From: Antitrichia curtipendula
Taxonomy: Eukaryota; Streptophyta; Bryopsida; Hypnales; Leucodontaceae
NCBI GenBank assembly: GCA_951230915.1
Contig: OX579639.1
Location: 1,674,001 to 1,738,000 of the forward strand
Reading direction: 5' to 3'
DNA length: 64,000 bases
Shown piece after piece: positions 1 through 64,000 of this stretch (position 1 is the first letter of the stretch; each line of letters begins with the position of its first letter). The position numbers were made by a program, and so were the translations under genes. A model generated the notes under the pieces. That model was not told the origin of the DNA and made no database searches. It saw only the letters and a list, made by a program, of their open reading frames with translations.

Positions 1-900
1 AATTGTTTGTTTTCCAAAATCAAACCGTAGTTTTGTTCAATGTTTTAGCTTATTACTATTATTAATATGCACACCAATCTCTAGTGTCAAATTGCATATG
101 AGTTGAAAAAATTGGAAAAAATATATGTGTACTTCTCATGCCTATTATGTTTGACAAATTAGGAAACAAATTTTTTTTGGGATTGGACGTGAGATGGACA
201 ACTAAAAATCATGTTAGCACACTAAAATATACTTTTAAAATTGTTTCCTTTGATTTATATATACGTAAAAAGCTTTTACTTATTCCATTTTGATTTTTGA
301 GATGGAAATTACAAAGTGTTTTCTATTTTGCGGGCAGTTATGGATTTGCTATTGTAAAATAAACTTTGAAGTCTTGTATTTAACTCAATTTTTAATAGTT
401 TTTGGAAAAAATTAAAGCAAAATAGGTACATTGTTTAGGGCAACAATAGAACCGTTGGGATTGAGGTTTTTCAATTGCATAATTATATTTTTTTCAATTT
501 AGTGTTTTGAACCAACCTCTACTTCTTGCGTCTTCCTATTTTTTTCATATATGTTGTACAATTCCAAATGATCTGAAAATTTTCAAGCACGTATCCAAAT
601 TGGTTTCAAGAATTAATTTAAGGAGTAACCACCATTTTGGACATTTTTCCATTTAAATGTGACCTTGTCAAGTGCAGCGGCCCTTTTTTTGGCTGCGCCC
701 GAAAAAGTTTTTTTCAGCAATTACAAATCTAATACCTTGTAATTTACAAGGTGAAAATTTCTGAAATTTTCCCTATTCTACACATTAACAAGTTTACTAC
801 AAAATCTACCAAGCATGTGTCCTAGCATTTAAGAATTCATCCATCAGTGACAGAAAAGTAACTTGTAATAGAAGGAAGCAAATCACAAAATTGCCCAAAA
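1..900 (-). repeat. Shared 3' non-coding region of a CKKYVKM gene unit
   Basis: AT-rich DNA without a supportable reading frame. Positions about 430-660 match the reverse complement of 32160-32395 closely (roughly 80% by eye), including a long stretch around the phrase 'gatctgaaaattttcaagca'. Both copies lie just downstream of a CKKYVKM gene (gene A here, gene D there), so I read this as the 3' non-coding part of a multicopy unit rather than unique flanking DNA. Confidence 0.6.
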
Positions 901-1083
901 GGGATAGCACAAAATACCATAAACTCTTAGCAAATCAAAACATATTTGCATTCTGCACATATTCTTATATTAAAAGAAACTCATAAATACCATGGGTACA
1001 TTGCTTTAGTGGTACTACATTCTCCTGAGATCCAAACAACACTCCACACAATTCTACCCTATTCCAAAAAAAGGCCACCGGCA

Positions 1084-4000
1084 CTATATATTATTACTGC
1101 TACGTTCCCCCGATACACGAGACGGACCCTCATCACCCATGAGTCTTGCACTTCTGCGGTGAGGCGTATGCACAAGACTTGTTCTAACGGTGGGCCCTAC
1201 GGACCTAGCTTCCAAGTCAATGAGGCCAAACTGTCGTTTTGTTTCTAGAGAGTGGTCATCGTCGTCTTCCAACCTCCGTTTCTGCTTCCGCTTGGGAGAC
1301 AAGTCCACTTCCCCTGCCTTCAACACTTTGAGTGCACTATCCACTCGATGGACCAAGGCGTTGACCGCTGCGTCATCATCTTGCATGTATAACCATGCAG
1401 GTCGATCTCCTCCCATTAGAAACACCCTCCATGCACTTATGATGTCGCCCACCCTTTTATCAACTTCCCTTGCCACGTCCACATAATAATGCCCTGCAGT
1501 TGACATCACATCTATTTCCACAAAAGCACGAACTTCTGCGGCTTGTTCCAACTTGGACAAAAGAAGGGCCCTGCCTATCAAAGTATGATTGTACGCCGAG
1601 TATTGCTCATGGAACTCTTGAGCATGCTCTTGTTCTATCCAATTGCCATCTCCATCTTTACGCACCTCCTTTTCCGGAAATCGGAAGAATTTCTTGTGTT
1701 GCATGCTCTAATGTCCTCCTATGCTGCGACAAAACATTTCACGAGCCTCGTCATCTTCAATACCTCTGGCCCGCAACTCCACTTCTCTGTCCTTGGTCAT
1801 CCACACGTAATGATCATTTTCACATGAAGACGCCTTGGTTAGGTCGTGCACTTGGTCTAGTGAATTCCACGTTATAGGTTTTCCCCAATGCATGTAATTT
1901 TGAAATTTGTATGGCGCTTGGTCAAGTGGAAGGTTCCATCGATTGTATTCGTGGTCGGGGGGCATACCTTCTGAGATCCCAAACATTTCATAGAACCTTG
2001 GGCAGAAAGGAGTTTTACACTCAGGACACCGTGATTGAATGAGAGATGCTTTGACAATGCATGTGACATGAAAAATGTGGCGGCATTGACCCACTGTTAG
2101 GGCTCCTTCCGGACCAGTATGACTTAGGCAAATGCTACACCTGCCCTCCATGGTTTCGACGTTAGGATCACGAGCGTGCACGACTTCCTTCTCATTCTTC
2201 TTGATGTGTGCTGAAAACGTGTTGTAAGGGACCCATCCTTCCTCTGCTTCCAAGGTCCAATTGATGTGGGGATGCTGGTTGTTATTTGCGTGGTTCAAGC
2301 GCTCAAACATTGCATCCATGTCTCCCCAATACGTAATGTTGGTGGACCCCCTCGGATGTGCCTCAAACATCTGTTTCAGTTGCCAAAAAGAGCTCTCCAC
2401 GGCATTGCATTCATCTTCCGACTTCATTGCTAATTTCAGGAGCCTTTTCATTGCTCGGGATACTACGGTCGGTTTGTCTTCGAGCTTCTGTATCCATGCC
2501 AACCATCGAGAGTCCGCACTGCCCGATGGCATGTTGCTATTCAACCACACTATTCGTTTCAAGCGCACCACCTCAGATCAAGCATGGGCATTCTCTTTGG
2601 TCGCCTCATCCAATTTTTGCTTCAATTCTTCGACCTCACTTCCTTCCGTTTGCATGGAAGCATCTTGCAATGTTGGAGTAGGATTACAAATGGCGGTTTT
2701 AGGGTTTACTTCCCTGCTCTTGTGGCCCTCCATTGGCTCCACAGCTGCATCTTTTTCAAAAAGAAGAGAGATTTGATCACTCTCTTGAGTCTCTTGCACC
2801 TCTTGTGTTATGGGCACCAACCCTGGAATATCCTTCATCGGCTGCTCAACTGAGCGCTCATGGATCCTCTGTAGCCTTTCGTATTTCTTTTTCAATTCAT
2901 CACATTGTGCCTTCCAGTTGTCATTGGAATCGTTCAAGGCCCTCAACGTCTGATTTTCTTCTGCTAGAGCAACCAAGTCTTTCAGCTTTTCGTACTTGTT
3001 GTCAAGGAATGGTAATATAGCCTGCGTGTACTTCATGAAAGCCACGGCACCAATGATCAGTTCAGGCGATACTTTGGCCAATTCCTCTGCAAATTCCGTA
3101 ACCTTCGGGGACATTTCTTGCACCATCCCTGCTGCTGTGGTCAATGAGACAGCGGTTCTGGCAAACGCCTTCCACCTTGTGTCGGGTTTAGGAAAAGTAT
3201 CAGAGCTGCCCGCCTCAGCATCTGATACGGATGGGCTTACCCCTATGTGAAGTTCCTTCCATCGAGCAGAGCACTGCACCAAGGCTTCCAATTCCTTCAG
3301 ATTTGGCATGTGACGAAGAATCTCCAATTGCGAGGGAGGAATAGCTGACACTCCTGGATACTTGCTCGCAATGTCATCGCCATGAATGGTGGAATCCCGA
3401 GTCACATCATGGGCTGGTGCTTTATTTCTTATTGACCGACGCCATTGATCTTGAGGGCTCAATATTGGGCTCGGCGACCCTGTCTCGTCTGGGTTCAAAG
3501 GTACATGTGTCAAGGGATCTAGAGCATTGCTCTCTAAAAGATTATCAATTGTAGCATAGGCCCTTGCGACTTGTTCCAGTCTAGGGTCCTGCTCATGTTC
3601 TCGTCGCGAAAAATGGGCCCCACGTTCGTTTAGAATGTTCTGCTCGTTCGGAACCATACTTACTGGAACCACGGTTTCTACGTTCGGTGTGCACATCAAA
3701 GCCGTTGGAGGAGTAAGAAACACCTCTCCCTCCGGATCTCCCAAGGAGGCACGACTCACTATCGTTGGAGTCTGCGTAGAAGCCAACGGTAATGCATCGC
3801 TTGGGCCCCCAGAGATGATTGTCTGCGGCACTAAAGTATTTTTTAATACTCTTCTTGGTTTTGGTGTCTCACTTGGTCTTGCCTGTGGATTGTACAAATC
3901 CGGAATATCTTTTTGATTGCGATTAAGATGCAGTGGCTCCTTGGCTGTCGTTGGAAACGTGCTCCAATCCACCTTCCGGGCTAATTGGAGTTCTGCATAC

Positions 4001-4380
4001 ACCATGGAGGCCAAGCTGTAGTTTATGTACCCTTTACTCATTGGTTTGTCCCCAAAGAGTGTCTTCCACACCTCCAACGATCGTTCCTTAAAATGCTGGT
4101 CGTTGCAAGTCCATGGCTTGCAACTAAAATCATGCGTCTGAGCGGCATGGGACTCCTTGGGCCACAACTTGTTGATGTGGTACATTTTTACATACTTCTT
4201 GCACATCCTGGAGTTCCAATATTCCGCAGTCTCCTTCTCCCAATCTGGCTCCGCTTTGATGTTAGGGTCGTCCGTAATCTCCGAATGGAGCCCGTGGGGT
4301 GCCCCCTTCCGTTTAATTTTCTTACTGCTTTCCGCCCCTGGATTCATCCTACCAATGTCCGCAACAACTTCACCGCTCAT
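1084..4380 (-). pseudogene. Gene A: CKKYVKM-domain, coiled-coil, RING-H2 protein with two in-frame stops
   Basis: A roughly 1,100-codon intronless frame reads from the ATG at 4380, broken only by a TGA near 2576 and a TAG near 1707, with no frameshift. Residues about 40-140 hold the domain seen in genes B, D and F: a CKKYVKM motif, KLW, then spaced H, C, C and HF residues, and an NYS-ASMVYAE segment ending in KVDWST. A long polar, low-complexity middle and a coiled coil (around codons 440-520) follow. A RING-H2 finger (C-x2-C, C-x-H-x3-H-x2-C, C-x2-C) lies near 1985-2145, and the tail is basic and acidic (KRKQKRR, DDDD). RING-H2 proteins are usually E3 ubiquitin ligases; that role is inferred. 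The TAG aligns with a TGG in gene F. I do not recognise the N-terminal domain. Confidence 0.65.
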
Positions 4381-4599
4381 GACTGTCGCTTTGAATTTGT
4401 AACCGCTTCAAAAATCACTGAAAGTGACCCCCTCGAACCACGTGTATTTCAATTGAAAAAAGAGCGTATGTCGTTATGAAAAATGAATGACTCCAACTCT
4501 CCACCATGTAGGAGCAGCTCGCGCGGTGAAGTAAGAGCAGAACATCCGACACGGTTCTAATACCTCTGAGAGAAGAGAAGAAGTGAGGAAAAATGAACA

Positions 4600-5045
4600 T
4601 CCCGTCCGACCTTATAGCAGTCGGACGGCAGACCTAAGTCAGGTCCGGTACCGAACCTGTCCCAGACGTCGCGAAGCGTCCCCGGACCTAAGGTTCGTCG
4701 GACGGACCGACGCCGACCGCTTTGAGGTCGGACGGGCAGCACGCCGTCCGACCGCCAGACCGAGACGTCCGACCTCCGAACCTGGCCGTCCGAACTCGAA
4801 GCGGATTACGGCCGGCTGTCGGACGCCGGCGGTTGCTCTAGGACTGCCGTCCGATTCCCCGACCTAAACCCCCGTCCGATGCTCAATCCGACCAGCCGTC
4901 CGATGGCCCGTCCTACACTCCTACCAGCCGTCCGATGCCGTTTGCGACCCGCGTCCGACCCCCGTCCGAAGCGCCGTTCAAGACCCGCCGTCCGACGATC
5001 GGTCGGTCTTCGTCCGACCGACGTCCGACTCGCCGTCCGATCAGG
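4600..5045 (-). promoter_or_regulatory. GTCCG-rich array and TATA promoter of gene A
   Basis: About 430 bp of GC-rich DNA in which GTCCGA or its complement recurs every 8-20 bases, in AT-rich surroundings. At its gene-proximal edge lies CTATAAG (minus strand, 4611-4618), followed by GTCGGACGG and then the leader TTTTTCCTCACTTCTTC. The same TATA and leader order is seen upstream of gene F (63700-63750) almost word for word. The array is probably the promoter/enhancer or terminal part of the unit. Open frames inside it are composition artefacts. Confidence 0.6.
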
Positions 5046-5604
5046 TTTTCGGAAGTATATAAATATAAGATTCAGTGATCTTAGGATCCTTTACCAAGGC
5101 CCATTATTCATGAAACAAGCATCCAATGCGACGACGGCTGCTGAAATCAGGAGATAAAAAAATCATGAACTCATGAACTTGCAACATCAAAGGTCAACCC
5201 GAGTGAGGTAGGAGGCTCAGAAATGGAGCATCTAAGGGCTGGTCTGCGTTTTTCAAGTATTTCTTTGGATGGGAATATTTTTAGCTCATTTTTCAGACAT
5301 AGAGAAATTGACGAGGAATCTATCCCAAGTGGTTTTGTATTTTTCCGATCATTTTTGAATTACTTATGAATTTTCAAACAAGTTTGGTCATAGGTCCCTA
5401 TTTGTGACCCTAGGTCTTTCATAAACAGTTCACTTGCAATTCTAAATAAAAATGGGGAAAGCAAAGAGAATGATTGGCTCTTGCAATTAATTAGACTTTT
5501 TTCCTTGATTCATTCAATGAATGTACTAGTCCATTTCACAACCATCTCATGTCCATTTCACAGTCATTTATAGGGTCCATTCTTAATGCCCGCTTTGTTT
5601 TACA

Positions 5605-5781
5605 GCCCCCTACCTTAGGCGGAAGTAGTGGCCTCCTTTATCCTTCGAACTCATTTGAGTTTGAAGTGGTCTCTAGTTCGATTCCCAGTGACATCATCTA
5701 CCTTGTTTGATGATGTCACCTCCTTGATTGTGGGATTTGGTTTGGTCGTGCTAGCCAGCCATCCAAAAAAAAAAAAAAAAA
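5605..5781 (+). mobile_element. Candidate tRNA-derived SINE with A-tail
   Basis: A segment of about 180 bp holds a box-B-like GTTCGATTCCC (5676-5686), a plausible but weaker box-A-like stretch about 50 bases upstream (5618-5631), and a run of 17 A at 5765-5781. This order (pol III boxes, body, poly-A) is that of a tRNA-derived SINE. I could not find flanking target duplications or a second copy in the window, so the call is tentative. Confidence 0.4.
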
Positions 5782-6089
5782 TGTCCAACCAAATTGTGTT
5801 TGTATTTGGGAGGGAATCACGATTTGCTTGTGGAGGGGGGAGGTGTTGAAATGGAGTGCTTGGAAGGGGTGATCTCGAGTTTAGAAGGAGGATGTTTGTA
5901 GTACCATCCAACTACAAACATTTATATTCTAAACTCGAAATTCTCCATTCGAAACCCTCAAGATTGGACACCTGCTCCTTCCACATATAAATAATATTTG
6001 CTACTCATGTACAATCATGCCTTGGCTTGACGTTTTTTTTGGGTTTTTTTTTTTGCGGGGGGGGCGGATAAATGAAATTTAGAGTGCGA

Positions 6090-6860
6090 CCATGATATGA
6101 TTTTCATTTGATCTCTTCAAATTAGAACGAAGTTTTAATGAATTGATTTTAATACTTCAAACGTAAATGGAGGCACCATTATTTCATTTTGTGCACTTCA
6201 AATAAAACCGAAGCCACCATGATTTCACTTGGATACTTCACAAATAAAACGAAGCCACCTTCATTTAATTCACCTACTTAAAAATAAATCCAAGCCACCA
6301 TGATTTAATTTTGCTAAATCACATTCAAATCTAGACACCATAATTTAAATTCTGCTTCTTCACATTAAAATCAGCACACCTTGATTAAATTTTGCTACTT
6401 CAAATTAAAATCAAGCCACCCAAATTTAAATTTTGCTACTTCAAACAAAAATCAAGACACCATGATTTACATTTGGCTACTTCAAACTAAAATCAAGACA
6501 CCATGATTTGAATTTTGCTACGTGAAACTAAGACCAAGCCAACATGATTTAAATTTGATACTTCACATTCAAATCAAGCCACTATGATTTAATTTTCCCA
6601 CTTGAAACCAAAATCTAGTAACCATGATTTAATTTCTGCTACTTCACATTAAAATGGAGGCAATATAATTTAAGTTTTGGTACTTGAAACTAAAATCAAG
6701 CCACCATGATTTAGATTTTGGTACTTCACATTCAAATCAAGACACGATGATTTATATATTGCCATTTCAAGCCAATTTTGCTACTTCAAACCAAAATCAA
6801 GCCACAGTGATTTAAATTTTTCCATTTGAAACCGAAACAAAGCCACAATGATTTTAAAAA
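6090..6860 (+). repeat. 40-41 bp AT-rich minisatellite, about 18 units
   Basis: Imperfect tandem units run on the pattern AAGCCACCATGATTTAA-TTTTGCTACTTCAAA-TAAAATC. Units are 40-41 bp with 15-30% divergence, and one unit near 6760-6780 is expanded. No coding frame runs through it. The remaining DNA from 5900 to 8100 is AT-rich and I see no gene in it. Confidence 0.85.
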
Positions 6861-7532
6861 GAATATCCAATCATTTCTTTTTCAATATGGTCTGGCGTTG
6901 ATTTATGTGTTTTCTTAGATAAATAAGAATAACCATTATCCCATATGCCCCCTTATTATGGTGTCGTCTTTAATTTCATAAGGATATCCAATTTTTTTTC
7001 CCACTACGGTTTAACGTTAAGTCATGTTTTTTCCTAAAGAAATAAGAATACCCGTATGCCTCCTTTAGTATTATGGTGTTGTCACTAATTTCATAAGGAT
7101 ACCCATTTTTTGTGCATGAATGTGGTTGATCCACATTTCTTTTACAAGAATAACTAAGTTGTCTCTCTGAGCTTCTAGATGCCCCTCTATTTGGACATGT
7201 TCATCATGTACAATTCTATGACACTTGACAGACAATTGTTCATTTGTGATGCAATGTTTTTAAAGAAAACACTAAAAGTCTAAAACGGGGATTGCATAGA
7301 AGTTAATCATCACATTTTAATATAAAATTAGAAATTTCAAACTTCAACAAGCTTGCATAAATACAAGTCTGAACTCTAAATGTTTGCCAAATTTTTTAGG
7401 AGTTATAGACTTGTATGCATGGAAGCTTTCAAAATGTGCCTACACAATTCAGTAGTGTGCGTAGAGATTCTTTACATGAACTGACATCATCACATACTTT
7501 GAACAAATGAATATTATAAACGTATTCCAGGT

Positions 7533-7562
7533 CAAGGGTTTAGGGTTTAGGATTTAGGGTTC
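7533..7562 (+). repeat. Interstitial plant-type telomere-like repeat
   Basis: Three to four degenerate TTTAGGG units (GGGTTTAGGGTTTAGG then ATTTAGGG). A similar short run occurs at 43926-43945. The motif is common in plant promoters (telo-box) and at healed breaks. Here it only supports a streptophyte origin. Confidence 0.6.
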
Positions 7563-8129
7563 AATTTCTGAAAATAATTTCAGGTTCTTCCAACATAGCT
7601 TTGGAAAGGAATCTACAGGAGGTTCAAAAATCATAATTCCCTCTGGCATCAATGCAGTTTGAATTAAGGTAAAACTACCTATCACCCCCCTGACTTGCAA
7701 TCTGAATATCTTGGGGCCAATTTCAATAGTGGTACATATTTTTCAGAGGTGTGTGCTTGTTTCACAAATCAAACCCAAGTGGAATTATAATTTTTCGATT
7801 AAAACTGTAATTTCTATAAATTTTTGAAGTAATTAGACTGAATTTACAAAACCGTCAGTAGACTACAGAAATAAACGTACCCATAACCGCCCAAGTCAAG
7901 TACAAAATACTGACCATTAATGGAGTGACACATTATCCCTTGTTGTCATAAAAAATCAGATTTTATCATAGAACGCTTTAATTTCTATCATAAGACGAAT
8001 GAAAGTGGATGTTTTGTGGACAAATTTGTTTTATGGACAAAATGAGGTGACGGAATTGGGCTGGTCTACTCACTGAGTTGGAAAATTAACAATAATGGGC
8101 TATTTTACCTTAAAACTCCCCTTTTTTTC

Positions 8130-8420
8130 CTGCCCCAGTATCCACGCCGTCTGATCAGAACGCCGTTCGACCTTCTGGCGTCCAAAATGAAGCCGTCCGA
8201 CGAGGCCCGATTCTGGTTGTCCGAAGTTGCTGCCGACCGCCCGCTGCCCCGTCCAACGATCGGTCGGTTGCTCCAACCGATTTTTCCGTTCCCTCGGTCG
8301 TCCACCTTCCGTCCGTGGCCGTGCGATTGGACATCCGGAGCTTCGTGGCCGTTCGATGTCCAGAGCGACGTACGCCCCGTCCGACTATTTAAGGGCGCAT
8401 TAGTCGGCTCACTTTTCATA
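8130..8420 (+). promoter_or_regulatory. GTCCG-rich array and TATA promoter of gene B
   Basis: GC-rich DNA with repeated GTCCGA/CCGTTCGA words ends in TATTTAAG (8386-8393). About 25-30 bases further on comes GGCTCACTTTTCATA and then TTGTTTCCCTTGCGGAGTGG. The last 20 bases recur exactly downstream of the TATA box of gene D (about 30278-30297), so B and D share a leader as well as a coding region. Confidence 0.65.
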
Positions 8421-8689
8421 GTTGTTTCCCTTGCGGAGTGGGCTGATCCAGCGCCTTCGGGATTTTGCGCGCCCCTTCCAGCTTGGTGTGTGAACGGCTG
8501 TGGCATGTGGTTCGAGATTGAGGTGCTGTTAGTCCTAAGTCAGGTTTTGAAAATCGAAACTAAGTTGTTTTTATAATGTGCAAGTCCCCTTTTTTCATCC
8601 ACATTCTAACTTCATAGCATTGCACGGATGTGTTGAAAAAATCAATTAAAATTCTAAAATCGACTCCTAAAAACGTAATCAAAATTACC

Positions 8690-9763
8690 ATGCCACGTGG
8701 AGAAAGTGCACCGAAGGGAATATCACAAGAGATGAATTGGGCAGAATGGGAAAATCCTCTTTGCGTAGCGGAGCCGGGATGGCAAGAAGAGCCCAAAAAA
8801 GTGTGGGATTGCACAACGTGCAAAAAGTATGTGAAAATGACACACATCTCCAAATTGTGGTCACGTGCTCGTGCGGAGGTACAAGCTCGACATTGGGAAG
8901 GGCAAATGACCACGTGCAATAGCGTCCATTTTGTTCGCCGGTACGAAGAGATTCTATCGGCATGCGGTTTACCAATGTCGAAAACGAATGTCATGACTTA
9001 TTCGACTATGGCCATGGTGTGGGCGGAGATTGTACTCCACAAAGACGTAGATTGGAAAACAGTGTATGGGAAAAATGTAAAAACTCTGAATCGCCGACAG
9101 CACATGATTTATATCAATTGGGTTGGAGCGAGCGATTGCTTGTTAGAGTGGTCCAATCGAGGACATTCTGGAACACCGTCGGTTGTGTTGCCTGACTCAG
9201 AGGATGATGTTTTGGACGACGATGATGTTCTCGATGTTGAAGCACCTGTGACATTTGGAGAGAGACACAAACGGTGAGAAGCTCGTGAAGACATTGAGTA
9301 CAAGGAACAGATGCGAGAGGCAATGCGTCGTAGCGTGGAGGACCGTGGTCGACAACATGGGCATGACCGATCGCACCACCTTGACCGTGGTTCACGTGCC
9401 CCACAAGATTCAGGAAGAAGTTCACAATACGGTAATGCATCCCGAGGTGGCTCTCGAAGCACGCGGTATGACGATGCTAGCCAAGGTGGCTCCCAATACT
9501 ATCTTGGGAGTACTGCACCCGCTTCATATCATCATCATAGAGGTTCTTATTATGGTGGTTCAAGTGAAGGAGGGTCCCAGCACAATGTTTACATTCCTCC
9601 TCCTCCTCCTCCTTTTGGAGATCCTTACTGCCCAAATTACGAAAAAGGAGTGGCTCCAAGTGGACAGGGAGACACCTACGGAGGAGGACCATATCTTGGT
9701 GTTTATGGGTGTGGTTCTAGAGGCCCAAATAAGAGAGATGATACCGATTCTGATTTAGAGTGA
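8690..9763 (+). pseudogene. Gene B: CKKYVKM-domain protein with Gly/Ser/Tyr-rich tail, one in-frame stop
   Basis: An intronless frame from ATG 8690 (MPRGES...) continues to 9763 with one TGA at about 9275; it resumes in the same frame. Residues about 20-140 carry the CKKYVKM domain: W-E-NPLCVAEPGW, CTTCKKYVKM, KLW, RHWEGQ, TTC, HF, then PMSK and MAMVWAEI and KDVDW. An acidic DDDD linker follows, then a tail rich in GGSQY, HH and a run of seven Pro, ending DDTDSDLE. The tail looks disordered and perhaps condensate-forming (inference). Gene D is its nearest copy and reads glutamine where B has the stop. The upstream in-frame ATG at 8630 is less likely than 8690, because D and C also start with MPR. 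Function unknown. Confidence 0.65.
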
Positions 9764-10300
9764 AGCGGTGTTTTGTCTTATAGTGCAAGCCTGAGCACCT
9801 TATCCATTGATTGTAATGGCCGTGGATTGTTGTTGTCGGCAAGCATTGTACAGTGATGTTGGGGAATTGCAGTTCCTGATTTTCTAAGTTAGCGGGATTA
9901 AGTTTTTATGTCCATATAGAAGTACATTGGTAGCCATGTGATGGTATTATCCTTGAATACCGTTGTTATATAACCAATGTTTTTTTTTAATATACATATG
10001 GTATCGGTCCGCGTTCTACAACTGAGTGGCGTATGTAAATCTCCAACAAAGAACATAATGACTTCCGTATTGACCTCAAAAGATGCATTGTATAAGTTAT
10101 TTTTCCAAGAAATGATTGACGCATCACATTGTGCCCCCCCAAACATAGTCTATACATTCTGAATCATGCTTGTAGTCCAAATTGAGTGAATGAAAACTTC
10201 ACATTTAAATCCAAAGCATAATGTTACCGGAAATTGGTATTGTTTCTAGTTTTGGTGGTGGATTTATATTACCTCCCCTTCTTTTTTTTTTGCTTCTGTT
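9764..10300. other. No gene seen: 3' flank of gene B
   Basis: AT-rich, non-coding; the reading frames are short and have no recognisable product. Presumably 3' untranslated and terminal sequence of the gene B unit. Confidence 0.4.
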
Positions 10301-10862
10301 TCATTATCATTCATTCTATCCACCTTTTTTGCTTTTAGTTTCCTTTCCATTCATTCCCAATTTTTATTAAATCTGGAGTTTCAGTACTTGGACTACAAAT
10401 GAGAGACCCTGTCGCAAAAAATCTGAAGTTTCATTATCATTCATTCCCCATCTTTATTTGTTTTCAGAGGACCATCATTCTTTTCCAATATTTTTTTGCT
10501 TTATGTTTCCTTGTCATGAACTTGCACATTTATTTGGGCTTTTTGTTTCGTGATCATTCATTCCCAATTTTTTTGGGCCTCACGTTCCTTTGGCATGAAT
10601 TCCCCAATTTTTTGGGCTTTATGTTGTCTTGTCATGCATTCCCCAATCCCCATGTTTTCGGACTTTCCTTTTCCTGGTCGTTCATTCCCAATTTTTTTTT
10701 GGCTTATTTTTTCCTTGTCATGCCATCCCTATTTTTTGGGGGTTTTCTGATCTTGTTAGTCATTCTTCAATTTTTAGGGCTTCAAGTTTTTTTGTCGTTC
10801 ATTCCTCATTTTTTTGGGCTCTCAGTCTACTTGTCATTCATTTCCAATTTTTTTCCAAGTGT
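10300..10862 (+). repeat. Minisatellite with CATTCCCCAATTTTTTGGGC core
   Basis: About ten imperfect units of 40-65 bp on the pattern GTCATTCATTCCCAATTTTTTGGGCTTTATGTT-CTT. Open frames across it (Phe-rich) come from the repeat and are not genes. The remaining DNA to 11400 is AT-rich without a supportable gene. Confidence 0.75.
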
Positions 10863-11427
10863 TAACCCCTAAATGCCAAAGCCACATAAATGTGGTGTTT
10901 GCAAAGCTTTGAAGTTCAATAAAACCTAACCAAGTTGCTATTTTTAGTAGTTCATACTTTTAGAAAATTCTTCTACAAGTCTAGTTTTAGCTACAAAAGT
11001 CCGATCTTGAAAATAAATGATAGTGGTTTTTCTATTCAAGTTTTTGTACAAGGGTACCCATTGCAAATTTGCAATCTTGACTTCCCTTTCTGTTGAGAGC
11101 TCTTTGAAATGAGCCTCAAATATACTAGATCTTGGAGGAAAATTCACATTCAAAATCCATTTAATAAAATTGTGGAGTACATTTGAAGAAGCCATAAATT
11201 GATTGGGGTTATACAAGTTAGGGTTGTTAGGCCCTTTAACTGTTTAACAGTTTAACCTCATATTGTTTTGGTCACCAAATTTTTAGATTTATCTTTCAAT
11301 GGAAGAAGATTGAAAGATTTTAGTAGTTCTAGCACCCTCATGGTCAAACATTATAATCTTGAACTCCATCCGTGATATTTTTTTTTTTTTTTTTGGTATT
11401 AGACCTCTAACCTGTGTAGTTTGAATC

Positions 11428-11900
11428 TGTCCCCACTGGGAACCCCGTCCGACCCTGACCCCGACCGAGAACCCGGACGACCGAACTTTCCAAAACTCGG
11501 ACGAACCACCCGTCCGATACCCTGTCCGACCCTGACCCCGACCGAGAACCCGGCCGACCGAACTTTCCAAAACCCGGACAAACCACTCGTCCGATACCCC
11601 GTCCAACACAGCCGTCTGAGAACCTCTGCGTCCCCGACCGACAACCCGGTCGACCGAACTGTCACAAAACCCGTCCGAACCACCCGTTCGAGAACCGCAG
11701 CGTCCGACCTGTAACCGTCCAAAAATCTGTCGGATACCCCGTCCGATACCCGTTACAGCCGTCTGATCGGTCGGCTTCATCGGACGGCCAAGTCGCGACC
11801 GACTGATCGGACGGCGGAGAATCGGGCCGACTGCCGAGAAGGCCGTCCGACAAGTATAAGAGTGGCGGACGGCCCGACCGCCCTCACTCTTGCCTTCTCC
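11428..11900 (+). promoter_or_regulatory. GTCCG-rich array and TATA promoter of gene C
   Basis: After a run of about 16 T, a GC-rich array begins with a direct repeat of about 95 bp (the phrase CCGTCCGACCCTGACCCCGA recurs at about 11446 and 11520), followed by more degenerate GTCCGA words. It ends with TATAAG at 11855-11860, then GGCGGACGG and CCCTCACTCTTGCC. This matches the TATA-CTCAC plan of the other units. Confidence 0.6.
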
Positions 11901-12109
11901 CTTGTGTTTAACAAGAGGAGCGGAGAGCTTGGTGGTTTATCCTCCATTGGCTCCTTTCTTAGGGAAGGCAAGAGTTGGATTACAGGGGCCCCTTTATTGC
12001 TGTTTTTTTCAGTTTGGGCGTGACGGTGTATGCATTATTTTTGATTTGAAGTGAAATCCCGAGTTCAATTTCATCTTTTGAATATTCATTGATAGTACAG
12101 TTCAGCAAG

Positions 12110-13603
12110 ATGCCGAGGCCAAAGAAGGGAGGGAAAGGCAAGCGGGTGCTGTCAGATGATGAAGAAGCTAGGATAACTAAGGAATATCCCATAGATGCTT
12201 GCAAAGAATTTTTGATCGAATTTACTGTCAAGTTTTATGAGTCCAAAACCACCACGTCCCTGGATAGCAAATATGTTAGATATCAAGAAGAATGAATTCA
12301 AAAATTCAAAGACGACATGACGCAGAAGATGTTAGAAGCACTGAACGTTCCGCAATGGAGGCATGAGATGGACAAATCGCGCTTCAACAAATTCTTGGCG
12401 AACAGGGTGAACAATGCATTTTGGAATGCCAAAGTGATTGTAGAAAAATTCAGCAAGAGCTACCGTGCACAGGATGCAGACTTCGAGCAAGTCATTCTCA
12501 GGGCAGACTTGTTTATTCAACAGTGCCGTCCATTTGCTAATTCACGGAATAGGCAAGGGTCAATGTTTTGGTGGAAGAGCATTGAGGGAATGGCGGAATT
12601 GCAGAAGGGGCGACGGCATCTTGTAGCGCTTCCAGAAACAGCAAGGGTGATTGCACAAGATGACAAAGTCATGATGGGCGGGTATGCAACAATTCGTAGG
12701 GTCCGAATTGAAGGATGTCCTGGGATACCCGTATTTTGGGAGTTTGCATCAAAGGTATCTCGCCAACATGGTATACAACCAAAACTCGCAAAATTGGAAC
12801 ACCAAAACGAGTCAATGGCAGTGAGGATTCCACATGATGGAGTCATACGATTTTATGCAGTGCATGCAACAAACAGCGAAGGGTATTCATACTGGTGGAA
12901 CGGCGGAACACTGCGGCAAATGTTGAACTTGGATGTGCAATATCCAGACAACATAGGTATTGCTTTGGCTTGTGCAAACGCTGATCCCGAAGAGGTGATT
13001 TGAGCTTTCCGTCTCGCTCGTTGGAGGAGGAAGCGCACGGAGCTTGCATGGGCATTGCTGCACATCATGAATGCAGTGCACAATGCTGGACATCTCCACA
13101 ATGATATTTCCCCGGACAACATCATGTTTCACTTTCCCGAAGACGAGTCCCTAGTCTACATTGGAGTTTGCGATTGGGGCTTGACTTCCGTAAGTAGCGA
13201 AGCACCCAAATCCTTGTACACGTTCACATCTGCAGGTGAGAAAGAAGAAGCTTTGCAAAGGAGGTGGTGGGTAGACCCCAATATTGCATATTTGCATAAG
13301 AGAAATGCGGATGTGGAAGTCATTCCCAATTTATCACGAAAATCAGAGGAATATGCGGTGGGTCGAATAGCTCAGAAGATCAACAAACAGTGCATGTCAG
13401 TGGCCTACCACAAGTTACACCGGGAAACCCAAGGACATACAAAGTTTAGCCATGAGGATTTGGCAATGGTGTTTCATCAATACTTGGAGCGACTTTGCAA
13501 TGAAGACAACGGTTCACGAGGTAGTTTGGCTGAAATTACCAATCAATTTACCAATTCTTACAATTGGCCAATACCAGATGAACACTTCCGACATTCATAT
13601 TAG
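12110..13603 (+). pseudogene. Gene C: protein-kinase-like gene with two in-frame stops
   Basis: An intronless frame of about 497 codons from ATG 12110 (MPRPKKGG...) is interrupted only by TGA codons near 12294 and 13001. Kinase landmarks occur in order. There is a glycine-rich GGYATIRRVRIEG, a lysine in FASKV (VAIK-like), HDGVIRF, and a hinge WWNGGTLRQML. HNDISPDN then stands in the place of HRD-xxxxN and CDWG in the place of DFG. The N-terminal 180 residues contain no domain I recognise. E (33180-34472) is a second copy and is colinear. The altered HRD and DFG motifs keep the catalytic Asp, Asn and Mg-binding Asp, so the ancestral protein may have been active. The substrate is unknown. It sits in the same type of GTCCG promoter unit as the CKKYVKM genes. 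Confidence 0.7.
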
Positions 13604-13964
13604 TACTTGAGCGTACTATATAGACTATAGAACTGTAGAAGTATTTAATCAACGTAGAAGTGAGGATTTACGTTTGTGGACCATGTGGCCTAAATAGTAT
13701 TATTTTCCATTTCCAGTATATACCAATTTATATGCAATTGGATGTACATTTTGGATTCTATAGTGTCCGGAAATTGTATATCTTCTCCATCATTTTTTAT
13801 ATGAAATACATAAACCGCTTTAACCAAAAATGCATAAATTCTTGTTGATGGATGTTGGATTGATAAGGTTATGTGAGAAGTTGTATGAATTGTCATATGA
13901 ATGTGCATGTAATAGGACAATGCAAATGGAGTACATTATATTTAGGTTTTCAGTAATGTCTACC

Positions 13965-15110
13965 CATTTTTTTTAAAAATTGAATACCCTTTAGGGTATT
14001 CAATTTCCTATTCTATCCTTTTTTAACAAAAAATTGAATACCCTTTAGGGTATTCAATTTCCTATTGTACCCATTTTTTGAAAAAATTGAATACCCTTTA
14101 CTTTTTTAGGGTATTCAATTTCCTGTTCCACCCATTTAAAAAAAAAATTGAATACCCTCTAGGATAATCAATTTCCTATTGTACCCATTTCTTTAAAAAA
14201 ATTGAATACCCTCTAGGAATCTAGGGTATTCAATATGTATTCTATCTAGTTTTTTTTCAAAATGGAATATCCTTGAGGGTATTGGATTTGAAGAAACATC
14301 CATTTAAGAAAAAAAATGAATACCCTAGAGGAGTAGAGGGTACTATATATATCTATTGTACCCATTTTTTTTCCAAATTGAATACCCTTTAGGGTATTCA
14401 ATTTCCTATTCTACCCATTTAAAAAAAATATTGAATACCCTAAAGGGTATTCAATTTCCTATTCTACCCATTTTATTTTTAAAATTCAATATCCTAGAGC
14501 GTATTCAATTTCCTATTCTACCTATTTAAAAAAAAATTGAATATCCTCTACGGTGTTCAAATTTCTATTCTATTCATTTTTAAAAGAAAACTGAATTTCC
14601 TCTAGGATATTCAATTTCCTATTCAACCCATTTAAAAAAGAATTGAACACCCTAGAAGGTATTCAATTTCCTACTCTATTGATTCATTTTTTTAAATTTA
14701 ATACCCTCCAGGGTATTCCATTTCCTATTCTATCCATTTTGGGTTTAAAATCGAATACTCTAGAGGGTAAGAGGGTATTCAATTTCCTATTCTACCCATC
14801 TTTTTTTAAAATTCAATACACTAGTCCCTAGAGGATGTTCAATTTTCTAATCTACCCATTTTTAAAAAATAATTGAATTTCCTGTAGGGTATTCTATTTC
14901 CTATTCAACCCATTTAAAAAAAATTTGATTACCCTACAAGGTATTCAATTTCCTATTCCACTTGTTTCTAAAAAAAAATTCAATACCAACCGAGGTATTC
15001 AATTTCCTATTCTACCCATTTTTAGAAAAAATTCAATACCCTAGAGAGTATTTAGTTTCCTATTCTACCCATTTCTTTTTGAAATTGAATACCTTAAAGG
15101 CTTTTCAATT
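13965..15110 (+). repeat. Hairpin minisatellite (TTGAATACCC/GGGTATTCAA), about 21 units
   Basis: Units of 52-60 bp each contain an inverted repeat, ATTGAATACCCT-n-AGGGTATTCAAT, separated by TTCCTATTCTACCCATTT and a run of A. Several units have a perfect stem of 10-13 bp. It lies between gene C and the GTCCG array at 15135. No reading frame runs through it. Confidence 0.85.
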
Positions 15111-15134
15111 TGAAAAAATATTTATTTAAGAAAA

Positions 15135-15409
15135 AAATCGCCAGTCCGATGCCCGCTCCCGTCCGACTTTCCTCCAGCCCGTCCGACCTCCGACAGAGCG
15201 TCCGCATTTCCGTCTGACCTCGGACGTCCCGAAGGCCTGTTCGACCTCTGACCCTCTGTTCGAAGTCCCGTCCGACCTCCCGACCCCCCGTCCGACCATC
15301 CACTAGACGGGGGGTCGGGGTTCGTCCGAATGCCCAGGGACGTCCGGAGGCCAGCGTCCTGGGACTCTGGACGTACGTCCAGGGCGTCCGGACGTCTGGA
15401 CAACCCTGT
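15135..15409 (-). repeat. GTCCG-rich array ending in a CAGGGTTG terminus
   Basis: GC-rich GTCCGA/CCGACC words, followed on the right by CGTCCGGACGTCTGGACAACCCTG. Read on the minus strand the edge is CAGGGTTGTCC-AGACGTCCG. The left edge of the gene D array (29950) is CAGGGTTGACAGGACGTCCG. hAT transposons typically start CAGGG, so this may be the outer end of a hAT-like unit that includes gene C. I could not find a matching end at 11.4 kb. Confidence 0.45.
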
Positions 15410-16604
15410 TTGACATAGATAATGTACACACAAATAAGTCCATATTCATTAAAACAAGACAAAATGGTCATTTTGACAACTTAAGTCCCTTCCTTTCAAA
15501 GATAAGTTATTGAATGCAAAGATAAATATAAGCAACATTATCACTAATTAATCAAGAGATTACAAATTTGAAATGGACACCAAGATAAAAATATATTACA
15601 TCTTGAGAAAGCTTAGAGCAATCACATACCAAAATAATAAAGTGATTCCACATGGAATTCCACATGATTGAGCGGTCAAAAAGTATGTGACATTTATAAC
15701 AAGTGGTCACTTTTTATATTGAAGGACATGAATTTACTTGAGCACCCATCTACATGTGAAACAATTTTCCTCACTTATATATATACTTTACTTTCTAGGA
15801 AATGAAATCCCGATAATTCTAATCTTGATAATTCTAATGATTGAATTTGTTAGTTTAAAAATATAGAGGCCATGTACACATGAAGCACTCAATTGTGCTA
15901 AAAAATGTATGTGAATGAATCACTATTAATAAGAACCCCGTGTTTTATGTGATATTTTCATGATTTTAAAAGGCAAATTTTAGTGGATGTCAAATAAAAT
16001 AACTTGTGTTTTAATGTCAGTAATAATGTCCAATATAACATATGTAACATGACTAGAACTTCTTGGTAGACTCCTTCATTCCATTCAAAATTACTTCTGA
16101 TTTATAGGAGGAAGGAGATATAGAAGGGACACCACTATCATATTTGTGTCTAGGAACTCATGCAAGCGGACGTTTATATTTTTAGTAGGAATATAAACAA
16201 TGGCTACAATGGATGCCTCTAATTTTGGAATAACATTTCAAATTTATGCAAACAAAATTTTATATAAAGTGCAATTTTTTTCCTAAATTCTCAATATTGT
16301 GGATGCAGACTGTGTGTTTCTTTGTATTGAATTTCCCATTTCAATCAAATATTGTGCCAACATTGGTATATTAGCATTATAGGTGTATTTTAATCCAATG
16401 AAGAAATTTTATTACTATTGCATGAATGCTCCCATAAAGATGCAAATATGGAAGCATTTGTTGATGAAAGTAGATGTTGGTAATTTATTGTATCCATTCA
16501 ATGTATAGGTCCTTCAACTTGTTACTCTACATACTATATTAGAGATAGAAGGATAGAATACTTTGCATACATTGTTCCCAAAAATGCTCTAAATATGGAT
16601 ACTT
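15410..16604. other. No gene seen: AT-rich DNA
   Basis: About 1.2 kb of AT-rich sequence with only short frames, no repeat structure and no similarity to other parts of the window that I could see. Confidence 0.4.
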
Positions 16605-18563
16605 GAATTATGCCTTTGTTTTACCTTTAAGGGGTCCGCTTTTACTTTTTAAAGGGGTAGTGACTCCACTACTTATGAATCTCACACTCTATAAATTTAT
16701 CAAAAACAACCAAAACAACCCAAAACAACCACTCGATCTCAATGCTACAACGAAACAAGTTTCCGTCTCCTCACAACTTTTCAGATGGCCTATCCGGGAA
16801 GCAGGTCACGCAGAATCCAGTCACTCCTCTTCACTACAACGACAGATACATACTATCCGGATTCAGCAGGGGAGAATCTACTAGGAACTAGACTAATACT
16901 GCAATTGGCAGATCTTCCGGTAAGTAGGGGTTTTCCCCTTGGCGGCCACTTAACTCCGCACAGGACCACTCTCAGTTCCAGAACCTCACCCGCACCACTC
17001 CAATCAGATTACCGTTCCAGTAGTTTAAAGACTCTATTGCATAAGTCCTCCAAATCAGACCTAACTTTGTCACAAATCCTCCCTCACACTCTAAATCCAA
17101 ACAACACGAATCCGGATTCCTCCTTTTCGGTTCCTCCTTACATCCTACCACTCAAACAAACATACAATTCACTCCGTACAACACTTGGAGTCGAAAGTCC
17201 ATTCGATAGCTCAAATTAAAGAAAGAAAATGAAATACAACTTCAAAAGTGCCTAGGGATGGAATAGAATGGGCAACAGACTTGCCCACCCTTAAGAACTA
17301 AGACAAAAAGGCGAAAAGGGCATCCAAAAACCCAGGTAACCAACCATTGACGCATCCGAGATATCCAGAATGCCAATGCCAATTATCCCTAAGAATCCAG
17401 AAACGGGTCCACATGCGGAAAATAACAAACTACCTACTAAATTTCCTATCTACCTCCACGGCGTGTCTTCTTTGAATTGTTGCCACTTTTGTCGTACGCA
17501 TAATCTAGGTATAAGCACCTTTAACACACAATTGTGGTTAGATGACACGGAAAATCGTCCCAGAGACTCTACTATGTTGCTATGAATTTGAATCTAATCG
17601 GATTATCTCTCAAACACCCCAAGGGAACCTAAAACCTCTCTTTCCCTCTTCCGGAACTTTACTTCTTTCCGGTTTCTAATCCGGATCCGTCCTTTTCCGG
17701 AATCCGGATACAGTAACTCTTTGGTTTGTAATACCCCTGTTTTACCTTCAGGGGGTCCGCTTTTACTCTTTGAAGGGGCAGGGACTCCACCACTTATTAA
17801 TCACATATTCTAACATCTACAAAACAACCCAAGACACTCAATAGATCTAAATGTTGCTATGAAGTAGGTTCCCGTCTCCTCACAGCTTTCCGGATTTCCT
17901 ATCCGGAAAGCAGGTCACACAGAATCCGGTTCTCCCTCTCCACTACAACGACAGATACACAATCATCCGATATAGACACAAGAGAAAATCCACGAAAAAG
18001 TAGTTGGTACTGTAGTTGGCGGATCTTCCGGTAAGTGGGGGTATTCCCCTTGGCGGCCGCTTAACTCCGCACGGAACTAGGAATAGTTCCGGAACCTCAC
18101 CCTCTTCACTCCAATCGGATTACTGTTCTAGTAATTTAAAGACCTTAAATGCACAAGTCCTACAAATCCGATCTAACTCCTTCAAGGATCCTCTTCTAAG
18201 ATCTAAATCAAAACAACCATGAATCCGGATTCCTCCTTCCCGGTTCCTCACAACTTACAAGGCACACAAACACACCACTCAAGTCCTTAAAAAGTACTTT
18301 AAAACATGGACAGTTCACTAAGTGGCTTGGATCAAAGTAAGGTAAATGAAATAAAAACTGAAATTGCATAAGGATGGAATGAATGAGCAACAGACCTGCT
18401 CACCATTTAAAACCAAAACAAAAAGGAAAAAGACAACCGAAAATCAAGCTAACCAACCACAGAAGCATCCGAGATATCCGGAGTGCTATTGTAAGTTATC
18501 CCTAGAATTCCGGAAACGGGCCCACATACGAAAAATCCGTTCCGGAAAACCCTAAGTAAAAAT

Positions 18564-20513
18564 TTAACTTCTAAATCCTACTTTCTTCGTCTTCTTCGAG
18601 CTGCTCCCCGTCTGCACCTGAGATGTCCTCGCCCTAGTCTTCGGCAGTGGTGTGAGCTTTCCGGCCGCTCGTGTCTGGATCTTCCGCTTCTTCGGCGGTG
18701 AGTCTTCTTCCTCATCCGTCTCTGTCGCGGATTCCGTCTCGAAGTCCTCCTTCTTGGATTCGAGAATCTCCATCTCCCGGATTGATGAATCCAAGTTGAT
18801 CGGCTCGTTGATAGCCTCCGGGGACGATGGCTTCGCTGGTGTTTCTTCCTGCATATGGACGAAGTCAGCCGGATGCGACTTGGCTGGATTCTCCACTGCT
18901 CCAATCCGGTTGAGCAGATTACCCCGGATCTGCATCCCTTCTTCCGGTGTCTGAGTTTGATCCGGCGTGGAAGTTCTGCCTTGTTCCGGAATGTTCTGCC
19001 CCTCCCTTTGACTCTGTCCCGGAGAATATGTCCTTTGAGCCAGCCATTTGCGCTGCACAAACGGCTTCAGGAGAGACTGTAGTCCTCCTGGTTTCGACAG
19101 TACCGGAATCCCCACAACTGGTTTCAGCGGAGTTTGGAGATACGGGTTGGTGGTGAGATCCGCTTCCGGAAAGGTCGAGAAGTCCATTGCCCTATCCGGA
19201 TCGACTCGAGCCACCAGAGTCTACATTTCTTGAAGTACCCTCTGCATCCGGGCCTCGAAATCCATAAGGATCATTACGATCTTGGATCCGGCCACGTGTC
19301 CCCCTGCTACCAGTTGGGCGTCGTAGAGTCTTGCCTTGTTCACAACCTCCGCCGGTTGTTCGATTAGGGCTTGGAGGTTCTGGACCATCTGCATGGCATC
19401 TTTCTCATTTTTCTGTGCCGCCTCGCATTCTCCTTGTGCCCAGTTCCTCCGGCTTTCTGCCTCCTCCCGGCTTCTCTCCAGGACCCGGATCTGCTCGTCC
19501 TTCTGACGGGTGACTTCCGGATTCGGCCTCTGCCGAATTTCTTCGATGATCTCCGCGGGTGGCATGTTCAGTTCCGTCGCCACCTCTTCCATGAACTGGA
19601 TGGCCTTGTGGTGTAGGTTCTGGGCCTGATGCATCCAGTCAAACCCGATGTCGAAGAACTCCCTTAGAGGTGGCTTCTCCTCTTCCGGAACTGGGCTTGG
19701 TTCCCGTTGTTCCGTCTCAGGTTGCTTCCCCCGTGAACCCGGATCCGTCGACTTCCGCTTGGGCTTCTTCCGCTCTAAGGCTTCCTCTTCCGGATCGTCT
19801 TCCTCCGCCTCCATCGGCTTGTCCTTCTCCAGCTCATCTGTAAGGTCATATTTGAGCAATTCCAACCCGGTGTTGTACACCAACATCTCATCCGTCGTCA
19901 ATACGTCACCGTGGTGGTAGATGTGGAAAAGGTAGGGGCTGATCGGGTTGTACCGGCTTTTGGACATGTGGTCCGCAAGCTTCGACACTACCTAAGCTAT
20001 GATCCGTCCCCAGTGCACCACTCTCTCCTCCATCGCTCCGAAAATTGTGTTGGCCATCGTAACCGTAACCCGGGTAGGTTTTTCCGGATACAGTATCGGG
20101 ATGAGGAAATTCAACACCCTCTTGTGGCGCTCGTCCACGCAGTCGCTAATCGCATACCCTTCCTTCGCGTGAGGAGGGTTTCGGAACTTTCCGGTTGCGT
20201 ACTTATCCGCCCGCGAGGCGAATCCGTCTCCGAACTTCCGGAAAGAGTAGACTTCCGCCCATACGTCCTCCGTCCACCCCTTGGGCTGCCCTCGCACCGT
20301 CAGCTCATACTGGTTCGAAGTCCCGTTGATCAATTCCTGAATCAACTCTTCCCCTCTCAGATTCCACGGACGGTCGATCAATCCGGCACACCCTAATCTC
20401 TGGAGATCCTGCTCCAACTCCTGCCGAGCGGTGGGGTCTGTCGGTATGGACGGACTCACCATCCGGGCAACCACCGACGATTTTGCGGATCGCGCCGCAC
20501 TAGTTTCCGCCAT
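18564..20513 (-). pseudogene. Gag-like protein of the inner element, two in-frame stops
   Basis: A frame of about 650 codons from ATG 20513 is broken by TAG near 19989 and TAG near 19218 without frame change. The N-terminal about 180 residues hold the conserved part: a WTEDVWAEVY segment, then KFRNPP, EGYAI-DC, IPILYPEKP and TIFGAMEERVVHWG. Its style recalls the plant transposon-type gag-like domains, a loose resemblance. An acidic linker follows, then a coiled coil (about 330-420) with INPNPEV-like and KNEKDAMQMVQ stretches, VGIPVL, and a basic tail (KKRK, SSKKTKK) that could be nuclear or nucleic-acid binding. The second TAG aligns with CAG in the copy at 36246. Confidence 0.65.
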
Positions 20514-20959
20514 CGCTACACCGACAAAGAAAACCCTAATCCGGCCTCACCTCTCTCTATCCGTAATCGAACTCTCACCAGACTTTCTCTCAACTAGCTA
20601 CGCGCGGACAAGTTTGGAAACTCAAAAGATGGAGAGAGAAAGGCGGGTGGTGGCCTTTAAATAGCCAAAAGAGCGCCACAAGTTCTCGGATTGGAACTGG
20701 ATTAGGTTTCCGTTCTCGAGGCGCGTCCCCTAGCCTCGTAGGCCGGATCCCTAGTCCGTAGGTGGCGGCGCTCCGGTCCATTTTCAGAAACCCTAATCTT
20801 GGTCGGATCGGAAACTAATTTCTGGATGAAGGCTTATTCCAAACGTAAGCTTCTCCGGAAGACATCTATCATTTCTTAACCGAAAAAAAATTAAAAATCT
20901 CTATCTATTCCTTCTATTCTACTCTATCTATACGGAAATTAGGTTTCCGTGTTGTGACA
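20514..20959 (-). promoter_or_regulatory. 5' leader and TATA promoter of the gag-like element
   Basis: A TATTTAAA box (plus-strand TTTAAATA at 20656-20663) lies about 145 bases upstream of the start codon. The whole leader, including 'ctcgtaggccggatcc', is conserved in the fragment at 27030-27474, which also keeps its TATA-like TTTAAATA. The 5' terminus reads TGTCACAACACGG on the minus strand. Confidence 0.6.
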
Positions 20960-20964
20960 ACTTT

Positions 20965-22458
20965 GACTCGCAGCTCCCGTTGGGCTCGACTTTAGAGGAG
21001 TCAAATGGACCGCCGCTCGGGTTTGGATCTTCCTTGGAATTGGTGGGAGGTCCTCATCCGTTTCCTTCTCCGATCCGGATTCGGAATTGAACTTCTTTTT
21101 TTCTAACTCCACAATCTCGTTGACCTCCTCGAACGAATCTAAGTTGATTGGTGCCTCACTCGGCTTTGGCGCCTCCTCTTCTGGTGCATCTTTTGCTTGC
21201 ATGTGGTGAAAGTCTTCCGGATTGGTCTGAGCCGGATTGGCCACTGTTTCCAATCGTTTGAGGAGGTTGTTTGGAACGGTCGACTTGGTCGGGTCCACCA
21301 ACTTGGGCGTCCTGACCCGGGTCTGAGCTGAGGTTTCCGCCTGAATCGGAAGGCTCTGCTCCTAAGTTGGAACTTGCACAGGGATCTGACTTTACTGCGT
21401 CAGCCACCCCTGCGGACTTTTCTGCGACTTCAATAGTGATCTAAGCCCCTCCGATTGTAAGTGGATCGAACTACCACCCATTGATTTGAATGGAGTCTAC
21501 ATGTATAGGTTGGTGGATAGATTTGGAAACGAAGAAAAATCCATAGCCCGGTCTGGATTGACTCAAGCCACCAACGATTGCATCTCCTTTAACACCCTCT
21601 CTATACGCGCTTGAAAATCCATAAGGATCATCACCACCTTCGATCCGGTCACATGCCCATTCGCTACCAATTGTACATCGTACAAGTTTGCCTTGTTCAC
21701 CAACTCGGCCGGTTGGGTGACAAGCGATCGCAGGCTCTGGACCACGTGGAGGGCGTCCTTCTCGTTCCGTCTCGCCAAAGAACACTCTCCTTCCGTCCAA
21801 CTGGTCCGAGCTTGAAACTCGTCCCGGGTTTTCTCTAAGTTTTGGATCCGCTCATCCTTCTACCGAATGACTTTCGAATTCGGCCTCTGTCGGATTTCCT
21901 CCAGGATTTCTTTTGGTGGAACCCTCAATTTCTCCGTAATCTCTTTGACGAATCCAATCGACCTCTTGTGCAAGAGTCGCACCTGCTCCATCCACTAGAA
22001 TCCGACGTCAAAGAACTCTTGGCCGGATGGCCTCTCTTCATCCGGAACTTGGTTTGTCTCCACCGGATCCACCTTGGGCTGTTTTTCCCTTGAACCCGGA
22101 TCCATCGACTTCCTCTTTATGCCTCTGCGTCTAAGTCGGTCTTCTTCTAGTTCCTCCTCCTCTTCTTCCTCCTCGGGTTCTGAATCTTCCTGTTGCACCT
22201 CGGTCATCAATTTGTACTTGAGGAGCTCACATTCGGTGTCGTAGACGAGTGTCTCATCCGATGTCAGCACACCACCATGGTGGTACAAGTAAAAAAGATA
22301 TGGGCTGATTGGACTGTACTTGGTCTTGGGCTCTTGGCTACGTGATTTGTTAATTTCATGACCACCGTTCTAGTAACCCTCCTCCAATGCACGACTCTCT
22401 CTTCCATTGCTTCGAAGATGGTGTTCACCACTGTGATCGTGACTCGGTGTGGGTGCAA
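20965..22458 (-). pseudogene. Gag-like gene of the outer element, interrupted and decayed
   Basis: It matches the gag-like protein of the inner element from the TIF-AMEERVVHW segment (22380-22420) through the acidic linker and coiled coil (KNEKDALHVVQSL near 21740) to the KIQTRAA tail near 21020. Several frameshifts and stops are present. Its last codons lie on the far side of the inner element (17455-17484, the PRR-TKK-like end), and its N-terminal third is missing. Confidence 0.6.
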
Positions 22459-22869
22459 GATTACCCACCCTTAGTAATCGAGCGAACATTGACCAGGTTC
22501 TATGCCTTTATCCACCTTTTAAATATATGGGAGTGTTGTGAGCGCGGTCCACTGTGCCTTCCAAGCAATGGATCTTTTTATGCTAACATTTTCTAAGTGT
22601 CGTGGATGGCAGCAAATACTACCAGAAATGCATGGGTAACTAACGAGCTGACTGCGATGATCAAAGGTGATGATAATTCCTAACTCCCTAACTCCCTATT
22701 CTATGTCTAGGTTTGGATGGGTGGTTGGCGTCATTTCTAACATCCCTAACTACGGAAAAGAGGAACCCTTACATTCCTTCCATAAATCTTTAGGATTACC
22801 TTTTGAAGTTGAATACTTCTCTCGGAAGCTGTAACTTTACGGCTAACCCTAAGCTTACTTTTTATTCTG

Positions 22870-23205
22870 ATTTCTAGCTTCTAATTGTACTCTAGATTTT
22901 CACTCCTAATTTAACTCTAGATTTTTACTCCTAGATTTAACTCTAAGTTTTTATCCCTACGTTTATCTCTAAGTTTTTATTCCTAATTTAACTCTAAATT
23001 TTTACTCCTAGATTTAACTCTAAGGTTTTATCCCTACGTTTAACTTTAAGTTTTTACTCCTAATTTAACTCTAAAGTTTTATCCCTACGTTTAACTCCTA
23101 ATTTAACTCTAGATTTTGACTCCTAGATTTAACTCTAAGGTTTTACCCCTACGTTTAACTCCTAATTTAACTCTAAATCTTTACTCCTATTTCTAATTTT
23201 TACCT
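22870..23205 (+). repeat. Minisatellite of TTTAACTCTA-TTTTACTCCTA units
   Basis: Repeats of about 25-27 bp alternate 'tttaactctaa', 'tttttactccta' and 'ttttatccctacg'. Roughly 12 units, non-coding. Confidence 0.7.
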
Positions 23206-24009
23206 TTACTTATCACGGTTTACTATTCACGTGAAAAAGCTAATTAAGGAAATCAATGCTAACGAGGAAAAAACACCAAGTATTGATTCAAGAACTCACC
23301 TCGTCACTACTGGTGTCGAACAAACGCTTGTCCGCATTCCTGCGTACATTCTCGTGCTCCATGGTGGTCCTTAATTTTGGTTGAATTTCTTCAAGCTCAC
23401 CGCTTATGTTTGGGAAAAATATTACACCCGTGTGGGTTAACCGTCTTCCTTCCTTTCCTCTCCCTTTCTCTTTCCTTTTCTTTCTCTTCCTCTCTTTTGC
23501 ACTAGTACTATTCTACCTACTCTTTTATAGACGTCTTACAACTATAGATTCAAATCCCAAGGGGTGTTAATGTCTCTCCTACCCTCTTACACGACTTTGT
23601 CTTCGTGTCATCCTAATCCTTCTCCTAATGGTCACTATGAATTCTCGAGATTTTTTTCCTAACACCTACTTAGCTAATCTAGGTCACTATTTATCGTCAC
23701 TCTCATCTAAGTTGCCCATATAGCCAACCCCCCTTTTCTCCTCCTCCTATCTTTTGAGTAGTTTTGTAGGTTTTGGACGGACGATTTTTTCCTATGTGGA
23801 GCTTAGTCGGGGTTGGACCCCATTTCTTTTCCTTCCTCTCTTTCTACCGTCACCTTGTCACGTTCTCTTTTTTTGTTTTGACAACGGCCCGACTCCCCAC
23901 CCAGACTCTAATTTCACCTAGCCTTGTATGTAATCTTTTAGAACCTGATTTTCTTTTCTTTGGCCTTGGTAACTAGTGGTTTTTGTTTTTTTTCTCTTTC
24001 TCCCTTGGA

Positions 24010-24390
24010 CTGCCTTGGTTCCCGAATCCCTTGGATTGCCGAGGTTCCTGACTCCCTGGACTGCGAGGTTACCCGACCCCCCTCTCGGACTGGCTGGACA
24101 AGCCCCTTGAGTGGACGACCTGACCTCCCCCTGGACTGGCTGGATGAGCCCCTGCTGATTGGACGGCCTGTCCTCGGACCGGTTGGATGAGCCCCTGCTG
24201 ACTGGACGACCACTCTCCTGACTGGCTGGACGAGCCCCCTAACTGGACGACCTGACCTTCCCCCGGACTGGCTGGATGAGCCCCTGTTGACTGGACGACC
24301 ACTCCTTGGACCGGCTGGATAGCCCTGTTGACTAGACAATCCCTCCCCGGACTGGTTGGACAGTCCTGCTGACTGGGGAACTGGTTTCTT
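24010..24390 (+). repeat. GGCTGGATGAGCCCCTGCTGACTGGACGAC minisatellite
   Basis: GC-rich imperfect units of about 30 and 60 bp alternate 'gactggctgga-gagcccc' and 'tgactggacgacc'. The open frames across it on both strands are repeat artefacts (Gly/Ser/Arg-rich). Confidence 0.7.
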
Positions 24391-24590
24391 CAAGCTAAAC
24401 TGGTCCCCTCTAAAACTGGTTTCCTTTAACTAAAAGCTGGTTTTTTCTAACTAAACGGGTTCTCTCTAACTAAAAACTGGTTTTTTCTAACTAACACGGG
24501 TTCTCTCTAACTAAAAAAAACAGTTTTCTCTAACTAAACGGGTTTTCTCTCACTAAAAGACTAGTTTTCTCTAAGCTAAAAAGAAGTAAC
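24390..24590 (+). repeat. Short tandem repeat of CTGGTTTT-TCTAACTAAA units
   Basis: About seven units of 26-35 bp alternate a 'ggttttctctaactaaa' body with a 'cgggttctctc' variant. Directly abuts the preceding minisatellite. Confidence 0.6.
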
Positions 24591-24649
24591 TTTGAACACT
24601 AATCTTTATCAATCGTAAGGACTCTACCTATCTTGGAAGCTAAACTTTG

Positions 24650-24850
24650 GATGTTTCCACAAAGGTCTTGGAAACTATACTTTGGAACTAAACACCTGGG
24701 AGGGTCAAAGCTTTGCCGCCAAGTTGGTTTTAACACCAACTTTAGGACTTGGGAATACACCGGGCATTCAAAGCTCTGCCGCCCTAATTTTAACACATAT
24801 TCTAGGACTTCTGACAGGTTCAAAGCTTTGCCGTGTAGTGGGGTCCCACA
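24650..24850 (+). repeat. Three-unit tandem repeat with CAAAGCTTTGCCG core
   Basis: Three imperfect units of about 60-66 bp share 'tcaaagctttgccg', 'ttttaacac' and 'taggactt'. Non-coding. Confidence 0.55.
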
Positions 24851-26599
24851 CACGGTGAACACTACTATGCACAAAGGTTAGTTCCAAAAAAAAAGGGGGT
24901 TCCTTCCAACACAAGAACACTCCAAAGGTTAGTGCCACTTGACATGCATGGATTAGTATGATAATGGTCAATGTGAGCACTCAACAGTCCATACTAAAGG
25001 CCCCCCAAAGCGGCATTGCCAAGGTACGATGGGGGGTATCTTTAGGATTAGTACAACAACCCCAAAAAATACTTGACCAAAGAACGCGTTAGTCCAACAA
25101 CCAAGAGAAATGAGAGCCGAATGATACACGTACAATAAAAGTAGGAGGAACCCACAAAGAACTTAAAAGCTCGAACTTCAACAACAATGGAGCCCAAAAG
25201 AGCTCGAAAAACATTGTAGAGGTTTCTTGGCTAAAACGCCAAAATCTCCCAACATAAGTTGGATTCACGGACCCAAAACAAGATTTGGGGGTGTTTTTGA
25301 GAGAAAAATGGGGACCTTAAATAGGTTTCCAAGGCCCCACCCCTTCCTCAAGAGTTCTAAGGTAACCTTATCAACTTGCATTTTCATCCTCATCTTCAAA
25401 GATTTTCATCCTAATCCCTGAAAAACTACTTTTACCTATCTACGCTGGACCAACCTCCTAACTTTTGGAGATTTACTCCAATCGTCAAACGGATTGCGTC
25501 ATTGGCTCCAGATCTCCGTGTTTAGTCCAAGATCCCTCGTGCCTCCCGTACCAAGGACAAAAAACCATCGTAGGCTAATTTAGTTTAAAAACTAAATCGT
25601 GGTAAAATCCTAGATCTTGGGGGTCTCCTATTTTGAGAAATGTAAATAGCCTAGGGTCTTCGGTAGGTGTAAGGGAGTCAGAAAAGACTCTTGGTTGACT
25701 TTGTTTTGCCATCGTATGGTCCCGGGATGCCGGTCAACATGGCGGAGACCCCGCCACGTGATTAATTCTTGAGGAATCTCGCCGGTTCGGGTACTTGCTG
25801 CTATCGGAATGTTGCGAAACTTCACGGAGCGCATTATTAACATAAAACAAGCTAGTCTAATTTTTAGTGAGATTTTCTGGCAACCTGGGTAATTTCCATG
25901 AAATTCCCGTTGGTGGTTATCAGGGTTGACCACCCGCAAAAGGTTCTTCTGCAAGTCGGAAGACGACGGGATTTTTTCACATGACCTCTCAAGGAGTCAC
26001 ATGAAAGATGTGCAGGTGCGTTTCCATACCTAGCACAATTGGTCAGTGGAGATGAATTGGCCATCTCCTTGAGTTATTGATGGTGCGGGAATCTTTTGCA
26101 AATAGAAGAATCTTGGCAAATCGATTTTGTTGTTGGACTCTTGGCATGGGATTTACCCTAGGACACCATCCTTGGGCTGTAGATTCCTCCACGGGCCCGA
26201 TCTTGCGTTAGTGGCTCCTGCATACTAACAATCGGGGTTTGGGGAATTTCTAAACCTAACTCTAGGATCCGACCTAGTGGCCTCGTTGTGGATCCTTCAG
26301 ACCGACTTAGCCATGAATTGCCACATTCATGGTGGAATTTAGCCCTTTTGGGCCTATGTGACTTGAATCCTACAAATCTAACCGTTTCGTATCTTTCTAT
26401 CTATTTTGGGCCATGTTTGGTAGGATTCTAAGTCGAAACTCAAATCTAGACCAAATACTATAATGGTTATGTTACAACCCTATTTCGGTTCTACACTCTT
26501 TTTATGGCTTTTTGTATATTTTTCTTAACTTTAAATTGCAAAAAATAATTCTACGAGTCCCAAGTGACAAATTGGAAGCTCACACCCGGCTAGGCTTTT

Positions 26600-27474
26600 T
26601 TGGATAGAAAATTGGAATCATAAATTCCAGGACCCGCCTATGCCGCTTGTTTATGCAGTCATTGATCGTGTAACCTTCCTTCGAGAGAGGCAGATTCCAG
26701 AACTTGCAAATGGCGTACTTATCTGCCCGTGAAGCTAGTCCATCTCCAAACTTTCAGAACAAGTATACCTCTGCCTGGACGTCTTCCATCCACCCCCTTC
26801 GCTGTCCTCTCACAGTCAGTTCATACTGATTCGACGTCCCTTCAATTAGCTCCTGAATGAGGTCATCACTCCTCAGATTCTACGGCCTCTCTTAAAGTCC
26901 TACACATCCCATTCGTCTGAGGTCCTCTTCTAACTCCTGATGGATGGTCGGGTCGTTCGGTATGGTCAGATAGATCATCCGGGCTGTGATCGACGCCCTA
27001 GTAGATCTCGGATTGCTACTTTTCGCCATCGGATACCGACCAACTTAACTACCCCTTAATCCGACCTCACCTCTCTCTATCCATACACGAACTCTCACTA
27101 TACTTTCTCTCAACTATCTACGAGCGAAGGAGTTCAGGAAACTCAAAGTGAAGAGAAATGGGGTGGTGGTGGCCTTTAAATACTTAACACGTCGCTGCCA
27201 ATTCCCAGATGAGAACTGGATTAGGGTTCCGTTCTCGAGACCCGTACTCTAGCCTCGTAGGCCGGATCCTAAGCCGTAGGTGGCGGCATTCCGGTTTATT
27301 TTCGGGTACCGGATTGTAACCGGATCGAAAACCTGCTTCCAAATTAACCCGTATTTCAAACTTAAGCCTATCCGAAATAAAACCATTGTTTCTTAAACAC
27401 AAAATTGAAAAATTTCTAGCTTATTACATCTATTCTACTCTATCTATGTGGAATTCAAGTTTTCGTGTTGTGAT
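26600..27474 (-). pseudogene. Fragment of a gag-like element: N-terminal part and 5' leader
   Basis: The ATG at 27029 opens a frame that matches the gag-like N-terminus (ELTVRGQRRGW, SRADKYA, EGYTI-DCI, LEFMIPI) but has at least three in-frame stops. The leader 27030-27474 is colinear with 20514-20959 and ends GTTGTGATA, a one-base variant of the 5' terminus GTTGTGACA. Everything 3' of about residue 140 is missing, so this is a 5' fragment. Confidence 0.65.
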
Positions 27475-28489
27475 AGCGTGTAACATGAACACTTCGCTTC
27501 ATTTTCTAGACTTTTTAAATTTTATGATAGAAAATCACAGCAATATTACAATAAATATAATTTTCATTGCAATTGATTTCTGTAAACAAAATTTATGTCA
27601 CCTGAAGCCCTAGCTGAAGCCTTGATGTCTCAAAGTCACTAAAGTTTTTTTTTTTTAATTTTAATTCTTACTTTGGGGGCAATGCAAGCATCTTTTTGCA
27701 AAAATAATTCAAAGGACCCATTTTATAATGCAATATTTAAATTTATTCAACAAATATTGTTAGGTAGGGTTAAATTTGCTTGCTAGAACGATCTCACCAT
27801 TGGAATGATTGTTTTTCAATTCCATCTCATAGCTATGTACGGTTTAGTTATCCCTTCAATCTTCAATCTATTCCTGTTTAACAATTTTTTAATGAATAAA
27901 AACTAAGTGTTTTTTTGTTGAAAGTTTTTTATTAAATTTTCAATTCAATTCTTCAACATTAGAAATTAGGAAACCAAAATCAATAGTGCAAAAAATTTAT
28001 GTTAAGAAGATTCAAAGCCAAAAATCTTGTGTCTAAGAAAAGATTGTTCTCTTCACTTTCACTATAAAAAAACGCAAGCAAATACGACTGCAAAATATGA
28101 GTACACAGTAGTCATTCCGGACATTTACGACTGTAGAATGACTGAGAGCCCTGGAGTCATTGTGGTTTGTGGACATTTCATTGTTTGAAATGACTGCTAG
28201 GTTATTATTACCATCCATTAGCGACGAGGATGAAAGAGTAGATGAACGGGTGTGCGGCTTTAGATAAAGAAGAGAGCTAAAAGAAAGTTGGAACTTTGGG
28301 CTGACGTGGAAAGTGCGGTTGTGATCAGGTGATGTAGACAACCACGTGGCGAGTCATTTTGCAGTCACTTCTTAGTCATTTCTGACACCTGAAGAATCTG
28401 ACGTGGACATCCACATCAGCAGTCATTTACGAGTCGTGTCCCAGTCACGTCTGACCCATAGATAATCCAACGTAGACATCCACGTCAAC
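27475..28489. other. No gene seen: AT-rich DNA
   Basis: AT-rich with short frames only. From 28340 there are repeated words AGTCATTTACGAGTCGT and CAGTCACGTCTGAC, suggesting a small tandem duplication next to the hAT-end fragment. No product recognised. Confidence 0.4.
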
Positions 28490-28735
28490 AGTCATTTACA
28501 AATCGTCATTTGCACATACATTTCTATTTGTGTAATCCACTTGTTCGCCTGTCTGCACACTTCAAACATTTTACTGAGATTGTAAAAACTGCCTGTCCGC
28601 CTGTTCGATTTTAGGTCCGTCCGTTCGCCTATCCGCTTTTAAATTGTCTGGTCCGCCCGTCCGCTGTTCTGACGGCCCAGTTTTCCGTTTGTTGTCTGCA
28701 CTTCCATTGTTCCAACGGCCCAGATTCCCATCTGT
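28490..28735 (-). mobile_element. Isolated end fragment of the hAT element family
   Basis: It matches, in opposite orientation, positions about 56160-56380: 'catttgcacatacatttctatt', then 'gtctgcacacttcaaaca', then degenerate GTCCG words with 'gacggcccag'. This is the outer 5' part of the hAT at 37.4-56.4 kb. It ends abruptly where the gag-like fragment begins (28736). Confidence 0.6.
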
Positions 28736-29948
28736 CGTACGCGTAATCTAGGTGTAAGCACCTTTAACACACAATTGTGGTTAGATGACACGAAAAATCG
28801 TCCCAGGGACTCTACTATGTTGCTATGAATTTGGATTTAATCGGATTATCTCTAAAACACCCCAAAGGAACCCAAAACCTCTCTTGCCCTCTTCCGGAAC
28901 TTTACTTCTTTCCGGTTTCTCATCCGGATCCGTCCTTTTTTTCCGAAATCCGGATACAATAACTCTTCGGTTTGTAATACCCCTGTTTTACCTTCAGGTG
29001 GTCCGCTTTTACTCTTTGAAGGGGCAGGGACTCCACCACTTATCAGTTATACAATCTAACACCTACAAAACAACCCAAGACACTCAACAGATCTAAATGT
29101 TGCAATAAAGTAGGTTTCCGTCTCCTCACGACTTTCCGGATGGCCTATCCGGGAAGCAGGTCACACAGAATCCGGTCTCTCCTCTCCACTACAGTGACAG
29201 ATACATAACTATCCGGATTTAACACAAGAGAAATTCTATGAGATAGTAGGCGACACTGCAGTTGGCAGATCTTTCGGTAAGTAGGGGTTTTCCCCTTGGC
29301 AGATGCTTAACTCCGCACGGAACCACTTCTAGTTCTGGAACCTCACCCTCAATACTCCAAATCGGATTACCGTTCCAGTAGTTTAAAGATTCTAAACGCA
29401 CAAGTCCTACAGATCCGTCCTAGCTCCGCCACAGATTCTCCCTTACTGTCTCACTCCAAATAATCATAGAATCCGGATTCCTCCTTCCCAGTTCCTCACA
29501 ACTTCTCAAAACACACAAACACACCGCCCAAGTCCTCGAAGAATACTCAGAAGACATGAAAAATCCACTTAGTGGCTCAGATTAAAATAAGGAAATTGAA
29601 ATGAAACTTCAAATTGCATAAGGATGGAATGAATGAGCAACAGTCCTGCCCACCATTTAAAACCAAAACAAAAAGGAAAAAAGACAACCAAAAATCAAGC
29701 TAACCAACTACAGAAACATCCGAGATATCCGGAATGCTAATGAAAATTATCCCTAAAATTCCGGAAACGGGCCCACATACGGAAAATCCGTTCCGGAAAA
29801 CCCTAAAATGCAAATCTAACTTCTAAACCCTACTTTCTTCGGCTTCTTCGAGCTGCTCCCCGACTGCACCAGAGATGTCCTCGCCCTGGTCTTTGGCAAC
29901 GGTGTTATCTTTCCGGCTGCTCGTATCTGGATCTTCCGCTTCTTCGGT
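28736..29948 (-). mobile_element. 3' fragment of a gag-like element
   Basis: It starts TGTCGTACGCG, the element's 3' terminus, and is colinear with 17490-18690 through the 3' region. It keeps only the last 40 or so gag codons (from about 29825) before breaking at 'cttcggtgg', where the gene D array begins. Confidence 0.65.
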
Positions 29949-30285
29949 GGTCAGGGTTGACAGGACGTCCGCCGGACGTGGACGCTGACCCCCGGACGTC
30001 TTTTGACATCCCTGGACGGGCCGTCCGATCAGTCGGATCGTCCGCGCGGTTAGGAGGCTCGCGGACGGGCCCTCGGGCAGACAGGGCGACGGGCTCGCGG
30101 ACGGATCTTGCGGACGGGATCGTGCGGACGTAATCACGCGGACGGGACGTCCGCGCAATCTCGTCCGCACGATCTGCCCGTCCGATTCTGGGCCGTCCGA
30201 TTCGCACGTCTGCGTCCGCATTGCCTGGTTCGCCTTCGGACGCCATAAATAGCGCGGCGGACGGCTCATTCCTCACAATTGTTTC
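29949..30285 (+). promoter_or_regulatory. GTCCG-rich array and TATA promoter of gene D
   Basis: It begins CAGGGTTGACAGGACGTCC, continues as GC-rich GGACGG/CCGTCCG words with a strong bias to GCGGACGG, and ends with ATAAATAG (from 30245). GCGGACGGCTCATTCCTCAC follows, then the leader TTGTTTCCCTTGCGGAGTGG shared with gene B. The sharp left edge at a CAGGG terminus suggests an element boundary. Confidence 0.6.
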
Positions 30286-30526
30286 CCTTGCGGAGTGGGT
30301 GATCCAGTGCCTCTCAGTGGCTCTACGCGCCCCTTTCGTTTTGGTGCGTGAACGATTATGCTCGGATACTGAATTGCACCAATTTATTTTGGTGATTACT
30401 TGGTTTTGAAGGCCTTGTTAACAACTTCATCTCGTTTCATTGGCAAGTGTCAAACATTTTGTTCAGTTGTTCTAAAGATTTATGTGAACTTTGTCATCAA
30501 ATCATTTCATTTTAATCAAGGTTATC

Positions 30527-31623
30527 ATGCCTCGCAATAGTAGTTCAAGGTCCAGTAACAAAGGCAAATTCCAGGACATAAACTGGAGAGATTGGGCAAA
30601 TCCAATGTGTGTAGCTGAACCTGGATGGGAAGAAGAGCCCAAGAAGGTTTGGAACTACACAATGTGCAAAAAGTACGTCAAAATGACGCACCTCTCCAAA
30701 ATGTGGTCACAAGAAAGAGCAGACAAACAAGTTCGACACTGGGAAGGACAAATTTCCACGTGCGAGAGCCAACACTTTGTGCACCGATACGAGAAAGTAA
30801 CGCGATGGGCTGAGCTGTCTGACTCTAAACCAAATGTTATGAATTATTCTAACATGGCCATGGTTTGGGCAGAGATTGTACTCCACAAAGATGTAGATTG
30901 GCGCACAATTACGGGAAAAATGTTGACAATATGAAGCGCACTGACGCTGTTATTTATACAAGTTGGACTCAACCGAGCGATTGTATGCGAATGTGGTCTA
31001 ATTGAGGGCAGTTTGGATTTCCGCCGATTGTATTGCCGGATGCTGAGGATGAATGGTCGGACGACGATGATGTAGAAGACAATCCAGCACCCGTAACATT
31101 TACAGTGGAACATGAGCGTCAAGAAGCTCGGGAAGACATCGAGTTCAATCAACAAATGCAAGAAGCTATGCGTAGGAGCATGGAGGATCGGGGTCAACAA
31201 CACGGGCATGACAGGTCCTACCAACATGATCATACTGCATCTGGTTCACAAGATGGTCAAAGGGTCTTACACTATGCTAACGACACCCAAGGTACTTATT
31301 ACAACCTAGAAAAAAGCCATGGAACCACACATGATTTTGGATCTAGCCAAGGAGGCTCCCAATACTATCCCGAATCTACTACGGGTGGTTCATATGAGCG
31401 TCACACAGGCTCTCGTCATGTCAAACCAAGGCAAGGAAGGTCTCAGCACCGTAATGTAGTTCCTCCTCCAACTTTTGGAGGTCCTTACTATGGAAATCCC
31501 AATCAAGGAGCTACGCCTAGCGACTATAGATGCACTTGGGGCGGAGGACCATATTTTGGCACTTATGGATCCGATTCCACACCACCAAAACATAGAGATG
31601 ACATCCATTCAGATTCCGAGTAA
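30527..31623 (+). pseudogene. Gene D: CKKYVKM-domain protein with GGS-rich tail, frameshifted
   Basis: Second copy of gene B, starting MPRNSS at 30527. The CKKYVKM domain is intact (CVAEPGW, CKKYVKMTHLSKMW, RHWEGQ, STC, HF, MAMVWAEI, KDVDW). A one-base loss near 30915 shifts the frame, and an AAT-TGA-GGG near 31006 replaces B's AAT-CGA-GGA. From about 31033 the correct frame continues through an acidic DDDD linker, EAREDIEFNQQMQEAMRRS and a GGSQYYPES-rich tail to 31623. Function unknown, as for B. Confidence 0.65.
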
Positions 31624-31899
31624 AGTAGGTAGAGCTATTTTAGTCGTTGTCTCACAATCGAGTGGGCCTTGGAATCTTTTGTTATTGGATTATGGAGTGT
31701 GGCAATCATAGTACAAACATATCGGCATCTCGGCGAATAGCATTTACGTACTAAAATATTTTGATGTAAATATATTGTATTAAAATGTATTTGGAGGCTG
31801 GTACTTGGTATCATCATAGCGGTATCGTTCAAGTATCAATTGTATTGCTTTTCAATATAAAAAATATTTGCGTACGATGAAATTCTATTATCATTATCC

Positions 31900-32880
31900 C
31901 CTAATCGTTTTTGACTATGTTTTCACCAAAAACATTCCAAAACTGCCATTTCTAATACTAGTGTCAAATTTTAGAAAAAAAACATTCTTGGACACATGTA
32001 CCCATAGGATCTTGTAGTAAACTTGTTTAAGAAGATGTGGAAAAAATTTCAGAATTTTCCACCATGTGGATTGCAAGATAATAGTGTTTGAATTGACAAA
32101 AATCCTTTTTTTGTCCCTGCGAAAAAACGGGCAGCTGCCCTTCACAAGGTCACATTTATATGAAAAAATGTCCAAAATGGTGGTTACTCTTTGGATTTAT
32201 TCTTGAAGGCAAGTTGGCTACATGCTTGAAAATTTTCAGATCATTTGGAATTGTACAACATATAGGAAAAAAATAGTAAGTAGGAAGAGGTAGAGAATGA
32301 TTCAAAACACTAAATTGTGAAGAATTTATTTATGGAATTGAAAAATGCCAATCCAACGGTTGTAATGTTGTAATAAACAATCTACACCCAATGTTTTTAT
32401 TTTTTTTCAAAAATATTGAAAATTGAGTAAAATAAAGGATTTCAAAGTTTATTTTGAATTGAGATTCCATAACTACCCTTAAAGTAAGAATCCTCATAAC
32501 TTTTGACTCATAGATCTAAATGGAATGATTCAAAGCTTCCCATGTACATATAAATCTAAAGAACGAATTTCAAATTTTTATTTTCTTAAAAAGTGATTTT
32601 TGAAGAAGTTTTTTTTGCTGCCCGTGCTGCCCGCCAAGGACTGAAAATGACATATCATGCAATAACTTTTTAACCATGTAGTCTAAATATATGAAAATTG
32701 TTGGGCCTTAAAGCTACTCCTCGGGCACGTGTTGTATGAAAATTTCAAAGAAAAAAAATATAAATTTCATTTGTAGTGAGCTGCCCAAAATCGCTATGTT
32801 GCCAAAAAAATCACTTTGGTCTTTTAGGGGTTATATGTGTTCAACATTGATTATACAATTTTGAACCCAACCAGACCAAG
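31900..32880 (+). repeat. Shared 3' non-coding region, inverted copy of 1-900
   Basis: It lies downstream of gene D and matches the region downstream of gene A in the opposite orientation. It contains GCTGCCCGTGCTGCCCGCC-like GC islands in AT-rich DNA. Because E reads toward it from the right, part of 32600-32900 could belong to the 3' flank of E. Confidence 0.55.
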
Positions 32881-33179
32881 CTAACATCCATCAACAATAA
32901 TTGTTGCATTGCACTTCTCATTCAAGGATTTCAAGCAAAACATATGATGAATGCATAAATAGATGGTAGACATTAGACATTGGAAGTTTCAAAACACACA
33001 AACATTTCAAAACTTTATATGAATTATAAGGGTGCACATATATTGGCATACATTGATGGTGCATATATATACTAAAAAATCCTTGCACACAATCATGCAA
33101 ATTTATGTACTCGCCTCTACATTTACTTAATACTTCTATAGTTCTATCACTTCTATGTCGTCCACTAATACCATAGACA

Positions 33180-34472
33180 CTAATATGAGTGGCGGAAGTG
33201 TTCATCCGGAATAGGCTAGTTGTAATTATTGGTAAATCGATGGATGATTTTGGACAAGCTACCGCGAGAATCAATCACCGAATCACAAAGGCGCTCCAAG
33301 TAAAGGTGAAAAATCCTTGCCAAATCCTCATGGCTAAATCTTGTATGTCCTTCATTTTCCCGATGTAAGCTCACGTAGTCCGTCGACATGCAACCATTGT
33401 TGATGGCTTGAGCTATTCGACCAACCGCATATTCCTCCAATTTACGTGATAAATCCGGTATCATTGACACATCCGCATCTCTTCTATGCAAGCATGCAAT
33501 AGAAGAGTCCACCCACCACCTCTTTTTCAAGGTCTCAGTCCGCTCACTCTGAGAGGTGAACGTGTACAAAGACTTCATTGGTTCATTACGTAAAGTAGTC
33601 ATGCCCCAATCGCAAACTCTAATGTAAACACGTGACTCATCATTGGGAAAGTAAAACATAATGTTGTCCAGTGAAAGATCATTGTGCAAATGTCCAGCGC
33701 TGTGCACTGCATTCATGAGGTGCACCAATGCCCATGCAAGCTCCGTGCGCTTCTTCCTCCAACGACCAAGAAAAAAAGCTTTCGTCACCTCTTCCGGGGT
33801 TGGTTGAGAATAAGCCAACCGAATGCCAATGTTATTGGGATATTCTTTATCCAATTTTAACATTTGCCTCAATGTTCCGCCATTCCACCAATATAAGTAC
33901 CGTTTGTTCTGCGTTGCATAAACAACAGAAAATCGGATAACTCCATCATGTGGAATTCTCACTGCCATTGACTCGTTTTGGTGTTCCAATCTTGCGAGCG
34001 GAGGTCGTCTGCGTTGTTGATGAGATACCTTCGCTGCGAACTCCCAAAATGTGGGTATCTCACGACATCCTTCAATTCGGACCCTCCGAATTGTTGCGTA
34101 TCCATCCCTCAGGATTTGATCATCTTGTGGAATCATCCTTGCTGTTTCCGGAAGCGCTAAGAGATGTCGTCGCCTACGTTGCAACTCCACAACTTCCTCA
34201 TCACTATTCCACCAACCCATTGAACCTCGCCTATTTCGATTCTTTGCAAAAGGGGCGCACTGGCGAACAAACAAGTCTGCCCTCAAAATGACCTGTTCAA
34301 AAGCGCCATCACCTACGCGGTGTTGCTTCCCGTACTTCTCTAAGATCACCTTTGCATTCCACAATGCATCATGGACCTTGTTCTTCAAAAATTGTTGAAA
34401 GCCCTTACTCTCCATTTCATGAATCCAGTAGGGTACGTTTAAAGCATCGGTGAACTTCTGTACCATATCTTC
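33180..34472 (-). pseudogene. Gene E: protein-kinase-like copy, truncated at the 5' end
   Basis: Second copy of gene C, colinear from the DMVQKFTDALNV segment to the HFRHSY end. Kinase landmarks: GYATIRRVRIEG, FAAKV, WWNGGTLRQML, HNDLSLDN, CDWG. The long frame (34466-33216) ends at a TAG that aligns with a TGG in C; the remaining residues PIPDEHFR-SY follow in frame to 33180. The first about 65 codons and the promoter array are gone, replaced at 34473 by the 3' end of a gag-like element. It has fewer stops than C, so it is the better representative of the protein. Confidence 0.7.
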
Positions 34473-37424
34473 TGTCGTACGCGTAATCTAGAGGTAAGCA
34501 CCTTTAACACACAATTGTGGTTAGATGACACGGAAAATCGTCCCAGGGACTCTACTATGTTGCTATGAATTTGGATTTAATTGGATTATCTCTAAAACAC
34601 CCCAAGGGAACCTAAAACCTCTCTTTCCCTCTTCCGGAACTTTATTTCTTTCCGGTTTCTAATCCGGATCCGTCCTTTTCCGGAATCCGGATACAGTAAC
34701 TCTTTGGTTTGTAATACCCCTATTTTACCTTCAGGGGGTCCACTTTTACACTTTAAAGGGGCAGGGACTCCACCACCTATCAATCACATATTCTAACACC
34801 TACAAAACAACCCAAGACACTCAATAGATCTAAATGTTGCTACGAAGTAGGTTCTCGTCTCCTCACGGCTTTCCGGATGGCCTATCCGGGAAGCAGGTCA
34901 CACAAAATCCGGTTCCCCTTCTCTACTACAACGACAGATACACGATCATTCGATATAGACACAAGAGAAAATCCACGAAAAAGTAGTTGTTACTGCAGTT
35001 GGCAGATCTTCCGGTAAGTGGGGGTATTCCCCTTGGCGGCCGCTTAACTCCGCACGGAACTAAGAATAGTTCCGGAACCTCACCCTCTTCACTCCAATCG
35101 GATTACTGTTCTAGTAATTTAAAGACCCTAAATGCACAAGTCCCACAAATCTGATCTAACTCCCTCAAGGATCCTCTTCTAAGATCTAAATCAAAACAGC
35201 CATGAATCCGGATTCCTCCTTTCCGGTTCCTCACAACTCACAAAGCACACAAACATACCACTCAAGTCCTTAAAAAGTACTTTAGAACATGGACAGCTCA
35301 CTAAGTGGCTTGGATCAAAGTAAGGTAAATGAAATGAAAACTGAAATTGCATAAGGATGGAATGAATGGGCAACAGACCTGCCCACCATTTAAAACCAAA
35401 ACAAAAAGGGAAAAAGGCAACCGAAAATCAAGCTAACCAACTACAGAAGAAGCCGAGATACTCGGCACCAAAAAACTATCCCTAAAATTTCGGAAACGGG
35501 CCCACACTTACGAAAATTCCGTTCCGGAAACTAAAAGCTCAAAATCCTAACTATCCGCCCTATCTACTTTCCGCGGCGTGTCTTCTTTGAACTACTTCCG
35601 CCTTGATTCGCAGCTTCCTTCGGGTTGGTCTTGACAGGAGTCGACCGGAGAGCCGCGCGGGTCTGAATCTTCCTGGGAGGGGGCGGAAGGTCTTCATATG
35701 TTTCCGTCATGGATCCGGATTCGTAGTCGTCCTTGTCTGAATCCACGATTTCGTTTACATCCTCCATCTTGTCCAGGTCAATGGGAGCTTCTTTCTCCTT
35801 TGCTGCTCCTTCTTCTGATGCATCTGTCTCCCGCATATGCACAAAATCCTGAGGACTTGTCCGGGCCGGATTGGCCACCAACCCCATCCGCCTGATGAGG
35901 TTGTTATCCACCATCGACTGTGTTTGTTTTACGGAATCGGAAGTTCCACCATGTACTGGTGTAGGAGTTACCACCTCAACTAGTGTTTCCGCCTAAGTCG
36001 GAGTACTTTGGGCCGGATTCTTCGCGGTGATCTGATTCCGCTGCGCCAACCATCCCTGTGGAATCTCGTGTGGCCTAAGAAGTGACCGAAGTCCTTCCGA
36101 TTTCGAACGGATGGAGCTCTCGTCCACATGCTTCACCGGAGTCTGAAGGTACGGATTGGTTGACAGATCCAGAAATGATGAGAAATTCATCGCCTGTTCC
36201 GGATCCACTCGAGATCCACTCGAGATCCATTCGAGCCACCAATGCCTGCATTTCCTTCAAGACCCTCTCCGTCCTCGTCTGGAAGTCCATCAGGATCATC
36301 ACCACCTTCGATCCAGTGATGTGCCCATCCGTCACTAGCTGTACGTCGTAGAGGGCCGCCTTGTTCACCAGATCCGCCGGTTGGGTGACCAGCGACTGCA
36401 AACTTCGAACCATGCCGAGGGCGTCCTTCTCATTCCGTCTCGCCAAGGAACACTCCCCTTCCGCCCAACTGGTCCGGGCTTGGAATTCATCCCGAGTCTT
36501 CTCTAGATTCCGGATCTCCTCGTCCTTCAGGCGGATTGTATCCGAATCTGGCCTTCGTCGGATCTCATCGATAATCTCCTCGGGCGGAACCTTCAGCTCG
36601 TCCGCGACCTCCTGGATGAACGCGGTCGTCCTCACATGTAGGAGTCGCGCCTGTACCATCCACTAGTCCACGACGTCGAAGAACTCCTTTCCGGAAGTTT
36701 TTCTCTCCTCCGGAACTTGGTTCGGCTCCACCGGGTTCATCTCGGGCTGCTTCCCCCTTGAACCCGGATCCGTGGATTTCCGCTTGGTTCCCCTCCGCCT
36801 GATCCGGTCCTCCTTAAGTTCCTCCTCTTCCTCTTCCGAAACTAGGACATCCTCCTGGACCTCATCCATCAATCCGTACTTGAAGATTTTGCATCCGGTT
36901 TCGTAGATGAGGGTCTCATCTGGCGTCAGTACATCTCCGTGATGGTACAAGTGGAAAAGGTAGGGGCAGATCGGGCTGTACTTAGCCTTGCTGACGTGGT
37001 CCGCCAGTTTGGTGACCACTGTCGCGATAACTCTTCCCTAGTGTACCACCCTCTCCTCCAGGCTTCCAAAAATAGTGTTGGCCACTGTTACGGTGACCCG
37101 GCTCGGCTTTTCCGGATAGAGTATCGGAATTATAAATTCCAATACTCTCCGGTGACTTTCGTTGATGCAGTCCGCGATTGCATAGCCCTCCTTGGCGTTG
37201 GGCGGATTCCGGAACTTCCCTGTTCCGAACTTATCCGCCCTTGAAGCCAAGCCGTTTCCGAACTCTCGGAACTGATACACCTCCGCCCAGACGTCTTCCG
37301 TCCATCCCTTCCTCTGCCCTCTCACAGTCAGCTCGTACTGGTTCGCCGTCCCATCAATGAGTTCCTAAATCAACTCATCTTTCTTCAAATTCCAGGGTCT
37401 CTCTATCAGCCCTACGCATCCCAT
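34473..37424 (-). mobile_element. Gag-like element inserted in gene E, 5' end missing
   Basis: It starts TGTCGTACGCG at 34473 directly after the kinase codons and carries a complete 3' region. Its gag-like gene stops abruptly at about 37424, where the hAT sequence begins. No 5' leader is found. The missing start of gene E is not found on the far side, so deletion accompanied or followed the insertions. Confidence 0.65.
35564..37424 (-). pseudogene. Gag-like protein, N-terminally truncated, with in-frame stops
   Basis: It runs from the WNLKK-like segment at about 37400 through RGQRKGWTEDVWAEVYQFREFGNG, TIFGSLEERVVH, the acidic linker, the coiled coil (ARRNEKDALGMVRSLQ) and the KIQTRAA tail to a basic SSKKTRRGK end at 35564. 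Isolated stops occur near 37366, 37038 (TAG against TGG in the copy at 20016), 36664 and 35993. At 36205-36230 a 12-base unit (GATCCACTCGA) is duplicated. Confidence 0.65.
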
Positions 37425-37535
37425 ACTACTTTGGTTGACCACATTTGTGTGGGACTTCACCCCACACTCTCTCATGTCTTCGTGTTGATCATTTTCTTCC
37501 GCTCCTACCGTTGTCATGGATGGACACTCGGGAAT

Positions 37536-38130
37536 TCAAATCACTTCATCCATTTGGGGAGTTTCATCACCTATAACCATTTCCTCATCTTCCTCCGCTA
37601 CCTTCGCATGAGTATTTTCCCTATTTGCTAGAATGTTTTCACTACGCAACAACCCGGTTCCATCTAAGTATTTAGCTATGGAAGGTCCACCTTCATCATA
37701 TTCACAGTCGTCCTCATCCAACAAAAACTTGTAAGGGTCTTCACAATCATCTCCAATGTCTGCATCATAATGAAATAGGCTTCGAAGCGGTTCATCATCG
37801 AAATTGCGGATGCCGTGGTCATCTTCATCGTCCATGAGGGGATCAACTTCTTCACCGGATTCACCACCCTCGTCTTCCGATGAAGACAAGGCCGAATCCT
37901 CCGACTCGAGGTTCTCATCGTACCACTTCTTCTTGTCATTTTGCTTTGATGCACCGAAGACTTTGGAATTGGTATACACATATACCAAATCCTGTGCTCT
38001 TTGTGGCTTCAACTTGTTCTGATATTTGTTGTGAACAAAAGAATAGCTACTCCAATTTCGTTCACATGAAGACGATGATACCGGTTGGGCCAAAATCCTC
38101 TTGGCAATTGGAGCAATGAGCTTCCCGCAC
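37536..38130 (-). pseudogene. hAT transposase C-terminal part (dimerisation domain)
   Basis: It begins with the CGKLIAPIAKRIL helix and the hAT signature SSSSCERNWS (Glu of the DDE triad), continues HNKYQNKL and RAQDLVYVYTN, then an unusually acidic tail of about 130 residues (SEDEGGESGEEVD, DDEDDHG) and ends at 37536. This is the C-terminal half of the protein begun at 55649. The exon is cut exactly at GCTTCCCGCAC (38120-38130), the duplicated target of the inserted element. hAT C-termini normally mediate dimer formation; the long acidic tail is not typical. Confidence 0.8.
38120..38130. repeat. Target-site duplication GCTTCCCGCAC, left copy
   Basis: Eleven identical bases at 38120-38130 and 53864-53874 bracket the insertion. 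The bases outside differ on both sides. Keeping one copy restores the hAT frame (EGACGKLIAP). MULEs usually make 8-11 bp duplications. Confidence 0.75.
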
Positions 38131-38230
38131 AACGTTGCTAGGAAGCGAGCGGGGAGCGGGGAGCGGGGAGTGTAGAGCGGGAAATAGTGAGTGGGGAGCC
38201 TACATGTTGGATGGAAAATGAAAAAATGAA
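38131..38230 (+). repeat. Left terminal inverted repeat of the MULE-like element
   Basis: GC-rich with repeated GCGGGGAGCGGGGAG and GTGAGTGGGGAGCC. It pairs with 53770-53863 on the other strand with mismatches and small gaps. Confidence 0.65.
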
Positions 38231-38235
38231 ATGAA

Positions 38236-38670
38236 ATTAGAATTTTTGGTGGATGAAAGTCGTTGACATTTCAGATGAAAGTCACTGAAAATTTGGATGA
38301 AGGTTACCAAAAATTTGGATGGAAGTCACTAAAAATTTAGTGGATGTCAATTAAATTTTAGACTAGAGCATAATAAGGAGATGGTTTGGATGAAAAAAAT
38401 GGATGAAAGTAGATGAATAAATTGAATGAAAGTAGTTGACATATTGGATGAAAGTGGATGAAAGTAGATGAATAAATTGGATGAAAGTAGTTGACATATT
38501 GGATGAAAGTGGATGAAAATAGATGAATAAATTGGATGAAAGTAGTTGACATATTGGATGAAAGATTGAAAGTGGATGAAAGTAGATGAATAAATTCAAT
38601 GAAAGTAGCTGAAATATTGGATGGAAGTTTAGGAAATAAATTCAATGAAAGTAGCTAAAATACAGGATGA
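38236..38670 (+). repeat. Left subterminal GATGAAAGT array
   Basis: Tandem units of 20-60 bp on GGATGAAAGTAGATGAATAAATT and AGTTGACATATT. The right end of the element holds the same words inverted (CATCCACTTTCATCC). Subterminal repeats of this kind are common transposase-binding or end-recognition regions; that role is inferred. Confidence 0.7.
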
Positions 38671-39224
38671 AATCATATGCTGTAAGAGTTTAGGCATTAC
38701 TTGAAAATACAAAGGGACACTGCTATGAAAATGAGAAAATGAGTAACAAAATTCCATTGCCATGCACAAATGAATATTTTGAGATGATGGTACCTATGGC
38801 TATAGAAATATAGTGGCCTATGACCGCGGTTTAGGGTACAATATTGTTTTGCACCCACATAATAGTAGAACGGGAATACACCTATTACCGTGAAAATGTA
38901 AAACAGTTTGGAAGTAGACCTTGGTGCTTGTTCCAGGGTTTAGGAAAATGTTAATTTTGGACAATAGGTCAGATCACTTGTTTCATATGTTGCCTTTTCG
39001 GCTATAAATGTTGGCACGATGCTAGAAATTACAAAAATAAAGCACATGCTGGGTATGACTTCATGCAAAGGAACATCATGTACAATATGAGTGTACTTAA
39101 ATCAATTTTTGAAAAGGGATGAGTTGATCTAATGAAATGCAAGTATTGGCCCTTTTAGTCTCAGTACATTTTCATTTATGTGTTCAATAAACATAGGCTA
39201 TGTTCTTTTACGCAAAAAGACAAC
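38671..39224. other. No gene seen: between subterminal array and transposase stop
   Basis: AT-rich, probably 3' untranslated and internal element DNA. No repeat or frame of note. Confidence 0.4.
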
Positions 39225-42200
39225 CTAATTTGATCCCAAATGATTCAGTATTCCACTAAGAAGCACTTTCTTCACTTCATTGAAACTGAAACTTGCTGCA
39301 TGAATGAAGGCCTCCGATGTGGACTGTAGGTTGCAGATGATAGTGAAAATAAAATAAAGGTGCTTACAGTTTGCCCAAGTTCCCCGCTTGCCCAAGCACT
39401 TTAGCTTCATCTCCTTGAAATTTGGGCAAGTGCAATCTGGAAAAGAGGATATAGTGAGCATGTACTTTTCAAGACGAGGCTCTAGACCAGACACGAGTGA
39501 CACTATGCAACCAAATCCAGGGTGGGGAACCATTGTCACCCTCTCTATGCGTGCATTCAGTGTTAGGGCCGATGCGCAATTGTTCTGGTGCTTCACCAGT
39601 GGGACCTTCAGGTTGCGGCGAACGACCTTCCCTGCTCGAGTTGTTGGATGTTCATCTGGTGAAGACGGAACCGGGTAGGCACGTACAATTTGTATTCTTG
39701 CTTCTCCACCAAACAGTCTTCGAGGCGAAATGACTTGACGTTGCGGAAGTTGAAAGCCTGCCGCTTCAAAGGCCAAAATCTCGGCCTTTGAGAGTTTGGT
39801 GCCCATTTTCACTGGCCAAATGTTCGGAATAGCTGGTATTGATAACACCCACTTCCGCCGTGTACCTTTCACACATCGTTCAATGTTGTCGTTGCAAAAG
39901 AAAAATTGCATACGATCATGCCGATTTTTTTGGTAATTCACCATCATACCTGTATATGTTGGCGCCGCAGTAGCAATGTTGTTCTGGACTATTTGTGTTG
40001 TGCACTTCTTCTTGGTAATTGCTTGGAGTGCAAAGCATGCCTTTGCTGATGTTTTCGGTAAACGTGCTATGTGCCATTGCTCCTCGTTACACATGGTCTC
40101 TTGAATTGCTGTGACATGAGTCGAGTTCAGCGTACTAGTGACGCTTCCAATGTTTTCATATGATGTTAGCACTGGAGGGGCCACATCCACACATGGAGAA
40201 ACATCCTCCAAAATTATGTTCAAATCCGATGCACTTGAAGTGGCTCTCCACGACCGGGTTTGGATGCGTGGATGGGAGAAATTGACTTTGTCCGGTCTAT
40301 GTGAGTCATATTCGCAGCCAAGTGGCATGTCTGCCTTTCTCTTTTGCGATCCAAACACTTCTTCACCTTCAAGGTGAGGCTTTCTACTGAAAAATTCCTC
40401 TACACCTGGAATGTTTGAAATAGCTTCCGTGAGTGGCTTTGGATTGCCCGTTCACTCGGCTGAACGTTGGGCTACGCGGAGCATTAGCTCTTCCTTCCCC
40501 GGTCCTGTACCTGGTTGATTTCCCTTTAGAAATTGGTAATACCGTACCATCTGCATGAAGGCTCTAACGAAATCATCAACCGTTGCAATGTATAGATCGT
40601 TACCCCGATTTCCAGATTGTTGAAGCCACTTGTTATGTACTGTCTCAGCAAGGTTGCATGATGGCATTTCTGCTAGCTCTGACTCGTTCAGATCCTGACA
40701 GAAAATCATCCATAGACCACAATTAATTACCACTGTCCACAGACCTACTCTGATAAGGTGCATAAAGCAATATTGAGGATCAAATAGCATCGGTGGTATT
40801 AAATGGACACAAATCACTTTAAAGAAGTTTAATGATTCTTCCAAGACAATTTAGAGACAAGGACCCCTCTTGTTAGCGAGAGGAATTTCCAGTGACCAAC
40901 ACCATGGGTCATTGACAGATTCTCATCCTGCCCAGTGCGCAATTGACGAGGAAGAAATGAAAGAAATGTAAGCGGTTTACTTACTCACCCCTCTCTCGGT
41001 ACCGAGAGGGGGGTCTAGGGTCTCCCTGCCATGCATCACTAAGAGATTTTTGCCTAACAAAGACCACCCTCCTTGCCCACGTTCTAAGGGATCTACAAGG
41101 TCCATTTAGAATGGATCGGGTTGGAGCATTGGATAAATTCTAGTTATTGAACAAGAGGGGTAAAGAAGACACTCACTTATTCATTAACATACAAAATCTC
41201 TGCATTATTTTCAGATGATAAGTAGGAAGGAGAAGGACTTACAAGTTGCATGAATCCGCCCCATTGACGATACCGAAAATGCCAGAAAGAAAGCCACAAC
41301 TCCAATCGATGCAGTCCTGAATCAGTGGTGGCTTCTGATGATAACCACCATGCTTTTATGGCTAGGTAACGAGTCTCAGACTCCTCGGGAGTCTGGGCGT
41401 TTTTATACTGCTTACAAAGTAGACGATGTTGATCTTGTAAGTCCCCGCAAATATCCGCCTTTGTATGTTTTTCCATGGATTGTGTCCATTGAAAGAGGCA
41501 CGTTCTTTCACGATGTTCCATTGGTACGGTACTGTCCCCACATCCATAGATTGTCCGCACAGCATTCCAATTTGTTTGTGCACTATCTGCCATAAAACCC
41601 TTGAATTGAGTGTCGCAAACCCCATGTCTTTCGACAACAGAGTTAAGGTTTTTCCAAAAGAGGATTTGAGCGGCACAATCTTCAGATTGCATGTCACAAA
41701 TAGCGATTGTCATTACACGACAATACACGGAGTCGTATACATGACACGCCATGGTTGTCCATCCCTTCACGCGTTTGACGTGATTCCACGCGTCTTGTAG
41801 GTCTCCTCCACTTTGCATTCGCTTCACTAGGTCAACTCCACTTCCAGGTCCTACTTTTGACATTTTGAAAACAAAAACTTTGTCCACCTCTGTCCCCTGA
41901 CCAGGGAATTTACTCTCTTGAACAAAAGCCCACATGCTTGACCCCCTCAACTTGGTAATGCTGTCAATCACTCCAAATCTCCTTAAATATTTGAAAGATG
42001 TTACCTCGTTTCGAATACTTGGGGAGCTGAAGTATTTGCATTTATCCAGTACAGGGACGAGTTCATTGAAGTCCAAAGTCTTGGTTTGCAGTCCATCCGG
42101 ACACAGAATAAGCTCGCCCAAGAGTTCCTTTGTAGCCTCCATGACAATTGATGAGTTGGTGCCACTCGGTGTTCTCTCCATCTGTTCTCCAATCAGAGTC

Positions 42201-43330
42201 TGTGTTCTCTCTTTCATATCGCGGAGTTCTCCATCTTTAACCGAGTGATCATGAGTGCCCAGATGTATGAAAGCACGACTACGCGACTCATCCCCAGTAA
42301 CGTAATAGACCTTCACACTACACCTGGCAATACACGAGGGAGGCTCCTTGCAGATTTTACAAACAAGAGATGAACCTGGAGGATGGATATCGCCAATAGC
42401 CAGTGGAGTAGGTGACAATCCTTCCCATTCTATTTCATTTAAGTCCATGGTTCGGTGGACGCGACTAAGGAACTCACACGAGGAATTTATGCAACGAAGA
42501 TGATCTAGGCAAAAAGCGGTGCGGAACGATAACCCCATGGGGTTAGATATATTTGTGGTTACCATCTTGGACCACGCGTGACCATCACAACGCCTATCTA
42601 TGCCAATCATGTTCTTGGCCTCAAATTAAGTAGGATAGGATTGTAATGCAGGCAACTCGAATATCACATTTCCATTAAACTGTGGAGGCAACACCTGCAC
42701 TCTTTCAATGGAAATAGTATCGTAACTGAGTTTGGACAAAACATTTCTACATCCCTTTAACGTTCGAAGTCTTCTCAAGCAATCTATGACAGATACTCTT
42801 GAGAGACCAATTGCAGAAGTATTGCTTGTCATTGCTGGGGTCAAGTTTATAGGGGTTGGTACTGTCGACTGAGAAGGAGTGTCCACGTTTCTATTGTCCT
42901 GAGAGAGATCTACATCAGAATCATCACTCAAAATGGTAACATGATCTGGGAAGGCCTCCTTCTTCACACGAGTGAAGGTAGAGGTTTGAAATGACGACGA
43001 AGATGATCGATGGACTGCAAAAGCATCTACACAAACAGACCTATTTGAATCGAGTACTCCGTAAGTCCTATATTTTCCGGGCTTCAGATGCCAGTACGTC
43101 TCCTCAGTATCTGAAATCGGGACTTGTCCTACGCTGTGAGTGATGTTCCCAGTGTCGGCATCAAATATGTCTTCTTCAAGATGAATCGACTCTACCTTCA
43201 GATTGAACCGTACACTTAATCTAAAAGCTGAAACCACGGCAAGTCCGTCTTGGCCCATAGGAAAAATGACAGGAACCTCGTCTCCATTTGCACTAACCAC
43301 TATCATGTTCTCAAAGTCTACCATGGCCAT
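39225..43330 (-). pseudogene. MULE-type transposase (WRKY/GCM1-like finger, DDE core, SWIM finger), two in-frame stops
   Basis: Exon 1 runs from ATG 43330 to about 41243, where the donor GTAAGT follows FMQL. Exon 2 starts about 40694 after TTTTCTGTCAG and ends at 39225. The N-terminal about 230 residues are acidic and serine-rich. A zinc-finger-like region follows (FCLDHLRC ... C-KICKEPPSC ... HLGTHDH), resembling the WRKY-GCM1 finger of MULEs. The DDE core has candidate aspartates in VYDSVYC and FMADSAQTNWNAVR, followed by RTCLFQW. Next is an ETVHNKWLQQSGNRG helical region. A SWIM finger closes the protein (CTCPNFKEMKLKCLG...CKHLYF, C-x-C-xn-C-x-H). A TAA near 42625 and a TGA near 40450 interrupt it. 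The order finger-DDE-SWIM is standard for MURA-like transposases. The assignment to MULE is by domain order, not by search. Confidence 0.7.
40986..41012. repeat. Palindrome CTCTCGGTACCGAGAG in the transposase intron
   Basis: A perfect 16-bp palindrome at 40993-41008, flanked by further C and G runs. One of seven sites with the same core inside the element; see 44761, 45110 and 47799-48229. Confidence 0.7.
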
Positions 43331-44528
43331 CAGATTTGAAAACGTCTAAATAAAGTATTACATGACAACATACAGTAATTGAAACAGATGAGTTGACTGA
43401 AATGATAGAGTGAGAATGTGAAAGAATGGTTGAACAAGATATGACTCAAGCAAATAAACAATATGACTTAGATGGTAGAGATATATGAAAATTTGTAAGG
43501 TAGCATAATTTAGAGAAGTTCACCTTTTAAATGGAAAATGCAGGTTGGCGGCTAAGACAGAAGTAACTATCCAGTGACACTAAATGTCATAAAAGACATA
43601 ATACGGTATCAACCGCCTAATATGGTTATTCATATTCACAATAATAAAGAGCCTGACTTCTCTGTGTAAAACAATAATTGCAGACTCCTATTTCAAGCGT
43701 ATCCATGGGATTATGTCTTATAAAATCTACACAGCCAACTGAGACCGTCAATCAACCCAAACAAATAAAGTACATTAAGTGACAGTCTAGAAGTCATCTA
43801 TAGGTAATACATTAGAAGCACAGGGCATATTTGGAGAAAATTTTGGAAAACATAAACAACATGAAATCATAAACGTGTAGTATCTTCAAGAGTGGATCTC
43901 ATTTTTTAATTGGTAAAATAACATAAGGGTTTAGGGTTTAGGATTGAAGCGAGGTATATTACTTTTTCAATTCTCAGGCAACATAAATATGAATTAAATA
44001 TAGTGCTTTGAAGACTATATATAAGAATATAGCAGTTGGTAATTGAAAATCAAAAAAGCAAGTATCAATAAAGTTGCTATACGTTCTGGAAATAATTTTA
44101 GTTACCTATGGCTTCAAAATTTGGAAATTCCAACTTTATTAGAAAAAACAATACTTCAGCCTTTTGCAGAGGCCCAAACAAATTTACCTCGGTGTGAAAG
44201 CTGACCAACGGCTTGACCAATGCTGCTCATCGCCGGTCACTTGGTAACCTACGATCTCCGGTCACCTAAACCATAACCACCAACAACGAAATCCTAATCA
44301 GGAGAACACATTGGGGGCACCGACCGCGGCACTCTCCATTTCAATACCTTGTTGCCCCGTACGCCTCCCAACCGGAACACCACGATTGACAATTCCATCG
44401 ATTGAATGTTTCATGGTCTATATGATTCACCATTTGAATGCCTCACCAGTCAAGGAATGCTTTACATGCTTTCTGACTTACTCACATTTTTTGTGAATCT
44501 TAGTGTTTTCATCAAGAGCAGGCTGAGC
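43331..44528. promoter_or_regulatory. Divergent promoter spacer between transposase and methyltransferase genes
   Basis: About 1.2 kb of AT-rich DNA with no coding frame separates the two start codons, which face away from each other. It contains a telomere-box-like AAGGGTTTAGGGTTTAGG run at 43926-43945. No single TATA box stands out. A shared bidirectional control region is inferred from the layout only. Confidence 0.45.
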
Positions 44529-44692
44529 ATGGAGCGTAATTTGAGGTCGCGAAGCGGAAAGGCAATTGCAGACAGTGGCAATGCACCTGCACTACAGCCC
44601 AAGCCTCCGAATGACACGGTACGATTCTCCGGAATCCATTGTCTTACAAAAAACAACTCGGCCATGGCCGCGTTTCAGCAATTAGGTTTCAC

Positions 44693-44842
44693 TTTCAAAG
44701 TTTCGATTAGGATGCAGGTCGTGAAGAGGAAATGAACAAGACCAAGCGCAGCTTGGGGAGGGTCTCGGTACCGAGACCGTAGGGTGGGGGGCGGCAGTCT
44801 TGGACATTTCCAAGATTTCCAGTGAAGGCCCGAGAGCTTCGG
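44693..44842 (+). repeat. 150-bp direct repeat, copy 1 (with GGTCTCGGTACCGAGACC)
   Basis: It is nearly identical to 45042-45191, offset 349 bases, both in the first intron of the methyltransferase gene. Each has the perfect 18-bp palindrome (44761-44778 and 45110-45127) and ATTTCCAAGATTTCCAGTGA. Only a few bases differ, so the duplication is recent. Confidence 0.85.
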
Positions 44843-45041
44843 TTTCTAATTTTTTTTTGATTTTGTGTACTGGTTTCGTTTTTTGAGTTCTAATTCGAGA
44901 ATCTCGGGGGAGAGTGGCATTCAGTTTTGGAAGGCAAGCGCGTGAGGCTCACACTCAAGGGCCAAATGGTATTTTCTGTGAATCGGAGTCATGAGGCTTG
45001 CAACCAGATGTGAATTTAGGGTTTCTTGTTTTTTTCTTTTT

Positions 45042-45191
45042 CTTCAAAGTTTCGATTAGGATGCAGGTCATGAAGAGGAAATGAACAAGACCAAGCGCAG
45101 CTTGGGGAGGGTCTCGGTACCGAGACCGTAGGATGGGGGGCGGCTGTCTTAGACATTTCCAAGATTTCCAGTGAAGGCTCGAGGGCTTTAG
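45042..45191 (+). repeat. 150-bp direct repeat, copy 2
   Basis: Second copy of the repeat at 44693-44842. It ends just before the acceptor of exon 2 (45241). The two copies could mispair or recombine, deleting the 199 bases between them. Confidence 0.85.
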
Positions 45192-47779
45192 ATCCAAAAA
45201 ATTTCTTTCCTTATCTAAATTATATCTCTTATTCTACTCAGGTCTCAAAGGGGACGCCTTCGAATCAAGCTTTTGACAACAATGCACAGGAAGAGGGCCA
45301 TATTCACGTGTCCTAGAGGGTCATGGCTGCAATACCTTTGGTAAGCCTCTTAGGATTATTAAAAGAACCCGTGTTGACAATAGATGACTTTTCTAAATTT
45401 GGAGTCATTTCCTAAGTTATTCATCTTCTTCCTCTGTAGTTGAAAGTATCTTAGAGGCGATAAATTCATCTCCTCCTCATAGTTTAGAGTACTGCACTTG
45501 TGTCCGCATCGAGGTAGTGGTCATATCCGCTTCAGCATTGGATGATGACATTCGAATCTACTGCTACGGACATTATTTGCCTATGATCGAGAGGTGCTCT
45601 ATGATTATTGAATGTTTTTTCTATCACTTGTTTTATTGATTCACCTTCTTATGTAGTATACTGTGGTACTCACGTTGAATCGGAATACCTATTTGATTTC
45701 TTATATCCATTCATACGTTATGGTCCAGACGCAGATAGACGCCCAAAGAAGCTCTCCTTCGGAGTTACTTGTTCCATCAGTAGCGGATCCAGTACCACAA
45801 CCGCTAATCGAGTTCTTGGACATCAACGACATGGAAGAAGACAACGCTCCGGGATTCGGTGGAGACATGATGGAAGATGAGATAAGGAAGACACATAAAA
45901 TGGACGTCGTCTCTATTATTTTGAGCTTGAGGTTGACATCATCCGACTTGTCCAGGATGCGTATCCCCTTATGTCGAATGATACCCATGCCAATGGTTCG
46001 GCCTACATTAGAGTGTGACCTTGTGCAACTCGAGAACTAGTTTGCATGGGGATACGAAGAGGGAGCAAGAGTCTTCTATGTTTCCATTGCAGACGAGCAA
46101 GGGCAGACCGGCGTGTTTTCGACTGTAGAGAAGGAAGAGTGGGGGCCACTATGGAACCAAGTGAATGACAAGTTCAACGCACAACTCAGTTCCCAGACGG
46201 CACTAAGGCATTTGGTTGACCACAAATTCTACGTTTGTGATGGCAATCATCGTCGGATAGCCTGGATGAATCATATTAAGCGGAAGCATGCCACCGACAT
46301 TGATTGGCACTACGCTGTAGATTCTATCATTTTGGACACGAGGAGTCGAATTAGCACAACCATGCAGGTTATGCACGACATTAACCAGTAAGTACATTTT
46401 GCTCTTCAAGCAGAATACCATTCCATTTCCTAATAAATTGTTTTGTTCAAATCATTCTTAATTTTAAACTGACAATCGTGACACCTTCTTGTTTTTTAGG
46501 CACACGGAAAACTCGCACGTGAAGAACAACCTTGTCCATACATTATATCGAGTGCAAAAGTATGGTGTCATGGATCTGGAGAAGTTCCATGAGCTACTCA
46601 GCCCCGAGGAAATTAAGACTTGCAAGAATACGGCAAGGAAAACCTGGTACTCAATGCCCCTTGAAGTTTTCACATCATTCATCTTTAAGGTATGAATTCC
46701 TGTTCAGTTTATTTTCATTTATCCTACGTTCGAAATTCCATGTACTCTAAAATAATTCCCATTCTAAATCAATATGTGTATGCATACAGCAAGAGATTTC
46801 AGCGTTGGCGGACCTTGCTGTTCGTAAGTACCACAAAGATACCCCGAAGGACGAGGTGACGCTGGATGGAGTGGCTACTGCAATGAGAAGATCTATCAAG
46901 GACTCCACGGCCTCTTTCCGCCAAAAGATGTCAAAGATAGTATCCGTGGCGGCTCCATCTCTAGGTCCCGGATTCCTACAAGAGGTAATTTTGTATTCCT
47001 CATTTGCTTTCAGGAACAATCAGACATTGAATTGGAATATTTGGTCTAATTTCCTTTCTTTGTGATTTTACAGATTGAGAGGCATTGGAGCCTTTTCACG
47101 GTACCGGAGTTAACCCTTGACAAGTTGCAAATGATATCATCTGCCGTAGCTTCCCCTGCACACAAAGTAAAATGGCTGAAGTGGATGAATGCATCTGCTC
47201 CTACAAGGGAGGCTCGTAGATTTCCAGCTCGGCCTATCAACGAGGACAAATTGATGTTGTTCCTTGCGAGGGCAGTTTGGTATGCTGGGGTAAAGATATG
47301 TAACTTTCTCTTGCTTGTTGAGATGTCAACGTTATTTGTTGATATATATCCCTTTGTCAAATTACACTGGATTCTCAATTAATTGCAAACATTGTTTGAC
47401 TCTTAATAATATTCCATTCTTATTACAGCTAGAAGAGTCAGCTCTTACGCTCTTTAATACCGTTTGTAAGGCTGACAATATTCCAATCAATATGGATATT
47501 CCAACGGAGCCGCAAACACTGTCCGAATATCTGGAGGAGTGGAGAATGAAACTATGGGACATGGCATACACTGGCATGTTCAAGGGATTGGAGCCTTTCA
47601 AAAAGTCTGATACTTTTGCAGACTTCCGTGGAGCTACCCTCGTAGTGAAACGACTGCTCTACAGGTACTATATATGTTTATTGATGGACACCACTTCTTT
47701 ATGTTTTATTGGTGTGTTTGCAAGAGTTAAAAAATCCAAGGCAAGAATGTGGTACCGGGAGGCTCTAATTTGTGAAGAG

Positions 47780-48245
47780 GTAGGAAGGCCAGAAGGGTGT
47801 CTTGTAACCAAGACAGCCTTTGGAATAGGGGCACCCCATGAAATACTTTCAGGAAATTATGGTTGGAAATCCAGTTTGAAAGTTTAGGAGGGGGCCCAAA
47901 AGTTTCAATTTGTCAAGAGATAGGCAACATGTGAAGGTGTCTTGGTACTGAGACAACCTCAAAGAAGGGGAAACTCATGCAGTACTTACATGAAGCTAGT
48001 GCTCCAAATACAGTTAGAAAATTTTTGGTAGGGACTCGAAGATTCAAAGTTGTTAAAAGGTAGGGAGTCCATGCGGTTGTCTTGGTACCAAGACACCTTC
48101 AAAGGCGGGGCACGCCATGCACAAGTTACTTAGAAAATATCTCTAAATCCTATTGTCTGAGAGTGTGTGTATGTCAAAATTGATGTATGTCAAAATGTAG
48201 GCCGGCCATGCTGGTGTCTCGGTAACGAGAGGGTCTCCAAGGGGA
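47780..48245 (+). repeat. Intron tandem repeat of about 135 bp with palindromic core
   Basis: Four diverged units lie in the 664-bp intron between exons at 47664 and 48329. Their cores are at 47799, 47939, 48079 and 48214 (spacing 140, 140, 135): GTCTTGTAACCAAGAC, GTCTTGGTACTGAGAC, GTCTTGGTACCAAGAC (perfect) and GTCTCGGTAACGAGAG. Each core is followed by a GGGG-containing stretch and, in most, CCATG or similar. Confidence 0.7.
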
Positions 48246-50510
48246 GGCAACTTATGGATGAATACTATTTTCTTGACAAATTATTTTTTCTAAACCATGT
48301 TTACATCTGTTGAAATTGTGGATTCCAGGTACTTCAAGCTTGAGTTATATGCAAAGAAGGCAATAGAAAAGGCGGATTTACCGCCGTTCCTTACTACATG
48401 GTTGGACAGATCATTGACCGACTGCATGTTCTCTGCTTCCCAGCTGCGTCTGTGGACCACTCCACATTTGCAGGCGTGCCCATGGTATCTCGAGTGCAAC
48501 TTCGGCACCACTCCGCCAGAAGAGGAGGCCCTCTTCTGGAGACTGAAGGGAACCACGGACGTCCAGCCAGAGTTCCATGAATTTGTGGGTTTGGATCCCG
48601 AGGCTCGATCCAAAGCCATTGCAAAAAGGGAGGTGGCAGACAAGAAGAAGGAGGAGAAATGGGAAGAGGCTAAGAAGAAAACAGAGGACAACAAGAAAAA
48701 GCACATGGCGGCCAAGGTGGAGAAGGAAGAAGAGAAGGCCAAGAAGAAGGGGACTAAGCGTAAAGCGGAGACACCCTTACACGAACCAGCTACTAGCGCA
48801 GCAGAGATGAAGGATACATCTTCTGGTTTCTCACTCACTCAGGAGCGACTAGTGCACGGTCTCACACCGACAACTCAGAATATCGACCCTGTTCTGGACG
48901 TCGATGAGTGCATCCTTAACTTGCCTTTAGGAAGTCTCTGCGACCATATGAAGGCACTTCAGGACGTCGAGGCCTTCTTGGGCATGGTGAGTTTACTTTC
49001 GTTTATTAATGGCCTCATATTTCCAATATTCTATGCACAACTACAAGACAATAATGGGCCACATGATGTTGATTATTAAGATTAGTAGTCTTGTAGTTAG
49101 AGCACCAGAATCTTCATACTTTCTTGATTTTTATGATTTCTGCAACGAATGTCTTTTGCAGCATTCCAGTGACAAGGATCGCTATTTTGATGGTAAATTG
49201 AGCACACAAGCTGCTGTCGACTTGATCATCGTGGACATCCCGGAAGGACTACATGTGCCAACTATTTCCGCACCGCCTACACCCATTCCAAAGTGGAATG
49301 AATTCGACAAAGATTATCTCTTAGCTGTATTTGACTTTGCCCAAGAGTACTTGCACGACAATGGCGGTTTGTTGGTGATATATCCTGCCCCTTCTAAGAA
49401 ACACCGAAGCCAACTCCTTGGATGCAGTAAAGAGTATAAGTTCCGCATACTTCTAACGTACTTCGGCAATAACCATCTCCATCTCACATCCCCTGTAGAT
49501 CCAACAAAAACGGTAAGAACTCTTCTTCCATCATGTATATTTCATTTGAACTTGCACTTCCCTTGTATCGGCTTCTAACATTTGTTTTCTTCCAGACCAA
49601 GCGCTTCGCTGCCTCTCTAGTGGTCAAAGAGGCTGGCCCGAAGACACAAGAGGATTTTCCGTTCCAATTTGTTCCATCCCATGATGCCGTTGGGGTCACC
49701 TTATGCACTGACGACATCCTTTCGAACTTGTGTTTCAAAGAAGACATTACCATGAATGGTGACGTACCGTGGCGGGGCCCACGTGAGAAGGCCTGACAGT
49801 TCATGCAGATGCTAGTGGAAGGGATGACGGAACCAGGAGACGTCGTTGTCGATTGCACAGCGGCCACAGGTTTTTTTTGGCTAATTATTTAATTTAATGT
49901 CAATGATATCATATCATGAACTTCATGTTCCGATGATTTTTGTTAATATTTGGTCGGGATGTTTGTAGGTTCCAGCATCCAAGCTTGCCGCGCCACGCAT
50001 CGGCATATTTTGGCATTTGAGGAAGACAAGGCTATCTTTGAAGCCCTTATCGCTCCGGTCATGCGCATTGCTGCAGGTGTCTCTAAACCACCGCCACAAC
50101 TGCCAGTGGAACTTGTAGACCTAGACGACGAGGACGTACCTGCACAAGTTGTCAAGAAGACATCTCGATTCAGTAAGTAAGTTTTACTTTAATATCTTTG
50201 TTTGTTCCCAAAGACTGAGCACTATCTCATGTATTCTAATATGTTGTTTCGTGGTGTTTGCAAGAAAGCCACAAAATTGAGGCTCTCTCAACAAGTTCCT
50301 TTTTTTGCCAATCCGGATTTCTTTCCAAGCCCTGAAAAACCATTTCAGCTACCTATATACGCTGAGGAGCTTTGCAGGGAATTTGTTGCCCTAAATCCTA
50401 GACCCACTTCTAGGGCCTACTCGGTATATCCTCGTGCTCTCCAATTTGCAGATGATTGTGCCGTAGAGTCAGATTTGCAGACATCGGATAGTGAGGGTAG
50501 TTCTACCTGA

Positions 50511-50780
50511 GTCCAACTTATGTGAAGTACTGATATCATCAAGCACTCTTGGATCAGGTGCATGTACTTCATTTTGAGGATTATGATTTTTTTAAATCTT
50601 TGTATGAGTGATTTCTTTTGGAATGTATATGTATTCTAAAACCGTAATATCTTTTGGGGTGCATGCTTAACCACAGTCATTACACACCTCCCTTCTCATA
50701 ATCTACAGAACTTGTCAGCAAATTTAGAATCTCCAAAATTTTCTAAGCTATCTTTGCATCCCAGTATAACAAACAGAGTT
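50511..50780. other. No gene seen: 3' flank of the methyltransferase gene
   Basis: AT-rich; probably 3' untranslated region. No clear poly-A signal cluster or repeat. Confidence 0.35.
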
Positions 50781-52150
50781 AGCTACGAGGGGGGGAAGCT
50801 AGGCTGCGCTGCCCGGTCAATATTGACGGATTAGGCGGGCTGCCCATCCTGCCCACTTCAACTACCAAGGCTAGCTATCCACCCTATCCACATCGACTGG
50901 AAGGTCGGCCTACCTTGCTTGTCTATTTTGAGAGATTGAGTTGGTAGCCTAGGTTGCCCCTACTATTGGATAGGTAGGTGAGTGGGTCGGTAGGTGGTTT
51001 GGCAAGGAAGGCTGTACTTCACAGAATAGGCAACCCGCCCTTCCTACCAAACTCAAGGACGTAGGCAGCCCGCCCTTCCTACTAAGGTGGGCCGGGTGTG
51101 CAGTTCCCCAAGGACACCAGCTCGAGAGGTTGTTAAACACCCCTTCCTTGTGTAGCTTGACAGATTTGGTAGCCCGCTCTCCCTGCCCAATTGGCCGGGT
51201 TGGGCAATCCCTCTCTCCTTGCCTACCTTAATGTGCTAGGTAGCCCTTCTTCCCCCCCCTTGCTCAGTTGGAAGGATTGGGCAACCCTCCCTCCATGCCC
51301 AACTCAAGTGGATGCTCTGCTTGCCCCCTCCAGTCCAGTTGAACAGCCTAGGCAGCCCGCCCTCGCTGCCTAATTGGAGGGATAAGGCAGCTCGCCCTCC
51401 TTGTTGAACTGGAGGGGTGGGGCAACATGCCGTCCCTGCCCAACTCGAGGGGCTGGGCAGACCTTGAATCTTGCCCAAATCAAGGAGGTGGACAGCCTGC
51501 CTAGCCTACTGTACTCAAGGGACAAAGCAGCCCGCTCTCCCTGCCCACCTAGACGAGGTGGGCAGTCTGCCCCGCTCGAAGGGCGGGGTAGCCCCCCTAC
51601 TCAAGTCGATGAGGTGGGCAATCCCTCTTCCCCTGCCCAACTAGATGAGGGGTGCAGTCTGCCCTTTTTTACATCGGTAACATCGCTCGAAGGACAGGGC
51701 AACCCTCTCCCCCTGCCTAGCTCGATGAGATGGGCAGTCTATCCCCCTTTGCCCCACTTGAAGGGCGGGGCAGACCTCCCCTCCCCCGCCTAGCTCGATG
51801 AGGTGGATGGTCTGCCCTACTCAAAGGATGGAACAGCCCCCCCTACCCAGCTCAATGAAGTGGACAAACCTCCACACACACCTGCCCAGCTCAATCAGGT
51901 GGGTCCTAAATTCCTCTGTGCCCCGCTCAAAAGCCAGGGCAGCCCTCCCTTGCTCGCTACCCATCCGGACAAGGTGGGCAGTCTGCCTTGCTCGAAGGGC
52001 GGGGCAGCCCTCCTTCCACCCTTGTCTACCTCGACAAACGGAGCAGTCCCTCTTCCCTTCCCCAGCTCGGCGGACTGAGCAGTCTGTCCCCGTTACCTAC
52101 TTAGAGAGATAAGGCAGCCCGCCTTCTTAGTTCAGCTAGAAAGATGGGGC
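50781..52150 (+). repeat. GC-rich cryptic minisatellite (GCAGCCCGCCCTCCCTGCCCAACT type)
   Basis: About 1.35 kb of imperfect 40-60 bp units built on 'gggcagcccgccctccctgccca-ctcgatgaggtgggcagtctgcc', with a strong C bias on the plus strand. Open frames on both strands (Pro/Ser/Gly-rich) follow from the composition. It lies between the methyltransferase gene and the right end of the element. Confidence 0.75.
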
Positions 52151-52194
52151 CGCCCGCAACCACTACTCACTAGAGTCGGATAAGATGATGTATG

Positions 52195-52390
52195 GCAAAC
52201 TTATCACTTTGTGATACACGTCGCCATGTTGTGGCATTTAAAGAGGATGAGTTTGTCTTTGTCTCCCAAAAAAATCCCTGCATGCGTGCAGTTTTGATAA
52301 AATTAGTGTTATAGTCTTGTAGAGCTCAAGACAAAGACATCAGATAGCAAGGGTAGTGTTACAGTCAGTGGAAGTAGTACGAGGTCACAT
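52195..52390 (+). pseudogene. Degenerate duplicate of the methyltransferase 3' end
   Basis: The stretch reading RRHVVAFKEDE-VFV (52218-52265) parallels THRHILAFEEDKAIFE of the motif-I exon at 49969. The following 'agacatcagatagcaagggtagtgttac' parallels 'agacatcggatagtgagggtagttctac' at 50478. It is a partial, broken tandem copy of the last exons, about 2.2 kb downstream of them. Confidence 0.5.
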
Positions 52391-53450
52391 TACACTGTAA
52401 TAGTTCGAGTGCATGTAGTTTACAGAGAAATTGAAGTTTCAATTTTCAATCATATTTGCGGGCGCATTACTCTTTTGGAGTGTGCATGCTCATTGTTGCC
52501 TTTGGATTATTACTACTAATCTGTACTTGATTCATTATCTAACATGCTTGACATCTTTGTAACATTGATCATGCATCTTCTTCAGTCATACGACGTACTC
52601 CTCCATGAACACATTAGAATTGTTGACTTGCTTACCCTTACACCCACAAGAAGAGCCCCTTCTAAAGTGGTGTTCCATGGGACATGCATTTCATTTGCCT
52701 AATGATATTGACAGATGAGTGCGTCGTCTACTGTAGGAGATGCATGATGAATGTCTGTCAGATGGTGAGCTAGTTGGCATGTAATGATAATAAATGAAAA
52801 ATTGATGCTCTAAATGCTGCCATGGACATCAACTCTAAAAAAACAGCCTAAAGCCTCTTAGAATAGAGAATGTCGATGTTTCAACAATCAATTGAACGAT
52901 AATGCTCCAAGTGCTAATCCTACCATGAAGGTAGAAGCGGACAGAAACGAGTAGGTCCACTTGATTCTTGCAAGGCGATCTTTGAAGACTTCCGAAAAAG
53001 GTAAGAGGTACTAGAGGGTAACTACAATGATCGGAATTCCGAGAGTGAAGCAATAATATTTAGCGACTTTCATAAAACATCTAGTAACCATACTGTGTTG
53101 TTGCAGTTCAATTTTGTTCGCTTGTCTCAGTCTCTTATGTTGATGCGATTCAATTTCAATTGCTTGTCCTAGTCTCTTGTGTTGATGTAGTTCAATTTTG
53201 TCCGCTTGTCCTAGTCTCGTGTGTGGATGTAGTTCAATTTTGTTTGTTTATCCCAGTCCCTTGTCGCCACACGAGTATGATTTTGAAAAATTAGCCCCAT
53301 GCAAATTCAAACAAAATTTGAAGCTCTAAACGAGAAGTGCAACAATTCAGATGGACGAAGTCTTTTCTGCTACTACCAAATCACCACTCATCTTATCTTT
53401 TCTACGTATAGGTCGAAGTAGGAAAATTTATTGCAAAATCTTCTATCTTG
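52391..53450. other. No gene seen; short 60-bp tandem repeat at 53100-53275
   Basis: Non-coding element interior. At 53100-53275 three to four units share 'agttcaattttgt-cgcttgtcctagtctc-tgtgttgatgt'. Nothing else recognised. Confidence 0.45.
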
Positions 53451-53454
53451 TGTA

Positions 53455-53765
53455 ACCAATTTTTTCATCCATTTTAGTATCTACTGTCATCCATCTTTTG
53501 ATTCAGTTTCATCCATAATTCTCATCTACTTTTATCTGTATTTTTCATCCACTTTCATCCATATTATTCATCTACTTTCATCCATATTTTTCATCCAATT
53601 TTTCCATCTACTTTCATCCATATTTTTCATCCAATTTTCCCATCCACTTTCATCCATTTTCTCCAATTACTTACTTCCATTTTTCCCATGCAATTTCGTG
53701 ATTTTTTCTTGAAATTTGATCCATTTTTCATCAACTTTCATCCAATTTTTCATCCATTTTTTGTC
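53455..53765 (-). repeat. Right subterminal GATGAAAGT array
   Basis: On the minus strand, units of GGATGAAAGTAGATGAAAAATATGGATGAAA. The same motif family as 38236-38670 in inverted orientation, supporting a single element with both ends present. Confidence 0.7.
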
Positions 53766-53769
53766 ATTT

Positions 53770-53863
53770 TTCTTTTTCCGTTCCAATATTTCAGCTCCCC
53801 GCTCACCAATCCCCGTTTCTTGCTCACCGCTCGCCGCTCCATGCTCGCTTCCCAGCATTCCCC
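53770..53863 (-). repeat. Right terminal inverted repeat of the MULE-like element
   Basis: Read on the minus strand: GCTGGGAAGCGAGC, GGAGCGGCGAGCGGTGAGC, then TTGGTGAGCGGGGAGCTG, matching the left end with mismatches. Confidence 0.65.
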
Positions 53864-53874
53864 GCTTCCCGCAC
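53864..53874. repeat. Target-site duplication GCTTCCCGCAC, right copy
   Basis: Identical to 38120-38130. On the minus strand the hAT codons run up to and through this repeat (EGACGK), after which the frame enters the inserted element. Confidence 0.75.
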
Positions 53875-55649
53875 GCGCCTTCAAAATCCCACCAAGCATG
53901 CGCTGACAATTGTTGTTCACCCGGATCCAACATGTTGTGGAACGGAGGTTTCCTATGGCGGAAGGCTACAAATTCCTTCACCACCTTTGCATACTCTAAA
54001 GGTGTACATATTTGCATCAAAACGCGCTTGTATGCAGCCATGGCATCGGTGTCGTTGGCTAGTTCTTTGTCTTCAAGAAAGTAGGGATTCAAAAGTGCTC
54101 CTCCATAATGTAAATCGGTCTTCACCATATCACGTTGTTCGTAGAACGCCTTCACCAACGGGATGGCTTTGTCCAAAGCCAAACAAAAAGTCTCTTTGTC
54201 TAAAGCGAGGACGTGCTTCTCTAGTTTCCTCATAATATGTAACACCTTGCCCATGCATGGTGTTTTCGCATCCAAATTACAAAGAGCATTGACAATTGGA
54301 GCTGTTACATCTTCAAAATTTTGACAACGATGCCAAAAATGCCCACTTAGAATGGTCTACTTCACCCATTCGGATTCTAAACGAGTTTTGGATTTTCGCG
54401 AGTGCTTTCTAGCATATTCCTCCCATTGCGGATTCGTCACAGTTTGTTGCAATTGTGCTTTCACCTTGAGCATACGTGCAACCATGTTGTAATTCGAGGC
54501 AAATCTTGTTTCCACCGCCAACAACAAGTTGTATTGCGTCGAATATTTCCGAAGTATCGCAAGCGGCATATGCCTCTTCTTGAAGAATTTGACTATCTTT
54601 CGGGAATCTTTCACGACGTCATCAATCCATTGTTCGTTTGTCCAATCTTTTAGCAACAAATTCAAGGCATGCACCACGCAACCTTGGAAAAAAATGTGGG
54701 GATAGGTAGTAGATACCAAACTCCATGCTGCTGGATTTACAGCCGCATTATCTGTATTCACCTGCACTACGTTTGCAGGGCCCACTTGTTCTATGAAACT
54801 CTCTAATATAGAGGCCAAATATGGAGCATCTTTAGTTTTCCCAGTTGTATCCACCGATCCTAGGAATTGCTCACCCGCGGATGACACAAGCATGGCATTT
54901 ATCAATGGCCGATTCGAAACTGAGGTCCACCCATCAATAGACAATGTGGCTCCAAACTTCCTGATACTGATTTCTTTCTGCTTACGGAGATTGACCTCTA
55001 AGTCTACTTTTGCTTGGTCAAGCAATTTATGACGTAGATCATAGTATGATGGTGGGCTATAAAGTTGGTGAAACTCCGCCGTTTTCTTCACTACTTCTTT
55101 GAAGGCTGGATTTCGGGCTACAGCAAATGGTATGTTTGCTGCATAAAAGAAATTGGCCCACATTGCATTCAAAGTGCGTTTATTTGCTTTTTTGAATCCT
55201 TCTACTAGCCTACTCTGTCTTTGAGGCCTACTGCTTGATGTCCGCTGAGTTCCACGTCCACCTAATGTTTGTGTACTTGGATTTCCTTGGGAAGAACCAC
55301 CAACATATTCCTCTGGTGCCGTGCATGAGTCTTCTTCGGTAGAGTTCACAATGTCTCTTGCATTTGACATAGCATGAACAACCATAGGCATAGGTGTGTC
55401 GTTGCCATCCACATTGTGTGGAGTACCTCTTTGTGGAATCACTCCATTGCAACGAACAAATAGACCTGGAACTTCAGATGTCATTTGAATACAAAGGCTG
55501 ATTCCTTTGTCACGACTCTTCGATGTGCCTGCATATCTGAAATGACTAAACATACGGACCGCCTTCTTGGCAAATACCAAGTTGCAAGCCTTGCATTGTA
55601 CTTTTCCATTTGATAGGGTTTTGTACCAAGAAGACCAATCCTTGGTCAT
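53875..55649 (-). pseudogene. hAT transposase N-terminal and central part, one in-frame stop
   Basis: From ATG 55649. A BED-like finger comes first (QCKACNLVF...MFSHFRYAG...ISLC), then a Ser/Thr-rich linker. The DUF659-type core has SIDGWTS (first catalytic Asp), VNTDNAAVN (second Asp) and GCVVHALNLLLKDW. It continues to WWDFEG, just before the hAT C-terminal block. A single TAG at 54357 (K-stop-T-I-L) interrupts an otherwise open frame. The coding exon is intronless and is cut at 53875 by the MULE-like element. The join to 37536-38130 gives about 790 codons, a normal hAT length. Confidence 0.8.
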
Positions 55650-55924
55650 GGTGGTTGTTTTAGGCTCTGTATATTGAAATCAGAAATTTAGAACGTAATG
55701 ATAACAATTGGATAAAATTGTTCAAATGTTTATGCACAAAGCCTTGGAAAACAAGGCCCCTCTTTCCACAAAACTATGCATTACCAAGCAAGGGACACAA
55801 AAAATTGCAGCGCCTAGCCCTTGGAAATCTTAGCATTCAGTTTCTTAGGAGTGTTTGCAAATGTCAATTTCAGGATTCTTATAGTCTTCATTTGACCGTT
55901 GAATATGGGAAAAAAAAAATCCTC

Positions 55925-56285
55925 CCACAACGGTCACGCAGACAGCGGACGCAAATCTGGTACGTCCGAATAGCGGACGGGAATCTGGTCCGTCCGAATA
56001 GTGGACGGACGGACGGCGGACGGGAATCTGGTCCGTCCGAACAGTGGACGGACGGACGGCGGACGGAAATCTGGTCCGTCTGAACAGCTGATGGCGGACG
56101 GGAATGTGGTCCGTCTGAACAACGGACGGGCGGACGGAAGCTGTCGGATCAGCGGACGGATGGAAGGGAATCTGGGCCATCGGATCAGCGGATGGGCGGT
56201 CGGCGGACGGGAATCTGGACCGTTGATTCAGCGGACGGGCGGACGGCGGACCGCGGACAAGCCGACTTAAAACCTGTCGGGCGGG
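55925..56285 (-). promoter_or_regulatory. GGACGG/GTCCG-rich subterminal array of the hAT element
   Basis: About seven units of 30-65 bp on GGGAATCTGGTCCGTCCGAA-AGTGGACGGACGGACGGC. It lies 280 bases upstream of the hAT start codon. A degenerate partner is at 28600-28735. The composition resembles the arrays before the CKKYVKM and kinase genes, but the CTGGTCCGTCCGA phrase is particular to the hAT. Confidence 0.65.
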
Positions 56286-56688
56286 CAGGCGGTTCTTACA
56301 ATTTCGGTAAGATGTTTGAAGTGTGCAGACAGGCGGACAACTGGATTACGCGAATAGAAATGTATGTGCAAATGAAAATGGGTGATTTGTAGGCATGGGG
56401 TTATAGAAGATAATATAACAATAACTTGAAATGATTTTGTACAAATGTACAATAGGTATGATCTTCTGCAATAGGTACGCAAAAGAAACATATTTGACAA
56501 ATAAAGAAGGCAAAATTTACCATTATGAAAAAACAAATCCAAACATATTTATATTGCATAAATATTTATACATTAATCAAAAGCAACTCATGACATACCA
56601 TGAGTGTTGTGCATTACTAATATTGAATCCTCATGAGATTCAAATAAGTACAAAACAAATTTCATTGGTTAACCCCCTAATAAAAACA

Positions 56689-58691
56689 CTATTTTGTATC
56701 ATCGCTACCGTTTGCGGAAATATGAGAGGCACCCTCTTGTTCCTTAAGTCTTCGACTTGCTCTACGAGTTTGAGGACCACCCGACCCGGAGCCTGTGCCC
56801 CCTCCTGATCGGACTTCCATGTCCACGGCGATGAATTGTCGTTTGGTTTCTGGAGAGTAGTCATCTTCGTCTTCCATCTTCCGTTTATTTTTCCTTATGG
56901 GAGACAAATCTACTTCCTATGCCTTTAACGCTCTCAAAGCCGAATAAATCTTTTCTATCATAGCATTTATCGGTTTGTCATCATCTCGAGGGGTCAACGA
57001 GATTGCTTGCCCTGTGCCATGTAGAAAAGTCCTCCACGTCGTTATAATGTCAGTGATCCTCTTATCAAATGCACTTGCCACCTCCACGAGTGCATGTTCT
57101 GTACTTGATAGCCCATCTACATTAAAAGCAGCACGAACTTGCGCAGCTTCTTCCAATTTTGATAAAAAGAGGGCCCTCCCTATTAAGCTGTGATTGTATG
57201 CTTCGTACTGCTCATTGAACTCTTGGTATGGTTGCACTTCTATCCAGACGTCATCTTCTCCTTTCCGCACTTCCTTTTCAGGAAATCGAAAGAACTTTTG
57301 ATGTGAGATGCTCCAGTGTCCCCCCATGCTACGACAAAACAATTCTCGAGCCTCCAAGTCTTCAATACCCCTGGCCCGCAACTTCACCTCTCTATTGCGC
57401 GTCATCCAGTCAAAGTCATCCAATTCGTCATTGTAGTTCTCACAAACATCATGCATGAGTTTTTGCGCATTTCAAATTATAGGTCGCCCCCAATGAATGT
57501 AATTTTGGAATAGAAATGGCTTTTGGTCAAGTGGAAGGATCCATCGATTGTGTTCGTGGCTAGGGGGCATGCTCTCCTCGTGCCCAACCATTTCGTAAAA
57601 CCTAGGGCTCAAAAGAGACCGACACTCGGGACAAACCGAACGAACAAGGGATGATTTCACCATGCACGTGATATGGTAAGTGTGGCGACATTGGCCCATG
57701 ATTAAGGCGCCCTCGGGACCAAAATGATTTAGACAAGGCTGCATTTACCCTCCAATAGTTCCGTATTTGAACTTTCACCATGCACTACGATCTTGTCCGC
57801 CTCTTTGATGTGCGCTGAATGCGTGTTGTAAGGGGCTCAACCTTCTTCTACTTCCAAGGTCCAATTCATGGACTTTGACGCAATCTTCTGCACGTCATTC
57901 AATCGCTCAAACATTGCCGACATGTCCCCCCAATATGTGACGTCAATTGAATCCCAATGATGTACCTCAAATATCCTTCTAATAGATAGGAGGTCAGAGG
58001 AAATGGCATCGCATTGCTCTTTCGACTTCATGGCTAATTTGAGAAGCCCCTTCATTGCTCGGGTTACTACAGACGGTTTGTCTTGTAGTTTTTGAACCCA
58101 CGTCAACCAACGAGTGTCGGAACTGCTCTTTGGCAAGCATTTATCTAGCTCCACTACTTGCATCATTTTCTGATATTTTGCCTCCAAATAGATGTTTTGT
58201 TGGGTTACCGACTCTAGTTCATGCTTCACCTCTTCAAACTCGTGGCCTTCCGTTTGCATGGATGCGTCTTGGAATGTGGGAGGAGGATTATCCATGGCGG
58301 TTTCGGATATTACTTCCTTTTGGTTGTTTTCCTCAACCGCTTCTATATGCACGGCTTTGCCGGTCTTTGGAAGAACATATTCTCCATCCTTCAAATTCTT
58401 TTGCTTGAGCGCTACAATTTCGTACTCCAATTTCTCGATCAATTCCCCTTGAGCAACTAGAGTGTCATATCGGGAATCCTGTGCGTTCATAAATCTTTCA
58501 TAATTAGCGCACACTCCTTTGAATGCATCCTTCATTTACTTGTGGTCTTCTTTCAATTTCTCGTGCTCTATCTTCAAGGCCTTGTATTTCTCATTTTCTT
58601 CAGCGAAGATGAGCAACTTGCGATTATTTTCGACCCGCTCCTCCAATAATGGTTTATCGCAGTCCGAATTTTTGGTTTTCAATTGTTTATC
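56689..58691 (-). pseudogene. Gene F, 3' part: coiled coil, degraded RING finger and tail
   Basis: Continuation of gene F beyond the inserted element. Segments: a coiled coil (NRKLLIFAEENEKYKAL... to about 58500), the central region (DKPSVVTRAMKGLLKLAMKSKEQCD), a RING region near 57740-57620, then NREVKLRARGIEDLEARELFCRSMGGHWS and a KRK-rich tail ending 56689. In-frame stops are at about 58537, 57746, 57472 (TGA against TGG in gene A) and 56910, with a frame change near 57835-57760. The first RING cysteine pair is disrupted (MQPC against CSIC in A), so ubiquitin-ligase function is unlikely for this copy. Confidence 0.65.
58681..58691. repeat. Flanking direct repeat AATTGTTTATC, left copy
   Basis: Eleven bases repeated at 62024-62034. 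They bracket the gag-like element that splits gene F. Confidence 0.7.
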
Positions 58692-58954
58692 TAGAAAACG
58701 GAACGAAAACTATCAATTAGTATCTAGGTTTTGTCTAGAAACAGCAGAGGACGGAAAATTAGGAAAGACATTAAAATAGTGGAATAGTTGGCACGAATCC
58801 AATCCTAGCGGTGACACCTAGGAACCGGATAGAAATCGGATCCTTGTCCGGAAGTAGTAGTGGACCGGATTGGGGGTATAGAACCGGATTAGGGTTAGAC
58901 CGGATTGGTGGGACCGGACCGGTAAACGTCATCATGACAGCTTTTAGGTTAGGA

Positions 58955-59000
58955 AAGACTATAAAAGCCCAGGACCTCCTCAGTCACTCTCCATTTCCAA
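58955..59000 (+). promoter_or_regulatory. TATA promoter of the gag-like gene in F
   Basis: TATAAAAG at 58960-58967, followed by CTCAGTCACTCTCC about 16-30 bases on. It lies 269 bases upstream of the start at 59229. Confidence 0.55.
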
Positions 59001-59228
59001 ACGCTGTTAGGTGAGAGTGTTCTTGGGCGCTCCTCGTTTTCAAGTGTTGTGAGCGTGCGGGTGTTTGTGTAAGCGGTAGAGGTGTGCTGCAGGGTAGGTT
59101 CCCGGTTGCGTACCGATCGCTGTGCAGGTTTCCGGTTGAGATCGGAGAAAGAACGTGAGAACGGGACGTGCGGCTAGGACTGTGTGAGGTAGAATCGGAA
59201 AGGACTGTCTTAGATCTAGTCTGTGTCC

Positions 59229-60815
59229 ATGCCGCAGCTTAGGCGGAACAGACCAGGCCCATCCACGTCGGCGGCTCCGGTCAAACTCCGGAAGGTCGTT
59301 CCGGTTCTCCCTTCGACAAAGGAGGAGATGGAGATGCTCCGGTTGGATCTCAACCGGATGGGGTGCCAGGGTTTGCTCGACAAACCCTGGGGTTTTAAGG
59401 ACGAGCGGATGGTGAAGGAGATCTAGGGGAAGTGGACGAACCAGTTTGGCAACACGATCCATTGTGTTCCACATCAATGGACGGAAGAGATCTGGAGGGA
59501 GGTATATAAGTTCCAGGCAGGAGGCCACGGGATGGCAAACCGGAAGGACGAGTACGTCCGGGGCAAGTTCCGAGGAGCGGTCAACCCCAAGGACGGATAC
59601 GCGGTAGAAGACTGCATCGACGACCGGCACCGGAAACTGTTACAGTTCCTGATCCCGATCCTCCATCCGGAGAAGCCGACAAGGGTGACAATCACCCTCG
59701 GCAACACTATTTTCGGTGCCCTGAGCGGTGACCGGAAAGCGGACTGGGCCCGGATCATGTTCGATCTGGTGGCCCAGTTGGCGACGAGGGTCGGAAGGAG
59801 TAGGCCGACACCCGTGTTTCCCTACCTCTTCCACCTCTATGAGCAACACCAGCTCCTTTTAGACTCGGAAGAGAAGGAGTGGAAGGTCCAGGAAAATCTC
59901 TTGAAATACGGAGAATCGGAAACGGACGAGGAGGAAAAGGAAACCGGATCCGAGACCGAAGAAGAAGAAGAAGATGAAGAAGAGGCGGAGAGGCAGCCCA
60001 AGCGGCCCAAGACGACGTCTCCGACCGGAAGAGGATCTCCACTCGGTGATAAAACCGGAAAGGAGAAGACACCGGAAGGGGAGAAGGCAGGCTGTTCGAA
60101 GAAGGGACCGGTCGACCCGTTCGAGAAATTGGTGAAGATCCTCGTCGACATCCGCCTGGACTGGGAGGCGAATAGAATTGCCCTAAACCAGATCGGAGAG
60201 TTGGTGCAGGCAACACCGGATAGCAAGTTGCCAGGGAAGGTAGCGGAGTGCATCACCAATCCGGTCGAGATCCGGAAGCAGGAAGCAGAGATCCGTCGAC
60301 TTCAAGAGGAGGTCGACATGTTGAAGGCGGAAGTGGCCACCTTCAAGGAAGATATGGCCGCCACCCGGATAATGGCGGACGAGACGCAGAAGGTGGCGGA
60401 ATCGGTGAAGGCGACTTTCGGTGAGACCGGAAGCGTGGCAGTCAGGGCCAGACTCTTCGATGAGAAGGTCTTAGAGGAGAAGAAACTATCCGGTACACGG
60501 ATAGTCCGGATCCTGACTGACTTCTCCGAGCAGGTGGAGAAGAATTTGGTCTTAGCACGAGGAGCGGTGGACCGGATGGAGGAGTGTACACAGAAGCTGA
60601 CCGGATCGATGAGGGTCCACCTATCGGACATCTCCATGCCGGAATCGTTTCCGGAAGTGCCAGACCCAAGGGAAGGAAAGGACCAGACTCCGTAGTCAAA
60701 GCCGAGTCAGCCTTCCCAGACCGCACCGATCAACATCGAAGACTCTCCCGGTTCTGACATGCCAAATCCGATGGCTGGAGAGCGGAACAGGAACTTGGAA
60801 GAAGTCTTTGAGTAA
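59229..60815 (+). pseudogene. Gag-like protein of the element in F, in-frame stops
   Basis: From ATG 59229 (MPQLRRN). It is related to the copy at 18564 along its length: RMGCQGLLDKPW, KDEYVRGKFRG, DGYAVEDCIDDRH, IPILHPEKPTRVTI, NTIFGAL, FPYLFHLYE. An acidic EEEEEDEEE linker with KRPKTT follows, then a coiled coil (RRLQEEVDMLKAEVATFKEDM) and SGTRIVRILTDFSEQVEKNL. A TAG at 59424 and a TAG near 60693 break it; after the second, PINIEDSPGSD continues in frame to about 60815. It is the best-preserved long stretch of this family in the window. Its role in packaging or transposition is inferred from the resemblance to gag-like proteins. Confidence 0.65.
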
Positions 60816-62023
60816 TTGGAGGCGGAGCCCAAGAGTCCTTCGTTGGGGCGCGGGATAGCGATGTAGAATAAGTTAGGAAGGATAGGATAGGAACGGATCC
60901 GGATTAGTAATCCGATCCGGTAAGTGTTAGGAGGACCGGAAGTTAGGATCCGGATTTAGGTTGACTTTTAACGGCTCTTTTTGCCTTTTGTTATTTTTGG
61001 AAGTTCTCAAAGTGTATATAATTCAGTCCTTGTGCTGAGGACTGGGAGTCTTTCCTTCTACATTTTCTTTGTGTTCTCTCTTTGTACTTTCTTGTTGTAC
61101 GTTCTCCCATGTTTTGGCAGAGTTGTGCGTGAGGGAGTTCGGAAAGCACGAGTGGATGCGTTGGGATTTCTCCCCTTGGTGTTTTTCTTGGTTCTAAGTG
61201 CATGTGAGTGGATAGGATAGAGTTGGGAGTGAATTTCAGTGCCTCAGCGCTTCTAGAATTTGAGATTCCGGGTGAGAAAGCTGTTGTTAGGCTAGGCGGA
61301 TAGGGGGGGATTCCTTAGTCGCGCTAGAACTCCTGGGTGAGAAATCCGGTTGAGTGTCCGATCTCCTGTGAGGTCTCGCCATCTTAGCGGTAAACGGAAG
61401 AATTCTGGTTGACGTTGGAACGGACGGGTACACTTGTAACCGCCTTAGCTTCGCACGGAATAAGATGACATTAGGGTCGTTGTAGTATTGAGAGGATCGT
61501 ACGGGGGGTCTTTGTGTGACCAGTGGACCGGATTGCGATCTGGATTGCTGTGAAGGACCAAACCGGATCCGTACTAGCCTAGGAGGAAGAGATTAGGAAA
61601 GTGGGTCTTCAGCCACTATAAGCCACGGAAGGTGTGGTGGGCCTACCACTCTCAAAAGCAAGCGGCGAACCCTTTGATGGCTAAACAGAGGTAAAACCAA
61701 ACCGGATAGGAGAAGAAATGGTTGTGAGTTGTCTAGAACGGATTGGTCTAGACGGATACCCGGACCGGAAGAGATAGGGTCCTTGGGTTGTTTTGGATTC
61801 GACAACCGAAAGACTAGTTGGAATCGGAAGAGAGAAGAATCCGGTCCTTTGTTTTCTGGGTGTTTTTGGTTCCGGTCATAGGAAGAGGACCGGAAAAGAT
61901 GACTGTTGTCCCTGACTTGGCTTAGTTCGTTAATAGAGTTAGATACTTCACAGAATCTCGTGGGTTCGATCTTTAGAGTCACTTTGTTATGCTTTAGAGT
62001 GCTTTTTGGGAGTATAACATGGG
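60816..62023. other. 3' region of the gag-like element in F: no further gene
   Basis: Mixed-composition DNA with CCGGA-rich words. Only short frames; no pol-type domain seen. Confidence 0.45.
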
Positions 62024-62034
62024 AATTGTTTATC
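62024..62034. repeat. Flanking direct repeat AATTGTTTATC, right copy
   Basis: Identical to 58681-58691. Confidence 0.7.
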
Positions 62035-63580
62035 CTGTGCTGCGACATGGTTTCATAGACGTGACGAAATCCCAAAACGACAAGGCACTTTCCACCAATT
62101 CGGGCCCGGATTTGGTGAATTCCTGAGCAACTTCCATAAGTTTGGGGGCAATGCTAGCTACAAATTCAGCTGTAATCGACAATCTTTTCGAGGTGATCAC
62201 AAAATTGGGCCATTGATCACTGTATTTGGCGAAGGGATTACTCAGTCCGGCCTCGTTTGCGGTTTCAGTTAAGCCCGCCTTGTTTGCGGGGTTACTAGGA
62301 CCGGCCTCATTTGTCTCGATTACTTGCTTTGGTTGAAGAGAGATGTCTTGTTGATGTACCCTAAACAAATAAGAAGCTTCCAACAAGCTTTCCAATTCAC
62401 TTGCCATTGGCAAATGACAAAGATCCTCCAATTGTGAGTCATTTTGAGTTGACAAATGCGGATAGCTCTTATCCAATGGGTTGTCATCAATGGACACATT
62501 TTGCGCCATGCCATCAAGTTGCTTTCCATTTTTTGGCAACATCTGCCCTTCAACTCTTGGGCTCAATATGGAGCCCAACATGGGGTTTGATACGGGGCCC
62601 AATACGGTGCCCAATACGGGGCTCGATACGGGGCCCAATACGGGACTCGATACGGGGCCCAATACGGGACTCAATACGGGGCCCAATAGGGTGCCCAGTA
62701 CGGGGCTCAATACGGGGCTCGGTGTCGTTGGCAAGTCTTGATTGCAAGGTACTTGTGTCATAAAATTTGTAGCATCGCTCTCTATGATATTATCAATTGA
62801 TGCAATGGCCCTTGCCATTTGTTCGGGACGAACCTCTTCCCGACGATTTTGTGGTGCAGACGGGATCACCGGTTCCTCCTTCACGGGCCACATGCTTGAA
62901 GCACCACTTTGTTCACCCACGGATGTAAAATTGCGTGTGCATATCCAATCCGCCTGAGGAGTTGAAAACACCTCTCCGTCAACACCTTCCACCGTGGCAT
63001 TTGACATTGTAGTTGGAATCTTCGTAGAATCCAAATGTACTCCAATATTTCCCCCCTCCATGATCTCTTTTTTAACCTGCATTAAAGCATATTTTTGTCG
63101 CTTCTGTGATTTTGGTGCCTCGCTTGGACTTGCCTTTGGATCATACAAATCGGGAATATCTTTTTGCCCTTTTGTAAGCAAAAGCGGAGCCGTAGTTGTC
63201 GTTGGATATGTGCTCCATTCCACCTTCCGAGCCAATATGAGCTCAGCATACACCATAGAGGCCACGCTGTAGTTTATGAGACCCTTACTCATTGATTTGT
63301 CCCCGAAGAGGGCCCGCCAAACCTCAAGTGATCGATGGACAAAATGTCCATCCTTGCAATTCGATGGCCTGCAACAGAAACCTCGTGTGTGAATAATGTA
63401 GAACTCACGAGGCCACAACTTGTCGATGTAATACATTTTCACATATTTTTTGCAGATTTTGGAGGTCCAATAAGTTTCTTCTTCCTTCTCCCATTCGCTC
63501 TCTGCTTTGATATTTGGATCATCTAAAATGTCCCAGTGAAGCTCGTGGGCAGTCCCCTTGCTCGTACCTTCTGTTGTCAT
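62035..63580 (-). pseudogene. Gene F, 5' part: CKKYVKM domain and low-complexity middle
   Basis: From ATG 63580 (MTTEGTSKG). Residues about 10-130 match gene A: DDPNIKAESEWEKE, CKKYVKMYYIDKLWP, THGFCC-like Cys/His, HFVHRSLEVW, NYSVASMVYAEL, KVEWSTY. The middle has a tandem PVLGPVSS repeat (62570-62720, 15-bp units) that gene A lacks. The frame runs on to VTSM before the inserted element, where it shifts relative to the 3' part. The shared domain and the leader/promoter are intact, so F is a second copy of gene A and not a separate gene. Confidence 0.65.
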
Positions 63581-63694
63581 GGCTGACGACAAGTGATATC
63601 AAAAAATAATTGACCTCACTCTCCACCCGTATAGGAGCAACCAGCACAATGAAGCAACGGTTCTAACGTCCAACACGGGTTCCACCTCTAAATG

Positions 63695-64000
63695 GAGAGA
63701 AGAAGTGAGGAAAAATGGAAAGGCCGTCCGCCTTTATACCCGTCCGCCACCAAACCTAAAGTAGGTCCGGCTGCGGACGCCCTCCCAAACCTCCCGAAGC
63801 GGACTAGGTCGTCTGATTGATCGGACGAGTCAGTCTGTCCGCTCGATCGGACGGTCTGGCCGTCCACTGGTTCGAACGGACGGTCTGACCGTCCGATCGA
63901 GCGGACAGACTGACTGTCCGCTGAATCGGGCGGCCAGATCGTCCGATCAATCGGACGATCTGACCGTCCACTTGATCGGACGGTCGGATCGTCCGAGTCG
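63695..64000 (-). promoter_or_regulatory. GTCCG-rich array and TATA promoter of gene F, running off the window
   Basis: On the minus strand: GTATAAAGG (63735-63743), GCGGACGGCC, then CCTCACTTCTTCTC and the leader. Upstream is a dense array of GGACGGTC/GACCGTCC words, many as inverted TCGGACGGTC palindromes (63800-64000), to the window edge. Confidence 0.6.

What the first reader, a model, noticed from the sequence alone, without database searches (positions are those of the whole stretch)
38131..53863. MULE-like transposon that carries a bacterial-type DNA methyltransferase gene
Two divergent multi-exon genes share one element with both ends visible: a finger-DDE-SWIM transposase and a ParB-like plus beta-class methyltransferase-like protein. 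MULE cargo genes are known (the VANDAL elements of Arabidopsis encode an anti-silencing protein), but I know of no MULE carrying an N4/N6-type methyltransferase. It could mark the element's own ends, protect it from host silencing, or modify target DNA. All three roles are inference.
Basis: partly seen in the sequence, partly recalled or inferred. Interest (0 to 1): 0.92.

Follow-up and report, generated by a model that had tools for sequence, protein, structure and literature searches.

The report
Transposon carrying a methyltransferase-like gene
A 15.7-kb jumping gene of the Mutator type, from an organism with intron-bearing genes that is probably plant-related, carries beside its transposase a second gene that looks like a bacterial or phage DNA methyltransferase but has a changed, conserved active site; this copy is broken, and what the second gene does for the element is not yet known.

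The parts
38131..53863 (.). whole element, 15,733 bp, inserted in a hAT transposase gene
   Evidence: 11-bp target-site duplication at both edges; joined flanks restore the hAT frame
38120..38130 (.). target-site duplication, left copy (GCTTCCCGCAC)
53864..53874 (.). target-site duplication, right copy
38136..38200 (+). left outer terminal inverted repeat, G+C-rich (TGCTAGGAAGCGAGC...)
   Evidence: local alignment to the reverse complement of the right end
53793..53857 (-). right outer terminal inverted repeat
38250..38581 (+). left subterminal array, 11 TGGATGAAA motifs all on +
   Evidence: 23 matches in the window, 22 of them in the two arrays; shuffle mean 1.25, largest 5
53463..53756 (-). 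right subterminal array, 11 TGGATGAAA motifs all on -
   Evidence: tandem repeats
41243..43324 (-). transposase exon 1 (possible zinc finger and first part of the DDE core; one in-frame stop; near 41786 a three-residue gap and Asn at the first proposed catalytic Asp)
39225..40694 (-). transposase exon 2 (CNLAET with the proposed third catalytic residue, SWIM motif; one in-frame stop before the end)
   Evidence: same donor border of exon 1 in L001
39360..39434 (-). SWIM motif C-x-C-x(19)-C-x-H
   Evidence: sequence; aligned in window, P0001 and L001; Pfam SWIM only E 0.17
45720..46387 (+). methyltransferase-like gene exon 1, ParB-like motif DGNHRRIAW; one in-frame stop
   Evidence: 19 relatives
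46500..46689 (+). exon 2
   Evidence: splice borders
46790..46984 (+). exon 3
47074..47289 (+). exon 4
47429..47664 (+). exon 5
48329..48986 (+). exon 6, with a charged low-complexity linker
49162..49512 (+). exon 7, methyltransferase-like domain with motif IV position DIPEGL
49596..49869 (+). exon 8, motif X and start of motif I; one in-frame stop
   Evidence: border agrees with the Ceratodon protein P0058
49969..50180 (+). exon 9, end of the methyltransferase-like domain and stop; same last residues (RFSK) as P0061
53875..55679 (-). interrupted hAT transposase gene, N-terminal part (DUF659)
37536..38119 (-). interrupted hAT transposase gene, C-terminal part (dimerisation region)

Best explanation
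This is a decayed copy of a Mutator-superfamily (MULE) transposon that carries two divergent genes. One is a DDE transposase with a SWIM motif and a possible GCM/WRKY-type finger. The other is an accessory protein whose C-terminus is related to beta-class amino-methyltransferases but has a conserved, non-canonical active site, and whose N-terminus holds a ParB-like motif. Most likely (inferred) the accessory protein acts on the element's own DNA at the inverted subterminal motif arrays. There it would work as a sequence-specific loading, anti-silencing or transposition cofactor, comparable in logic to VANC on VANDAL elements, with the methyltransferase domain used mainly to bind DNA or S-adenosylmethionine rather than to methylate a base in the usual way. 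Shown: the insertion, its ends, both gene models, both family assignments at fold or profile level, conservation of the odd motif, and the broken state of this copy. Inferred: action at the arrays, the anti-silencing or cofactor role, and loss or change of catalysis.
Against: No binding, expression or activity data. The ParB assignment is weak. Pfam scores for the methyltransferase lie under the gathering cut-off (22.2 and 25.2 bits against 26.7). The arrays could simply be transposase binding sites. No complete cargo gene of a relative was seen: the 42 hits are single exons or partial proteins (32 of the 42 sequences were read). In the probable linked pair the cargo exon is less similar to the window (42%) than the transposase (53.4%), while other cargo relatives reach 73-76% and no listed transposase relative exceeds 56%, so some module swapping is possible; the search's length limits also bias this.
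Confidence: 0.5

Rival explanations
1. The cargo is an active N4- or N6-methyltransferase with an unusual motif IV; it marks the element's ends or new copies with 4mC or 6mA.
For: Profile matches to DNA methyltransferases; the Asp and the second Pro of motif IV are kept in 19 of 20; an acidic stretch after motif I (AFEED) is kept in the window; DIRS retrotransposons with adenine methyltransferases and elements with Dnmt3 are known (PMC5890265, sections read).
Against: No canonical motif IV in any of 20 relatives that cover it; motif I is changed too; replacing Ser and Tyr of SPPY by Ala abolished bdelloid N4CMT activity (PMC8885841, passage).
Confidence: 0.2
2. The cargo protein is a structural subunit needed for transposition itself (end synapsis or target choice), without an epigenetic role.
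For: Two-gene layout and symmetric inward-pointing arrays; second reading frames beside the transposase occur in several MULE groups (table passages of PMC6446971).
Against: None direct; cannot be separated from the best explanation with sequence alone.
Confidence: 0.17
3. The cargo is a passively captured gene (Pack-MULE-like passenger) without use to the element.
For: MULEs tend to acquire host gene fragments (PMC6446971, start of abstract, listed); this copy is decayed; no complete cargo gene of a relative was seen.
Against: A multi-exon gene rather than a fragment; relatives at 32-80% identity over the matched parts keep the same motifs; probable second linked copy.
Confidence: 0.07
4. Composite: the cargo gene belongs to a second, nested element inserted in a simpler MULE.
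For: Other repeats lie inside the element (165-bp pair at 44694 and 45043, palindromic inserts, G+C-rich array). Two of the 25 listed inverted-repeat pairs span the cargo gene, 22 nt at 82% and 21 nt at 76% (68 further pairs were not listed).
Against: Those two pairs are A+T-rich, have no flush direct duplication, and are of chance strength: best inverted match across the gene 18 of 22 bases, 16-19 in 20 shuffles. Probable linkage in another genome.
Confidence: 0.06

Closest known systems
VANDAL elements of Arabidopsis (MULE) with VANC anti-silencing proteins
   Same: MULE with an accessory gene; tandem short-motif arrays in noncoding parts (PMC10398659, abstract and passages; this element)
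   Different: The accessory protein here has a methyltransferase-like domain; the Pfam scan of it showed no plant mobile or VANC-type domain, but VANC itself was not compared; function untested
Phage ParB-CTPase-N6_N4 methyltransferase fusion proteins
   Same: Similar proposed make-up, ParB-like and N6_N4_Mtase parts in one protein (PMC12704722, passages)
   Different: Intron-bearing transposon gene, long middle part, changed motif IV, ParB part unproven
DIRS retrotransposons with adenine methyltransferase; Klebsormidium Gypsy and Symbiodinium elements with Dnmt3
   Same: Transposons that carry a DNA methyltransferase gene (PMC5890265, abstract, sections 9 and 11)
   Different: Retrotransposons; the Dnmt3 genes are C5 enzymes, and in Klebsormidium key residues are kept
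Fungal DNA transposons with TET/JBP dioxygenase; oomycete MuDR and HarbingerS with SET
   Same: DNA transposons that carry chromatin or DNA-modification genes (PMC12730594, passages)
   Different: Other enzyme classes
IS256 family (ISCth4; family name recalled) and eukaryotic MULEs
   Same: Predicted DDE core of a relative closest to ISCth4; 11-bp duplication within the 8-11 bp range tabulated for MULEs (PMC6446971)
   Different: Sequence too far for any Pfam MULE model

Membership tests
Mutator-like element (MULE) | terminal inverted repeats | tested here: met
   outer ~60 bp plus inverted subterminal arrays, score 335 against maximum 158 of 200 mononucleotide shuffles
Mutator-like element (MULE) | target-site duplication of 8-11 bp | tested here: met
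   11 bp, flush with the stated ends, frame of interrupted hAT gene restored; range from PMC6446971 table passages
Mutator-like element (MULE) | IS256-type DDE transposase fold (link of IS256 and MULE recalled) | tested here: met
Mutator-like element (MULE) | SWIM finger (in the MULE table) | tested here: met
   CxCx19CxH in window, P0001, L001; Pfam SWIM E 0.17, under its cut-off
Mutator-like element (MULE) | GCM/WRKY/FLYWCH-type N-terminal finger (as a MULE trait partly recalled) | tested here: inconclusive
Mutator-like element (MULE) | match to a Pfam MULE transposase model | tested here: inconclusive
   no match at E up to 1 (window exon pieces) or 10 (P0001, P0002, P0034, P0040)
beta-class N6/N4 DNA methyltransferase | motif order IV before X-I and profile similarity | tested here: met
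   PHROG 3008 E 4.8e-9, PADLOC MTase_II E 3.7e-6, DpnA E 6e-4 with DIPEG opposite DPPYN in a first segment of only 0.2 bits; Pfam under its cut-off
beta-class N6/N4 DNA methyltransferase | catalytic motif (D/N/S)PP(Y/F/W) | tested here: not met
   DIPEGL in the window; 0 of 20 relatives canonical
beta-class N6/N4 DNA methyltransferase | motif I FxGxG | tested here: inconclusive
   DCTAATGS in the window, DC[TS]A[AG]T in the three relatives that cover it; last Gly kept in the window
beta-class N6/N4 DNA methyltransferase | methylates DNA | not testable with these tools
   needs protein or long-read data
ParB-CTPase fold | GxxRR-type motif (motif recalled) | tested here: met
   [DN]-x-NHRRIAW in 19 of 19 exon-1 relatives and DGNHRRIAW in the window
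ParB-CTPase fold | profile or fold match | tested here: inconclusive
   no ParB model among Pfam matches at E up to 10 for 19 members, one DndB touch at 0.094; PHROG 1033 E 0.039 for 1 of 3 exon-1 proteins given; no solved structure; model pLDDT 44
VANDAL/VANC system | accessory protein homologous to VANC | tested here: inconclusive
   no such family in the Pfam scan of the spliced protein; no direct VANC comparison made
VANDAL/VANC system | tandem short-motif arrays in noncoding parts | tested here: met
   11 plus 11 motifs, arrays

The most novel reading that the evidence does not exclude
A MULE lineage of bryophytes and possibly their algal relatives turned a phage-type ParB-methyltransferase protein into a dedicated factor that reads or loads on its own terminal motif arrays, with a remodelled D-x-P-E-G-L active site that either no longer methylates or performs a different reaction. 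This would be an anti-silencing or self-recognition system built from a bacterial DNA-modification enzyme inside a eukaryotic DNA transposon.
Probability: 0.4. Interest if true: 0.88.

Novelty: new variant of a known kind. Interest (0 to 1): 0.72.

Why it matters
DNA-modification genes have been reported inside retrotransposons and, as TET/JBP, inside fungal DNA transposons. A MULE with an amino-methyltransferase-like gene is not in the parts of the MULE cargo table that I saw (PMC6446971; 'methyl' occurs 0 times in its main text), nor in the capped listings of my searches. If the accessory protein works on the arrays, it gives a second, independent case of sequence-specific self-recognition by a MULE. 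It would also show how a methyltransferase fold can be kept across long divergence with a changed active site. The question is testable if a complete copy can be found in a moss or in the window's own genome.

Tried and rejected
Full-length cargo search: nothing among the 7999 candidates scored; I think because relatives are held as single-exon frames outside the length limits. A smaller query worked.

Viral contigs and bacterial/archaeal genome contigs with the exon-1 alignment: patterns matched but no relatives. Genome contigs with the transposase alignment: 1 locus, L001, on a contig filed under a cyanobacterial metagenome-assembled genome; its intron-bearing gene suggests a eukaryotic contaminant. 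Phage records for exon 1: none. Phage records for the methyltransferase domain: 229 records at E up to 1, weak (best E among the 20 rows shown 9e-4).
Full report
WHAT WAS CHECKED. The window is eukaryotic sequence: genes with introns, hAT and other transposon remains, no tRNA, no Rfam match at gathering scores. The 11-bp word GCTTCCCGCAC stands at 38120-38130 and 53864-53874 and nowhere else on the plus strand of the window; composition shuffles of the two 91-bp flanks shared an 11-mer in 2 of 2000. On the minus strand the right flank encodes the DUF659 part of a hAT transposase (E 3.6e-34) and the left flank its dimerisation part (E 7.7e-8). Joined over one copy of the word, the two give one frame through the junction (...AWWDFEGACGKLIAPIAKRILAQPVSSSSCERNWSS...), with one internal stop elsewhere in the hAT gene. 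So the 15,733 bp between are a single insertion, whatever later inserts it holds.

ENDS. Left and right ends align as inverted repeats (score 335, maximum 158 of 200 mononucleotide shuffles; the simple arrays make this control soft). The outer 60 bp are G+C-rich; the first 5-6 bp do not match. Inside them lie arrays of a roughly 23-bp unit. TGGATGAAA occurs 23 times in the window against 1.25 expected (largest of 100 shuffles 5). Of these, 22 lie in the two arrays, 11 on the plus strand at the left end and 11 on the minus strand at the right end.

SECOND GENE. Nine exons, 45720-50180 (plus), give 999 residues with two in-frame stops; all internal borders are AG/GT. A chimeric query of three of its pieces found 42 proteins: 23 match the methyltransferase exons (P0041-P0062, P0076), 19 match exon 1. 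The longest is 251 aa, so all are single-exon frames or partial proteins, and a complete cargo gene of a relative was not seen. Two are named moss proteins, M758_UG251900 (partial) and KC19_5G032000 of Ceratodon purpureus. They support the exon 7-8 and 8-9 joins, and P0061 ends as window exon 9 does. The C-terminal domain matches PHROG 3008 'DNA methyltransferase' (E 4.8e-9), PADLOC type II methyltransferases (E 3.7e-6), Pfam N6_N4_Mtase (E 1.5e-4, 22.2 bits, under the 26.7 cut-off), and the solved DpnA (E 6e-4). These matches sit on motifs X-I. The motif IV stretch aligns with DpnA only in a 0.2-bit segment, with DIPEG opposite DPPYN. In 18 of the 20 relatives that cover it the motif reads D-[VIM]-P-E-G-L; the other two read DVLEGL and DQPKGL; none has the canonical form. 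This is conservation of a changed site, not random decay. Bdelloid N4CMT loses activity when Ser and Tyr of SPPY become Ala (PMC8885841, passages seen), so ordinary methylation by this family is doubtful.

PARB. The exon-1 relatives share [DN]-x-NHRRIAW in 19 of 19. Pfam gave no ParB model at E up to 10 for 19 members; one member touched DndB at E 0.094, and a DndB-like protein is among the ParB-fold proteins assayed in PMC12704722 (passage). PHROG 1033 'ParB-like' matched one of three exon-1 proteins given at E 0.039. The fold model is poor (pLDDT 44). I keep ParB as a lead. Phage fusions of the ParB fold with N6_N4 methyltransferase are described (PMC12704722, passages).

DO THE TWO GENES TRAVEL TOGETHER? 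In the window both lie within one insertion. Two of the 25 listed inverted-repeat pairs span the cargo gene alone, but they are A+T-rich, lack flush duplications and are of chance strength (18 of 22 bases; 16-19 in 20 shuffles). Elsewhere I have one indirect sign: P0010 (transposase) and P0056 (cargo) are each recorded on one contig of 18,151 bases. In a simulation any shared length had chance 0.044, and one of 15 kb or more 0.00085; that cut was set after the fact. Against tight co-evolution: the best cargo relatives are 73-76% identical but no listed transposase relative exceeds 56%, though candidate length limits exclude many. The direct test, other copies in the same genome, could not be run: the genome search was busy in 16 of 16 tries.

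DECAY. CpG is depleted and TpG/CpA enriched in the element (CpG observed/expected 0.63, flanks 0.85; TpG 1.16 against 1.05), as expected from long cytosine methylation; this is inference.

MECHANISM. I think the accessory protein serves the element's own ends. The inward-pointing arrays look like binding sites, and VANC proteins of VANDAL MULEs act on tandem motif arrays in noncoding parts (PMC10398659, abstract and passages). Whether the transposase or the accessory protein binds here is not known. Active methylation (rival 1), a transposition subunit (rival 2), a passenger (rival 3) and a nested composite (rival 4) remain, in that order.

NOVELTY. DNA-modification genes in transposons are known: Dnmt3 in a Klebsormidium Gypsy element and in Symbiodinium retrotransposons, and adenine methyltransferases in DIRS (PMC5890265, abstract and sections 9 and 11), TET/JBP in fungal DNA transposons and SET in oomycete MuDR (PMC12730594, passages). 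The MULE table in PMC6446971 (passages) lists SET, OTU, FAR1, plant mobile domain and others; 'methyl' does not occur in its main text. Seven searches (capped listings seen) showed no MULE with such a gene; the library lacks most subscription papers, and Repbase was not searched. Hence a new variant of a known kind.

Noticed in passing
window 44761-44778, 45110-45127, 47932-48101, 40987-41014: Short dispersed inserts with GGTACC-centred palindromes lie in introns of both genes and in the stretch between the genes; probably small later insertions.
   Followed up: no
window 50900-52100: G+C-rich array with many TGCCC...GGGCAG units between the cargo gene and the right end.
   Followed up: no
window 44694-44858 and 45043-45207: Direct repeat pair, 95.9% identical over 146 bp, between the two genes.
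   Followed up: no
window 50193-50510: Open frame of 105 aa just after the cargo gene, first taken for a tenth exon, dropped because relatives end earlier.
   Followed up: partly
window 12296-13600 and 33219-34487: Two places with similar long open frames, one with a protein-kinase-like stretch (HNDISPDN, by eye); likely another transposon's genes.
   Followed up: no
L001 1-4101: A contig filed under a cyanobacterial metagenome-assembled genome (CADCWO010000080.1) encodes an intron-bearing MULE-type transposase; probably contamination from a eukaryote.
   Followed up: partly
window 43324-41243 (minus), N-terminal part of the transposase: Acidic stretches such as VTILSDDSD, shared by relatives, resemble SUMO-interaction motifs (recalled); the cargo C-terminus has VELVDLDDED.
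   Followed up: no
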